Origin: a virus
Strand: one strand, 5' to 3'
Virus record (IMG/VR): IMGVR_UViG_3300006924_000032
Span: 1-51,152 of that record
Length of the DNA stretch: 51,152 bases
The notes beneath the pieces were generated by a model, which worked only from the letters and a program-made list of their open reading frames with translations, ran no database searches and was not told where the DNA came from. Position 1 is the first letter of the stretch. The number at the start of each line of letters is the position of its first letter. Below, in pieces: positions 1-51,152 of the stretch. A program made the position numbers and the translations under genes.

Positions 1-1
1 C

Positions 2-406
2 TGGAGGGTTATCCGTTATTTTATAAAAGCTAAGTACGGATTATCACAAGCGGATTTAGATATGTTACTATTCCTATACTCAGAAGATTATTTCTCTAAA
101 GATAAGTTTGAAGAGTTTGATGAACTACTATCGTGGGACGTTAATAGATTTGATAAATTACTTAGAGACGGATGGATTGAAGTTTTCAGGAAAGGCTCTA
201 GAAATAGAAAAGGAATATATCAGTTATCCTATAAAACTGAAAGAGTAATAAGTGGTATATATAAAAAACTAGAAGGAAAAGAGATTCCTACAAGTAAATC
301 TTTTAACCCCATTTTCGCCAAGAACGTGTCATACACCGACAAGGTGTATCGAAATTTTATAATACAAATAAACAAAGAGGTTCGTGATGCAAAAAAAGAA
401 CTTTGA
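2..406 (+). CDS. Winged-helix-like protein, 5' end missing
   Basis: The reading frame is open from the first base of the window, so the start lies outside; 134 residues are visible. A methionine at 62 is internal, because the upstream in-frame residues (WRVIRYFIKAKYGLSQADLDM) continue the same helical pattern. The mix of short helices followed by 'LLRDGWIEVFRKGSRNRKGIYQLS' (given here as a description of a turn, two strands and a basic wing) resembles a MarR-like winged-helix DNA-binding domain. A regulatory role is inference only. It overlaps the following SET-domain gene by about 20 bases, so the two are probably translated from one message. Confidence 0.6.
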   Translation, partial: WRVIRYFIKAKYGLSQADLDMLLFLYSEDYFSKDKFEEFDELLSWDVNRFDKLLRDGWIEVFRKGSRNRKGIYQLSYKTERVISGIYKKLEGKEIPTSKSFNPIFAKNVSYTDKVYRNFIIQINKEVRDAKKEL

Positions 407-767
407 TATTCAATATGTTCTTGATAAACTTAATCTAACTATAGAAGAACTAGATGAGTTATCAGATACTGGACCTGTTATAGATGTTAAGTCTTATCTT
501 ACAGAACGAAAGAAATCAAACATACATGGATATGGAATGTTCGCTAAACGTAAAATTTTAAAAAATGATTTTATTGGAATGGCTTCGATTGACAATACCT
601 ACAAAACGTATCTAGGTAGATACACTAATCATTCAGCCAATCCGAATATAGGTTTTCTATATAACCAATCAAACGATTTATTAGTAAAGGCCCTACAAGA
701 CATACTAGAAGGAGAAGAATTATTTTTAGACTATACATCACACTTTATTAATCCAGAGTATTTATAA
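387..767 (+). CDS. SET-domain protein (putative protein lysine methyltransferase)
   Basis: A 126-residue protein that carries a compact SET fold. The motif NIHGYGMFA near residues 45-53 matches the N-terminal SET signature, NHSANPN near 81-87 matches the RxxNHS catalytic/AdoMet-binding motif, and EGEELFLDY near 108-116 matches the GEELxxDY motif with its tyrosine. These are the parts needed for AdoMet-dependent methyl transfer to lysine. The pre-SET and post-SET regions are absent, as is usual for short phage and bacterial SET proteins. I prefer ATG at 387 to the GTG at 384, because AGAGG at 376-380 is then 6 bases upstream. The target is unknown; host proteins or phage virion proteins are possible. 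The 3' end overlaps the convergent co-chaperonin gene by a few bases. Confidence 0.8.
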   Translation: MQKKNFDIQYVLDKLNLTIEELDELSDTGPVIDVKSYLTERKKSNIHGYGMFAKRKILKNDFIGMASIDNTYKTYLGRYTNHSANPNIGFLYNQSNDLLVKALQDILEGEELFLDYTSHFINPEYL

Positions 768-1046
768 TACTACTACAACATCCCTCTCTTGAATTACAGT
801 AAACTTATCATTCTCTATAAGCATTGTATATCCCTGACGCTTATCATAATAGATAACATCTCCCTTGCTTATGACATCGACATTAGTTCCTGGCTCAACT
901 ACTTTTCCTTTACTGTATCTAAACTGAGACGTATCTTCAGTAGATAATAGCAGTCCTGATGAGGTTTTAACCTCTTCATTAATTACTTCAATTAAAATAT
1001 TTTTCCCTATTAACTTCATTCTATTTTTTTTTTCAGCCTCATCCAT
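762..1046 (-). CDS. groES: GroES-like co-chaperonin (Cpn10)
   Basis: About 94 residues from ATG 1046. The order of strands and motifs fits Cpn10: KLIGKNILIEV at the start (GroES 'RPLHDRVIVK' position), a mobile-loop region EEVKTSSGLLLS, GKVVEPGTNVDVISKGDVIYYDKRQG, and a closing ERDVVVVL (GroES 'ESDILAIV' position). The mobile loop with SSGLLL is the part that would dock to GroEL. A longer frame opens at a TTG at 1094, and a shorter one could begin at ATG 1019; 1046 gives the usual family length. It lies 84 bases downstream of groEL on the same strand, so the pair is probably one operon, in the order groEL-groES, the reverse of the common bacterial groES-groEL order. Known phage co-chaperonins (T4 gp31) help fold the phage capsid protein; the same job is inferred here. 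Confidence 0.85.
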   Translation of the reverse strand: MDEAEKKNRMKLIGKNILIEVINEEVKTSSGLLLSTEDTSQFRYSKGKVVEPGTNVDVISKGDVIYYDKRQGYTMLIENDKFTVIQERDVVVVL

Positions 1047-1130
1047 AAAGAGCCATTCTTTTTTAATCACAGTATTTACTTTTATCTTCTTCAATCATTT
1101 TGTGACCCAAGTATTGATTGGTTTTAATTA

Positions 1131-2732
1131 TTATTTAGATTCATAAGAACGTGCCATTGTTACAATAGCATTAGTTGATAGTATCGTTGTTGCTACTGAC
1201 ACAGCATTTTGTAAAGCTGTTCTTGTTACTTTAACTGGGTCAATAACTCCCATCTTTATTAAGTTGCCATACTCAGAGTTTTTTAAATCATAACCCTCCC
1301 CCTCTTCAGGAATTTCAGAATAAATTTCATCAAAGTGTTTTCCTGCATTATCTATAATCTGTCTAGCTGGTGCTTGTAATGCATACTTCATTATATTGGC
1401 AGCTATTTTTTCATCAGCTGTGGGTGAGCAGGGCTCACATATTTCATATCCTAATCCATACAGAGCCATGCCACCGCCAGGAAGTATGCCCTCCTCTAGT
1501 GCTGAGCGTACTGCACATACTGCATCGTCCACTCTGTCATATAGCTCTTTCTGTTCTAGGTCTGTATTACCTCCAACATATATAACACCTATACCACCAG
1601 TTAGCGAAGCTATTCGTGATAATATAAAATCTTTTTCTGATTTTGTTTTAGCTAAATCAAAAGCACCCTTTAATTCTGCGACTCTTCCATCTATTGCATC
1701 TTGGTCTGAAGAATCATCCTTAAGGATGACTGTTGAGCCACGTCCAACTATCACCTTGGCTGCATGGCCCAAGTCATCAGCATTTATAATGCTCAGGTCA
1801 TCCCCAGTTTTTTCTGAAAAATATGTAGCCCCTACGGTATATGCAATATCCTGCATCAACTCATGCTGCTTGTATCCAAAGTTTGGTGGAGCAATATTAC
1901 ATATCTTTAAATTGTTTTTCATAACATTGGCAGCCAACGTGTTAATTACATTAACTGATGTAGGCGCAATGATAAGTAGTTTTTTGTTCTGCTGTATGAT
2001 TGGTTTAAGCACACCCTCAATCTGAAGTATATTGCTTATCTCAGCATCAGATACCAGAATACTTACATCCTCTAGTATACACTCGTCTTTCTTCTGGTCG
2101 TTGATAAATAACGGAGATGAATATCCCCTGTCTACCTTTATACCCTTAGTGGTCTCGTAGTAAGTCTCGCTAGTCTGGGACTTCTCCACAGTAACAACAC
2201 CGTCTTTACCAACTTCATTATATACATTAGCAATCGTAGTCCCAAGCTCCTTGTCATTATTGGCCGAAATAATCGCCACGTCTTTCATCTTTCGCTGAGA
2301 TAATTTTTTTGAATCTAACTTTAAACCCTTAATGATATCTTTCGTAAGCTCACCCATGTGACGCAGTACCTCTGTACGATTAACACCTTCGGTAATTAAC
2401 TCTGTACCTTTCTTTACCAACGCCTCAGTTAATACTATAGCAGTAGTCGTTCCATCACCTGCCGTAGTGGCTGTCTTGTCAGCAGCCTCTTTCATCATAC
2501 GAACCGCAAGGTTCTCGACTGGGTCGATGAGGTTAATAGACTTAGCTACTGTAACTCCATCTTTCGTAACAGTAATGCCGCCAATATGTTCCTGTGATTC
2601 TATAAGTACTGTGTTGCCCTGTGGGCCTAGTGTACTCTTAACTGCGTTTGATAGTTTGGTGATTCCAGAGATTAACTTCTCTCTGCCGTCCTCACCGAAG
2701 CGTAGCTCCTTAGGGGAATATCCTTGATTCAT
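1131..2732 (-). CDS. groEL: GroEL-type chaperonin (Cpn60)
   Basis: A full-length group I chaperonin of 533 residues. The nucleotide-binding signatures are intact: TLGPQG at 34-39, TKDGVTVAK at 56-64 and GDGTTT at 92-97. The catalytic aspartate region RVDDAVCAVRSALEEG near 395-410 and the PGGG that follows are also present. The apical segment YSSPLFIND matches the substrate/co-chaperonin-binding helix region. It ends at ...ARSYESK and lacks the flexible Gly-Gly-Met tail of bacterial GroEL. A TTG-N18-TATATTTG promoter lies just upstream (2784-2756). It is encoded together with its own co-chaperonin but far from the capsid genes. A role in folding phage structural proteins is inferred from other phage chaperonins. 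Confidence 0.96.
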   Translation of the reverse strand: MNQGYSPKELRFGEDGREKLISGITKLSNAVKSTLGPQGNTVLIESQEHIGGITVTKDGVTVAKSINLIDPVENLAVRMMKEAADKTATTAGDGTTTAIVLTEALVKKGTELITEGVNRTEVLRHMGELTKDIIKGLKLDSKKLSQRKMKDVAIISANNDKELGTTIANVYNEVGKDGVVTVEKSQTSETYYETTKGIKVDRGYSSPLFINDQKKDECILEDVSILVSDAEISNILQIEGVLKPIIQQNKKLLIIAPTSVNVINTLAANVMKNNLKICNIAPPNFGYKQHELMQDIAYTVGATYFSEKTGDDLSIINADDLGHAAKVIVGRGSTVILKDDSSDQDAIDGRVAELKGAFDLAKTKSEKDFILSRIASLTGGIGVIYVGGNTDLEQKELYDRVDDAVCAVRSALEEGILPGGGMALYGLGYEICEPCSPTADEKIAANIMKYALQAPARQIIDNAGKHFDEIYSEIPEEGEGYDLKNSEYGNLIKMGVIDPVKVTRTALQNAVSVATTILSTNAIVTMARSYESK

Positions 2733-2755
2733 ATTTAATTGTATTTAATTTAATG

Positions 2756-2784
2756 CAAATATAGTAAATAATTTCAATACACAA
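2756..2784 (-). promoter_or_regulatory. Bacteroidota-type promoter for groEL-groES
   Basis: On the minus strand, TATATTTG (2763-2756) matches the TAnnTTTG -7 element of Bacteroidota. A TTG lies 18 bases upstream (2784-2782). The predicted transcript would begin about 18-20 bases before the groEL ATG. Confidence 0.65.
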
Positions 2785-2891
2785 CTATGTCATGATTAGG
2801 CTTCACTATATATATATATATTTTATTATAATTAATCGTGTAAAAATTTTTGACGTTTTGGTTTTTTTTATAACATTTATAACATTAGTAT

Positions 2892-2950
2892 TGATAATCA
2901 GTTAGTTAACTATTTAAACTCAACACTAACTCAACACTAACTCAACACTA
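2892..2950. repeat. TGATAATCAG motif followed by three 11-bp iterons
   Basis: TGATAATCAGTTAGTTAA begins at 2892. It is followed at 2918-2950 by three perfect tandem copies of ACTCAACACTA, each 11 bp and so on about one helical turn. The same arrangement with a different 11-bp unit occurs before the primase-helicase gene at 12667-12716. Binding sites for a replication or regulatory protein are a reasonable guess. It lies between the groEL promoter and the terminator of the next minus-strand gene. Confidence 0.7.
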
Positions 2951-2966
2951 GATTAACACTATAGTA

Positions 2967-2992
2967 CAAAAAAAAGAGGGCACTACCCCTCT
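2967..2992 (-). terminator. Intrinsic terminator
   Basis: Read on the minus strand, AGAGGG and CCCTCT form a 6-bp stem with a 6-base loop, followed by a run of eight T. It lies downstream of the small gene at 3222-3031 and would isolate it from groEL. Confidence 0.8.
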
Positions 2993-3030
2993 TCTCTCTA
3001 GACTAAGTCTATTCATCAAACACTACGCAA

Positions 3031-3222
3031 TTATAGTTTCTTAAATAAATTAATGTTTGCTTTGGATAATTCATTACCCTCTGCAATCATACGAACCTTA
3101 TCCGCTCGCTTCATTTGTTTCCGCATACGTGCGGCTTTCGTAATACCCATCTCACATTCAGGAGCATTGTTTATTAACCTTCCTCCCTTTATAGTGTAGT
3201 CATTCATGTTACCGTATTCCAT
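3031..3222 (-). CDS. Hypothetical small basic protein
   Basis: 63 residues, or 58 if translation starts at the second methionine (3207). The middle and C-terminal parts are rich in Lys and Arg (KAARMRKQMKRADKVRMIAEG) and probably helical. I do not recognise a family. It is the only gene on its strand between the non-coding region and groEL and has its own terminator. Confidence 0.55.
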   Translation of the reverse strand: MEYGNMNDYTIKGGRLINNAPECEMGITKAARMRKQMKRADKVRMIAEGNELSKANINLFKKL

Positions 3223-3709
3223 ATCTTAAAGTTTTTGTAAAGATACAAATTTTATTTAGGTGTCCAGAACCATGAGGTTCTATAGCACCACACGCATGAC
3301 ACCCCCTGACCGAAACCAATTTTTTTTTGCTACCCCCCCCTAACGATTCTGCCCAGCTATCCTAGATTTTTTTGCCTTTTTTATTGACCTGTCCTGTCCC
3401 TTGGTCCTGCTGTAGCTACCCACCTACCACAGTACACACTACGCCTACCCCAGCCCCTGTAATATACGTACTAATAACCCCTATGCCCCACCACGTTTTC
3501 CAGATAAACTCTTTAAAGAGCACAGAGATGTGCGTTAACCTCTCGGCCAGTCTCCAGAGGGCTAAACATTTAATAGGGAACAAAGCCACATAATACGCTG
3601 AGATTGAATAAGTTAACTGCGAAAGCCACAATTCTTATTTAGAACGAATATAAACAACAAAAATAAGTTATTGAAAGTCAGTTAGTTACAAGTTTTTTTC
3701 ATTTAGGCC
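3223..3709. other. Non-coding region without a credible gene
   Basis: No open frame here looks like a real gene. Frames of 60-73 codons exist on both strands but have non-ATG starts or shadow-like composition. Visible elements are a hairpin AGAACC-ATGA-GGTTCT at 3266-3281, a run of eight C near 3334, a pyrimidine-rich, C-rich strand bias at 3330-3500, and GCGAAAGCCACA at 3619-3630. The last also occurs as a leader hairpin after two of the hammerhead ribozymes. A TGAAAGTCAGTTAGTTA element lies at 3672-3688. Confidence 0.6.
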
Positions 3710-3845
3710 TTGTGAGAACGAAAGATATAGACTATATTTGAACCAGAAATAAACCACGTTCATTGACATTCTGACCTAAGCTACTGAGAATCAAGCAGTT
3801 ACGATATTTACTTCATGTAAACTGCTGATAATCAATCATTTAACG
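3672..3845. repeat. Three degenerate copies of the TGATAATCAG-type motif
   Basis: TGAAAGTCAGTTAGTTAC at 3672, CTGAGAATCAAGCAGTTACG at 3784 and CTGATAATCAATCATTTAAC at 3825 are variants of the element at 2892 and 12667. In the two perfect forms the core CTGATAATCAG is an interrupted inverted repeat (CTGAT-A-ATCAG). These copies flank the promoter at 3710-3740. Confidence 0.5.
3710..3740 (+). promoter_or_regulatory. Promoter for the ribozyme-punctuated small-gene operon
   Basis: TTG at 3710-3712, a 20-base spacer, and TATATTTG at 3733-3740 match the Bacteroidota sigma consensus (-33 TTG, -7 TAnnTTTG). It is the only good promoter upstream of the plus-strand array. The predicted start is near 3745, which gives an unusually long leader of about 380 bases before the first ATG at 4128. 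Confidence 0.65.
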
Positions 3846-4127
3846 TTCCAGTTAAGATTATCTCTCTATCCATATCTATCAAGCGAGGTAGCTAGCACCA
3901 AGGTGTTTATAGGTCAGACCATCGAGTACAAGTGAAGCAAAGGAGAGAAGACTGCTTACCCTTCGAAAGAAGAGGGTACTATTCGAGATAACCAATCGAT
4001 TAACTATCTGTAGATAGAGAGAAAAAGCAAGGCCAGTGCCTGTAATGTACGACAAAACATCGGTATCTGATTGACAGACCAGTAGGAGCAATACCTATAC
4101 CGATGACTAACTTTTAAATTAATTATT
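3745..4127 (+). promoter_or_regulatory. Long structured 5' leader of unknown type
   Basis: The predicted leader has several strong helices. TACC-CTTC-GAAA-GAAG-AG-GGTA occurs near 3957-3978, and CTATC-TGTA-GATAG near 4003-4016. A 9-bp closing stem pairs CATCGGTAT (4058-4066) with ATACCGATG (4097-4105). This stem ends 22 bases before the ATG at 4128, the same distance at which the hammerhead ribozymes end before the later genes. No hammerhead core is visible. It could be another processing element, a riboswitch-like regulator or a translation-control element; I cannot assign it. Confidence 0.45.
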
Positions 4128-4448
4128 ATGCAATACACAAGAAAAATGTTCAACAACGAATTTGACAAAGAAGAAATCAGCCACATGACTCCAGAGTCAA
4201 TCAAGGCGTTTATCGAACTAAAGAAGATGGGCTGTCCAGTAGATATCTGGTATCAGAACAAGAGAGGATACGAAGATTACAGAGGGTACTTCTGGATAAA
4301 AGCAGAGGAGCACGATGCAGAGCTGTGGGTAGATTACTACGATGCTGAAATGTACTGGGGTAGTGAGAAGCTACAGAAAACACTGGAGAAGCATGGGCTG
4401 TACTTCGAGTGGCAGAACTCAGCAGTGGGTTGTGTCTATGATGCTTAG
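4128..4448 (+). CDS. Hypothetical protein, first gene of the array
   Basis: 106 residues with many aromatic and acidic residues (Trp and Tyr clusters such as DIWYQNKRGYEDYRGYFW). There is no recognised motif, signal peptide or membrane segment. The leader AAATTAATTATTATG resembles the leaders behind the ribozymes. The stop TAG (4446-4448) abuts hammerhead 1, sharing its first base. Host-takeover or regulatory roles are typical for such early phage genes, but nothing in this sequence proves one. Confidence 0.75.
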   Translation: MQYTRKMFNNEFDKEEISHMTPESIKAFIELKKMGCPVDIWYQNKRGYEDYRGYFWIKAEEHDAELWVDYYDAEMYWGSEKLQKTLEKHGLYFEWQNSAVGCVYDA

Positions 4449-4497
4449 ATTAACTGATGAGACCTTATAGGTCGAAACGCCGAGAGGCGTCTTAATC
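4448..4497 (+). ncRNA. Hammerhead ribozyme 1 (type I)
   Basis: Stem I is GATTAA (4448-4453) with TTAATC (4492-4497). The core is CTGATGA (4454-4460) and GAAA (4474-4477). Stem II is GACC-TTATA-GGTC. Stem III is CGCC-GAGA-GGCG, closed by a GNRA tetraloop. The predicted cleavage site is GTC at 4489-4491, cutting between 4491 and 4492, 21 nt before the next ATG at 4513. Confidence 0.95.
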
Positions 4498-4512
4498 TTA
4501 AAAACTATTATT

Positions 4513-4704
4513 ATGAGTACTACAGAAACATTATCGTTGTATCACTACAACCAAGACCAAGTAACAGAAATCAAATTTGACCAGTACGGAAGACCATACG
4601 TCCAATCCTATACCGAGTATGACTCCGAAGGGAACATCTTAAGTGTAGGTGGCCGTTTTATGCTATCGATGAAGACAGGTTATGAATTTACAATCTCAAA
4701 CTAG
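4513..4704 (+). CDS. Hypothetical small protein
   Basis: 63 residues, predicted mostly beta. It contains TEIKFDQYGRPYVQSYTEYDSEGNILSV, an alternating pattern of aromatic and polar residues with a turn-like DSEGN (the fragment is described here by its character, not as a motif hit). I recognise no family. It is the first gene of the message whose 5' end hammerhead 1 would create, and is followed 5 bases later by a second small gene. Confidence 0.65.
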   Translation: MSTTETLSLYHYNQDQVTEIKFDQYGRPYVQSYTEYDSEGNILSVGGRFMLSMKTGYEFTISN

Positions 4705-4709
4705 AATCT

Positions 4710-4856
4710 ATGAAGTTTACGAAAGAACAACTGGAAATCATCGCTTACTGCCTATCACTTTGCGAAAGTGACTTTGAAGGCAAAACTCAAGAACAAATGC
4801 ACCATATCCTAGGAAAGCTACAGCAGAAGGGAATCTGGGGAAGCATCGAAGATTAA
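4710..4856 (+). CDS. Hypothetical small protein
   Basis: 48 residues starting MKFTKEQLEIIAYCL and ending GIWGSIED, predicted helical with two cysteines. The stop TAA (4854-4856) is the last three bases of the 5' strand of stem I of hammerhead 2. It is too short for most gene finders but is supported by the shared architecture: a gene, then a stop inside the ribozyme. Confidence 0.65.
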   Translation: MKFTKEQLEIIAYCLSLCESDFEGKTQEQMHHILGKLQQKGIWGSIED

Positions 4857-4901
4857 CTGATGAGTCCTAACTGGACGAAACGGCCTCTGGCCGTCTTAAT
4901 C
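4851..4901 (+). ncRNA. Hammerhead ribozyme 2 (type I)
   Basis: Stem I is GATTAA (4851-4856) with TTAATC (4896-4901). The core is CTGATGA and GAAA. Stem II is GTCC-TAACT-GGAC and stem III is CGGCC-TCT-GGCCG. Cleavage is predicted after C4895. The distance to the next ATG (4928) is 32 nt because a GGC-GAAA-GCC hairpin (4903-4912) is inserted in the leader. The upstream stop codon lies in stem I. Confidence 0.95.
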
Positions 4902-4902
4902 A

Positions 4903-4912
4903 GGCGAAAGCC
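4903..4912 (+). promoter_or_regulatory. 5' leader hairpin GGC-GAAA-GCC
   Basis: A 3-bp stem with a GAAA tetraloop, 7 nt downstream of the predicted new 5' end. An identical element follows hammerhead 9 (8720-8729). It could protect the 5'-OH end or tune translation; this is inference. Confidence 0.6.
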
Positions 4913-4927
4913 ACAAAAACTATTATT

Positions 4928-5092
4928 ATGAATACTATTATCAATGAATTCAAAAATGCTCAAACTGTATCTCAAAAACTTGGCTTTGCTCTATGTGGCA
5001 TGCTGTTCAGTCTGTTCTGTGTATCACTTCCGATGCTGGTCGCTGACCTTATCATCAATGGTGCACCGAGTAGCTTTGGTTTACTAGGTTAA
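4928..5092 (+). CDS. Small membrane protein
   Basis: 54 residues. After an N-terminal polar helix (MNTIINEFKNAQTVSQK) comes a hydrophobic stretch of about 25 residues (LGFALCGMLFSLFCV... to ...ADLII) that can span the membrane once. The stop TAA (5090-5092) is inside stem I of hammerhead 3. A single-pass inner-membrane protein encoded early could act in superinfection exclusion or lysis timing; that role is speculation. Confidence 0.65.
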   Translation: MNTIINEFKNAQTVSQKLGFALCGMLFSLFCVSLPMLVADLIINGAPSSFGLLG

Positions 5093-5140
5093 CTGATGAG
5101 TCCTCACAGGACGAAACCACCTCAACAGGTGGTCTTAATC
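5087..5140 (+). ncRNA. Hammerhead ribozyme 3 (type I)
   Basis: Stem I is GGTTAA (5087-5092) with TTAATC (5135-5140), one G-U pair replacing the A-U pair of the other copies. The core is CTGATGA and GAAA. Stem II is GTCC-TCACA-GGAC and stem III is CCACCT-CAAC-AGGTGG. Cleavage is predicted after C5134, 20 nt before ATG 5155. The upstream stop codon TAA is in stem I. Confidence 0.95.
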
Positions 5141-5154
5141 TTAAAATTATTATT

Positions 5155-5463
5155 ATGACTACAAAAATTGAATTGAAAAGTGGTTTCTCTAATGGATACC
5201 TTCCAGAAGGAGTGACCTACAAAAACTACACGATGTTGGTAGCGATTGCCAACTACTCAGAGAACGGCTCATGTGTGAGCACTGCCTCTGGTCTTCTGGA
5301 CGAAGACAATGACCTAGCAAAGAAACGAGGCCTTCTGGCTACTACTGGTGGCTTTATGTCAGCTGTGGCACGTGGTGACTTTGCGACTGCATGGAACAGA
5401 GCAGACTACAAGAACAGACAGGCACTACTGAAAGGGCTTGAGAACTTAGAGATAGAGCTATGA
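5155..5463 (+). CDS. Hypothetical protein
   Basis: 102 residues with no recognised family. The first half looks like beta strands (YTMLVAIANYSENGSCVSTASG) and the second half is helical (KKRGLLATTGGFMSAVARGDFATAWNRADYKNRQALLKGLENLEIEL, described here as amphipathic helices). Its stop TGA overlaps the next start as ATGA, so translation is probably coupled. First gene of a four-gene message between hammerheads 3 and 4. Confidence 0.75.
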   Translation: MTTKIELKSGFSNGYLPEGVTYKNYTMLVAIANYSENGSCVSTASGLLDEDNDLAKKRGLLATTGGFMSAVARGDFATAWNRADYKNRQALLKGLENLEIEL

Positions 5464-5630
5464 TAAACGAGGTTTACATAGATTTTATGAACAAGGACAA
5501 TGGGTTTAAAACTGAAAGAAAGTATTTTCAAACCTATGAAGATGCTCATGTATGGGCACTGGATAACTTGGATAAGTTTAATCATGACATGATAAGTTAT
5601 ACCGAGTACGAAAAACCAATAAAAAACTAA
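5460..5630 (+). CDS. Hypothetical small protein
   Basis: 56 residues (MINEVYIDFMNKDNG...EYEKPIKN). It starts in an ATGA overlap with the previous gene. A strand-turn-helix pattern with YFQTYEDAHVWALDNL resembles the 'TPEEAQQEA' helix of the protein at 6525, so the two may share a small fold, but identity is too low to claim homology. Confidence 0.6.
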   Translation: MINEVYIDFMNKDNGFKTERKYFQTYEDAHVWALDNLDKFNHDMISYTEYEKPIKN

Positions 5631-5633
5631 AAT

Positions 5634-5765
5634 ATGGATAGTTACACAAAAAAAGTAATACTAAACAATGTTGAAAAAATAATACTAAGGCTGAAAGATG
5701 AAATAGGCCATACTAATGGTATGTACGTTTCAAATGAAATATTAAAACAAATTAAAAAATTATGA
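5634..5765 (+). CDS. Hypothetical very small protein
   Basis: 43 residues, mostly helical and basic (MDSYTKKVILNNVEKIILRL...QIKKL). It begins 3 bases after the previous stop. Its own stop TGA overlaps the next ATG (ATGA at 5762-5765). Nothing is recognised. Confidence 0.55.
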   Translation: MDSYTKKVILNNVEKIILRLKDEIGHTNGMYVSNEILKQIKKL

Positions 5766-5878
5766 GTAAATACAGCAATTGTTGTGGAGCAACACCATCG
5801 TGGTTGAGTGACTCCCTGTGTAGTGACTGCCATGAGCATGCAGAATTCTACAAGGAAACCGAAGACCAAGAAGATTAA
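5762..5878 (+). CDS. Small zinc-ribbon protein
   Basis: 38 residues. NCCGA near the start and LCSDCHEHAEF further on form a CC...CxxC arrangement typical of tiny phage zinc-ribbon proteins; the His residues could also take part. The stop TAA (5876-5878) is inside stem I of hammerhead 4. The family is often found in early regions of phages, with no established function. Confidence 0.7.
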   Translation: MSKYSNCCGATPSWLSDSLCSDCHEHAEFYKETEDQED

Positions 5879-5926
5879 CTGACGAGTCCTCATAGGACGA
5901 AACGGCTCTCTCGAGCCGTCTTAATC
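5873..5926 (+). ncRNA. Hammerhead ribozyme 4 (type I)
   Basis: Stem I is GATTAA (5873-5878) with TTAATC (5921-5926). The core is CTGACGA, with C instead of T at the tolerant seventh position, and GAAA. Stem II is GTCC-TCATA-GGAC and stem III is CGGCTC-TCTC-GAGCCG. Cleavage is predicted after C5920, 21 nt before ATG 5942. The stop codon is in stem I. Confidence 0.95.
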
Positions 5927-5941
5927 TTAAAACTAAATATT

Positions 5942-6097
5942 ATGACAAAGAAAGATTTTATCTGGCTATGCAATGAGCACAGCGTAAACCCCTCAATAGT
6001 TATGGAAGACGAGGGAGCAATACAAATATTAAAAGAATTCAAGGGTACTGTATTTCAGCAGATGGCTCTTAACTCATATTTAACTAAAAACTATTAA
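5942..6097 (+). CDS. Hypothetical small protein
   Basis: 51 residues (MTKKDFIWLCNEHSV...SYLTKNY), helical, with no recognised domain. First of three genes between hammerheads 4 and 5. Confidence 0.6.
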   Translation: MTKKDFIWLCNEHSVNPSIVMEDEGAIQILKEFKGTVFQQMALNSYLTKNY

Positions 6098-6107
6098 TAT
6101 AAATATT

Positions 6108-6257
6108 ATGATAACAAGAACACTATCTATGAAAAGTCATTGGTACAAGACGTACAAGACTATAACAAAAAAATTTAATGACGAGCAACACCTCAGCAAC
6201 TACATAGACTTTATGGAGTCCAGAGGTTACAAAACAATTGGAATATTTAAAAACTAA
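6108..6257 (+). CDS. Hypothetical small basic protein
   Basis: 49 residues (MITRTLSMKSHWYKTYKTI...YKTIGIFKN), rich in Lys and Tyr. The leader AAATATTATG is like its neighbours. It is followed 4 bases later by the next ATG. Confidence 0.55.
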   Translation: MITRTLSMKSHWYKTYKTITKKFNDEQHLSNYIDFMESRGYKTIGIFKN

Positions 6258-6261
6258 AATT

Positions 6262-6462
6262 ATGACAGAACTAGAAATTGAACAACTGACTTCATCGGTT
6301 GAATTTACCATCCTCGAATGGTCAGACAAAGTCGATAACTTGAGTGCTAAAGATGTAGGGCTTCTTATGTACAAGCTAATCGAGAAGAATGTAACTCATG
6401 ATGCAACACAAAGGCATATGATGTATGATGTGCTTGATGCACTTGAACAACACATAGGTTAA
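6262..6462 (+). CDS. Hypothetical small acidic helical protein
   Basis: 66 residues from ATG 6262, preceded by AACTAAAATT. A longer frame would need a TTG at 6238 inside the previous gene and is unlikely. The protein is helical (MTELEIEQLTSSVEFTIL... DVLDALEQHIG). The stop TAA (6460-6462) is in stem I of hammerhead 5. Confidence 0.65.
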   Translation: MTELEIEQLTSSVEFTILEWSDKVDNLSAKDVGLLMYKLIEKNVTHDATQRHMMYDVLDALEQHIG

Positions 6463-6510
6463 CTGACGAGTCCTGAAAGGACGAAACTACCTTTCGAGGT
6501 AGTCTTAATC
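6457..6510 (+). ncRNA. Hammerhead ribozyme 5 (type I)
   Basis: Stem I is GGTTAA (6457-6462) with TTAATC (6505-6510), including a G-U pair. The core is CTGACGA and GAAA. Stem II is GTCC-TGAAA-GGAC. Stem III is CTACCT-TTCG-AGGTAG. Cleavage is predicted after C6504, 20 nt before ATG 6525. The stop codon is in stem I. Confidence 0.95.
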
Positions 6511-6524
6511 TTAAAACTAAAATT

Positions 6525-6770
6525 ATGAAAACAATGTACAAAGTAGTAACGATGGACGAGTTTGGTCTCAATGTAACACAGCAAGATGGGTTTAAAACAC
6601 CAGAAGAAGCACAACAAGAGGCTAAAGAATGCATCGAAAGGTGGGGAGAAATGTTCGGTCAAGATTTCTGGGTAGAGCCATACGAACAAGAGCCATACAA
6701 AGAGCCAAAGCAGTACGCTTACCCAAACTCAGTAGATGGGTGGGAAGACATTTATCCAACAAGAGATTAA
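6525..6770 (+). CDS. Hypothetical acidic protein
   Basis: 81 residues. Strand YKVVTMDEFG is followed by an amphipathic helix TPEEAQQEAKECIERWGEM and an acidic, Tyr- and Pro-rich tail (EPYEQEPYKEPKQYAYP). No family is recognised. It is alone on its predicted message; the stop TAA (6768-6770) is in stem I of hammerhead 6. Confidence 0.7.
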   Translation: MKTMYKVVTMDEFGLNVTQQDGFKTPEEAQQEAKECIERWGEMFGQDFWVEPYEQEPYKEPKQYAYPNSVDGWEDIYPTRD

Positions 6771-6816
6771 CTGATGAGGTCTTACAGACCGAAACGCACT
6801 TCGGTGCGTCTTAATC
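6765..6816 (+). ncRNA. Hammerhead ribozyme 6 (type I)
   Basis: Stem I is GATTAA (6765-6770) with TTAATC (6811-6816). The core is CTGATGA and GAAA. Stem II is GGTC-TTACA-GACC, a double compensatory change relative to copies 2-5. Stem III is CGCAC-TTCG-GTGCG with a UUCG tetraloop. Cleavage is predicted after C6810, 21 nt before ATG 6832. Confidence 0.95.
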
Positions 6817-6831
6817 TTAAAAATAAATATT

Positions 6832-7164
6832 ATGACTTACGAAAGTAAATTAAAAAAAGTACAAGAACGTTTCAATTTTAAATTGACTGATGACTACAGA
6901 AGACCAGACTATGCAATCTATAGCCAGACTACTGCTGATGGGTATGAGGTCTTTGTGGCACATGAGCCAGACTCACAATTGAATATTGAAGATGATGTTT
7001 TCTACTACGACAGCGACCTATCTGAAAGACTCGAAGAGGTTATAAGAGACAATGAATATGTTGCCGATAAGGAAGAGTATATCATATACGTTGATGACCT
7101 TGAGTACGAATGGATTGAGTATGCGATAGATGAAATTATTGGAGATGCCCTTGAAGAAGATTAA
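6832..7164 (+). CDS. Hypothetical highly acidic protein
   Basis: 110 residues with a strong negative charge in the C-terminal two thirds (DDVFYYDSDLSERLEEV, EYIIYVDDLEYEWIEYAIDEI). Such acidic early phage proteins can mimic DNA or bind host polymerase or restriction enzymes, but no such family is recognised here. It is alone on its predicted message; the stop TAA (7162-7164) is in stem I of hammerhead 7. Confidence 0.75.
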   Translation: MTYESKLKKVQERFNFKLTDDYRRPDYAIYSQTTADGYEVFVAHEPDSQLNIEDDVFYYDSDLSERLEEVIRDNEYVADKEEYIIYVDDLEYEWIEYAIDEIIGDALEED

Positions 7165-7212
7165 CTGATGAGACTTCAATAGTCGAAACCACCTGAGAAG
7201 GTGGTCTTAATC
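7159..7212 (+). ncRNA. Hammerhead ribozyme 7 (type I)
   Basis: Stem I is GATTAA (7159-7164) with TTAATC (7207-7212). The core is CTGATGA and GAAA. Stem II is GACT-TCAAT-AGTC and stem III is CCACCT-GAGA-AGGTGG with a GNRA loop. Cleavage is predicted after C7206, 22 nt before ATG 7229. The stop codon is in stem I. Confidence 0.95.
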
Positions 7213-7228
7213 ATTAAAAATTATTATT

Positions 7229-7507
7229 ATGAGACAATTTGAAATTTTGAGAGAAAGAATCTCATCACGTGGTGGTGGGATAGAGATTAGCCTAACTCCG
7301 TTTGGCTATGATAACCAGAAGATGACAACCTACTGCAACTACCTTGGTGGTGGTATGCTTGGTAGTATCCAGAACGACTGCACTATACACAACTGGCAAG
7401 GTAATCCAGAGTTAACAAAGGTAGCTGTAGAGCTAAGCCAGATGTTTGCTGAACTTCTGGAAGTAGATTATAATTTTAACCAAGGCCTACCAGTATCGGC
7501 CTACTAA
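7229..7507 (+). CDS. Hypothetical protein
   Basis: 92 residues with a Gly-rich segment (SSRGGGIEISLTPFGYDN, YLGGGMLGSIQND) and a C-terminal helix. No family is recognised. First of three genes between hammerheads 7 and 8. Confidence 0.7.
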   Translation: MRQFEILRERISSRGGGIEISLTPFGYDNQKMTTYCNYLGGGMLGSIQNDCTIHNWQGNPELTKVAVELSQMFAELLEVDYNFNQGLPVSAY

Positions 7508-7519
7508 AAACTATACAAA

Positions 7520-7861
7520 ATGAAACACACAAAAGAAATTAACGGAATCACCTACGACATTTTAAATCGTGGGTGGGAAACCAGTCGAGCATGGGGTCAC
7601 AAATCTGAACTCTATGCTAACGGAAACTTTATTAGCGAAGCCAAGGTAAGATACTACAACAGAACATGGGAGTCCTACAGATTTAGGTCTTGCATGCAGA
7701 AGCTAGTGGGTGACTTGATTGAGGATAGAGAAAGAACTTATCTTCGTATCTACAAGGAAAACAATGGGATAAAAAGACTGACAGCCGACATGAAGCGTGA
7801 AGCACTGGCTAAATCAACAAACCCAATAAGAAATTTAAAAAAACTTTATGAAACAATTTAA
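7520..7861 (+). CDS. Hypothetical basic protein
   Basis: 113 residues, rich in Arg, Lys and aromatic residues (GWETSRAWGHKSELY, RYYNRTWESYRFRS). Nucleic-acid binding would fit this composition but is not shown. Its 3' end overlaps the start of the next gene by 14 bases. Confidence 0.7.
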   Translation: MKHTKEINGITYDILNRGWETSRAWGHKSELYANGNFISEAKVRYYNRTWESYRFRSCMQKLVGDLIEDRERTYLRIYKENNGIKRLTADMKREALAKSTNPIRNLKKLYETI

Positions 7862-8114
7862 GATGAAAGCAAACCACAAAGCACAGAAATTGATAGTAGA
7901 ATACTTCAACCTCAACAACGGATATCCAGACGATGAGAATTACGACTGGAACTACTATGATATTCAAGGATATCAAGAAGACTTGGACGAAAGTCCTGTA
8001 GAAGATGCCTTCGACATAGAGGATATTGAACATCTTCAGATGCGTATAAAATACCTACGCATGTACTACGAAGCCAAAGAAAAACTAGAAGTTTATGGCC
8101 ACGTGTACGCTTAA
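7848..8114 (+). CDS. Hypothetical acidic protein
   Basis: 88 residues; a basic N terminus (MKQFKMKANHKAQK) followed by an acidic middle with DDENYDWNYYD and DLDESPVEDAFDIED. The stop TAA (8112-8114) directly precedes stem I of hammerhead 8 rather than lying inside it. Confidence 0.7.
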   Translation: MKQFKMKANHKAQKLIVEYFNLNNGYPDDENYDWNYYDIQGYQEDLDESPVEDAFDIEDIEHLQMRIKYLRMYYEAKEKLEVYGHVYA

Positions 8115-8179
8115 GATTAACTGATGAGGATTCAGTATCCGAAACAGCTGTGCAATCTATTTGCATGGCTGTCTTAATC
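8115..8179 (+). ncRNA. Hammerhead ribozyme 8 (type I, long stem III)
   Basis: Stem I is GATTAA (8115-8120) with TTAATC (8174-8179). The core is CTGATGA and GAAA. Stem II is GGAT-TCAGT-ATCC. Stem III is extended to about 11 bp (CAGCTGTGCAA with TTGCATGGCTG, including two G-U pairs) around a 5-base loop. Cleavage is predicted after C8173, 21 nt before ATG 8195. Confidence 0.94.
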
Positions 8180-8194
8180 ATTAAATTTTTTATT

Positions 8195-8455
8195 ATGAAA
8201 GTTAAAATTTTACAGCGAAATGTGTACTACAAAGTAGCAACAATCGAAATCGAAATACCAGACTCAGTTGATGAGTTTGATGTACAGGAATACGTGAATG
8301 AACACGAAGAATTATGGGTTGAGCAACTCGAAGAACAGATGAGAGCCACTGACTATGAGTATGGTTTTGGAATGGACACTGACTATAACTGGACAGACGA
8401 AGACCAACCATGCGAGTACAGATACGAAGTAGATAAGATAGGAGGGCACTTATGA
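8195..8455 (+). CDS. Hypothetical highly acidic protein
   Basis: 86 residues from ATG 8195. The frame is open back to 8150, but that would start inside the ribozyme; the 21-nt leader rule supports 8195. It opens with strands (KVKILQRNVYYKVATIEIEI) and then is strongly acidic (DEFDVQEYVNEHEELWVEQLEEQM). The stop TGA overlaps the next ATG. Confidence 0.7.
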   Translation: MKVKILQRNVYYKVATIEIEIPDSVDEFDVQEYVNEHEELWVEQLEEQMRATDYEYGFGMDTDYNWTDEDQPCEYRYEVDKIGGHL

Positions 8456-8595
8456 AAATTAAACAGCATAAAATTCTGCCGACTGGACTACACGCAGTCG
8501 TAGACCAGAAAAATAGAGTACATATCTACACAGAATTAGAATACCAACAGCTAACGTGGTGGAAGAAAGTTAAATTACAGAATGGCTGGAAGTAG
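8452..8595 (+). CDS. Hypothetical small basic protein
   Basis: 47 residues (MKIKQHKILPTGL...WWKKVKLQNGWK), beta-rich and basic, translated from an ATGA overlap with the acidic protein before it. The opposite charges of the pair suggest they might interact; this is inference. Last gene before the internal promoter. Confidence 0.6.
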   Translation: MKIKQHKILPTGLHAVVDQKNRVHIYTELEYQQLTWWKKVKLQNGWK

Positions 8596-8614
8596 ATTTA
8601 CTATGCGTGCATAG

Positions 8615-8650
8615 TATATTTGCATATGTCTAAATTAAGTTTTATATTTG
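8615..8650 (+). promoter_or_regulatory. Internal promoter just upstream of hammerhead 9
   Basis: TATATTTG occurs at 8615-8622 and again at 8643-8650. TTTG of the first copy is 20 bases upstream of the second TATATTTG, so it can serve as the -33 element. The predicted start (about 8655) is only a few bases before stem I of hammerhead 9. The interval 8596-8660 has no gene. Confidence 0.6.
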
Positions 8651-8660
8651 TCGAACTTTA

Positions 8661-8718
8661 GATTAACTGACGAGACTTTAGTAGTCGAAAGAGTAGGAGT
8701 TATCCTACTCTCTTAATC
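8661..8718 (+). ncRNA. Hammerhead ribozyme 9 (type I)
   Basis: Stem I is GATTAA (8661-8666) with TTAATC (8713-8718). The core is CTGACGA and GAAA. Stem II is GACT-TTAGT-AGTC and stem III is GAGTAGGA-GTTA-TCCTACTC (8 bp). The cleavage triplet is CTC instead of GTC, still a permitted NUH site; the cut is predicted after C8712. The next ATG is 34 nt away because of a GGC-GAAA-GCC hairpin in the leader. No gene ends in this copy. Confidence 0.94.
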
Positions 8719-8719
8719 A

Positions 8720-8729
8720 GGCGAAAGCC
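8720..8729 (+). promoter_or_regulatory. 5' leader hairpin GGC-GAAA-GCC
   Basis: Same element and position as at 4903-4912: it starts 7 nt after the predicted cleavage site and is followed by AC and an A/T-rich run to the ATG at 8747. Confidence 0.6.
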
Positions 8730-8746
8730 ACTAAAATTATTTTATT

Positions 8747-8953
8747 ATGAGTATAAATGCAATGAAAATGTTCATGCTCCTTGGAGACATGACCAACGAA
8801 AACAGCACCTTGGCAGACAAGGTAGCTTACAAACAGCGTATAGCGTTTGCGACAATGCGTAATGCTATTCCAGACTGGCAACCACCTAGTGACTGGGACA
8901 CACTTTCAGATGAAGTTAAGATGAAACGTTTAACCAAACTCATGGAAGTATGA
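8747..8953 (+). CDS. Hypothetical helical protein
   Basis: 68 residues, helical, starting MSINAMKMFMLLGDMTNENS and ending RLTKLMEV. No family is recognised. Its stop TGA overlaps the next ATG. First gene behind hammerhead 9, on the message that leads towards the replication genes. Confidence 0.7.
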   Translation: MSINAMKMFMLLGDMTNENSTLADKVAYKQRIAFATMRNAIPDWQPPSDWDTLSDEVKMKRLTKLMEV

Positions 8954-9057
8954 GTGCACAAGAAAACCTGGTGGCTTATCTTGAAGCAAGAGTTAAGTCA
9001 CTTGAAGCCAGGGTAAAAGAATTAGAACAAGAAATTCAATCACTTAAAAACAATTAA
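8950..9057 (+). CDS. Short coiled-coil protein
   Basis: 35 residues made almost entirely of one coiled coil, with LEARVKSLEARVKELEQEI in heptad register (Leu at a/d positions). It starts in an ATGA overlap and ends 2 bases before the next ATG. It probably acts as an oligomer; the partner is unknown. Confidence 0.65.
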   Translation: MSAQENLVAYLEARVKSLEARVKELEQEIQSLKNN

Positions 9058-9059
9058 TT

Positions 9060-9692
9060 ATGCCTAATCACGTTTATCACACAATCAAAGCTACGACAGA
9101 CAAAGGTCGTAAAGTATTAAAAGAAATATCCAAAACCGAATACGGAATATGTGGATATGTAAACCCAATGCCTAAGGAGTTGACAGGAACAACAAGTCCA
9201 CAGCGAATTCCAGAAACAATATCAAAAGAAGAATCCAACAGATTGAAAGACTTGTATGGTCACGACAACTGGTACGACTGGTGCTATAGAAACTGGGGTA
9301 CTAAGTGGGGTTGCTATGACAACCACTATGATAAGGTCCAAGGGACTTTACATTTTGCCACAGCGTGGTCACCTTTCAACTTTGATGTTCTTGATTTACT
9401 GACCAAGAAATTACCAGACTTCATCTGGACCTGGGAAGAAGAGCAAGGTTTTGGTGAAGAAGAAGAATTCCAGGACGGAGAATCCATACGTTCTTTCTCA
9501 TGGGATTTGCCAGAGATATCAGAAGATATTGTTGAAGTTGATGGAGTAGAATACATGGTCTTGCTATCTGACCACGTTACTCCAGACCAGACCTTTCCTG
9601 CAGGTTATTACCTGGCTTATGAGCCACTGGAAGAGGGCAGAGTTGCTGAGACTATGGAAGAATTAAATAAAAAAGTTTTGGACAATTCATAA
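9060..9692 (+). CDS. YubB-like ferredoxin-fold domain protein (DUF1281-like)
   Basis: 210 residues. It begins MPNHVYHTI and has NWYDWCYRNWGTKWGC near 71-86, followed by HFATAWSPF. This pattern (an NW-Y-W helix, WGTKW, and T.W.P) marks the YubB/DUF1281 ferredoxin-like family found on plasmids and phages. No enzymatic function is established for the family. The C-terminal part is acidic (EEEQGFGEEEEFQDGE). Family assignment is from memory of the motif. Confidence 0.65.
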   Translation: MPNHVYHTIKATTDKGRKVLKEISKTEYGICGYVNPMPKELTGTTSPQRIPETISKEESNRLKDLYGHDNWYDWCYRNWGTKWGCYDNHYDKVQGTLHFATAWSPFNFDVLDLLTKKLPDFIWTWEEEQGFGEEEEFQDGESIRSFSWDLPEISEDIVEVDGVEYMVLLSDHVTPDQTFPAGYYLAYEPLEEGRVAETMEELNKKVLDNS

Positions 9693-9708
9693 ACATTTAT
9701 TAAATTTA
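9678..9708 (+). promoter_or_regulatory. Weak promoter-like site
   Basis: TTG (9678-9680), a 20-base spacer, and TAAATTTA (9701-9708), a 7/8 match to TAnnTTTG. It lies 23 bases before the ATG at 9731, at the border of the small-gene and replication blocks. Confidence 0.3.
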
Positions 9709-9730
9709 CAATTCATTAAACACTAAAATT

Positions 9731-9937
9731 ATGGGAAGAACTAAAGAGATGCTCGGAGATTTACAAGAGCAAGAGGTAGACAGACTTGATGCCGATTATC
9801 AGTACAACCTTTGGCTGTCAAAGGTTACTAAACACCAGAAATCTTTAACGAGAACAACACAGGCACTCGATGATATATTCGAGGGCTTTGCTATGGCTAT
9901 AAAGTATGGTCAGGAAGAATCTAAAAAATATAATTAA
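9731..9937 (+). CDS. Hypothetical helical protein
   Basis: 68 residues, helical and charged (MGRTKEMLGDLQEQEVDRLDADYQY... YGQEESKKYN). No recognised family. The next gene starts directly after its stop. Confidence 0.65.
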   Translation: MGRTKEMLGDLQEQEVDRLDADYQYNLWLSKVTKHQKSLTRTTQALDDIFEGFAMAIKYGQEESKKYN

Positions 9938-10240
9938 ATGCATTATCCAATTTTTAGCATGTACGTATCACATGTATGTGATGCGTACTCAATAAGTCCA
10001 GATGATTTGTTTGTTAAGAGTAAGCGTAGAGATATAGTAGATGCCAGACAGCTACTATATTTTCTTTGCTCTGAGTCACTTATGAGAATACGTTATATCC
10101 AACAATACATGGAAGAGAACGGATACAGAGTAGGTCATTCAACAATAATCCATGGAATAAAACAGGTAAAGGAAAAGAAAAAAAACGATTCTATCTTTGA
10201 CAAAGTAAGCAATCGTATTCTATTAACTTCATTAATTTAA
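9938..10240 (+). CDS. Stand-alone DnaA domain IV-like DNA-binding protein
   Basis: 100 residues. DARQLLYFLC near 35-44 and GYRVGHSTIIHGIKQV near 62-77 follow the DnaA C-terminal signature (a basic helix, then a helix-turn-helix with the HSTIIH core that reads DnaA boxes). The AAA+ ATPase domain of DnaA is absent. It may bind DnaA-box-like sites on phage or host origins, either to start phage replication or to compete with host DnaA. A second protein of this kind is encoded at 17487. Confidence 0.75.
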   Translation: MHYPIFSMYVSHVCDAYSISPDDLFVKSKRRDIVDARQLLYFLCSESLMRIRYIQQYMEENGYRVGHSTIIHGIKQVKEKKKNDSIFDKVSNRILLTSLI

Positions 10241-10244
10241 AGTA

Positions 10245-10655
10245 ATGTACAACTCTTTAAGTAATGTATTCGAGGAAGCATTGAATGATGATAAAGCTGC
10301 CATCTTAGATGGTGTAGGGTATGATTCTAGAATGCTATATGGTTGCAAGATTACCAGAGACAATGAAACTGGTGAGATATTAATACAGAACACAGCGATG
10401 GGTGGTGACTACTATAAAGACATAACCTACGAATCAGAGTGGGAATTTGTTAACAAAGGGTGGAGACATGGCGTCTATAGTCTTTGTATTAAAACCTATC
10501 ACGAAAAACTAAAACGTATAGAGGAAAGAATAAAAGAAGAAATGAATAATAAACAAAACCCAAAACAGATTCAGCATCTAAAAAACCACAGAGAAAGAAT
10601 ACTAAAAAAGTATAACACAATTAATAATAAATTAAAATCACTAAATTATGAGTAA
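10245..10655 (+). CDS. Hypothetical protein
   Basis: 136 residues. The N-terminal half is mixed alpha/beta and the C-terminal half (from about 83) is a charged helix with KRIEERIKEEMNNKQNPKQ and KNHRERILKKYN that may form a coiled coil. It sits between the DnaA-like gene and the annealing-protein gene, with an 8-base overlap to the latter. Confidence 0.65.
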   Translation: MYNSLSNVFEEALNDDKAAILDGVGYDSRMLYGCKITRDNETGEILIQNTAMGGDYYKDITYESEWEFVNKGWRHGVYSLCIKTYHEKLKRIEERIKEEMNNKQNPKQIQHLKNHRERILKKYNTINNKLKSLNYE

Positions 10656-11259
10656 CTCAAAATCAGTTTTTGAAACATTGAACTCTATCAATGTAAATGA
10701 CAAAGTAGAAAAGAAAAGCAATCTCACGTATCTATCATGGGCATGGGCATGGGCAGAGGTTAAGAAGCATTATCCAAAGGCAACCTATACAATCTATGAA
10801 GATGTAAATGGAATGTTTTACCATACAGATGGCAAGTCTGCATGGGTAAAAACTGGAGTAACAATAAACGAACAGGAACACATTGAATACCTTCCAGTTA
10901 TGGACTTCAGAAACAATTCAATTATGCTTGATAAGATTACATCTGTTGATGTAAACAAAACCATACAGCGTAGCTTAACTAAAGCAATCGCTAGACATGG
11001 ACTAGGGTTGTATGTGTATGCAGGAGAAGACCTTCCTAATGGAGAATCAAAACCTGTGGCTAAGAAACCTGTGGCTAAGAAACCTGTGGCTAAAAGACAG
11101 AGCACTATAGAATTAAATATTGGTGATGACAATTGGGATAAAGTTCTTAAGTATGTTATAGCTAATAAAAGCAAAGGCCTTAAGGTTATAGGTGAAGAAC
11201 TAAAAACTAAGTATGCTATGACTAATGATGTTAAAAAAGAAATAGCTAAATCAATATAG
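10648..11259 (+). CDS. DUF1071/Sak3-like single-strand annealing protein
   Basis: 203 residues. SVFETLNSINVND at the start, YLSWAWAWAEVKKHYP near 29-44, the DFRNNSI strand, and the segment VNKTIQRSLTKAIARHGLGLYVYAGEDLP match DUF1071, a phage family grouped with Sak3-type annealing proteins. These bind single-stranded DNA and promote annealing in phage recombination. After about residue 134 comes a Lys-rich linker of three KPVAK repeats, then a small C-terminal domain. The next gene is a RecE-like nuclease, the usual partner of an annealing protein, which supports the call. Confidence 0.75.
   Translation: MSNSKSVFETLNSINVNDKVEKKSNLTYLSWAWAWAEVKKHYPKATYTIYEDVNGMFYHTDGKSAWVKTGVTINEQEHIEYLPVMDFRNNSIMLDKITSVDVNKTIQRSLTKAIARHGLGLYVYAGEDLPNGESKPVAKKPVAKKPVAKRQSTIELNIGDDNWDKVLKYVIANKSKGLKVIGEELKTKYAMTNDVKKEIAKSI
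11050..11094 (+). repeat. Three tandem 15-bp repeats in the annealing-protein gene
   Basis: AAACCTGTGGCTAAG is repeated three times, the last copy with one change. It encodes the KPVAK linker repeats and keeps frame. Confidence 0.9.
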
Positions 11260-11261
11260 AT

Positions 11262-11993
11262 ATGAAAGACATCATCAAACTACTTCAAGACGATAGAGAA
11301 TACTATGATGGGGTTGGGAAGAATTATCTTTCTAACTCCAATATAGGTGACCTCTTAAAAAACCCTAAGAACTTCAATAAGAAGCAAGAGGATAACAAGA
11401 ACTTTCTGGTTGGAAGATACTTCCACCAGTTAATACTTGAGCCAGAAAAAGCAGCAGCTACACCTCATATTGACCTAGCCACTAGGAGAGGTAAGGCATA
11501 TGATAGCTTCTTAGAGGAGAACAATATAACTATTGGCCTGTTGACCAAAGAAAAAATTATGCTAGAAAACCTAGTTGAAAGCATGCTGAACGTAGATGAT
11601 TTCAGAGCACTGATTCAAGAGGAAGGGGTGCAGTATGAAGTCCCTATGGTAAAAGAAATACATGGCGAGATGTGGAAAGGTAAGGCCGACATTGTCGGTA
11701 GCGAACACTTGATTGACATCAAGACATCAAGTTCTATTGAGAAATTTAGGTGGAGTGTGCGAGATTACAACTATGATAGTCAAGCGTACATATATCAACA
11801 GCTATTCAATAAGCCTCTGGTATTTCTGGTGATTGACAAGACATCACGCATGATGGGGATGTATCCAGTTAGTGATGAAAGTCTAGCTAGAGGGGAAGAG
11901 AAAGTTATAAAAGCTGTAGAGCAATACAGAAAGTTCTATGGTGAAAATCCTTCTGAAGATATAAACCAGTTCTATTTTTATGAAGAGGTTTAA
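11262..11993 (+). CDS. RecE-like PD-(D/E)XK exonuclease
   Basis: 243 residues. YLSNSNIGDLLKNPKNF near the start is the typical entry helix of RecE/DUF3799-type nucleases, with GRYFHQLILEPE after it. GKADIV (about 137-142) and LIDIKTSSS (about 147-155) supply the catalytic D...DxK, and YDSQAYIYQQLF the following QxxxY helix. It would resect double-stranded ends so that the upstream annealing protein can load. It begins 2 bases after that gene. Confidence 0.75.
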   Translation: MKDIIKLLQDDREYYDGVGKNYLSNSNIGDLLKNPKNFNKKQEDNKNFLVGRYFHQLILEPEKAAATPHIDLATRRGKAYDSFLEENNITIGLLTKEKIMLENLVESMLNVDDFRALIQEEGVQYEVPMVKEIHGEMWKGKADIVGSEHLIDIKTSSSIEKFRWSVRDYNYDSQAYIYQQLFNKPLVFLVIDKTSRMMGMYPVSDESLARGEEKVIKAVEQYRKFYGENPSEDINQFYFYEEV

Positions 11994-12000
11994 AAAATTA

Positions 12001-12150
12001 ATGATATCCCTTTTTGATATTCAAATAGGTAGACGTGTAGTGTGGTTTGAAGTTCCGATGGACTGTGTTACACGTAAAGCTAAAGATGAGGTAATCTTAG
12101 CTATGATAGAAACATTGGAACGAAAAATAAATATAAACAATTATGAGTAA
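12001..12150 (+). CDS. Hypothetical small protein
   Basis: 49 residues (MISLFDIQIGRRVVWFEVPMDCVTR...NINNYE). It overlaps the SSB-like gene by 8 bases. Strands followed by a helix; no family recognised. Confidence 0.55.
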   Translation: MISLFDIQIGRRVVWFEVPMDCVTRKAKDEVILAMIETLERKININNYE

Positions 12151-12445
12151 TTCAAACACCAACGATGAAATTGTATTCGCAGATGGATTCAAATTCAGAA
12201 AGAAACACCCTAACCAAAAGGACTTTGTCTTGGGTAGTATGAGTATCAAAGTAGATGATGCTATTATGTTTCTAAAAGCTAACCAGAAAAATGGTTGGGT
12301 AAATTTAGGTATCAAAGAAAGTCAAGCAGGTAACCCTTACATGTTTGTTGATAACTTTGAGCCAAAGGCACGTAACAACAACGCTAATGGAGTAGACACT
12401 GCTCCTAACCAAGCACCAGTGCAAGAGGCAGATGTGCCGTTCTAA
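12143..12445 (+). CDS. SSB-like small protein with acidic DVPF tail
   Basis: 100 residues. The body is short and beta-rich (FVLGSMSIKVDDAIMFLKANQKNGWVNLGI), with a disordered Asn/Gln-rich linker after about 75 and a terminus EADVPF. Bacterial SSB ends in an acidic DDDIPF peptide that recruits repair and replication proteins, so this ending suggests an SSB-type function. The core is not a recognisable OB fold by eye. It is followed by a clear terminator, which fits a strongly expressed DNA-binding protein. Confidence 0.5.
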   Translation: MSNSNTNDEIVFADGFKFRKKHPNQKDFVLGSMSIKVDDAIMFLKANQKNGWVNLGIKESQAGNPYMFVDNFEPKARNNNANGVDTAPNQAPVQEADVPF

Positions 12446-12454
12446 TTTAATATA

Positions 12455-12480
12455 GGGGTGTGTAACAGCACCCCTTTTTT
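12455..12480 (+). terminator. Intrinsic terminator
   Basis: GGGGTG (12455-12460), an 8-base loop, CACCCC (12469-12474) and six T. It is the first convincing terminator downstream of the promoter at 3710 on this strand. Confidence 0.85.
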
Positions 12481-12485
12481 ATACC

Positions 12486-12590
12486 ATGAAAAAAATAGAA
12501 AAAATAATAGTGTGGCTAATCATAGGAATAATTTCCTTCATGGTAGCACGCACCATAATAAGATTAGTGTTGGGTTTTTTTAATATATAG
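12486..12590 (+). CDS. Putative small membrane protein
   Basis: 34 residues: MKKIEKIIVWLIIGIISFM and then a basic/hydrophobic tail. One transmembrane segment with positive N terminus. It lies right after the terminator, so its expression would depend on read-through or a local promoter. Its small size makes it uncertain. Confidence 0.4.
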   Translation: MKKIEKIIVWLIIGIISFMVARTIIRLVLGFFNI

Positions 12591-12666
12591 GACTATTAGT
12601 TTAATATATTTATTTATATTTACTTCCTATATGTAACTTAAAAGTTAACATTCTCAACACAACTAC

Positions 12667-12716
12667 TGATAATCAGCTAGTTAAGTGACACAAAGTCGAC
12701 ACAAAGTCGACACAAA
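12667..12716. repeat. TGATAATCAG motif followed by 11-bp iterons before the primase gene
   Basis: TGATAATCAGCTAGTTAA (12667-12684) is followed by GACACAAAGTC at 12687-12697 and 12698-12708, and a partial copy at 12709-12716. The arrangement copies that at 2892-2950 with another repeat unit. Its place directly before the primase-helicase gene fits a replication origin or an operator. Confidence 0.65.
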
Positions 12717-12731
12717 TAAATTAAATACAGC

Positions 12732-15149
12732 ATGACAGCAAAAGAAATCACAATTTTTCAGAACATTAAAGAGACCTCAACACCTTTCTTTAGGAGTTTA
12801 GATTTTATTCTTGACAGGATAAAGGGTGGGGCAACAAAAGACTTAGTAAAAAGAATACGAACAGAGAAAGATAAGTCACAAAGGAATGAGCTAAAGAAAA
12901 ACCTACCTGCTATTTGTTTTTCAGGAACTTTCAATAAAAGAAATGATGCTTCAATTATCCAACACTCTGGAATAATATGTTTAGACTTCGATGGATACGA
13001 AAGTAATAAGGAGTTATTAACAGATAAAGAGAAGCTAACTAAGAGTAATTATGTTTACTCTGTTTTCATATCACCATCTGGCAAGGGTTTAAAAGCACTA
13101 ATAAAGATACCACAAGATGTAGATAATCACGTAAACTATTTCAATAGTTTAGAGATGCATTTCAATAATCCACACTTTGATACAACCTGTAAAAATATAT
13201 CAAGGGTATGCTATGAATCATATGACCCATTGATATATGTAAACAAGAACTCAAGTGTATGGGAAGAGATTAAAGAAAAGGAATATACTGAAGTCAATAC
13301 TAGACTAGACGTTCCAACTATACCAATTACAGATGAAAATAAGATTGTAGAAATACTTGTAAAGTGGTGGGCTAAAAAATACCCTATGGTTGAGGGGCAG
13401 CGTAACAACAACTGTTATGTACTGGCATCAGCATTTAATGATTTTGGTGTTAATAAGTCTCTTGCAGGATATGTATTACAGAACTACAGAACAGCTGACT
13501 TTTCTGAGAATGAAATAAACCAGACCATAAACTCAGCGTATGCACAGACTCAAAACTTTGGCACAAAGTATTATGAAGATGAAGAGAGAGTCAACAACAT
13601 ACGTGTAAAGCTCAGGCGAGGCACTTCTAAAAAGGAAATCAAAACTCAGTTAGAGGACAGCCATGTAGAAGCAAATGTAATTGAGGCAGTACTAAATAGA
13701 GTAGAGGAAGAAAATCAACAGAAACAGTTCTGGACCAAGTCTGATAAGGGAGTAATTAAGATTGTACATATTCTATTCAAACAATTTCTTGAGGACAACG
13801 GATTCTATAAGTATTGTCCAGAGGGTAGTAAAAACTATGTGTTTGTTAAGGTGACTAATAATCTTGTAGACCATACAGATGAGAAACAAATTAAAGATTT
13901 TGTTTTGAATAGCGTAATTGAATTGGATGATGCATCTATATACAACCACTTTGCAGACCAAGTAAGGTACTTTAGAGAGGATTTCCTGACACTTCTATCT
14001 ACTATTGATATCTACTTTGTTGAGGATAATAAAAACACCTCATACCTTTACTATAACAACTGTGCTATCAAAGTAACTAAGGATAAAGTAGAGGTCATAG
14101 ATTACATAGACCTAAATGGTTTTGTTTGGAAAGACCACGTGATAGACAGAGCTTTTAATAAGTGTTCTACTGAAGGCTGTGATTATACTAAGTTCATTCA
14201 TAATATTTGTGGCAATGAGCCAGACAGAATTAAATCTATGGAGTCTACCATAGGATTCTTAATGCATGGATATAAAAACCTAAGCTACTGCCCTGCAGTA
14301 ATACTTAATGATGAGGTTATATCTGATAACCCAGAGGGGGGGACAGGTAAAGGTTTGTTTATGAATGCGTTACAGCACATGAAGAAAGTAGTAACAATTG
14401 ATGGTAAATCATTTACATTTGAAAGGTCATTTGCTTATCAGTTAGTATCAGCAGATACACAGATATTGGTCTTTGATGATGTTAAGAAAAACTTTGACTT
14501 TGAAAGATTGTTTAGTGTAGTTACTGAGGGGTTGACCTTAGAGAAAAAGAATAAAGATGCTATCAAAATTCCTTTCAGCAAGTCACCTAAGATTTCCATC
14601 ACTACTAACTATGCAATCAAAGGAGCAGGTAATTCTTTTGCACGTAGAAAGTGGGAACTAGAACTACACCAGTTCTATAATAAAAACTTCACACCATTAG
14701 ATGAGTTTGGTAAACTAATGTTCGGTGACTGGAACGATGCACACTGGTGTAAGTTTGATAACTATATGGTTGGTTGCATGCAAGGATACCTTGACACTGG
14801 GCTAGTCAAAAGTAAGTTTGTTAACTTAAAAATTAGACAGCTATCAGCTGAGTCATCTTACGACTTTATAGAGTGGGTTGGTCTAATTGAAGGTACTGAT
14901 GCTGGAGCATCTATACCAGTTAACTCAAGGATACACACTAATAATTTATATTTAGATTTTATTTCTGAGTATCCAGACTATGGACCGAAATCTAGGTTGT
15001 CAATATCTCAGGTTAGATTTAACAAGTGGCTTGCTGCTTATGCTGTATATAAAACAGGAGCTCAACCAGAAAAGGGTAGAGATGCTTCTGGTAGATGGAT
15101 GAGACTCAAGAGACAAGACGAAGTTAACCCACAAACATCACTAATATAA
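12732..15149 (+). CDS. Primase-SF3-type helicase fusion
   Basis: 805 residues. The N-terminal part has LDFDGYE near 84-90 and SPSGKGLKALIKI near 115-127, the signature of the BT4734-like / VirE-N archaeo-eukaryotic-type primase domain common in Bacteroidota elements. A middle region of helical repeats follows. The C-terminal third is a P-loop ATPase: GGTGKG near 535-540 (Walker A), ILVFDDV near 578 (Walker B), and SITTNYA (sensor) before ARRKWELE, as in superfamily 3 / D5-like phage helicases. It would open and prime the phage replication fork. It follows the iteron region and is translationally linked to the next gene. Confidence 0.85.
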   Translation: MTAKEITIFQNIKETSTPFFRSLDFILDRIKGGATKDLVKRIRTEKDKSQRNELKKNLPAICFSGTFNKRNDASIIQHSGIICLDFDGYESNKELLTDKEKLTKSNYVYSVFISPSGKGLKALIKIPQDVDNHVNYFNSLEMHFNNPHFDTTCKNISRVCYESYDPLIYVNKNSSVWEEIKEKEYTEVNTRLDVPTIPITDENKIVEILVKWWAKKYPMVEGQRNNNCYVLASAFNDFGVNKSLAGYVLQNYRTADFSENEINQTINSAYAQTQNFGTKYYEDEERVNNIRVKLRRGTSKKEIKTQLEDSHVEANVIEAVLNRVEEENQQKQFWTKSDKGVIKIVHILFKQFLEDNGFYKYCPEGSKNYVFVKVTNNLVDHTDEKQIKDFVLNSVIELDDASIYNHFADQVRYFREDFLTLLSTIDIYFVEDNKNTSYLYYNNCAIKVTKDKVEVIDYIDLNGFVWKDHVIDRAFNKCSTEGCDYTKFIHNICGNEPDRIKSMESTIGFLMHGYKNLSYCPAVILNDEVISDNPEGGTGKGLFMNALQHMKKVVTIDGKSFTFERSFAYQLVSADTQILVFDDVKKNFDFERLFSVVTEGLTLEKKNKDAIKIPFSKSPKISITTNYAIKGAGNSFARRKWELELHQFYNKNFTPLDEFGKLMFGDWNDAHWCKFDNYMVGCMQGYLDTGLVKSKFVNLKIRQLSAESSYDFIEWVGLIEGTDAGASIPVNSRIHTNNLYLDFISEYPDYGPKSRLSISQVRFNKWLAAYAVYKTGAQPEKGRDASGRWMRLKRQDEVNPQTSLI

Positions 15150-15376
15150 TGAATGAGGACGAAATACATATAGCATTTATAAATTCTTATGATGTAATTA
15201 TACTTGATAAAAAACCATTGGATTTGTTAAATGGGGAGACAGGATGGTTTGCACACAACCCTAAGGGAAAGCCAACAAAAGATGAGATAGATGGGATGTT
15301 GAATTATTTTGAGTTGATAGAAGACTACGAGAAATGTTTAGAAATAAAAACATATATAGATGGCAGTTCAATTTAG
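15149..15376 (+). CDS. Hypothetical protein
   Basis: 75 residues, acidic (MNEDEIHIAFINSYDVIIL...LEIKTYIDGSSI). It starts at the last base of the primase-helicase stop (TAATG) and overlaps the next helicase gene by 17 bases. No family is recognised. Confidence 0.65.
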   Translation: MNEDEIHIAFINSYDVIILDKKPLDLLNGETGWFAHNPKGKPTKDEIDGMLNYFELIEDYEKCLEIKTYIDGSSI

Positions 15377-16598
15377 AGATTATCAGGAGAAAATTATCAA
15401 TAAAGGAGTAGAGATAATTAAGAATAAAGGGTTTGTTTATCTAGCAATGGAAGTTAGAACAGGTAAAACACTTACAAGCTTAGGTATAGCAGAGAGAATG
15501 GGATATGAGAACGTGTTATTTCTAACCAAGAAAAAAGCTATTAGTTCCATAGTTAAGGATAATGAAATGATGTGTCCAACACCATTTGTTTTGTTTGTAA
15601 TTAATTATGAAAGCATGCATAAACTACCTAATATTAAGTGGGATTGTATTATCTTAGACGAAGCTCATGGAATGGGAGCATTTCCTAAGCCAAACAAGAG
15701 AGCTAGAGACGTTAAAAGTATTATAAGGAAAACAGATTGTGATGTCTGTTTGTTGTCAGGAACACCAACGCCTGAGTCGTACAGTCAAATGTACCACCAG
15801 GTGTTCGGTATTCCGAATAATCCTTTCCGTCAGTATCAAAGCTTCTATAAGTTCTGTCACGACTACGTTGATGTTAGAGAACGAAAGATAAACAGCATGT
15901 ATATAAGGGATTATAGTAGAGGTCGTGATTCTATTATTGAAAAGATGAAGCCATACACTATAGCTTACACACAGAAGGAAGCAGGTTTCAAGGTTGATAC
16001 AAGGGAGCATGTGCTAGAGTGTGAGATGAGTGAGTTAACTTATAAGTTAACTAAAAAGCTTCAAAAAGATTTAGTAGTAGAAGGGAATGAAGAGGTGATA
16101 CTGGCTGATACTCCAGTAAAACTTATGATGAAACTTCACCAGATGTATTCTGGAACTGTGAAGTTCGAGTCAGGCAAGTCCACTATACTAGACCTCAGCA
16201 AAGCTGAGTTTATACGCAAGCGTTTTAATGGCATGAAGATTGGAATCTTCTACAAATTTAAACAGGAACTCAAGGCATTAAAAGAGGTATATGGAGATGA
16301 CTTGTGCACAGAACTAGATGAGTTCAACAGTACTGATAAAACCATAGCACTCCAGATTGTGTCAGGGCGTGAGGGTATAAGCCTACGTAAGGCTAAAGCT
16401 CTTGTGTATTACAACATAGACTTCTCAGCTACCAGTTACTGGCAGTCAAGAGACAGGATGACAACTAAAGAGAGATTGGAGTCAGATGTTTATTGGGTGT
16501 TTTCTAAAGGCGGTATTGAGAAACAGATATACAAGGCCGTAACTAAAAAGAAAGACTATACTTTACGCCACTTTAAAAAAGACCTAATGTCACTATGA
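15360..16598 (+). CDS. SF2 (SNF2/DEAH-type) DNA helicase
   Basis: 412 residues with a full set of SF2 motifs: FRDYQ at 5-9 (Q-motif), EVRTGKT at 31-37 (Walker A), LDEAH at 99-103 (Walker B), SGTP at 133-136 (motif III), and YWQSRDRMTT near 360 (motif VI with the arginine finger). At this length it is a compact helicase core without accessory domains. Phage enzymes of this type act in replication restart, recombination or branch migration. It overlaps genes on both sides, so it is part of a tight operon. Confidence 0.88.
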   Translation: MAVQFRDYQEKIINKGVEIIKNKGFVYLAMEVRTGKTLTSLGIAERMGYENVLFLTKKKAISSIVKDNEMMCPTPFVLFVINYESMHKLPNIKWDCIILDEAHGMGAFPKPNKRARDVKSIIRKTDCDVCLLSGTPTPESYSQMYHQVFGIPNNPFRQYQSFYKFCHDYVDVRERKINSMYIRDYSRGRDSIIEKMKPYTIAYTQKEAGFKVDTREHVLECEMSELTYKLTKKLQKDLVVEGNEEVILADTPVKLMMKLHQMYSGTVKFESGKSTILDLSKAEFIRKRFNGMKIGIFYKFKQELKALKEVYGDDLCTELDEFNSTDKTIALQIVSGREGISLRKAKALVYYNIDFSATSYWQSRDRMTTKERLESDVYWVFSKGGIEKQIYKAVTKKKDYTLRHFKKDLMSL

Positions 16599-16972
16599 AC
16601 TTCAACAACGATTTCAGATATGACCTAGAGGTTGGTAAAGAGGGTGAGCGCATAGTAGACTCTCTATTCAAAGACAAACTTATTGAGGTGAAAAGAGATA
16701 GCTGGGTTTCCATATCAGGAAACATTGCTATTGAGTACGAGAGTAGGGGTAAGCCATCAGGTATAGCTACAACAGAAGCAGACTACTGGATTATTATATT
16801 CTCTGGAGGATACAAAGACAAGGTAATGTATGTTTTTGAAACTGAACTACTTAAGAAGGTTTCTAGAAGGTACTTTAAAAAAGGAAGTATCAAGGCAATG
16901 GGAGATAATAACACCTCAATGTCTGTGCTAATACCTATAAAAGAAATTTGTAACTTTGTAATAGATGACTGA
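16595..16972 (+). CDS. PD-(D/E)XK nuclease-like protein
   Basis: 125 residues. GKEGERIVDSLF near 14-25 gives the conserved Glu helix, KLIEVKRDS near 29-37 the ExK, and IAIEYESRGKPSGIATTEADYWI near 47-69 the remainder of a resolvase-like core (N-xx-IE-x-E...GxxTTxADYW; described as spaced motifs). Such phage proteins are putative Holliday-junction resolvases or structure-specific endonucleases. It overlaps both neighbours by a few bases. Confidence 0.7.
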   Translation: MNFNNDFRYDLEVGKEGERIVDSLFKDKLIEVKRDSWVSISGNIAIEYESRGKPSGIATTEADYWIIIFSGGYKDKVMYVFETELLKKVSRRYFKKGSIKAMGDNNTSMSVLIPIKEICNFVIDD

Positions 16973-17204
16973 GCAGCAGATACAGAAGAAAAGAATTCAA
17001 CAACTTGAGTCCGAGGGTTATTACGTTATTAAGTTAATCAAGACAAATAAGAATGGAATACCAGACCTTATAGCTATACCTCCAGACAGTGATGTTCTTT
17101 TTAGTGAAGTTAAAAAACCTAATGGTAAAGTATCTGCTCTTCAAGAGTATAGATTAAAAGAACTAAAAAAGCATGGGGTTAAGACTGAGGTTTATAGAGG
17201 GTGA
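16965..17204 (+). CDS. VRR-NUC domain nuclease
   Basis: 79 residues, essentially one minimal VRR-NUC domain: KNGIPDLIAI near 30-39 (catalytic Asp), SEVKKPNGKVSALQ near 48-61 (ExK), then the closing helix EYRLKELKKHG. This family comprises small phage restriction-like endonucleases thought to cut branched DNA or act at replication forks. It works beside the helicase and the other nuclease gene. Confidence 0.85.
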   Translation: MTEQQIQKKRIQQLESEGYYVIKLIKTNKNGIPDLIAIPPDSDVLFSEVKKPNGKVSALQEYRLKELKKHGVKTEVYRG

Positions 17205-17490
17205 AGTTGAGTATGAGGTTGATGATTTTTTTATTGACATCTTGAGACAATTACCATCTAAGGTTGGAATGCAAATCGCAAGTCAAATAGATTGGAATGC
17301 TGAATACTTACCAGAAACTGATAACTGGTCAAGCACATACGCAGGAGTTGTAAAACAAGTTGAACCCCCAGTCTTTTTTGAAGTAGAATATATAAAAGAA
17401 AAAGGAGAAAATACAATTTACATAGACCTAGATATTATTGATAGCGATACGTATCTAGATTATCATTTATTAAATCAAATACTAATATGA
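17173..17490 (+). CDS. Hypothetical protein
   Basis: 105 residues starting within the end of the VRR-NUC gene. Acidic and rich in beta strands (EVEYEVDDFFIDIL, PPVFFEVEYIKEKGENTIYIDLDI). The start could be imprecise because of the overlap. No family is recognised. Confidence 0.6.
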   Translation: MGLRLRFIEGEVEYEVDDFFIDILRQLPSKVGMQIASQIDWNAEYLPETDNWSSTYAGVVKQVEPPVFFEVEYIKEKGENTIYIDLDIIDSDTYLDYHLLNQILI

Positions 17491-18005
17491 AATACACAGA
17501 AGATAGATTAAAAAACATTGTCAATCAAGTTTTTCAGGTTGATGTTATGGAGAAAACCAGGAGAAGAGAAGTGGTGGAGGCTAGAATGGTATACTCTCGT
17601 ATACTCAGAGACTCTGAATATATGACTTTATCTAGGATAGCTAAGAGCTTAAATAAAAATCACGCAACTATACTTCACTACAATAAAAACTTTAAATATT
17701 TTATCAAACCAGATGAAAGATTATGGGATATGTACCTATTGTGTTGTAGAATTTACAATGAAACAGACCATGTTGCTAACGCTTTAGACCTGGAAGAGTG
17801 TAGAAACTTAGTTTTTTCTTTGGAAAATCAGAAAAAATTATTAGCTTTGGAACTAAGTCGTTTAAATTTAGAGCATGAAACGTATAAAAAACAAAACGAA
17901 ACATACCCTAAATTATATAAATTGATAAACGAAAGGGTAAGACCAAATAATGTTGATGAGGTTACTAGAAAATTAAATACATACTTAAATGGAATACACA
18001 ATTAA
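17487..18005 (+). CDS. DnaA domain IV-like DNA-binding protein with coiled-coil tail
   Basis: 172 residues. RRREVVEARMVYSRIL near 26-41 and MTLSRIAKSLNKNHATILHYNK near 47-68 (helix-turn-helix with a HATILHY core in place of DnaA's HSTVLHA) resemble DnaA domain IV. After about residue 100, LVFSLENQKKLLALELSRL and following form a coiled coil. No ATPase domain is present. It may bind DnaA-box-like sites as a dimer. This is the second such gene in the replication block. Confidence 0.7.
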   Translation: MKYTEDRLKNIVNQVFQVDVMEKTRRREVVEARMVYSRILRDSEYMTLSRIAKSLNKNHATILHYNKNFKYFIKPDERLWDMYLLCCRIYNETDHVANALDLEECRNLVFSLENQKKLLALELSRLNLEHETYKKQNETYPKLYKLINERVRPNNVDEVTRKLNTYLNGIHN

Positions 18006-18225
18006 CGATATAGAAAAGATAACAGAGTTTAAATCTTGGAGCGAAAAAAAAAAGATAGATGAACTTCTACGAATTGATTGTGATTTATATACTAACCTTG
18101 GAATTGATTCGACTAAATCAGAAAGACTAGACGTTAGAAAAAACTCTAGAAAAATTTATAGACAGATTAAATTAATAAACCACAAAATAGGCAACGACCT
18201 TTTGGTTGTAATGGATAAGGATTAA
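17989..18225 (+). CDS. Hypothetical protein
   Basis: 78 residues, helical and charged, with TNLGIDSTKSERLDVRKNSRK in the middle (basic patch). It overlaps the preceding gene by 17 bases and the next by 1. No family is recognised. Confidence 0.6.
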   Translation: MEYTINDIEKITEFKSWSEKKKIDELLRIDCDLYTNLGIDSTKSERLDVRKNSRKIYRQIKLINHKIGNDLLVVMDKD

Positions 18226-18416
18226 TGAAACATATAACATCACTAGAAGACGAAAGGATAAAACATGTTAACGCAATAACAAACGAACTACACGACTCTT
18301 GTGATGAGATATATGAATCTTTAATAGACCACGATTATACTCACTGTAAAGAAATTACTAAGACATTAATCCTTCAATTGAAATCAATGATAGACTCAAT
18401 GGATGATGACTTATAG
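18225..18416 (+). CDS. Hypothetical acidic helical protein
   Basis: 63 residues, helical, with an acidic end (SMIDSMDDDL). Its last bases overlap the phosphoesterase start. No family is recognised. Confidence 0.55.
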   Translation: MKHITSLEDERIKHVNAITNELHDSCDEIYESLIDHDYTHCKEITKTLILQLKSMIDSMDDDL

Positions 18417-19125
18417 AAAGGATTTTAGACCACGACTAAGTGGCAACAGAAAAGCAGCATTTGATAACCTGACTCAAAAGGAAAAAAGAATCCTGGTAGT
18501 AGGAGATATTCATGCACCCTTTGAGCTTGATGGGTATTTTGAATTCTGCAAAGACACTTACGCTAAATATAATTGTAACCAAGTAATATTTATTGGGGAT
18601 ATAATTGATAACCACTACAGTTCTTTTCATGCTACAGACCCAGACGGAATGGGTGGTGGAGATGAGCTAGACTTCGCTATTCTAGAAGTACAGAAGTGGG
18701 TTGAAGAGTTTCCTGTAGCAGATGTTTGTATTGGAAACCACGACAGAATAATAATGAGAAAAGCTTTTGACTCTCAGATACCTAAACGATGGGTTAAATC
18801 ATACAACGAAGTTCTAGGAACTGACTGGAACTGGGTTGATAGAATTGTGTATGATGATGTTCAATACGTGCATGGTGAGGGAGGAACAGCACGTACAAAA
18901 GCAAAGAACGATATGATGTCTACAGTGCAGGGACACATACACACACAGGCATATACCGAGTGGATGGTTGGAAGAAACTTCAAAGTCTTTGGTATGCAGG
19001 TTGGTTGTGGAGTAGACTGCAACGCTTATGCTGCAGCGTATGCTAAGAATTTTAAGAAACAAGCTATCGGCTGCGGTGTTGTTATAGGTGGACACACAGC
19101 TATAAACAGACTCATGGAATTGTAA
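18403..19125 (+). CDS. Calcineurin-like metallophosphoesterase
   Basis: 240 residues with the ordered metal-binding motifs: GDIH near 34-37, GDIIDNH near 65-71, GNHD near 111-114, HGEGG near 156 and GHIHT near 176. This is a complete dinuclear-metal site. Phage members of the family include nucleic-acid phosphatases or nucleases (Mre11/SbcD-like) and RNA end-processing phosphatases; substrate cannot be told here. The start overlaps the previous stop. One thing to keep in mind is that hammerhead cleavage makes 2',3'-cyclic phosphate ends, which such enzymes can open; that link is speculative. Confidence 0.88.
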   Translation: MMTYRKDFRPRLSGNRKAAFDNLTQKEKRILVVGDIHAPFELDGYFEFCKDTYAKYNCNQVIFIGDIIDNHYSSFHATDPDGMGGGDELDFAILEVQKWVEEFPVADVCIGNHDRIIMRKAFDSQIPKRWVKSYNEVLGTDWNWVDRIVYDDVQYVHGEGGTARTKAKNDMMSTVQGHIHTQAYTEWMVGRNFKVFGMQVGCGVDCNAYAAAYAKNFKKQAIGCGVVIGGHTAINRLMEL

Positions 19126-19499
19126 TGACCGAAAAGGTAAAAGCTATAACTAAATTTACCGAAAGGTTTAGCGGTAGATATAAAAAGCTTAGTCCTGATG
19201 ACGTAGACTTCAGGGTATACGATAAAGAAAATAATCTTATAGCCTTCGTATTGGTAATACCTACAAAGAAAAAGGTAACCGACTGCTATCCATTAGCAGT
19301 ATCATTAAACAAACTATCTCAGCTTACATTAAAACGATTGAATCCAGTTATAATCTGGGCCTGTGAAGACGGCATTATGTATGGCAAGGTAAAAGAAATA
19401 TACGGAACTGTATCTTGGATGGGCACTACAGAACTAAACTCAGAGCTAGTTGTGCAGTACCCAAAGCAAAAAACTTTTAAGTACGCTAGGTATTATTAA
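19125..19499 (+). CDS. Hypothetical protein
   Basis: 124 residues, beta-rich with a pattern reminiscent of a small nuclease-like or DUF fold (DFRVYDKENNLIAFVLVI, NPVIIWACEDGIMYGKV). It starts on the last base of the phosphoesterase gene. The stop TAA overlaps the stop of the convergent minus-strand gene by 2-3 bases. No family is recognised. Confidence 0.65.
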   Translation: MTEKVKAITKFTERFSGRYKKLSPDDVDFRVYDKENNLIAFVLVIPTKKKVTDCYPLAVSLNKLSQLTLKRLNPVIIWACEDGIMYGKVKEIYGTVSWMGTTELNSELVVQYPKQKTFKYARYY

Positions 19500-22400
19500 T
19501 CAAGACCCATAGCTGCGTCTATCTCTTTCTGGAGGTCACGCTTTCTTTTTCTCTCGTCTTTCTTTAATTGTTCTATAGGAGCTAAGCTACCACCTGGTCC
19601 GTACAACTCTTCATATAATCCAGGAGTAAATTTTTTCATATCTGACTTGCTCATTGATTTTGTTTTACCACCCTCGTTCTTAGGTCGGTAAGATGGAGAG
19701 ATACCCATAACATCATACATTGCTGGGTCTACATCCTCTTCTTCACCTGCAAAGTAATTATATAAACCAATGAAAGGGTCAAGCTGTGCACCTATTGTAA
19801 TCTCAGTTAATGCTCTTACTACAGCACCGACTTTATTTTCATCATTCTTAGTAAGCTTTCTGTATTTTTGTATCACACTAGCAACAGGATTGACGATATC
19901 ATCATTAAAGATTCTACCTTTCTGCTTATACTCTTCTCCTTTGACAGCAGATATTGTTCTACCTGCCACATCAAACCCCTCTATTGTAGAGCCTAAGAAT
20001 GGTATTTGATAGATAAGATTTAATCCCATCATTGCTTCAGCCATTTTCTTGAGTGCCGCTTCTTTGTCTTCGTCATCTCCCTTAATAAATTTAGCTATAT
20101 TAGATACACCTACAAATAATACGTTGGCTACAGCTAAGTTTAAAGCTAAATCTCTAGTGTCTTTTGAACGTGGTCTTTTCTTCTGTGAAATATCTCTAGT
20201 AACATTGGTCGTGCTCTGCATAACCTTGTTCATCTGCAGAAATAACGTACTACCGAACATGGTAAATGCTCGATTAAATATATTGCTGTTCATTTGAAGT
20301 GGAATCTTATCTGTTCCTCTTCGTGATTGCTGTGTAGCATTGTAATCATTAAAAGCTTTTACAGCATCAGCCTTACTCATTCCGTTTGCAATGTTACGTT
20401 TATAGTTAATCATATAACCCATAACACCTAAAACATCACCAATAATAGTTGGCGAAGCAGCTGCAGTTTTAAAAGCAGCCTGTGCTTTCTTAAGTCTACC
20501 ACCAGTCAAAGCCGTTTTCTTAAATGTTTGTGAACCAGATTCTAGTCCATAAACATCTCCTTCAAGGCCTTGCTCTACCCTTTTTCTAAAGGTAGGAGAT
20601 ATCTCCATAGCCTCTCTTACAGCTCCTTTTTTTCCAACTAAGTCTTTACCTAGTGATAAAGCAACTCTTGCTCCATCAAACATAAACATAGGTAAATCAA
20701 CTGCAGCCTGTACTACTCTAGGAACTTTAGAATCGGCAGAGAAGTAACTATAGTCAGAGTAAGCATTAACAAATGAAGTAGACTGCTTAAGTATCTGTAT
20801 AGCTTTAAACGCCAGAGCAAAACCTGTAAACTGAGTTTGTAATCTTGCTATAAGTTTTATACTTAGACTTGCATCCTTTCCAGAGTCAGGATTGATGGCA
20901 AAGTTAACAGCCTTTTTAATTGGACCAGTTACACCCATCTCTTCTAGCAATACATTAACAGAGTCAATCTTAAATAAAGCATTCAGTCTCTGTGTGCCTA
21001 CAGCATACGCTTTATATTTCTCCATTGTATCAACATGATTCCTAAGAACGCTTGTAAATGTGCCAGCGTGAAGGTCTACATCAGACCTCATATCAACCCT
21101 TTCTTTAAACGCAGGAGCAGACTCCGCATTAAATACACCACTGAAGTCTCCATCAGTAATCATCTTCTTAGTGGTTTCTTTCTGTATTGTTGATGTTGGG
21201 AAGTAGTTATTTACATATCCTAAGTTAACATCATTAACGTATGAGTATACATCGTTAACACTCTCATAGTATTCATTGCTTAAGAAGTTTACAGTTTTGT
21301 CAGTAAACTCTACAGCTTCTGGACCTATAATGTTTTTAATATTTTCTATAACCTCAGGAGTTATGCCTTGTGCTTCGAGCTTTTGTCTTTGAGTATCATT
21401 CAAGCTAAGCGCATACATACGCATGAGTTCGTCTGCATTAAACCTATCAGTATACTCTCGGCCAGTATCACTACGCTTTAATTTTAAAACATGAACACCA
21501 CTATTAAGTTTGGAATATATTTGTTTTACTCCTTTAGTTATACCAGGGATTGTGTTAGCTATATCATCAAGCTTCTTTTGAGTTTGAAATAATCCTCCGT
21601 TGTTAAGGTCATCCATTCTATTTAAAGCATCGTAAACATTCTTGGTAAAAAAGTTTTTACCCTGCGTTACCCTGTCTAGTACATTACTTAATGTTCCTAA
21701 ATGCTGGAACATCTGCTTCATGTTCTGGATAAAGTCTTTAGCCGTACTAAACTTCATTCTTTCAGATAAAGATGAAAGCCCTTTACCTATTTCAAAATTT
21801 CTGAAGTGAGATAGTATCTCATTCTTTCTAGCGTTACGCTCATTTCTATTTAAAACATTTCCATCAGCATCAAACAGCATAGGATTGGTATCCTTAATCT
21901 GAGCATCAGCCTCCTCTTTCATCTTCTTGTTTGCCTCTACTCTTGCTAGTCTTCTTGATTTAAACGTAGCGATTGATTCAGCTCTAACATCTTTAAGCTG
22001 TTGCATTAAGCCTTGAACTTCTTCTAAGCTCATGTTAGATACATCACCAAAGGTATCAAAAGCTAGAGCCTGATTAACTTTAGCTTGCTCTTTCTGAGTT
22101 AGCTTCTGTCCATCTTGTTGTTTCTCTATAAGATTACTTATCTCTGAGCTCTCATTCTGCAGGTCCTCCTGTATTTTATTAAGGGTATCTACATCAGCTG
22201 TAAGTATCTGCTTAACTGCTTTGAAGTATGCTGTACCTTCTTTACTTAAACCTTTAGCTCTACGCTTACCAGACTTAGTGAATGCAGTCATAGCTTTTGC
22301 TTTGACTAGTTTAAGCATGTCCTTAATGGCAGCTTTCTTCATCTTAGTTTTCTGTTGGTCTACAATATTCATCACATACTCAGTGTCTGCCTGGAATGTG

Positions 22401-25400
22401 TCCACTGTAGACTTTGTAACACGTGATATAAGCTTGTTTATTTGAGCTTGAGTATACATCTTGGACTTTGGCAAAGCCTTTCTTATATAGTTCCTCAGTT
22501 GTATCTGTGCGGCCTTTAGATTTTGGCTATTTATTTTACGCTGTCTTAGGTTGTTTTTAATCGCAGCTATTTCTTTTTGCACAGCAACATTAGAACGTGT
22601 GTCTAAAGTCTTGTCAAAGTCCACTAGAATCTCCATCTGAGTTTGTTCTGGCTGAGCTTTGTAGATTGGATTCTCTTTAATTAAATCCATTGCCTTTTGT
22701 CTCACCTCAGATAATGTTTTCTCTGGTGTGGTAAACTTAGAAAGCTTCTGTCTCACCTCTTTAAACAACTGCATTCCTTCCTTTACACCACCCTCAACTC
22801 TACCAAACGCTTCTGGTAGCTGAGTAAATGCATCCACGTTTACCTCCATTGCGGAGGTTATGTCTGCAACTTTAAAGCCTCTGTCTTTTAAAACCTCTTT
22901 AATAGATGCGTCCGAGAATCCGTTCTGTCTCCCCTTATCTATGATAGCACCCATTGAATCTGTCTTACTGAATGCAGCATCAGGATTCTTAAGTTTTTTC
23001 TTCTGAGCTTTAGTAAGGTTTATTTCTTTACCAGCAAAGATATCAGCAAGTGCAGTTCCTAGAAATGTATCTAGATTCATGTCCTGAATTTCTTCAGCCG
23101 TCAAATCTTTTGACATTTTAAATTGAGACTTGATGTAGTTCCACATACCTAAAAGCCACTGAGTAAACTTACTCTTCACTGCTCCGTCTGCTATAGTCTG
23201 TCCTTTGTTTCCAATAAGGATAGCCATAGTTTCATTAGCGGCCTTTGCTTTGTCTCCGTTGAAGTTCTTAAGTTGCTTCTTATATTCCTCTGTTTGCTCT
23301 ACAAGTTTTACACCTTGTGCATATATAGCTTTTCCTTTCTTTGTAGTCTGTAAGTAGTCAGTCCACACGTGACCCATCTCATGAATAGATGTGTTAAATA
23401 AAGCAGATTGAGAATTATGTACATCTGGATTTATATATATATCACCATCAACAGTAACACCATATATAACCTCATCACCTTTAAGATATTTTTTAACACC
23501 CTCAGACTCCATAACATTATTAAATGTTGAGCCCTCAGTGGATATAGTGACAGACGGAAATGCAATATTCATAAAAGCATTTAGCTTAGCAGCATCATCC
23601 ATATTAGTCTGCGCTAGTGCTCCTACGAAATCTCTACCAGGCAATCCCCATTGAACAAGTAATGTATTATTTAAGATGATATCTACACTAGATGGAGCAA
23701 GCTCACCCTCAACTAGTTCTCCTTTGCTTCGTTCAGCCTTTGTTTTAGTTACTGTTTCTTGTTTTCCCTCTGCTTTTGTTAAGCCTGCCATAGCTAATTT
23801 GTAAGCTTCTGGATAGGTGTCTACTAGTGAAACAGGCTGCTCTAATATCCCTATGGTTTTTCCTTTAGGACCAAAAGGATAATTAGGGTGATTTGTTTCT
23901 ATAACATCATCAACTGTTACATCAACCGCTTGTAATGCTATTATACTTCTTGATGGTATATTAGATAGTTGAGGCTCAGTAATAAGGTCTGTAATTTCCT
24001 GTATATGAGTTAAGCTAGCAGTCTCTGTGCTAGCCTCCATACCCTCTAACAAAGCAAGAACTACAGGCTTACCTTTTTTATTTGGCATGCTTACTTTTGT
24101 CTTTGGTGTACCAGGCTTGCGAATAGACCCAGAAGTGAGTCTTTTACTTAAAAATTCACGAGTAGGTATGGTAAGCTGAGCTAAAAACCCTGCATCTAAA
24201 ATCTGTTCTATAGATTTAAAATTTTCTATAGAGCTTAATATTTTTTTATAACCATCTATTTCTTCTTGGTATTTACCTAAGCTGCTTTCACTGAGCTTAC
24301 CTTGTTTCATAGATGCAGTTCTTTTGTCTATAAAATTTTGTAAGTCTTGTCTTAAAACCTCTAGAGCTTTTACTTTGTTTTCAGCAGGTACTTTAGACAG
24401 GTTGTCTTTAAGTACTCTAAAAACAGCCTCATTTGAAGCTATAGAGCCCTCGCCCATCTTAACGATATTCATAGGAACGTGTCCATTAAACTCTGGATTA
24501 TCTTTCCAGAATTTATCAAACAATTCTTCGTTATCTTTGTATACTTCCTTTGCTTTATTGAGCAACTTTAAAGCCTCTTCTCTTGTAGTACTAGCCCACG
24601 CAGCGTTCTCATTTCCAATTGTACCAGTAAAACCTAATCCACCTCTTAATTTATTTATGGTGTTTCCAGTAAAAATATTTACAATGTTACCTGTAGTAAG
24701 CTGGTCTGATATATTAAATATAGCAGGAATACCATTAATTACCTCTAATGTTTTTATTGATGGAAGCTTTCTGTCTGTTCTGCTATTGAGTTCGTTAACA
24801 TCAATAGTACCCTCAGGTTCTACCACAAGATTGGTAGACACATTTCCTGACTGTGTTTCGTTGATTGCCTTAGTGACTGCATCTACTTCACCTTTTATAG
24901 GAGTAAATGAATCGTCTTCTTTCTTTCTGAAGTCTACCTTAGTATCATCTAAGGAAGTTTCTAAATCAGTAACTTCTTGTGCCGCAGCAGTTGCGCTAGC
25001 TTGTAGCTCTTTTATTCCTGGTAGGTATTCTTCTGTAGTAATACCCTGGAACTTAGCGTCATTCTCTACTGCTTGGAGGAGCGAGTTATAAAGACTTGAC
25101 CCAGTCTGTCGGTCAGCGGACCTTTTGCTCGCAGCTCGTCCAAGAATTTCTTTCCTTTTTCCCTGGTCGACATAGACGGAGTTGACTGCTCGGTAGTTTT
25201 GTTTTTCATAAGTAATATTATTAGCTTCTAATTCCTCTACAAAGATACCAATTTTATCTTGAAGAGTTGGGTCATCAAAGTCAAATATATTTATAAAACT
25301 TACTTCCCCTGTATCTTCGTTAATAGTAAAATCAGTTATCCCTGCTTTTTTCAAAGCATCTATTGTGCCTTGAGTATTTGTCACACTTAATGTGTATTCA

Positions 25401-28400
25401 TTTCCATTGTGGTTTTCTGCTCCCTCTTCAACATAAGTGGCAGCAATGCTACTCTCTTGTGTTTCAGGAGCTAAGGAAGCTGCTAATGCAGCATACTCTT
25501 CCGCTTGTTCTATTGTTGCATTCTTCAATACAACTCTGTTAGATATTTCTACTATCTCTGTACCTGCATCGTTTTTATACCCACCGATACCCTCTTCAAC
25601 TTCAACTTCTAAACCTAGTTGTTGTCCTATACCAGTTAAGTTATTTTTATATTGCTGATAGCCCTCGCTTTCTCTTAACGTCTGTGCTTGTTCAGCACTC
25701 TCAATTGTAGTGTCAAAGAATGGAGCAACAGCTACGACTGTCTCTGGTTTAGTAGTAGGTGTTACAGTTGTCTGTTGTTTTCTAATTTGAAAAAGTCTTT
25801 GTGCTTCTTTTACATTATTAAAACTTTCTTGTCTTAAATCAAGAGCTTCTTGTTCGGTTATCTCACCATCTTCCATGGCTCGTGTAACAGCTTTCATCTT
25901 CTCTCTTCTTTGAGCACCTATATCATTATAATCTTCAGATACTTCAATAGAGGATAAAGGATTAGTACCAACAACTTGTGGTACTTCTACTTCCTGCGTT
26001 TCGGTGGTCTCAACAACTTGTGGTACTTCTACTTCCTGCGTTTCGGTGGTCTCAACCCTTGGGGTTTCTTCGAGTGATACTTCTGTTCCCACTCCTGTGC
26101 CAATTGCGGCTTGTTGGCGTGCATCCACGCTCTCTGTTTCTGGCTTTTGAACGGCATCTATTTTATTTTTTAATTGGTTAGCAACCTCTTCATCATTAGC
26201 AACCTTACCATTGAACTTAAGCAACTGACTGGCGCTCATCTTACCAAGCTTCTTTAAAAAGTCTTGCTTACTATAACTCTTTCCATCAATTACGTACTTA
26301 GATAACTCAGCTCTTACATCACCAACCTCTACGCCTGGTGAGAATATAGCTTCTATCTTTGCTCTCTGGTTATCTGGAGCTAATGTTTTATTTTCTAATA
26401 GATATGCAATCTCTCCATTGATATCTTTTATCTTCTGACCAAACACTTCTTTACGGTTAGTGTCTGCAGAGTATTCTTCTTTGGCTGCTAATAATTCCAT
26501 TAGCCTAGCCTTAACCTTCTTATTATTTGGTTTATTTTTACCAGCACCAAAGTCTAGCATATTGTCTGCATCCTTAGATAGGCCTAAGTTTTTTTGTATA
26601 CGCTGCCCTTGGTCTTCATTAATCTTACCAAGCTCAACCATGTTATTGGTCCACGCAGATATTCTGGTGTCTGATTCTTTCTCGTTTACAAGATAGTTTA
26701 TATCTGTAAGCTTAGATGCTAGTTCTATATTGGAATTATTTCTTGCGTCTATAAGTTTATTTACCACCATCATACTGGCGTTGTTTCCAAAGCCACCAAT
26801 ACCCTCAGCGGCTATCTCTTTGAAATCTAATTCATCACCAACTGAAATTTGAGCTGCTGTTTCACCAGCCATCTCTCCAAAAGGGTCAAAGACAGCACGT
26901 TCAGCTAATTGCGATGCAATCTTTTTAGTTCTAGTTGCAACCTTTCCTACTTGAAAAACACGACCAGCTAATCCTGCTGTAAGATAATCGACCATAGCAA
27001 TAGGAATACCTCGTTTTAATCCACGCTCCTTTGCTAATGCCCATACATCTGCATCTTGCATAGCTAACTCAACGTCCTTAGCATTAAGAACATCATATCC
27101 CTCAGACTCCATAGCTGCAAAATATTCATTAGTATATTCCATAGCTAAGGCTGTTAAAGCAAATCCAGCTTTAAATCCTTTTCCTGCACCAGCAATTGCA
27201 CCTGGGACAGCGCCTACCCCACCAGCTGTTGCTCCGAATCCAGCTCCTATACCTGCTCCTACACCTACAGAGGAAGTAACTATTTCAGCTCCATAAGGCA
27301 ACATCATTCCTATGGAGTTAGCCGCAAACGCAAGCGCCGTTTCTTTTGGGTTACGTAAAAACGCATCCATACTCTCTCTAAAACCTTTAGCTCTGTTCCA
27401 TCTGGAAAGTGCTTTTGAATCTTTATATTTTCTATTCTTGGTCTTGAGAGCCACTATCATTTCAGCAGCTTTCTTTCTATCCTCCTCATTATCAAGGTCT
27501 AGTGATTGAAAATCAAAAGCCATTCCTGTAGATAACTGAAGTATTATTTCAGAAGCATTACCATCATTCAGTCCTTTTGTTAATTCAGAATATACTGCTG
27601 AAGAGTTTTCCTCAAACTCATCCATAATAGTTTTATCATACTTGGAGCTATAAAAAGTTTTAGCTGCCTCATAAATATTTGCGGCATGTTGCTTTTCTGA
27701 ATTTAAAGATGCTTTTTGAATTTTAAAATTATCCAATATCTGCGCCTCTTGTTCTGTCTTGGGCTCTATATCTGTAAGGTCTTCTAGCCTAACACCAAAG
27801 GTTTGTAGTGACTGTACTTGTAAGGCATCTTCAAAAGCCACAGCCTCATAGTTGGCACGTGATGCGTCCTTAGCTATAGCTGAATATTTTTTTTGTAATG
27901 TTAGGTCATACTTTTCTCTAAGAGCTATCATCTCTTCTGTGTTAACCTCGCTGTATAAGTCAGCCTCTCTTTGAGACAATTCTTTTATTACCTCTCTAAA
28001 ATCATCACGAAGCTGTCCGTTTACATAAAAGCTTCCGAATTTTTTCTGCTCTTCTTCAGACAACTCGTCTAGTCTTCTCTCAAGACCTTTTGCTTTTAAG
28101 CCTTGTCCGCTGAAGCTTATACCCATTTCATCTTCTATGAAATCAATCTCATCTCTCACCTTTAGATACTCATCGTATCTTGCTTTCTCAGCCTTAAAAT
28201 TTAATCCTACCTCGCTATATATACTTTTTCCTACAGCATCTGTAGAGTGCGTGTCTTTCCATTCTCCCTCAGCAAATCTCTGTGCTTCTTCCTCGGTGTC
28301 AAACTGGAAAACTTCACCTCTTTCTTCGGCTACTTTTTTTGCTTCATCAAAATCTAACTTCATCCAGTCATTAGGATTCGTTCCGTAAAACTCAGGATTT

Positions 28401-29380
28401 TTTGGAAACAAAGTTGGAATAGCATAGTGCTTTCCATCCGCTTCGTAAGATGTCATAAGCACAGTTGATGTAGTTCCATCAGGATTTATTCTGCCAACTT
28501 TACGAAGGTCTTGAGCTTTTGCTGACTGCCCTTCAAAGTCTAAAAGTTCATTTGTTTCAAACTCTTCAAGAGCATGTTGTGATAAAAAGTTTTTTAGCTT
28601 TTGAGATTCTAATATCTCTGTATCTGTAGTAAAAGGGTCGAGGTCTATATCTATGGTTTGTGTCCCATCAAAGTTTGTTACAAGCACACCATCTCCTAAG
28701 CCGCTTTTTTCAAAGGAAAATCCATACTTCTGAAAATTTTGTTTTAATAAAGGAATTACATCGTCTTCCTCTTGCCCAATAAGGTCAGCGTTTATAGCTG
28801 CTAAGTCGGCTTGAAACTCTTCGCTTTGCGTTAGTAAGGATTGGTTTATTTTTGACTGCTCAAGCGCAGCTTCTTGGTCTAGCTTTTCTTGTTTTAAAAA
28901 AGCGTCCATCTCCTGCTGACGAATCTCCTCAGTTGTTCTAGTCTCTGCATTTATATCAGCAAGAACTTGCTGTACATCCACAGCCTCGCCTTGGTCAGTC
29001 TCACCTTGAGAAGTTGGAGATTGTATTAGAGGTTGTTTTTCAGATACCCTTGTAGATTCTGATACTTGTACCCTTGGGTCTTCTCTAAAATTAGGTTTGT
29101 CTTTTTTTGTATAGTCCTCAATATTGAACTGCTCCAAAAAACCATCGCCCAAAGTGGATTCCGAAATGTCTTTTTTTTTTACTGTCTTCGGAGGATTTAC
29201 ACCAATGAGAACAGAATAATCTTCTTTAGATTTTCTATACCCCTGGTCTACAAATAAACCGAACATATCATTCAATGCGTTATCGTTGTTAGCCATAAGC
29301 ATTTTAAAATCATCGATAGTACCATTGTACCCTTCTTGCTGAAATAACTCAAAAGAATCTATAAGTGCTTGTTCGTTCAT
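19496..29380 (-). CDS. Giant polyvalent virion (ejection) protein with zincin domain
   Basis: 3294 residues. The start has two tandem GYxxxxxDFxxLL-type repeats (1-60). A domain with GKHYAIPTLFP and FDTEEEAQRFAEGEWK lies at about 310-390. A Gly/Ala-rich hydrophobic segment (about 690-745, GVGAGIGAGFGATAGGVGAV) could insert into a membrane. A HEMGH zincin motif with a later ANETMA glutamate lies near 2000-2045. The C-terminal third contains NLGYVNNYFPT and other patterns seen in phage internal virion proteins. It is probably packaged and ejected with the DNA, as are the giant polyvalent proteins of other short-tailed phages; the protease could act on the host envelope or on virion proteins. 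Last gene of the structural operon. Confidence 0.75.
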   Translation of the reverse strand: MNEQALIDSFELFQQEGYNGTIDDFKMLMANNDNALNDMFGLFVDQGYRKSKEDYSVLIGVNPPKTVKKKDISESTLGDGFLEQFNIEDYTKKDKPNFREDPRVQVSESTRVSEKQPLIQSPTSQGETDQGEAVDVQQVLADINAETRTTEEIRQQEMDAFLKQEKLDQEAALEQSKINQSLLTQSEEFQADLAAINADLIGQEEDDVIPLLKQNFQKYGFSFEKSGLGDGVLVTNFDGTQTIDIDLDPFTTDTEILESQKLKNFLSQHALEEFETNELLDFEGQSAKAQDLRKVGRINPDGTTSTVLMTSYEADGKHYAIPTLFPKNPEFYGTNPNDWMKLDFDEAKKVAEERGEVFQFDTEEEAQRFAEGEWKDTHSTDAVGKSIYSEVGLNFKAEKARYDEYLKVRDEIDFIEDEMGISFSGQGLKAKGLERRLDELSEEEQKKFGSFYVNGQLRDDFREVIKELSQREADLYSEVNTEEMIALREKYDLTLQKKYSAIAKDASRANYEAVAFEDALQVQSLQTFGVRLEDLTDIEPKTEQEAQILDNFKIQKASLNSEKQHAANIYEAAKTFYSSKYDKTIMDEFEENSSAVYSELTKGLNDGNASEIILQLSTGMAFDFQSLDLDNEEDRKKAAEMIVALKTKNRKYKDSKALSRWNRAKGFRESMDAFLRNPKETALAFAANSIGMMLPYGAEIVTSSVGVGAGIGAGFGATAGGVGAVPGAIAGAGKGFKAGFALTALAMEYTNEYFAAMESEGYDVLNAKDVELAMQDADVWALAKERGLKRGIPIAMVDYLTAGLAGRVFQVGKVATRTKKIASQLAERAVFDPFGEMAGETAAQISVGDELDFKEIAAEGIGGFGNNASMMVVNKLIDARNNSNIELASKLTDINYLVNEKESDTRISAWTNNMVELGKINEDQGQRIQKNLGLSKDADNMLDFGAGKNKPNNKKVKARLMELLAAKEEYSADTNRKEVFGQKIKDINGEIAYLLENKTLAPDNQRAKIEAIFSPGVEVGDVRAELSKYVIDGKSYSKQDFLKKLGKMSASQLLKFNGKVANDEEVANQLKNKIDAVQKPETESVDARQQAAIGTGVGTEVSLEETPRVETTETQEVEVPQVVETTETQEVEVPQVVGTNPLSSIEVSEDYNDIGAQRREKMKAVTRAMEDGEITEQEALDLRQESFNNVKEAQRLFQIRKQQTTVTPTTKPETVVAVAPFFDTTIESAEQAQTLRESEGYQQYKNNLTGIGQQLGLEVEVEEGIGGYKNDAGTEIVEISNRVVLKNATIEQAEEYAALAASLAPETQESSIAATYVEEGAENHNGNEYTLSVTNTQGTIDALKKAGITDFTINEDTGEVSFINIFDFDDPTLQDKIGIFVEELEANNITYEKQNYRAVNSVYVDQGKRKEILGRAASKRSADRQTGSSLYNSLLQAVENDAKFQGITTEEYLPGIKELQASATAAAQEVTDLETSLDDTKVDFRKKEDDSFTPIKGEVDAVTKAINETQSGNVSTNLVVEPEGTIDVNELNSRTDRKLPSIKTLEVINGIPAIFNISDQLTTGNIVNIFTGNTINKLRGGLGFTGTIGNENAAWASTTREEALKLLNKAKEVYKDNEELFDKFWKDNPEFNGHVPMNIVKMGEGSIASNEAVFRVLKDNLSKVPAENKVKALEVLRQDLQNFIDKRTASMKQGKLSESSLGKYQEEIDGYKKILSSIENFKSIEQILDAGFLAQLTIPTREFLSKRLTSGSIRKPGTPKTKVSMPNKKGKPVVLALLEGMEASTETASLTHIQEITDLITEPQLSNIPSRSIIALQAVDVTVDDVIETNHPNYPFGPKGKTIGILEQPVSLVDTYPEAYKLAMAGLTKAEGKQETVTKTKAERSKGELVEGELAPSSVDIILNNTLLVQWGLPGRDFVGALAQTNMDDAAKLNAFMNIAFPSVTISTEGSTFNNVMESEGVKKYLKGDEVIYGVTVDGDIYINPDVHNSQSALFNTSIHEMGHVWTDYLQTTKKGKAIYAQGVKLVEQTEEYKKQLKNFNGDKAKAANETMAILIGNKGQTIADGAVKSKFTQWLLGMWNYIKSQFKMSKDLTAEEIQDMNLDTFLGTALADIFAGKEINLTKAQKKKLKNPDAAFSKTDSMGAIIDKGRQNGFSDASIKEVLKDRGFKVADITSAMEVNVDAFTQLPEAFGRVEGGVKEGMQLFKEVRQKLSKFTTPEKTLSEVRQKAMDLIKENPIYKAQPEQTQMEILVDFDKTLDTRSNVAVQKEIAAIKNNLRQRKINSQNLKAAQIQLRNYIRKALPKSKMYTQAQINKLISRVTKSTVDTFQADTEYVMNIVDQQKTKMKKAAIKDMLKLVKAKAMTAFTKSGKRRAKGLSKEGTAYFKAVKQILTADVDTLNKIQEDLQNESSEISNLIEKQQDGQKLTQKEQAKVNQALAFDTFGDVSNMSLEEVQGLMQQLKDVRAESIATFKSRRLARVEANKKMKEEADAQIKDTNPMLFDADGNVLNRNERNARKNEILSHFRNFEIGKGLSSLSERMKFSTAKDFIQNMKQMFQHLGTLSNVLDRVTQGKNFFTKNVYDALNRMDDLNNGGLFQTQKKLDDIANTIPGITKGVKQIYSKLNSGVHVLKLKRSDTGREYTDRFNADELMRMYALSLNDTQRQKLEAQGITPEVIENIKNIIGPEAVEFTDKTVNFLSNEYYESVNDVYSYVNDVNLGYVNNYFPTSTIQKETTKKMITDGDFSGVFNAESAPAFKERVDMRSDVDLHAGTFTSVLRNHVDTMEKYKAYAVGTQRLNALFKIDSVNVLLEEMGVTGPIKKAVNFAINPDSGKDASLSIKLIARLQTQFTGFALAFKAIQILKQSTSFVNAYSDYSYFSADSKVPRVVQAAVDLPMFMFDGARVALSLGKDLVGKKGAVREAMEISPTFRKRVEQGLEGDVYGLESGSQTFKKTALTGGRLKKAQAAFKTAAASPTIIGDVLGVMGYMINYKRNIANGMSKADAVKAFNDYNATQQSRRGTDKIPLQMNSNIFNRAFTMFGSTLFLQMNKVMQSTTNVTRDISQKKRPRSKDTRDLALNLAVANVLFVGVSNIAKFIKGDDEDKEAALKKMAEAMMGLNLIYQIPFLGSTIEGFDVAGRTISAVKGEEYKQKGRIFNDDIVNPVASVIQKYRKLTKNDENKVGAVVRALTEITIGAQLDPFIGLYNYFAGEEEDVDPAMYDVMGISPSYRPKNEGGKTKSMSKSDMKKFTPGLYEELYGPGGSLAPIEQLKKDERKRKRDLQKEIDAAMGLD
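25970..26053 (-). repeat. 42-bp tandem duplication inside the giant protein gene
   Basis: Two perfect copies of a 42-bp unit (25970-26011 and 26012-26053). They encode a repeated 14-residue acidic linker, ETTETQEVEVPQVV. Confidence 0.9.
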
Positions 29381-29383
29381 TAG

Positions 29384-31351
29384 TTAATTTTTGTTTTCTT
29401 GATTATATCCAGCTCCAACTCCACCAGGATTTTTTACTGTATTATTCTGTTTAGTCGTGTTGCTTCTTCTATCTCTTCTTGATTTAGTTTTTTGGACTAT
29501 ACTTTTCCTTTTTACACCTGGGGTTAGAGACATTCTCTTAATATCCTCCTCAGATGTTGAGTTGTTTAAAATAAAGTCTTTAATTACCTTGGCATACCCT
29601 GGCTTAGTGATATCAACCTCAAGTGCTTTACCGCCTTTTTTCTTAATTTGAACAAGTCTATCTATAGTTGAATTCTTAAACCCTGTAACCTCTGATAATT
29701 CAAATCCATCAGGTATACTAGCTTTAAAATCTTTTACCATTTTTCCATTAGCGTTATCAACGATTCCTGTCTCTGTAGTATAACTATCTCTACTTCCGTC
29801 TATCTTTGTATCAAGATAATCTGAGTAAGCTTCTTGAATAGATTGTTTGGTAGCATCACCTTCACGTGCTGCAAACACATCAGTTAAAGCAGCTTCACCA
29901 AACGCTCCAGGTAAAGGGTTTCCATCTGCGTCAGTTTGCCTTCCTCCGCTTCTATCTAATACTGATGATACATCATCAACGCCATGTATCTCGTTTCCAA
30001 GGCTAGCCCACTCATCAATGGTAATATTATCTGGGTCATACTTAATAACTCTATTGTCTCCACTGTCTTTGTAAATAAACTCTATCTCTCCAGGAACAGT
30101 TAAATCAATGTCTCGTAAATCACTGTCCTTAGATATTTGTGAACCTAATAAATTTTCAAGAGCTGCTTGTTTTCCTGCAGGGGTTTCTGCGTAGAATAAA
30201 TCGTTCCAAGAACTAATAGCTGCTTTCTCTTTCTTTTTGTCGCTGGCAGCCTTAATCGATGCAGCACTTGGTTGTTGTTTCTTAGGTTCGTTATATGTAG
30301 ATATTGTTTCTTCTCTATCTATTTTATTTCTAAAGTTTGTTTGAACACTATCAAAAGCTAACTTTTTTTGTTCCTTACTAAGGACTGGCTCTATTCTACC
30401 ACTACCATCATCTTTAATAAGAACTTTATTAGGGTCTTTTTTAGCCTCAGCCTCATCAAAGGTTGGCTCGAAAGGCTTTCCGTTTGCAGGATTTACCATC
30501 CCATCTGTAAGAACGGACAATGCATTTAAAGGGTTGGCCTCTAGATAGCTATTAATCATATCCGTTTCCATAGACTTAAAATCATCTACAGCTTTTATCC
30601 CTGCAGGTCCTAATGACCCACGCATAGTTGGGTCTAGTAATTTAGTTACAGTACCTGCATAGTTTGAACCCCCAGCGGCTCTTACGCTAGTTATAAATGT
30701 ACCTAACCTCTCGGCCTCCATAGTCATAGTTCCTCCTACATCAAACTTATCGTACTTTTCTTTATATCTATTACGAAGCTGATTTACTGTCATAAAGTCA
30801 TTAGGGTTTTTACTCATGACTCTTGTACCTCCAGGGCCATCGACTAGCTTACCAATACTTACACTCCCATCTTGGGAGTTTATATAAGACTGAGAGTTCT
30901 TAAGATTTGAAAGGCCTTCTATCTGCTCCATCAACCATCCCTCTAATTGCTGGCTTTCTCCATCCTTAAATCTCTTCATCTTTTCTGTGTACTCCTTTTG
31001 GTATTCTTCAGATAAACCGAACAACTGTTTAGTTCCGTCAGTTAAATTCTGACGAGCTACAGTGTAGTCTCTATCTTTCATTACACCACTCTTTAACAGT
31101 CTGTCTTGAATTAAACGCATACGTGTAGCATCTGCAGCATGGTTAAGCGCAAATGCATTTGCTGTTTTAAAATCTCCAGATGGAGCATTATCAAGAATCT
31201 CTTGGTATTCTCTGGTAGACTTATCGAAAGCATCTCGTTTAGCCTGCCTTGCAGCACCAGCATCTAATAATGTTTGAGATAAATTTGCGCCTACCTCCTG
31301 CCAGTTAACACCAGCTGCGTTCTCTCTTTGTACGTATCCGTAGTAAGTCAT
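29384..31351 (-). CDS. Putative internal virion protein
   Basis: 655 residues. Helical N terminus (NWQEVGANLSQTLLDAGAARQAKR) and long alpha-helical, low-complexity polar regions, with a basic C-terminal tail rich in Arg, Lys and Asn. The context between two ejection-type proteins fits an internal (core) virion protein. No enzymatic motif is seen. The next gene starts 3 bases after its stop. Confidence 0.6.
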   Translation of the reverse strand: MTYYGYVQRENAAGVNWQEVGANLSQTLLDAGAARQAKRDAFDKSTREYQEILDNAPSGDFKTANAFALNHAADATRMRLIQDRLLKSGVMKDRDYTVARQNLTDGTKQLFGLSEEYQKEYTEKMKRFKDGESQQLEGWLMEQIEGLSNLKNSQSYINSQDGSVSIGKLVDGPGGTRVMSKNPNDFMTVNQLRNRYKEKYDKFDVGGTMTMEAERLGTFITSVRAAGGSNYAGTVTKLLDPTMRGSLGPAGIKAVDDFKSMETDMINSYLEANPLNALSVLTDGMVNPANGKPFEPTFDEAEAKKDPNKVLIKDDGSGRIEPVLSKEQKKLAFDSVQTNFRNKIDREETISTYNEPKKQQPSAASIKAASDKKKEKAAISSWNDLFYAETPAGKQAALENLLGSQISKDSDLRDIDLTVPGEIEFIYKDSGDNRVIKYDPDNITIDEWASLGNEIHGVDDVSSVLDRSGGRQTDADGNPLPGAFGEAALTDVFAAREGDATKQSIQEAYSDYLDTKIDGSRDSYTTETGIVDNANGKMVKDFKASIPDGFELSEVTGFKNSTIDRLVQIKKKGGKALEVDITKPGYAKVIKDFILNNSTSEEDIKRMSLTPGVKRKSIVQKTKSRRDRRSNTTKQNNTVKNPGGVGAGYNQENKN

Positions 31352-31366
31352 TTAACTATTTTTTTA

Positions 31367-32275
31367 TTAAAAGCCCATCTGCTGCTTGAGCATTAATCTT
31401 TGTTCTGGAGTCATCATTAATAGCTGGTCCATAAATTCTGCGCTTTGCAAACCACCTAGTTGGCTAAAATCTTGTATCTGTGAAGAAACCAGGTTACCAC
31501 TTGCGTCTGCAGCTAACGTTTTTCCTAAAGCACCAAACGTATTTGCATCATAACTTAAGCCTCCTACAGCCTGTTGAAATTTTTGGTTCATCATCGGCTT
31601 TAAATTCTGTCTGTACTCCCTACCTGTTCGAGTGCCTTGTCCAGCATACGCTCCAGTCCCTGCTAAGTAATCTGCTTTCTGACCTTTAGTAAACTCTCGT
31701 TGCATACCTGCTACATCTCTAGCCTCTGCACTCTTTCCATACGTAGGAACCATAGCAAGTCCTTGCTGTAAAACATTACCAACACCTTGAAAACCTTGCA
31801 TTTTTAATTGGTCTGCCGCTTGCCCTGCTTCAGCTGAAGCCTTCTGCGCACCAGCTATATCACCTAGTTTTAGCTGCATTTTAATATCACTCTTACGAGT
31901 TTCTTCATCAGCAACAAGCTTATCTAGCTCGTCTAATTCTTTTCCTTGTGTAGCTCTTATGTTGGCAGCGGCCTGAACTGTTCCTTCCTGAACTCTTTGA
32001 GAGCCTCCTAAAACACCACGTTGGTCACCCTCTCTAATGGCTTCCATTTCTGTTTTTATCTGAGTACCCAAAGTGTCTTGCATTTGCTCGTATGGTTCTT
32101 GGTTTAAAGACAAGGCTTTATATTCGTTTTTTGTAAGCTCTTTCTCTACCTCAGCCATTGCCATTGCTGCTTTTCTATCAGCGTCTTGCTGTGCTCTTCT
32201 TTGTTTACCTGCGCCTATAAAGCTCATTGCTGTAGTTCCTACAGATATTGCTAAGCCTGCTATTGCTCCTGACAT
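31367..32275 (-). CDS. Putative DNA-ejection / internal virion protein
   Basis: 302 residues. A hydrophobic N-terminal helix (MSGAIAGLAISVGTTAMSFIGAG) is followed by a long charged helix with Ala/Gln/Glu-rich coiled-coil character (RRAQQDADRKAAMAMAEVEKE). This plan resembles T7 gp14-like ejection proteins, which form part of the channel through the cell envelope. It overlaps the cupin gene by 16 bases. The function is inferred from layout. Confidence 0.6.
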   Translation of the reverse strand: MSGAIAGLAISVGTTAMSFIGAGKQRRAQQDADRKAAMAMAEVEKELTKNEYKALSLNQEPYEQMQDTLGTQIKTEMEAIREGDQRGVLGGSQRVQEGTVQAAANIRATQGKELDELDKLVADEETRKSDIKMQLKLGDIAGAQKASAEAGQAADQLKMQGFQGVGNVLQQGLAMVPTYGKSAEARDVAGMQREFTKGQKADYLAGTGAYAGQGTRTGREYRQNLKPMMNQKFQQAVGGLSYDANTFGALGKTLAADASGNLVSSQIQDFSQLGGLQSAEFMDQLLMMTPEQRLMLKQQMGF

Positions 32276-32787
32276 AATAATTTTTTATTTAATATAACGT
32301 GCTCAGGGAGGTCTTTATAATTATCTGTATAAACCTCTTTCTCAGCGTCTTCTATTGTTTTAGCGTCTGTTCTATAAACACAAACCCAAGTTGTATCCTC
32401 ATGTATATAAGCAACTCGTTGTGTTCCTATTTCAGTCATTACTTTCATCGGTGCTTTTATTCTTTTCACCTCACCTGTGTCTAGTAAAACTGACATCTCA
32501 CCTTTTAAAAAAAAAGATGGGTGGTTCTGTTTATGAATAAAACTAACGACCAATGTACCCTTCGGCATAAAAATCTCTCTGGTATATAGACCGTCTTTTA
32601 AATAATGAGTAACTGGCATCATCTTTTCCATTTCAGGAGTGTGGTGCTTTACTGAACCATTATGTGATAAGACGTTCTCTTTAAATGTGTTAATATTCTC
32701 CCAAAGAAGACCCCTATTTTGATGAACATATTGTAGTATATTTTCTGGGGTGTTTTTCTTTTTCCTAAATATACTTAATATACTCAT
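32260..32787 (-). CDS. Cupin-like protein
   Basis: 175 residues. GLYTREIFMPKGTLVVSFIHK near 68-88, then SFFLKGEMSVLLDTGEV and PMKVMTEIGTQRVAYIHED, give the two conserved strands-and-His signature of a single-domain cupin (His at the IHK position and another at IHED). It has no known role; comparable cupin genes are found in virion regions of several marine phages. A TATCTTTG sequence lies only 9 bases before the start but without a good -33 site. Confidence 0.65.
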   Translation of the reverse strand: MSILSIFRKKKNTPENILQYVHQNRGLLWENINTFKENVLSHNGSVKHHTPEMEKMMPVTHYLKDGLYTREIFMPKGTLVVSFIHKQNHPSFFLKGEMSVLLDTGEVKRIKAPMKVMTEIGTQRVAYIHEDTTWVCVYRTDAKTIEDAEKEVYTDNYKDLPEHVILNKKLLCQEQ

Positions 32788-32809
32788 AACTTTTACAAAG
32801 ATATGAATT

Positions 32810-33613
32810 TTAAGGGAAACTTTTGAATGCCTGACTTTTTACTGCAAAAAGCTCTGTTGGAGAAGTATTACCATTGGTTAGTGTGAATTCACAGTAATGT
32901 CCTAACACTCCTTGAGACTCTGCAATAGAGTTTTTAATAAATAAAAAGTACTCATTTACCCCTGGTATAGGGACGCTTCCTGCTACTGTAGTGTCTATAG
33001 TTACTATAGATGTACCATCGTTTTGATTTACAACAGATGTGACCTGGCCAGCTAAATTAGGTTCATATTTGTTTTGCAAATTTAAAACACCAAAATAAAA
33101 TAAATCTCCGTTAGATAAAATCGAACCAACACTGGTTGGAGGTATAAAATTAATAGTTGATACAGTTCCTGAAATTACAACATTATCACTAACCCCTATA
33201 CCTGTTAATGAACGTAAAGGTAGCTGAGGAGTGTTATCAGGTAACTCTGTATTGTTTCTTATAAAAGCAAACCAATCGGATTCTTTCTGTTCAAAATAAT
33301 TTTCTTCTATAAATCCAGTTGTCTGTAAGTCAGTAATAAAAGTTCCGCCCCATGCGTCATCACCTTCAAGAGCAATTGTTTTAAACTTTTTGTTATCTAA
33401 AGCCGATTCATTAAAAACACTAGTTATTTTAGACACTCCTTGAATTCCATAAAAATTATTTCTTGGAGCGCTATTAGAATTGTGTTGATATAAATCACCA
33501 CCTTTAAAGGTATATAAAAATTGATTCATACCCTTTATAAATTCTGGGTAATAAGAATAAAAAGAAGGCCACCCTTGTGCCGAACCGCTATATGTTAGTG
33601 TGTAATTATCCAT
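32810..33613 (-). CDS. Hypothetical virion-associated protein
   Basis: 267 residues from ATG 33613 (MDNYTLTYSGSAQGWPSFYSYYPEFIKGMN...). A longer frame back to 33640 would start at TTG inside the previous gene. Tyr-, Phe- and Asn-rich, beta-type sequence with YQHNSN and FYGIQG. Similar N-terminal sequence (YSGSAQGWPSFYSY) is typical of tail-associated proteins of Bacteroidota podoviruses, but I cannot name a function. Confidence 0.6.
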   Translation of the reverse strand: MDNYTLTYSGSAQGWPSFYSYYPEFIKGMNQFLYTFKGGDLYQHNSNSAPRNNFYGIQGVSKITSVFNESALDNKKFKTIALEGDDAWGGTFITDLQTTGFIEENYFEQKESDWFAFIRNNTELPDNTPQLPLRSLTGIGVSDNVVISGTVSTINFIPPTSVGSILSNGDLFYFGVLNLQNKYEPNLAGQVTSVVNQNDGTSIVTIDTTVAGSVPIPGVNEYFLFIKNSIAESQGVLGHYCEFTLTNGNTSPTELFAVKSQAFKSFP

Positions 33614-33624
33614 GTTTTTGTTTT

Positions 33625-35388
33625 TTAAGGTCCAGTGCAATTTGTTATAGCGCTTACAACACCATTAGCGTCTACTGTAATAATGAAAGTACTTGATATT
33701 CCATTTACCGTATAATTTCCTGCTGTTAATGGAGTAGTTGCAAACTGGTCACTAAAAACAAAGTTATTAACAGTAGGGTCAAACTGAGGAGGATTAATTG
33801 TTCCTGCTCTATCAGCATAATTATAATTATAATATATTGTCTGTGTTACTGACTGACATATGGTACTTGCGCCTTGATTTGCACTAGCCTGAACACTAGG
33901 TAGTTGACCTGGACAAGCTAAAGATAAATCTAAATTCCAAGATGTTCCACAAGGGCCATATACATCTATTGTCATTTGATTGTTACCACTAACTGGTAAA
34001 GCAGGTTTTGGAATAACCATAGCGCAATACCCTGGTGATGTATTTGGTGTTGGCTGCAATTGAGAAGCGACAACAGTATAGTTTCGTGTACCATTTTGAA
34101 CGAACTGGCCTGAAACTGGGTCGTAAACAAAAAGTGTATTAGATGGAGCTGCGTTATAAGGGCTGTTTGGAACAAGAGTATTATAACAAGCATTACTACC
34201 ATCCCCAACGTAAGTAACTAAGCCTGCTGGTGCAGCCTTATATCCATCTACAGGAGAGGATAATTCATTATAGGTGCTGTTGTCAAAAGTAACTAGTATA
34301 CCATCTGGAACAGATTGAGGCCAAAAGTAAACAACCATAGCTCCAATATCTGTCGCTGTAGACCCTGTGTCAACATCTAATGTAAAAGACCCTTGTCCTC
34401 CACCTGCATTTAATGTTCCTCCACATGGAAGTCCTGCTGGAGTACATGTCCCTGTAGATATAACAATACCGTACTGTATTTCAATATAAGTACTGTCTGC
34501 TAATATTACAAACTGACTAGTTGCTGTGTCGTTAATTTTTGTACCAGCACCGCCATCTAGAAATACATAGTTCCCAATCCCTGGGGTAGTTAGTGTTTCA
34601 GGGACAAAGACAGTTGGCTGAATTGATGTAACATTTGCATTTTGTGCAAAATAATAAGTTACTGTGGCATCAGCGCATGTGTCATCTCCTTGAACTGGAG
34701 ACCCAGCAAAACTATCTAGTTGTATGGGACAATCTGTCTGAAAAGAAAAAAATGTTCCTTGTATCGGCCCATAAAAATCTACATTGATTTGGCTAACGCT
34801 AGCTGAGTTTTTAGGAATAACCTGAGTATAAACTCTAGTTCCTCCACCCCTTAAGTCTATCTGACTTGCGTTAACTGTAATCGGTTGAATATTTCCAGTC
34901 GGAATATATGTGCCATCAGCTTGTATCGTGTATATTGGAAGCGCTGAAGTGCTTACAGGCGTGTTGTTAGGAGAACCATAATAAGTTGGCTGTCCTAACG
35001 GAGTGTTTAATCCAACAGGTCCTTGGTTATTACCTATATATGTAAGCTGATTATATGTCTGTCCATTATATGTGGTTAATATTCCATCAGGAATTGTGTT
35101 TCCAATAATAGAATAAATTACTACTGCACCCACATCTGTACCACCACTAATCTGACCCAAGAAAGTTCCCCTAACATCAGCAGACTCACCACCGACCTGG
35201 CCACAAGGTAAAGCACATTGTGGGCATGGTTGTGCAGGTAATAAAACGCAGTTAAGTAACTCACGAACTATTATACCATTTGAATAAAGTCCATTTGGCG
35301 CACAGATATTCATATCCTCATCAGCAAAGATTGCTGTTGAAGTTGCTAAGTCTGGTCCGTTTAAATAATATGTTCCTGATACTGCCAT
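33625..35388 (-). CDS. Putative tail/receptor-binding protein with duplicated domain
   Basis: 587 residues, almost all beta-strand, low in charge and rich in Gly, Thr, Asn and Pro. A domain of about 190 residues occurs twice. Corresponding landmarks are DVGAVVIYSIIGNTIPDGIL and DIGAMVVYFWPQSVPDGIL; YNGQTYNQL and FDNSTYNEL; VIPKNSASVSQINVDFYGP and VIPKPALPVSGNNQMTIDVYGP. A third divergent copy may follow. Conserved cysteines (CPQCALPCG, TCTPAGLPCGG) suggest extracellular disulfides or metal. Surface-exposed fibre or receptor binding is inferred. Confidence 0.6.
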   Translation of the reverse strand: MAVSGTYYLNGPDLATSTAIFADEDMNICAPNGLYSNGIIVRELLNCVLLPAQPCPQCALPCGQVGGESADVRGTFLGQISGGTDVGAVVIYSIIGNTIPDGILTTYNGQTYNQLTYIGNNQGPVGLNTPLGQPTYYGSPNNTPVSTSALPIYTIQADGTYIPTGNIQPITVNASQIDLRGGGTRVYTQVIPKNSASVSQINVDFYGPIQGTFFSFQTDCPIQLDSFAGSPVQGDDTCADATVTYYFAQNANVTSIQPTVFVPETLTTPGIGNYVFLDGGAGTKINDTATSQFVILADSTYIEIQYGIVISTGTCTPAGLPCGGTLNAGGGQGSFTLDVDTGSTATDIGAMVVYFWPQSVPDGILVTFDNSTYNELSSPVDGYKAAPAGLVTYVGDGSNACYNTLVPNSPYNAAPSNTLFVYDPVSGQFVQNGTRNYTVVASQLQPTPNTSPGYCAMVIPKPALPVSGNNQMTIDVYGPCGTSWNLDLSLACPGQLPSVQASANQGASTICQSVTQTIYYNYNYADRAGTINPPQFDPTVNNFVFSDQFATTPLTAGNYTVNGISSTFIITVDANGVVSAITNCTGP

Positions 35389-35402
35389 TCTATTTATTTT
35401 AA

Positions 35403-38400
35403 TTAAGGTAAAGGTGTTGGGTCATTACAGTCACAGCAGACATCGTTTAAGTCTGATGTTCCGTAGCATAAAACTGCTTCTGTTGGTTGTCTATAATCGT
35501 ATACTAAATACAATTGATTTCCTGTTGATGCCATTGTATAGTCTCCAATGTATTGGTCTGGCGCAAGAGTAACATCTAAAGGTAAAGGTGAGCCAGCGGC
35601 AGAAAGTAAAGAAAGTATACCTGCTGGAGTAGCTGGGTATTGAACATTAGTTCGTAAAGCATAAAACTCATTTTGAGTTGGTTCAAAAACAAAATTATCT
35701 GAATTTCTTTTATGGCAAATAACTTGAACCAGTGCATTATCAGCTGGTATAACTCCTGCACCTTGCGGAGCAGTAACAGAGTCAAACTGACTAATAGTAA
35801 TAAAGTCAGTTCCATCAACAAATGTTACTTGCTCAGAGTGTAATGGAGATAAATATGTTCCGTCCACCCATCTGTACTCGTTGTGTATTGTCTGACCTTC
35901 GTCAGGTGAATTTGTTATACATACCTGAGTTACGGTAATAATCTCGGCAACAGGGCAAGCAACAGTAATCTGTATAGTAGCTCCTGCTTTACCTATTAAA
36001 ACAACCTGAGCCTCCGATTCACTAACAACGTTTTTATCAAAGGTAAAACTACTGCTGCCATCAGTAATAACAGTTGTAGGCACAACATCTACTCCATTGT
36101 ATGTAACCTCTAAACTACTTCCTGATGAATTACTTGCCTGAATTTCTATATCTGTATTTCCTACTAATAACCCTAGGTCTATACAATACTCAAAGGTCTT
36201 ATCCTCTGGGAAAGTAAAGGTCCTATCAATTCCGCAGGCAATACAAGATTCTTCAGACGGTAGTTCCTCGTCATTTATACTTAGAACATACTCATTCATG
36301 TATGGGTCATACCCACCAATCTTTTGATTGTTTAGACTATTAATAAATCTATCTCTAAACCAAGACCTCATGCCAGATTCAGAAATTACTGTAAGCTTTT
36401 CGTTTTGTCCTGCAGCTCCTGTAAGCATAATTACTGCGCCTCGTTTAGCGTCAGTAAAATATTTATTATAACCCCAAGAACAAAAACTTTCTGGGTTTCT
36501 TGAGATGCCATACTCTTCTATTCTAGCTATCTGAGTTCCTAAAACCTCAGGTACAGAGGCTATCTGTCCCCCACCTGCTGAGTCACTTAATAAGTTTTTA
36601 CCAGCTAATACATAGGATATTTTATCCTCCTGTAATACTAGTATATCGGTTTCTCTTCCATGAAGTTTTTCAATTGGGCCATATATATCTTCACAAGGTT
36701 TGAAATTTAATAACCCTAAGTTAAATTCGTTTAGCTTGTTTACATTACTTTCGTTATTATAAACACCACTATATGTTAAATCAGCAAAGCGATGTGCTTG
36801 CTTGAATTCTAATTCAGAAGTAGAGGCTGTTCTTTCTCCTAAAGAAAATTCTTTTCCTACAATTGAGTCTCTTATTCTATAACTTTCAACACCATTAGCA
36901 AAAGTGAAACAGTTAAAGAAATCCGTTAACACAATAGCGGACTGAGCTCCTGTTTGGTTTTGTATATTACCTTCATGTCTACCTGTTGCTTTGTCAATAT
37001 TATATACGTCTGCAGACTCATACCATAAATCTGGAGTAGCATCCGTTGGCTCAGTCTCAAAAACTATAGTATTTTCAGCTCTAAAAACTTCTATGTTGGC
37101 TTCTATCTTTGCTCTCCTACTATCCGAGAGCTTAGAACCTTTACATGAGTTTGTGCCTACTAATCCAAGGGAAAGTAAGTTGTTATCCGTTCCTCTTAAA
37201 AACTGGTATTGGTACACACACCTGTCTTGTGGCATTGCACCTAATGCATCATTAGTAGTAGCTGCTGTTTGTAAAGCAGGATTGTAGTAGTTCTGAAAAT
37301 ATGGTGGTGGACAGTCAGGACCATTAGAAACATTAACCGCTCCATTGTCTAACCTGGCCTGTATATTATCTCCATCAAACCACTCTTTAAAATTATCATA
37401 ATCTTGTGATGATGTTAGTTTTAAATCTAAGGTATATTCTCTTCCATCACATCCACCGCTACGTCTTCCTGCTCTTCTGAATTTAATGTATATACGTATC
37501 CTTGAACCAGCAGGAATTGTGTAATCTATATACTGCCCTGGGGTGTTAGGGTCTTCTACACCGCATGGATACGCAAGCCTTGGATGGGAGTTTCCGCTTT
37601 TTTGACGCACACTTCTTTGTCCATACAATACAGTGGGAAGGTCACCTGGTTCTACTTGAAAATCATTTGCTATAATTTTCATATATGTTCCAGCTGGAAC
37701 TGTAACACTGTTTCCTTGCCCATCCGCAACGTCTATGAAATTTTCAACCTGAGCTTCTTTCTGTAGAACAGTGGCGTATTGACATCGGTTGGTAGCTCCT
37801 CCTGTATCTCTTTTTACCCTAAGCCTATCTCCCTCTTCAACCTTTCTTGCATTCTCTCCTTCTAATAAAAAGTAAGTGGCAGAGGTTGACAGCTCATCGA
37901 AAAATACATTTGAAAAAATTGTATTATAATCTTCAAAATCTGGCTTTATAACCATCTTATATCTGTCCGCCCATACAGGCGCTAATTGTGATGGTGGTAT
38001 TACTACCTGTATTTGATTTTGTAAATCAGATGCCGAACACCCAACATGTATTGAGTTGTTTGGGCTTACTAGTGCTGTAGAAGAGCGACCAAACTCATCC
38101 ATATAAACAATACCCAATTCATAATCCCTATCACTATGAAGACTCTTAGGGTTTCCTATACCAAGGTATGTTAAATCTGCAAATGAAACAGTATAATATT
38201 CATAAACAGTTTGAGTGGGTGTAGCTAAATCATCTACATAAGCCATCGCTGGAATAACAAAACCTATTTCTTGACTACCAGGACTTGAGATTATTTGTAT
38301 TGGTTGACCAGCACTACTTATACCACTTTCAAATTTTGAAAAACTATCTAAGTTAGCTGGTAGTGCACAATTAAATTCGTCTGTAACAGTTGTTCCATCA

Positions 38401-39839
38401 CAAGAGGTTTCGTTTCCTGGAACTGGGTCATATACAGGAAGGATGCTTGCTGCTGTACCTATGGTTTCTACAAACGCAGGGTCTGTTGATAGCTCATAAA
38501 CGCTATTAAAATCTTGAGGAAGAAGGAAAGTGAATTCAAGTGTTATAAGCGGAGAGGTCTCAGTAGGGAAGGGCTGTTGTCCTGTAAATCCAGAATGATT
38601 ATATCTTATTTCAAAATTTAAAGAAGCACCATTAACTAATTCTATATCTGTAAAATCATAGTATACTACAGCGTTTACTACATTATTATTAGTGTCTATA
38701 GTGTAGTTAAAACTATCTGTTCTATCAGGTATTGAACCCTCAGCTATAACTTCAGATATAAGCTCGCAATAGTATTCTAAACGTATTGGATTTGTGTTTA
38801 AATCTAATAAGTCATATCCATCAACATAGTTACCATAAATTAATCTATTACCCATTATTGTTTGAGCCTGCGCTTTTAAAGGCACGTTGTCAAACAATCT
38901 TGTTAATTGAGTAGGAGAAATTACAGTAAATATCTTGCTGTTATTAAAATTTAAAGTATAGTCTGTATTATCTGCATACCCAAGATTTTGTTTGTTAAAT
39001 ATTTCTATAGACTTAATTACACTCGATGTGGTTTCTGCGAAAACAACCTCAATACTTTTTACTAAAGGCCCTCCACTGTTGTATGTGACTTTAACATTAT
39101 TAAAAGCATTAGTCATTCCTTCATTTAAACCTGTGTCTATAGCGTAATCAAATCCCTTAGGGATAAAAGCTGGCTCAGTAAACTGTGATAAAGCGGACCT
39201 CTCTCCATCCTCATATATATATCTATAAGAAAAAGTTAAGAATCTTTCTTCTATAAAGTTTTCTTCACCAGATAGGTTAGTTAATTCAAACGATGGAGCT
39301 GCAACAGGTGGTTTTTTTATAACCAAAAGTTGTTCTTCTAAATCAGGCGAGTTAGAGTCATAGTTTCTTTTTATGTTTATAAACCTAGGTTGATTGTAGT
39401 TATCTGTCCAGAACAATAAGTCTTCAACTCTATTAACACCTGTTATTAAGAAATCATCATTAAAGTTTAGCACTGTCTCTAGAGCACCTACTGTAATGAC
39501 GTGATACGTTAGTAAGTTTAATTGAACATTATATGACACGACCATATCTACTATCCCAACGAGATTAGCTGGGTCATGAACAAACCAATACAGCGTTTCT
39601 CTTTGTCCATCTTCATACGCACCAATACATTTAGCTTGGTCGCTTAAAGGAACTCCATTATAACTTAAACTAGTTAGTTTATTATTCCCTTTTGTATTTT
39701 CAACCGAACCAACCTCAGATTCCTCAGTAGAGCCTAGCCTAATATTCAAAGCATCAACATACTCACCATTAGGAATCAAGCGTTCATCAACGCTTTTGTT
39801 CATTCGACCTGCGATAAAATTTCTAGTAGTTTCTGCCAT
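35403..39839 (-). CDS. Tail hub / muzzle-type (stabilisation) protein
   Basis: 1478 residues. The beginning NFIAGRMNKSVDERLIPNGEYVDALNIRLG is a hallmark of the long tail-stabilisation or muzzle proteins of crAss-like and other Bacteroidota podoviruses. The rest is beta-rich with many repeats of strand pairs. It follows the two ring-like connector proteins, where such proteins close the tail and gate the DNA. It is one of the largest genes in the window. No lysin or protease motif is evident. Confidence 0.75.
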   Translation of the reverse strand: MAETTRNFIAGRMNKSVDERLIPNGEYVDALNIRLGSTEESEVGSVENTKGNNKLTSLSYNGVPLSDQAKCIGAYEDGQRETLYWFVHDPANLVGIVDMVVSYNVQLNLLTYHVITVGALETVLNFNDDFLITGVNRVEDLLFWTDNYNQPRFINIKRNYDSNSPDLEEQLLVIKKPPVAAPSFELTNLSGEENFIEERFLTFSYRYIYEDGERSALSQFTEPAFIPKGFDYAIDTGLNEGMTNAFNNVKVTYNSGGPLVKSIEVVFAETTSSVIKSIEIFNKQNLGYADNTDYTLNFNNSKIFTVISPTQLTRLFDNVPLKAQAQTIMGNRLIYGNYVDGYDLLDLNTNPIRLEYYCELISEVIAEGSIPDRTDSFNYTIDTNNNVVNAVVYYDFTDIELVNGASLNFEIRYNHSGFTGQQPFPTETSPLITLEFTFLLPQDFNSVYELSTDPAFVETIGTAASILPVYDPVPGNETSCDGTTVTDEFNCALPANLDSFSKFESGISSAGQPIQIISSPGSQEIGFVIPAMAYVDDLATPTQTVYEYYTVSFADLTYLGIGNPKSLHSDRDYELGIVYMDEFGRSSTALVSPNNSIHVGCSASDLQNQIQVVIPPSQLAPVWADRYKMVIKPDFEDYNTIFSNVFFDELSTSATYFLLEGENARKVEEGDRLRVKRDTGGATNRCQYATVLQKEAQVENFIDVADGQGNSVTVPAGTYMKIIANDFQVEPGDLPTVLYGQRSVRQKSGNSHPRLAYPCGVEDPNTPGQYIDYTIPAGSRIRIYIKFRRAGRRSGGCDGREYTLDLKLTSSQDYDNFKEWFDGDNIQARLDNGAVNVSNGPDCPPPYFQNYYNPALQTAATTNDALGAMPQDRCVYQYQFLRGTDNNLLSLGLVGTNSCKGSKLSDSRRAKIEANIEVFRAENTIVFETEPTDATPDLWYESADVYNIDKATGRHEGNIQNQTGAQSAIVLTDFFNCFTFANGVESYRIRDSIVGKEFSLGERTASTSELEFKQAHRFADLTYSGVYNNESNVNKLNEFNLGLLNFKPCEDIYGPIEKLHGRETDILVLQEDKISYVLAGKNLLSDSAGGGQIASVPEVLGTQIARIEEYGISRNPESFCSWGYNKYFTDAKRGAVIMLTGAAGQNEKLTVISESGMRSWFRDRFINSLNNQKIGGYDPYMNEYVLSINDEELPSEESCIACGIDRTFTFPEDKTFEYCIDLGLLVGNTDIEIQASNSSGSSLEVTYNGVDVVPTTVITDGSSSFTFDKNVVSESEAQVVLIGKAGATIQITVACPVAEIITVTQVCITNSPDEGQTIHNEYRWVDGTYLSPLHSEQVTFVDGTDFITISQFDSVTAPQGAGVIPADNALVQVICHKRNSDNFVFEPTQNEFYALRTNVQYPATPAGILSLLSAAGSPLPLDVTLAPDQYIGDYTMASTGNQLYLVYDYRQPTEAVLCYGTSDLNDVCCDCNDPTPLP

Positions 39840-39841
39840 GC

Positions 39842-40768
39842 TTATTTAATCCACTTATCCATACCTCTGATGTTTTGAATCAAACGACCAGGATGTATAT
39901 TACTAATTCTAAGTTTAGCGTTTCTTAGTAACGCAGAGCTTCTTTTTCTTGCTCTAGCTACAACATATTCTTGTACACCTAACTTGGCATTTAATATAGC
40001 AAATTGAATATAAGCGTAAACATATTCTTCAAATAATTTATTGACACTTATTTGAGAGTCATCTCCAGCCTCCATTCCATCTGATACATATTCTAAAATA
40101 CAGAACTCACCTGCCATATCTGAACTGAAGTTAATAACTCCTGCTTTTTTATTTATTTTAAATGTAGGATTAAAGTTTGCAGTCTCTGTATTTAATCCGT
40201 ACTGAGCTCCTATACCGTAATCAAAATACCAATTACCATCTATACAATACCCCTCTCTATTGTTATAAGGGCTTTGCTCGTTAAGGTAAATACTTTTCTT
40301 AGTACCTTCTATCCTTTGCAGGTCAATCGTTGATGTAGATGGCTTCAAAATGTTTCCATCATGGTCAAATAAAATCCTACAAGTATTATCTTGAAGGTAT
40401 GCATCACTCCAATTGGTTTGAATATTTTCAGTAAGCGGTCTAAGAACTCCGTCTTTATATAAAGATATTCTCACCCAATTTACATAATCTGGAGGTAAAA
40501 CAAATCTTAGTGTATCACATACTTCTAGCTCTAAAATCTTAAGCTCTTTAAATGCGTCATAATTTAGTTCTTGTATAGCTCTCTTCGCATGAAATAAAAT
40601 TCTATACCTTTCTTCGTTATTAACTAAACTATGGTTGCCAGAATACATCAACATAAAATTATTAACTATGTCATATAAACTTACATATTGATATGAACCC
40701 CAGTTAGCATCTTCTGTATGAGGGTTTCCTGTATTTTCGTAATATTGATATTCTGTTAAGTATGCCAT
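39842..40768 (-). CDS. Tail tubular / ring protein A-like
   Basis: 308 residues. NEERYRILFHAKRAIQELNYDAFKE and LRFVLPPDYVNWVRISLY are the pattern of gp11/TTPA-like adaptor proteins of short-tailed phages, in which a helical bundle precedes a beta domain. Its start overlaps the stop of the upstream connector by one base. Expected to form the ring between the portal and the tail hub. Confidence 0.7.
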   Translation of the reverse strand: MAYLTEYQYYENTGNPHTEDANWGSYQYVSLYDIVNNFMLMYSGNHSLVNNEERYRILFHAKRAIQELNYDAFKELKILELEVCDTLRFVLPPDYVNWVRISLYKDGVLRPLTENIQTNWSDAYLQDNTCRILFDHDGNILKPSTSTIDLQRIEGTKKSIYLNEQSPYNNREGYCIDGNWYFDYGIGAQYGLNTETANFNPTFKINKKAGVINFSSDMAGEFCILEYVSDGMEAGDDSQISVNKLFEEYVYAYIQFAILNAKLGVQEYVVARARKRSSALLRNAKLRISNIHPGRLIQNIRGMDKWIK

Positions 40769-41802
40769 TATTTTTCTTTTTGTTCTTCTCTCATATCCAT
40801 TGATTGGCCAAATTGAATAGCTTCTACTTCTCTAATTGACATTCCAGCATATTGTAATATTTTATTTACTAATGTTGGTTCTTCTTCTAAAGGCAGCTCA
40901 AAGTCTTGATACAAAGCGTTTGATTGATTAAATGAAGGTTCGCCTCCAACTAACTGAGCGTAAGTCCACTTAGGGTCTTTAGGATACCTTATATACTGGC
41001 ATAGTATTCTACCAGCTGATGTTTCTCCAGAATTAATTACATTTAAACCCCATTGAAAGTTTTCAGGATATACCTGTATTAATTGTCTACTCTGAGAATA
41101 AGCTGGAAATAATTCTGTAGGCTTAGTTAAGTTAGACATGTTAAGTTGTGTAATCTTTTTATTCGTTACTTTTTCACATTCATTAACACCTTGTCTTGTA
41201 CTTAAAATAGTATAAGATACACCTGCGTTTGGGAATATATTATCCTCCAATAATAATGTGTTAGTATTTGGTGGATTTAGATATCTTACACTTGTTGATT
41301 CTCCTGTGGTTAAATTAACAACAACATCGCCTGGCTGAACTCCTAATGCAAAAAAGTTTTTAGTATTATCAACTAACTCTTGTGTAAACGATAATGTGTT
41401 TGTGCTGTTAGCGACTAAGTATTTTGTAAGTAATAAAACTTTATTTATTAAATAATAATCAGAACCTGTTGTGGCTATTGTTGGCACACTATAAGTCGAT
41501 GTTGCAGACGGAGAAACAATAACCTCACTAGCTCCATTTAGATATACAGGCACAAGAGTTTCTTGCTCTGAAAATATTTCTATAGCGTCTTGATATATTT
41601 TTTTTATATCTGCCAATCCCACTCCTGATTGCCTAGCATTCTCTTTAGTTATCTGATAATTATATTGATAAAAATAATCTTCAAAAATATCTAGCTGCGC
41701 TTGCTTGGCATATAAATTAAAATCACTAGGAGTTATATATCCATAGTTGTTTTTATTAAGAACTGACAGTACAGTTTCTCGTACTGAATTTATTATGCTC
41801 AT
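40768..41802 (-). CDS. Connector / ring protein
   Basis: 344 residues. The N terminus NKNNYGYITPSDFNLYAKQAQLDIFEDYFY (described as a helical cap with YGYITPSDF) recalls head-to-tail connector proteins of crAss-like phages. The middle is beta-rich and the C terminus helical and acidic. It shares a one-base overlap with the next ring gene. Function inferred from position. Confidence 0.6.
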   Translation of the reverse strand: MSIINSVRETVLSVLNKNNYGYITPSDFNLYAKQAQLDIFEDYFYQYNYQITKENARQSGVGLADIKKIYQDAIEIFSEQETLVPVYLNGASEVIVSPSATSTYSVPTIATTGSDYYLINKVLLLTKYLVANSTNTLSFTQELVDNTKNFFALGVQPGDVVVNLTTGESTSVRYLNPPNTNTLLLEDNIFPNAGVSYTILSTRQGVNECEKVTNKKITQLNMSNLTKPTELFPAYSQSRQLIQVYPENFQWGLNVINSGETSAGRILCQYIRYPKDPKWTYAQLVGGEPSFNQSNALYQDFELPLEEEPTLVNKILQYAGMSIREVEAIQFGQSMDMREEQKEK

Positions 41803-41820
41803 CTGTTAATTTATTTACTA

Positions 41821-41828
41821 CAAAGATA
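41821..41828 (-). promoter_or_regulatory. Possible -7 element upstream of connector gene
   Basis: TATCTTTG on the minus strand (41828-41821), matching TAnnTTTG, 19 bases before the ATG at 41802. No good -33 site is present because the terminator U-run lies there, so this is weak. Confidence 0.35.
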
Positions 41829-41831
41829 AGC

Positions 41832-41864
41832 AAAAAAAAAGAGGATGCATTTCTGCAGCCTCTT
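41832..41864 (-). terminator. Intrinsic terminator
   Basis: On the minus strand GAGG-C-TGCA-GAAA-TGCA-T-CCTC (a stem of 4 bp, one mismatch, 4 bp, GAAA loop), then nine T. Ends transcription of the 250-residue protein gene and of the candidate small RNA below. Confidence 0.8.
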
Positions 41865-41911
41865 CTTGTTTGGTTGGAGTAATCAGCTCCTCTATTATTA
41901 TGAACACTTCT
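41832..41911 (-). ncRNA. Candidate small RNA between promoter and terminator
   Basis: A TTG-N19-TACATTTG promoter (41945-41916) would start transcription near 41911. About 80 bases later comes the terminator at 41864-41832. No start codon with an open frame lies between. The transcript would hold a GGAG-CTGATTA-CTCC hairpin before the terminator stem. Alternatively the whole region is only the 3' end of the upstream gene. Confidence 0.4.
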
Positions 41912-41915
41912 ATTG

Positions 41916-41945
41916 CAAATGTAATAATTATTTTTTATTATCCAA
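41916..41945 (-). promoter_or_regulatory. Bacteroidota-type promoter at the 3' end of a gene
   Basis: TTG (45-43 of 41945-41943), spacer of 19 bases, TACATTTG (41923-41916). It overlaps the last codons of the 250-residue protein gene, and no protein gene starts before the terminator downstream. Confidence 0.5.
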
Positions 41946-42680
41946 GTTTTTTTCAAGAAACTTTAATATTTCAATACCTTCGTCAGATTGAAGATACCCT
42001 GCTACTACGTAGAATGGGTCTTCTCCAAAAGGAATGTTTACCATTCTCTTTTTATTCTTATCTGTATTAAAGTATACATCCTTCTTGTTATTTTTAAATA
42101 TTAATACCTTATGAGAGAAAAACTCCTGAATTTTAGAATTTAATTTTAAGCCAGGGTCTTTTACAGCTCGCAAGAAAAATTCTGGTTCTTGCTCTGCGTA
42201 TATTAATATGTCTCTTCTTAATTCAGAAGAGGTGGTTCTAGAAACATCTGTGTTAAATAGGACTCTAGCTAAAGCCTCTACTTGGTCAATGTCTAATTGA
42301 CGAGCCTCTATAAGAGCATCTACTCTAGAATTCAAAACATCCATTTCTTTCTGGGCATCTTTCTCAGTATTAACCTCAACAAACTTACTTCCATTCATTG
42401 GGTGATAATGTAAAAATTCCTGAAGGGTTGGATTTGTTCTTGGTACAGATAAAAATCCATCTTCAAAAACAATTGGCTCTATAATAGCGTTACCATCCTG
42501 CTCATCTTCAAAAGGGCTTTTCTGGTTTCTTGCATAGCGTAAAGCTCTGTTAGTTCCTGAAACTTCATCGAAGTGCATTAAAGGATATCTTCTTGAGTTT
42601 CTAGTTGGCAGCATAAAAGAAAGTGGTGCTGCGTCTTTGGTAAGTTTATAGGTCTTATTGACCAATACATTTTTTTTCAT
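41928..42680 (-). CDS. Conserved phage protein of unknown function next to capsid gene
   Basis: 250 residues. The N terminus has LPTRNSRRYPLMHFDE, NRALRYARNQKSPFEDEQDGN and LQEFLHYHPMNG, a pattern I recognise as shared among crAss-like and flavophage genes that follow the major capsid gene. The middle is helical and acidic, the C terminus basic. The role (head accessory or assembly factor) is not established. Confidence 0.65.
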   Translation of the reverse strand: MKKNVLVNKTYKLTKDAAPLSFMLPTRNSRRYPLMHFDEVSGTNRALRYARNQKSPFEDEQDGNAIIEPIVFEDGFLSVPRTNPTLQEFLHYHPMNGSKFVEVNTEKDAQKEMDVLNSRVDALIEARQLDIDQVEALARVLFNTDVSRTTSSELRRDILIYAEQEPEFFLRAVKDPGLKLNSKIQEFFSHKVLIFKNNKKDVYFNTDKNKKRMVNIPFGEDPFYVVAGYLQSDEGIEILKFLEKNLDNKK

Positions 42681-42712
42681 TTGATTATAATTTATATTTA
42701 ATAAAAGTAATA

Positions 42713-42741
42713 ATTACCCTCGTCACAATAACGAGGGTAAT
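42713..42741 (-). terminator. Hairpin terminator after the capsid gene
   Basis: ATTACCCTCG and CGAGGGTAAT form a perfect 10-bp stem with a 9-base loop. The flanks are A/T-rich but without a long T run, so termination may be partial; it could equally protect the 3' end of the capsid message. Confidence 0.7.
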
Positions 42742-42756
42742 AATTACATATTTAAT

Positions 42757-44241
42757 TTATGATTGGAAAATCACAAAGTTGTTTGCACCCATAGTACATA
42801 CACATCTTTCAGATAGGAAGTTTACTTCCATTGCATCTAAATCAGATGTTGCTGCACCACCAGCTGAACCTGTAATCCAAGTCTTGTACTTTCTGTCTTC
42901 AGTTTCTGAAGCTCTGTATCGTACATGTAAGAAAGGACGCTTAGCATTCTTTCCAAGGATTTGGTCGTAAACAGTAGTTGAACCAGCTGGCACTAATAAA
43001 CCATTTACAGCACCTGTTCCAGTTAAACCACCACGCATTGTTGGGTCGTTTAGGTATTTCCAGTCAGACTTGTAGAAGTCATATCCTCTACGGAATCCAG
43101 TGAATCCAAGATTCAATGCCATTTCCATGTCATTGTCAAATAGACCATAAGAAGTACCATTAGCTCCACCACCTTGAGCAGAACCATTAAGTTCAGCTAA
43201 CATGTCATCAATGTCAAATCCAAATTGTCTGTTCAAGAAAAGTACATTTTCTTCAATAGCACCTTGCTTGTCTAAACGAGAAATGATAGTATCGAAATCT
43301 GCTAGTGCAGTTGGGTTACCACCTGCCCATACATTTCCTCTGTTTTCTACTGCGTGGAATACACCTTCAGAACCTTTGTTTCCTACATCTCCACCTGCTG
43401 CAATTGCTCCAGAACCTGCTTCTGCTGGTACTGCTTCAATCATAGCTGTTTCTAGGTAGTCATCAAAACGTAAACGAGTTTCGTGCTCAGACTTCAAGTA
43501 CCATAAGTATCCTGAAGCTCCGTTCTCAGTAGTCACTTCAATCCATCCGATTTGTGCCATATCAGAACCTGATACTGCATACTTATCTTTGATGATGATT
43601 GGAGAGTTGTCGAAGATTTCATCTTCAGCCTCTAGAGAACCTTGCATCCCATTGCTTCCTTTTTTGAATTCAGAACCATAGATAAAGATAGTTGCATCAG
43701 CATTACCTACTCCTGTTCCACCTGTATATCCTGCAGCACTGTAGAAAGCTACAGAAATCTCATCAGCATTTAATCCACCTGCAACACCTACTGCAGTTAC
43801 GATTCCTTTAAATTCTCCTGAGTCATCATTGTTAGAAACAACAACTGTCTGTCCTACACGAATAGCGATAGTTCCAGCAGTTAAGCCTGTTGCAGCTCGG
43901 TCTGGTACTAATGCATCGTTAATTTGGAAAGTTACATTTGCTGCGCCAGCTGAAACAGCTGCTCCACACTGTTCATATTTAGTGTGTAATCTTCCTTGCT
44001 CTGCCCACTTTACTAGGTCTGAGTTACTTGGTAACTCGGCTCCTACTAAACGTAAGAAAGAAGAAATTGTTCTATTACCATAACGCTCAAATTCTTTTTC
44101 ATAAGTGTCTGGTAAATACTGATTCAAAAAGTTGAAATCAGTAATGTAATTTGTAGCCAACGGCACTTGTTGCGGTGCTGGCTGTAGCGCAAACCCTGGT
44201 CCTACTGGAGTAGTGTTTGGCCCTAATAATTGTCCTGCCAT
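42757..44241 (-). CDS. Major capsid protein
   Basis: 494 residues. N terminus MAGQLLGPNTTPVGPGFALQ, then NYITDFNFLNQYLPDTYEKEFERYGNRTISSFLRLVGAELPSNSD (described: the helical arm before the HK97 core), a Gly/Ala/Val-rich central insertion, and a C-terminal core with MALNLGFTGFRRGYDFYKSDWKYL. Size, position after scaffold and portal, and this layout fit the HK97-fold capsid proteins of crAss-like phages. It is separated from the next gene by a strong hairpin, as expected for a highly expressed gene. It would be a plausible client of the phage GroEL-GroES pair. Confidence 0.85.
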   Translation of the reverse strand: MAGQLLGPNTTPVGPGFALQPAPQQVPLATNYITDFNFLNQYLPDTYEKEFERYGNRTISSFLRLVGAELPSNSDLVKWAEQGRLHTKYEQCGAAVSAGAANVTFQINDALVPDRAATGLTAGTIAIRVGQTVVVSNNDDSGEFKGIVTAVGVAGGLNADEISVAFYSAAGYTGGTGVGNADATIFIYGSEFKKGSNGMQGSLEAEDEIFDNSPIIIKDKYAVSGSDMAQIGWIEVTTENGASGYLWYLKSEHETRLRFDDYLETAMIEAVPAEAGSGAIAAGGDVGNKGSEGVFHAVENRGNVWAGGNPTALADFDTIISRLDKQGAIEENVLFLNRQFGFDIDDMLAELNGSAQGGGANGTSYGLFDNDMEMALNLGFTGFRRGYDFYKSDWKYLNDPTMRGGLTGTGAVNGLLVPAGSTTVYDQILGKNAKRPFLHVRYRASETEDRKYKTWITGSAGGAATSDLDAMEVNFLSERCVCTMGANNFVIFQS

Positions 44242-44263
44242 TTTTTAATTTTTTAAAATGTTG

Positions 44264-45346
44264 TTAATTTTTTCGTTTAATACTCTTAATTTTTAAACCC
44301 CTTCCTTCACTTGGATTGATTGCACGAAACTGAGTTCCTCCTTTAGAAGTAACTTCAGGAGCAGAACGTGTAGACATATTGATGTTTTTCATCTTTCTAG
44401 TTACATCGTCCGTTGCTGCTGCCTTTCCTTGCTCGTAAAAAAACCTTGCGAACTTATCAGGGTTCATTGCTGCTGATAATGCTTTATGATATTCAGCTGC
44501 GTTTTTAACTAATCCATCTTCATTCAAATGATTATTAATAAAATTAATAACGCTTGATTGAGACTTTTTAATTTCCTCCACAGAACCACCTGGATTGTAT
44601 AACAAATTAGCTTCATCAATACTGACCTTAAAACCTTTAAAGTCTTGATTTAGCACTTTGTTAGTTTCTTTTTCAAAGAAATCTACTTTCCGAGACTGCT
44701 CTTCTGACTGAGTCTTTGCATTCTCAACATATTGCTTGTACGCTTTGTAGTCTTCATTGTCCTCAGAAATACCAGTTGCGCTTGACTCAAGCGGCTGGCG
44801 ATACATTTCTTTTTGTTCATTGAAAAACTTCTTAGCTTTTACAATTGCCTTTTTCTTTTTTAACTTAGCTCTTTTAACATCAGACTCATCATCTAATTCT
44901 TCATCGTAGGAGTAATCCTCCATTAATAGTTCTACATCGTCTTTATCTATACCTTCTTCGGTAGCTAAAAGATACTCAGTTAAAATCTGGTTTTCATCTA
45001 AAGAATCAAAGTCTCTGTTCAGTTTAACATAATCTTCAATCCCTCTACCAGTTTTCTTTTTATAATTAAAATAAGCTGACACATCTTCAGGTAGTTCTTC
45101 GTTGTTTTCTTTTTGAGCAAACAAGTCATCTACTGATGATATATCCTTATCATATCTGTTCTTAATATAACCAAGAACATCTTCTTCTCTTAGTTCAGTT
45201 CCTTGCGTTTCCTCTGGAACTGTAGTTTGTTCTACAGCTTGTGGCTGTTCTTCTTGCTGTTGTTCTACTTTTTCTATTAGATTCTCTTCTACTTGAGCAG
45301 CAGATTTTTCTTCTACAGCACTTACTTCTTTTACTTTTATTTCCAT
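44264..45346 (-). CDS. Scaffold-like acidic protein
   Basis: 360 residues. Strongly acidic and helical at the N terminus (QVEENLIEKVEQQQEEQPQ), with charged coiled-coil regions in the middle (RAKLKKKKAIVKAKKFFNEQKE) and a basic end (GRGLKIKSIKRKN). Between portal and major capsid genes this composition is that of a head scaffold. A basic C terminus fits the capsid-binding end of known scaffolds. No protease motif is seen. Confidence 0.7.
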   Translation of the reverse strand: MEIKVKEVSAVEEKSAAQVEENLIEKVEQQQEEQPQAVEQTTVPEETQGTELREEDVLGYIKNRYDKDISSVDDLFAQKENNEELPEDVSAYFNYKKKTGRGIEDYVKLNRDFDSLDENQILTEYLLATEEGIDKDDVELLMEDYSYDEELDDESDVKRAKLKKKKAIVKAKKFFNEQKEMYRQPLESSATGISEDNEDYKAYKQYVENAKTQSEEQSRKVDFFEKETNKVLNQDFKGFKVSIDEANLLYNPGGSVEEIKKSQSSVINFINNHLNEDGLVKNAAEYHKALSAAMNPDKFARFFYEQGKAAATDDVTRKMKNINMSTRSAPEVTSKGGTQFRAINPSEGRGLKIKSIKRKN

Positions 45347-45363
45347 TAGATTAAATTTTAGTA

Positions 45364-45371
45364 CAAATATA
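45364..45371 (-). promoter_or_regulatory. Promoter-like -7 element before scaffold-capsid genes
   Basis: TATATTTG on the minus strand (45371-45364), 17 bases before the scaffold ATG at 45346. The -33 region is poor (TTTA rather than TTG), so strength is uncertain. It would allow separate expression of scaffold and capsid. Confidence 0.45.
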
Positions 45372-45400
45372 GTACATTAAACAATTATAAATTATTTACT

Positions 45401-47836
45401 TTACCTAGGGTCGAACTCTGCTAAATCAAACCCATCTAAACTATCTTCATTAGACTCAAATGTTTGAGGTGGTAAGTTATTTTTTCTTTGATTAATTAAT
45501 TTTGATTGCTCTGTATTCTGCTGACTAATACGTCCTGCCTTAGCTGTTTCTCTTTGAGACTCTCTTTGAGATAAAGCCTGCTCTGCCATACCTCTTAACT
45601 GTTGATTGTAATTAAACTCTTCAGCCATTAACTGACTTTTTAGCTGAGCCTCATTTTTCATCTTCTCAATTTCAAAAGCTATCTCAGCTTGTTTAATCTG
45701 CATCTTAGCATTCATCTCCGCTTGAGACTTTTGCATTGCTGCTTGAGCTGCCATTTGCTGAGACTTCATTTGTGTAGCAGCCTGCATTTGTTGCTGGAGC
45801 ATAGAATTCTTTTCATCTCGCTCTTGCTTTTGTTTACGCTTAACCTTAAGAAGTTGATTAGCTAATTTTATGTTTTTTATTTCTCGGATATCAATAGCAT
45901 CTTCTAGATTTATATCTTCTTTAGATAAGGCCATCTGAATGTTGGCCTCAAGCTGAGCTTTTTCTTCTTCATCAGGTGATACCTCAATAAATATACCGAA
46001 GTCATAAATATATAAATCAGATATATCGTTAAGTATACTTACGTTATACTTACCTATTTTATTTACAAAGTCTTCTTTGAAATCAGAGTATTCTAATATA
46101 TCCGCTACTCTATACGTCAGAGCCTCTGCTATTGTTCTATAAATATATAAACTACCTTGAAGTATATGTCTAGTTGCTGTGTTAGAATTTAATGCAGCAA
46201 GCTTTTGTAATCCAACTAAGGAATTAGGGTCAGGCGTTGAGCCATCCCTGGCTTCATTTAATCCTGTTACAGTTCTAATCATGTTTAGATAATGATTATA
46301 GTTTGTAATAAGCATCTGAGTTTTACTAGCACCACTATTAGATGTAAGCTGTTGTATAGGAACTCTGGCTTGATTAAAGTCACCATCTTGTGTATAGCTT
46401 CTACCAATAACAGAACCTGTTTGAAAATACAATCTTAATGCATCTTCAGGATTATACGCAGCTCCTGTACCTAAATCAACTTCATTTAATCCATCTGCAT
46501 CTATAAATACTCCATCAGGTACTGTTCTAGCTATAACTTGTTGTAGTTTCAAATGTGTAATCTGAATTAAATCAGCAAATGGAATCATTCTTCTTACTAA
46601 TGATTCAATAACTCCTTTATACATTCTTGGCGCAACAGCCACATAGTTTGGTAATGCATGTTGTGAAGAAGACTGAGGGCGAACCATGTTACTGGCAAGC
46701 TCCCACTTTAAAAGAATATCAGTACCCATCACCATTATTCCATCATACCAAACGTCAATAGTTTTTGAGACTTTCTCAAACTTCCCATCCTCCATCATTT
46801 CTGGTGGTGGGTTAAATTGGTCATCTTTCTCTATCATTTTTTTAGCTCCACTATCTGTAACCTTTTTCTTATAAACCATCTTCTTTGTGGTTTTATAATT
46901 AAAATACATTAAGGTTACTGTGTCTCTATAAAAAATATCGTTTTGTTGATACTGTGCTGTGTTGTAATAATCATACCAGCTCTGACTGTATTTAGATATT
47001 TTTTCTAAATCATCATTAGTTAAACTCTGGTCTATTTTAAGTAGCTCTGAAATTGGAACTACTTTTATTTCACCCCAATAAAAACAATCTTTAAAGTGTG
47101 GGTCTTCTGTGTAACTATATACTATGTTTGCAGGGTCAACATACTTAACCTCTACCCCAGAACCTGGTAGGAATTCGTGCTTTGCGCATCCTATTCCCAG
47201 TACAGTTAAGTCGTAGTCAATTCTTTTACGAGCATCTACATAATGGTTTTCCTGGAACATAGTGTCGATAGCTTCTTCTTCTGCTATCTCAATTGCAGGC
47301 TTGTAATTAAGCTGCATATATAATTTTAGTTCTTCATCGTTTTCAGGAAGAGCATCAGGGTCCATTGTAAATGGGTCTGCTCCTGTCATATCTTTAATAT
47401 CTAAGAGTATGTCTTTAGCAGCCATTTGCCCTTCAACCATATCTTGATATTTACTTCTTTTACCTTGGGATAATGCGTCTTGAGCATAAGCCTTTACCTT
47501 AAAAAGTCTGTCAGACATTCCATTAACTACAATATCTACAAACTTAGGAAGTATAGGGACAGGAGTCCAATCTAAATTAAGATAAGATAAGTCTCCATCT
47601 ACAGCTAATTCGTTTTTGTATTTACCTACTGATTGTTCTCCTCTAGCATATAAACGTAATCTGTGAAAATCTCGCCATTGGTTATAATAACGACAGCCAT
47701 TGCCATCTTTTCTAAACCACTCATACTGTATTGCTTGCCCTATCTGTAAGCCAAACTCATCAGTGGCTTTTTCGGCATCTGATACAAATTGACTAGGAAA
47801 GCCTACAGATGAAATATTTACTTTAACTTCTTTCAT
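45401..47836 (-). CDS. Portal protein
   Basis: 811 residues. It has the layout of large portals of crAss-like podoviruses: helical and beta wing domains, the DYDLTVLGIGCAKHEF- and YVDPANIVYSYTEDPHF-type strands near 205-250 (described by short landmarks), TGLNEARDGSTPDPNSLVGLQ before the stem/clip, and a long Gln/Met/Ala-rich coiled-coil barrel at the C terminus (QQQMQAATQMKSQQMAAQ, residues about 685-760). The order terminase-portal-scaffold-capsid supports it. The start directly abuts the terminase stop. Confidence 0.85.
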   Translation of the reverse strand: MKEVKVNISSVGFPSQFVSDAEKATDEFGLQIGQAIQYEWFRKDGNGCRYYNQWRDFHRLRLYARGEQSVGKYKNELAVDGDLSYLNLDWTPVPILPKFVDIVVNGMSDRLFKVKAYAQDALSQGKRSKYQDMVEGQMAAKDILLDIKDMTGADPFTMDPDALPENDEELKLYMQLNYKPAIEIAEEEAIDTMFQENHYVDARKRIDYDLTVLGIGCAKHEFLPGSGVEVKYVDPANIVYSYTEDPHFKDCFYWGEIKVVPISELLKIDQSLTNDDLEKISKYSQSWYDYYNTAQYQQNDIFYRDTVTLMYFNYKTTKKMVYKKKVTDSGAKKMIEKDDQFNPPPEMMEDGKFEKVSKTIDVWYDGIMVMGTDILLKWELASNMVRPQSSSQHALPNYVAVAPRMYKGVIESLVRRMIPFADLIQITHLKLQQVIARTVPDGVFIDADGLNEVDLGTGAAYNPEDALRLYFQTGSVIGRSYTQDGDFNQARVPIQQLTSNSGASKTQMLITNYNHYLNMIRTVTGLNEARDGSTPDPNSLVGLQKLAALNSNTATRHILQGSLYIYRTIAEALTYRVADILEYSDFKEDFVNKIGKYNVSILNDISDLYIYDFGIFIEVSPDEEEKAQLEANIQMALSKEDINLEDAIDIREIKNIKLANQLLKVKRKQKQERDEKNSMLQQQMQAATQMKSQQMAAQAAMQKSQAEMNAKMQIKQAEIAFEIEKMKNEAQLKSQLMAEEFNYNQQLRGMAEQALSQRESQRETAKAGRISQQNTEQSKLINQRKNNLPPQTFESNEDSLDGFDLAEFDPR

Positions 47837-50059
47837 CTATCTAATTAAATCGCTCGTTAATCCCTTATTGGTATACCTTGCAAAGTTAATGGAAATTTTT
47901 GAGCTTTTCTTTTCAGGTGTATACAAATGTTTTTGGCAAGCCATTATAGATAATCCACTACTAATAGATGCATCAAACTTAGTTCTGTTACCTATATCGA
48001 ATTTGGCCCAGTCCTCTAATGTTCTAGCAAACGGCATAAATCCCATTAAATCAGAGTCTCTAAAAGTTCCTTCAATGTCTAAACCAATATACTTTTCTAT
48101 ATATGATTCTATTGCAGATGCGTGTGCTTGTTTAATATCCTCACTGGAGTTTGGGATACCTCCTAATTCCTTTTCTGTTCTTGATAGTTTGTTAAAAATT
48201 TTATCAGGTCTGTTCATGCTAAAAGCCCTATACCCTCTATTTTTAAAATGATATAAAAGTCTAGGTTTATTATTCTCCACAAGTATTGGCATTCCATAAA
48301 AAACACAAGCCATTAATACTTCTTCAAAAAATATTTCAGCTGTTTGAGGTCTTGCTACATACTCCAAGAAAAACTCATTACTTGGAGCTTCGTCCATGTT
48401 GAATTTTGTCAGGCCATGTAGTGCACCATTAGAACCTCTTCCACCTACTGTTCCAGATATGTCATAACTATCACAACCAAAAGCACCCAGGTGTTCATTA
48501 CCTGGCATCTTTTTGCCATTCCTGTTTATGACTCTATTCTGTAAATTTTTATTGGGTGTCCATGACACCAGGAATCTTCCACGATTGTTAGGTGTCCATA
48601 TAACTTTAGAATCTTTTATTCCGTCTTTCCATGAAAAAGAGCCTCTTGTTAAATGATGTTCTTTTATAACAGAATCGTTATAATCAATCTGCTGATATAT
48701 CTTTGTTAAATTAAATAAAGATTGTTTACTTTCATCTCTGAAAGCATGTGACTCAGTTCTTGGAAACTGTCTATAGAATTCGTTCAAAGCATCAGGGTCA
48801 TTCTTTAGACTTTCAACTTCAGCTTCCCAATAATCTATCGCACCATTCTCTATAACCTCACCATCAACACCAATAGTTTTTTCTGTAGGTTTTCTAAAAA
48901 CAGGTAATCCATATCTATCTATAAATCCCTCCATATTCCATTCCATTGGAATAAATAAGTTATATAATCCGCTTTTAGTTTGGCCATTAGAATTACGCTT
49001 ACTCAATGATGAATCCTCGTATAATTTCTTAAAATTATCTCCACCTTTGCTCAATGCATTAGAAGTAGACCCCATCATGCATTTACCTATAATCTTACTA
49101 CCTAAACGCAAACAAGTTTTTGTTACACGCCAGTTATTTAAAATATTATTTGGCTTTATCCATTTACCACTTTCATCATGTACTAACAATAATAACTTCT
49201 CACCATCATAGGAGTTGTCATCTGTGTTCTTCCAATCTATAGTTGTATCTAATCCTAACAATTCTTCCTTGTTAGCATCATACATATTTTTCTTTGTGAT
49301 TTTAGACGCTGGTATTCTAAACGCTAGTTCTGTTTTAGGCTTGTCCATACCATCTTGAATAGGTTTAAAAAAGAATGGTAACCTATTAGCTATAGGTACA
49401 ACCTTATCGGTAAACATTTTCTTTGCATCAGAACCTGTCTTTGATAGTATACCAACCCTTGAATCTTTTGCTAGAGTTCCTGTGTTTACGCTCTCTGAAG
49501 ACCCCATATAGGAAAACCCTGAACGTCTTATTTTTAAATAAGTCATTCCAAAACTTCTGTTATCAGCTTTACACGCTTCCCAAAATAAGTAAAATATTCT
49601 ATTAGCTTCTCTATAATCTGGATAACCCACATCAATAGAAGTCCATTGCAGATACATGTAGTGAGCTCCAGTTATATAAGTGGGCACTCCATTATTCATA
49701 AACCAATGTCCTAACTCTCTACTGTCAAACTCATTCTCAATGTAATCAACCCAGTTGTTTTTAAATTCACTAGGCATTTCGTTCCACTGAAATATTGATT
49801 GAATTTTACTAAGAGGTTTTGGAATGTCTATTCTTTCCCAGTATTGTTCAGGTTTTTTCTTTGAACGTGAATGTATATTTTTTGGTTGTTTAGGTAGTCC
49901 AATAATAAGACCTTGTATGTTTATTATATTTCCAAGCTCACCGCTCCTAGATATACAAACAAAGTCGTATTTCTTGTTATACCCATACTCCCAACTTTTT
50001 TTATTATTCTTATTGGTAAGTACGGATTTAGGTACGTAATCTTGTACCACCTTATACAT
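47837..50059 (-). CDS. terL: Terminase large subunit
   Basis: 740 residues from ATG 50059. An upstream TTG at 50086 would extend it by 9 residues but lies inside the previous gene. YLKIRRSGFSYMGSSES near 174-190 takes the place of Walker A, KLLLLVHDESGKW near 288-300 is Walker B with the catalytic Glu, and GAFGCDSYDISG near 525-536 holds the first aspartate of the RNaseH-like nuclease. This is the ATPase-nuclease that packages DNA into the procapsid. The Walker A is atypical in lacking GK[ST]; RRSGFS is the arrangement seen in the related phage terminases. Confidence 0.85.
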   Translation of the reverse strand: MYKVVQDYVPKSVLTNKNNKKSWEYGYNKKYDFVCISRSGELGNIINIQGLIIGLPKQPKNIHSRSKKKPEQYWERIDIPKPLSKIQSIFQWNEMPSEFKNNWVDYIENEFDSRELGHWFMNNGVPTYITGAHYMYLQWTSIDVGYPDYREANRIFYLFWEACKADNRSFGMTYLKIRRSGFSYMGSSESVNTGTLAKDSRVGILSKTGSDAKKMFTDKVVPIANRLPFFFKPIQDGMDKPKTELAFRIPASKITKKNMYDANKEELLGLDTTIDWKNTDDNSYDGEKLLLLVHDESGKWIKPNNILNNWRVTKTCLRLGSKIIGKCMMGSTSNALSKGGDNFKKLYEDSSLSKRNSNGQTKSGLYNLFIPMEWNMEGFIDRYGLPVFRKPTEKTIGVDGEVIENGAIDYWEAEVESLKNDPDALNEFYRQFPRTESHAFRDESKQSLFNLTKIYQQIDYNDSVIKEHHLTRGSFSWKDGIKDSKVIWTPNNRGRFLVSWTPNKNLQNRVINRNGKKMPGNEHLGAFGCDSYDISGTVGGRGSNGALHGLTKFNMDEAPSNEFFLEYVARPQTAEIFFEEVLMACVFYGMPILVENNKPRLLYHFKNRGYRAFSMNRPDKIFNKLSRTEKELGGIPNSSEDIKQAHASAIESYIEKYIGLDIEGTFRDSDLMGFMPFARTLEDWAKFDIGNRTKFDASISSGLSIMACQKHLYTPEKKSSKISINFARYTNKGLTSDLIR

Positions 50060-50063
50060 GTCT

Positions 50064-50345
50064 TTATTTTGACCTACGTTCTGCAAACCCTTGTTTTGTA
50101 TCTACTTTGTTATTACCTTCCGAAAGAGATAAAGCTTCTTTCTCTGCTTCTATTCTACTTAGTATTTCAAATGCATCAAATATTGCAAGCTTCTTAGTGG
50201 CTGCTGCATTCTTAAGTCTGTCTGCTGCTAAGTCATCTTCAAGGTCTGGCTTTATGATATCTTCTTTAGCAACTTTTATTAACTGGTGAACAGCCCTTCT
50301 GGCTGCATCAATAATTTCTAATTTAATTTCTCTGTTTGATTTCAT
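50064..50345 (-). CDS. Hypothetical helical protein upstream of terminase
   Basis: 93 residues, helical, charged (LEIIDAARRAVHQLIKVAKED, LKNAAATKKLAIFDAFEILSRIEAEKEAL). Its position right before terL would suit a small terminase subunit or packaging accessory, but no DNA-binding domain is recognised. It overlaps the upstream gene by 4 bases. Confidence 0.6.
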   Translation of the reverse strand: MKSNREIKLEIIDAARRAVHQLIKVAKEDIIKPDLEDDLAADRLKNAAATKKLAIFDAFEILSRIEAEKEALSLSEGNNKVDTKQGFAERRSK

Positions 50346-50905
50346 AATATCATTGTTATTTGATGGTCAAACATTCTATATAGCTTCTCTCCATCAACCT
50401 CAAACTCATATTCACTTTCAGGTTTAAATGAAATTAAATCTCCTTTTTTTACGCCTTGATTTATTAATGTAGTATTGGGGTAAATCATCTCTGCGACTAA
50501 AGGTTCTTCTTTAGTGTTTTTAAATATAATAGATTCTTTTGTTTTTATTGGTTTAACATAACAATATCTGTCATGACAAAACCATTGTGTTCCATTCTGG
50601 TACATAAAAAACTGGTCGTTATCAACTAGAAATAAATTATCTTTTAAAAAACTCTTACCACTTTTTCTTCTTCCCTTAATATCGTTATAGAATTTAAAAA
50701 CATTGTGATGAACAAGAAGAGTATCTCCTACCTTTATAGGGCCACAATAGTTTATAGGTAATGCTTTTACTTCGGCATACCTATTGGAGTACCTAACATC
50801 TTCTTCTGATGAGCTTACTAAAAAATCAATACCTCCAATATTTTTAGTATTGGAGTATCGCTTGTTTTCTTTTGGTTTAACTATAAAGTCTGTTGGTGAT
50901 TTCAA
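50342..50905 (-). CDS. Hypothetical protein with GroES-like features
   Basis: 187 residues, beta-rich. VGDTLLVHHNVFKFYND near 59-75, CYVKPIKTKESII in the middle, and KKGDLISFKPESEYEFEVDGEKLYRMFDHQITMIL at the end (a GD-V/I strand and a final D-I-T-M-I strand) recall two Cpn10 halves. This is suggestive rather than proven. If right, the phage would carry a second co-chaperonin-like protein next to its morphogenesis genes. Stop and next start overlap by 4 bases (ATGA type). Confidence 0.5.
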   Translation of the reverse strand: MKSPTDFIVKPKENKRYSNTKNIGGIDFLVSSSEEDVRYSNRYAEVKALPINYCGPIKVGDTLLVHHNVFKFYNDIKGRRKSGKSFLKDNLFLVDNDQFFMYQNGTQWFCHDRYCYVKPIKTKESIIFKNTKEEPLVAEMIYPNTTLINQGVKKGDLISFKPESEYEFEVDGEKLYRMFDHQITMIL

Positions 50906-51126
50906 AAGTTTATATTGTATTCAATGGATATAGGCATAGTAGAACTAAACTCTTTCCAAAGAATAACAACATCATTATCATCTATGTATATTTTATAGGA
51001 CTGTAATTCAGAGTCATACTTTATTAAATGAATCTTGTGTGTTCCATTCAGAACATCTTGACCTACTAAGTAATGCATAGCTCCAGACTTATAATCTGGA
51101 CCGACAGATATTTTTCTTATATCCAT
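50902..51126 (-). CDS. Hypothetical protein
   Basis: 74 residues, beta-rich (DYKSGAMHYLVGQDV, THKIHLIKYDSEL, SYKIYIDDNDVVILWKEF). No family is recognised. First visible gene of the structural operon; its 4-base overlap with the next gene indicates coupled translation. The 26 bases upstream to the window edge are A/T-rich, with no complete promoter visible. Confidence 0.6.
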   Translation of the reverse strand: MDIRKISVGPDYKSGAMHYLVGQDVLNGTHKIHLIKYDSELQSYKIYIDDNDVVILWKEFSSTMPISIEYNINF

Positions 51127-51152
51127 TATATTTAATTTTATTTATATTTTTA

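Follow-up and report, generated by a model that had tools for sequence, protein, structure and literature searches.

The small-gene operon of a podovirus-like phage carries nine elements which, judged from sequence, are type I hammerhead ribozymes, and these probably (probability roughly 0.68) cut the early transcript into about ten messages, with each site arranged in the order upstream stop, cut and next start. The window, that is, the whole stretch of DNA analysed, is the entire record IMGVR_UViG_3300006924_000032 of 51,152 bases. Its genes include terminase, portal, virion protein, GroEL, a Sak-like annealing protein, exonuclease VIII, primase and helicase. Gene content and the relatives found by tblastn mark the phage as podovirus-like and as kin of Elemovirus (Flavobacterium) and of Cellulophaga and Maribacter phages, and these relatives suggest a flavobacterial host. 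The closest full record is MW202828, with amino-acid identities by tblastn of 77% for the portal and 70% for the primase. The operon on the plus strand starts near 4128; its first genes, about 19, are small, and recombination and replication genes follow. DUF1281_C in gene 9060 was the sole family found when the small genes were searched with Pfam, and gene 5155 (102 aa), used as a query for related loci, returned none. No credible tRNA or other RNA family was found in the window; the matches to SCARNA7, IS009, sR52 and Six3os1_3 were far under the gathering scores. The features of the array region are as follows.

4128 to 8953, plus strand: about 19 small genes, encoding 38-113 aa, almost none of them assigned to a known family.
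4448 to 4497, plus strand: hammerhead 1; predicted cut after 4491; upstream TAG (4446-4448) shares its first base; next ATG 4513.
4851 to 4901, plus strand: hammerhead 2; predicted cut after 4895; stop 4854-4856 within stem I; next ATG 4928.
4902 to 4913, plus strand: A-GGC-GAAA-GCC-A hairpin immediately behind stem I of hammerhead 2, close to where the predicted 3′ product would begin.
5087 to 5140, plus strand: hammerhead 3; predicted cut after 5134; stop 5090-5092 within stem I; next ATG 5155.
5873 to 5926, plus strand: hammerhead 4; predicted cut after 5920; stop 5876-5878 within stem I; next ATG 5942.
6457 to 6510, plus strand: hammerhead 5; predicted cut after 6504; stop 6460-6462 within stem I; next ATG 6525.
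6765 to 6816, plus strand: hammerhead 6; predicted cut after 6810; stop 6768-6770 within stem I; next ATG 6832.
7159 to 7212, plus strand: hammerhead 7; predicted cut after 7206; stop 7162-7164 within stem I; next ATG 7229.
8115 to 8179, plus strand: hammerhead 8, with long stem III; predicted cut after 8173; upstream stop 8112-8114 adjoins; next ATG 8198.
8600 to 8615, no strand assigned: near-palindrome ACTATGC(G/A)TGCATAGT, a possible operator, just upstream of the promoter-like element.
8619 to 8650, plus strand: promoter-like element of Bacteroidota type, TTTG-N20-TATATTTG, separated from hammerhead 9 by 10 nt.
8661 to 8718, plus strand: hammerhead 9, with CUC; predicted cut after 8712; preceded by the promoter-like element and not by a gene end; next ATG 8747.
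8719 to 8730, plus strand: A-GGC-GAAA-GCC-A hairpin immediately behind stem I of hammerhead 9.

An earlier note on this DNA had listed nine copies with intact catalytic cores. An independent scan for core and stems on both strands of the 51 kb, which demanded short paired stems and was run with these copies already listed, recovered exactly the same nine, all on the plus strand, and no further hammerhead on either strand outside the small-gene part. The same scan gave no match in the reversed and the complemented (not reverse-complemented) sequences of 124 loci. The core order CUGANGA ... GAAA ... NUH is intact in all nine copies; copies 1 to 8 have GUC as cleavage site, and copy 9 has CUC. 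The stems measure 6-8 bp (I), 4-5 bp (II) and 4-11 bp (III). In the three-helix fold, in which stem I is open and stems II and III are closed by loops, standard pairs occupy 126 of 126 cells, compared with 81% in shuffles, and when the structures were slid, pairing dropped to 15-43%. The compensatory change that had been claimed for stems II and III was borne out, since 7 of 14 pairs changed on both sides among the nine copies, compared with 3.7 in shuffles, and none of 500 shuffles reached that number; this covariation is limited to stems II and III, stem I being nearly invariant (TTAATC in all nine, GATTAA in seven and GGTTAA in two). Minimum-energy folds of copies 3, 5, 8 and 9 in isolation were not the hammerhead, and flanking sequence competes for stem I in several copies.

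Core, three helices and pairing thus agree with the type I motif proposed before, and the copies appear to represent a subtype common in phages, with a 6-bp open stem I, an invariant A outside it, a 4-bp stem II and a UNANU-like pentaloop. The covariance search with Rfam that the earlier note named succeeded in part: four of the nine copies matched Hammerhead_1 (RF00163) at 21-30 bits, all under its gathering score of 34, which is a library threshold and not a structural feature. Core and topology are shared with RF00163, whereas the window copies have a short stem I without internal loop, the UNANU pentaloop in loop II and A at -7. We constructed a family model, R1, from 42 viral copies; the nine score 56-69 bits with it, but eight of these belong to its seed. 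R1 also recovers unseeded copies, with scores of 49-53 bits, in the cultured phages elemoA and Cellulophaga phi19:3, in the latter at 21769-21817, and gives many further matches in viral contigs. An A stands directly outside stem I in all nine copies, and among viral copies it was present at -7 in 188 of 188 with a U-first pentaloop in loop II versus 54% of the others, a pattern that fits the predicted tertiary contact between stem I and loop II.

Almost no separate intergenic space is found at the ribozymes of the array. The upstream stop codon lies inside stem I (GATTAA or GGTTAA) in six of the nine copies, overlaps it by one base in one and abuts it in another, and the distance from the cut to the next ATG is 21-35 nt in every copy. 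This overlap with stop codons is general among viral hammerheads beyond the window. Among viral copies collected with a search pattern that puts no constraint on stem I, the upstream stop fell at -14 to +1 of the core in 46 of 82 cases, compared with a mean of 3.9 and a maximum of 8 in 50 trials with random anchors, a control that takes no account of genome compaction; in a sample selected for TTAA in stem I, and therefore biased by its own pattern, 103 of 116 stops were in that zone. In the sample with unconstrained stem I the downstream ATG was 12-40 nt from the cut in 40 of 83 cases, and stop positions peaked at -8/-9 and at +1, the latter being the UGA of the catalytic CUGA. Across some 200 viral copies a peak at -3, within stem I, accompanied these two. 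Because the motif supplies stop codons in two of the three frames, genome compaction may account for part of the overlap. Compact genomes alone could draw stops into any intergenic element that bears TAA or TGA.

Copy 9 is placed differently, as no gene ends there. The promoter of Bacteroidota has the form TTTG and TAnnTTTG, and by itself the motif before copy 9 is weak because 4 matches were found in the window versus 2.9 expected by chance. The promoter-like stretch is, on the other hand, kept in five relatives, and the sole change in its -7 element is at one of the two free positions (TATATTTG or TACATTTG). In two relatives (L252 and L269), two genes separate the promoter-like element from copy 9, which keeps its downstream gene. 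Since no gene ends at this copy and a conserved promoter-like element lies 10 nt before it, copy 9, at least, would fix the downstream message's 5′ end. A hairpin of the form A-NNN-GAAA-NNN-A follows the hammerhead in two of the nine copies (2 and 9). Within the sample, such hairpins after hammerheads were confined to the phage family of the window (10 found versus 1.5 in shuffles), and their stem covaries in three versions, GGC/GCC, GTC/GAC and GCC/GGC.

The relatives showed how the array changes with time. A close one, L252, is a contig of 5.8 kb that was assigned to an Aliivibrio bin and is probably a misplaced piece of phage; its proteins are 73-100% identical to those of the window, and it has nine ribozymes, one with a long insertion in stem III. 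Nine copies in 4.3 kb make the window, jointly with L252, the densest array among the matches listed, the counts across viral contigs being lower bounds. Gene 5942, identical in 51 of 51 aa, stands behind a different ribozyme in L252, the slots of 4128 and 4928 are occupied by unrelated genes, several genes are inserted or missing, and breaks in the alignment fall at ribozyme edges or start codons. Similar reshuffling of gene order was observed in L262 (seven copies), L264-L273 and others, so that the identity of the flanked genes is not constant. A ribozyme was always present where both neighbouring genes are conserved, and no empty site (the same gene pair without ribozyme) was found in a target set that is small and partly collected by ribozyme pattern. 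Close relatives that share the genes but have lost the core would speak against the proposal of the earlier note; such cases were sought and none was found for the gene pairs of the window; the relatives without ribozymes lack those pairs. Gene 5762 retains its trailing ribozyme in relatives whose downstream genes differ. Orthologous copies retain pairing despite complete change of stems, as in hammerhead 6 (after gene 6525), of which stems II and III are both replaced between the window and L252 and are still fully paired. We regard these as signs of purifying selection on the ribozymes. In L271, L272 and L275, whose primases are 86-91% identical, no copy was detected in the region covered, where other genes are present, and the array is therefore dispensable over short evolutionary time.

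The reading we prefer is that each hammerhead would cut the operon RNA during transcription, just past the upstream stop and 20-35 nt ahead of the next start. About ten messages would arise from the single transcript, all of them having a short 5′-OH leader (UUAAUC...AUUAUG) and, at its 3′ end, a folded ribozyme with a 2′,3′-cyclic phosphate, and copy 9, behind the promoter-like element, would trim the primary 5′ end. Cleavage and the end groups are what known hammerhead chemistry predicts. The earlier note had proposed a series for transcript processing, and this is still the best reading of the anatomy, given nine ribozymes between genes, the placement of stops and starts and the signs of selection; as to function, we only infer that separate messages are what is selected, and likewise that the ribozyme folds under the control of ribosomes at its embedded stop. 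Cleavage products could also religate in trans, because stem I is common to all copies.

Other explanations share part of this evidence. That the elements are intrinsic terminators or plain hairpins is very improbable: a terminator scan flagged stem III followed by CTTAATCTTA at five sites, but a proper U-run is missing, the invariant letters belong to the catalytic core and not to a stem, and the three-way pairing and the A at -7 are hammerhead features, on which grounds plain repeats and terminators were rejected. A role toward the downstream side deserves more weight, even if it is the less probable account. Here the ribozymes would strip upstream RNA and give each cassette the same short 5′-OH leader, as a natural insulator in the style of RiboJ, separation from the upstream gene being incidental. 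The position of copy 9, which has no gene to separate and stays by its downstream gene where two others are inserted before it, agrees with this, as do the nearly identical leaders and the covarying GNRA hairpin after the cut in two copies. Most ribozymes are, however, bound as tightly to the upstream stop as to the start codon, the trailing ribozyme of gene 5762 outlasts changes of the genes downstream, and the evidence for a promoter is at the level of a motif. Somewhat more doubtful is that a terminating ribosome gates cleavage through the overlap of stop and core, so that the RNA would be cut only once ribosomes clear and separation would be coupled to upstream translation. The three peaks of stop position favor such gating, and the many viral hammerheads in which the stop overlaps the catalytic core make it a concrete hypothesis tying translation to self-cleavage, although such stops may be just the first available in a compact genome and co-transcriptional folding may come before the first ribosome.

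The repeats may instead serve as short islands of homology for recombination of cassettes, self-cleavage isolating the inserted gene from its neighbours so that insertion is tolerated, and we hold this reading to be similarly doubtful. Besides the displaced gene 5942 and the breakpoints at ribozyme edges, gene adjacency had been lost at 8 of the 14 junctions with a ribozyme and at 3 of the 16 without one; at p = 0.057 this is at most suggestive of cassette seams, and the junctions are not independent. Selection for whole genes would likewise place breakpoints between genes. Stem II and stem III modules occur in new combinations, but convergence can yield stable stem-loops; module exchange as proof of recombination is weakened, common tetraloop stems and the pentaloop TCAAT recurring in unrelated phages. 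A wider scheme, which we consider rather unlikely, joins these elements into a gene cassette system. A hammerhead with its own stop would end each small early gene, termination would free the fold, the RNA would cut itself and the cassette would become an independent message with a standard leader, while genes would be swapped, inserted or reordered at the ribozyme seams. If each cassette has its own cutter and stop, a transcript would be split into single-gene messages without the help of a protein, and new genes would be accepted with neighbours undisturbed.

Early mRNA of T7 is cut between genes by RNase III, a host protein, which leaves 5′-phosphates. One early phage transcript would be converted to separate messages by cuts between genes in the window as well, but through self-cleavage of the RNA, which would yield 5′-OH ends. 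The synthetic insulator RiboJ consists of a hammerhead and a hairpin just ahead of a gene and gives a uniform 5′ end; the order of hammerhead, hairpin and gene is similar, whereas the window elements are natural and repeated and have the hairpin in only two of nine copies. The earlier note held that only single hammerheads were known and that no phage operon of this build had been described, and this is contradicted by Perreault et al. 2011 (PMC3088659), whose available sections describe clusters of hammerheads around genes in prophages and propose transcript processing; the cutting of operons by hammerheads is therefore of a known kind. According to these sections, tandem arrays of Clostridium scindens, Azorhizobium caulinodans and Agrobacterium tumefaciens cleave in vitro, one tandem phage array cleaves in E. 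coli too, and a hammerhead variant of halovirus HF1/HF2, a single ribozyme in an archaeal virus unlike the array of the window, is located 13 nt ahead of a start codon with the mapped 5′ end no more than 3 nt from the cut. As in those prophage clusters, hammerheads on the same strand flank single genes or short blocks, and the flanked genes vary. The window differs, as far as those sections go, in that a single type I subtype occurs nine times within 4.3 kb of a flavobacterial phage, and in the stop within the ribozyme, the promoter-proximal copy and the reshuffling of cassettes in relatives, these last three having been overlooked in the earlier note.

Density, stop overlap, promoter-proximal copy, hairpin and cassette reshuffling were not found in the available sections of PMC3088659 or in the open-licence literature; the term "stop codon" is absent from the main text of the former, and the latter yielded no article on phage hammerheads that contain a stop codon. 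What looks new is thus nine copies in 4.3 kb, the stop in stem I or core, the start spacing, reshuffled genes with junction ribozymes kept, the stem II variants of Elemovirus and the promoter-proximal copy. The role of phage hammerheads has been a question since 2011, and the array, the reshuffled relatives, phi19:3 and the Elemovirus isolates make it testable.

The region is present in 68 of 68 matched Elemovirus records, and the ribozyme core follows a TAG stop in the seven sequences examined. These isolates, cultured on one host, Flavobacterium sp. BAL314, provide intact, compensated and mismatched stem II within one ribozyme: GACU/AGUC in elemoA_7-9A, GGUU/AACC in elemoA_15-9B, elemoB and elemoC, and the mismatched GACU/AACC in elemoD, E and F, the E isolate being elemoE_10-3D. 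This last version resembles a recombinant between the paired forms. Between elemoA_7-9A and 15-9B, 6 differences were observed in 161 nt, and 4 of the 6 make up two compensatory pairs of stem II.

Two other genes of the window are as follows.

1131-2732, minus strand: phage-encoded GroEL; groEL is also found in Elemovirus and in MW202828, the nearest full record to the window phage
19496-29380, minus strand: open reading frame of 3294 aa, far longer than any other protein that the phage encodes

The region that separates the array operon from the divergent groEL holds tandem 11-base units AACTCAACACT (window 2917-2960) as well as 20-base direct repeats at 2889, 3669, 3782 and 3823; both the units and the repeats are iteron- or operator-like. 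A second Bacteroidota-type promoter-like match, TTG-N20-TATATTTG, is located upstream of the array at 3710-3740, and TATATTTG is also present on the minus strand at approximately 2756-2770, where it points to groEL.

The close relative with nine ribozymes, JAAGZR010000219.1 (L252), is a contig binned in an Aliivibrio MAG. The contig is a fragment of a phage closely related to the flavobacterial-type phage of the window, and its placement in this MAG is likely a binning error. A hypothetical gene is annotated opposite the ribozyme strand in NC_055852.1 (17275-17382), and likewise in other Elemovirus records; this annotation is probably the antisense of the hammerhead and no real gene.

The 82.7 kb viral contig L061 carries 6-7 hammerhead copies in an unrelated phage array. 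Each cut in L061 is followed by a conserved stretch of approximately 30 bases (AAAAGTNAGGNGCANACTATAACAGGC), which is a leader element of a different kind. In another compared locus, L274, two hammerhead-like copies (1870-1922 and 3498-3550), possibly a core variant, share one unusual stem II, UUGC UAAUU GCAU, with no G-C adjoining the core.
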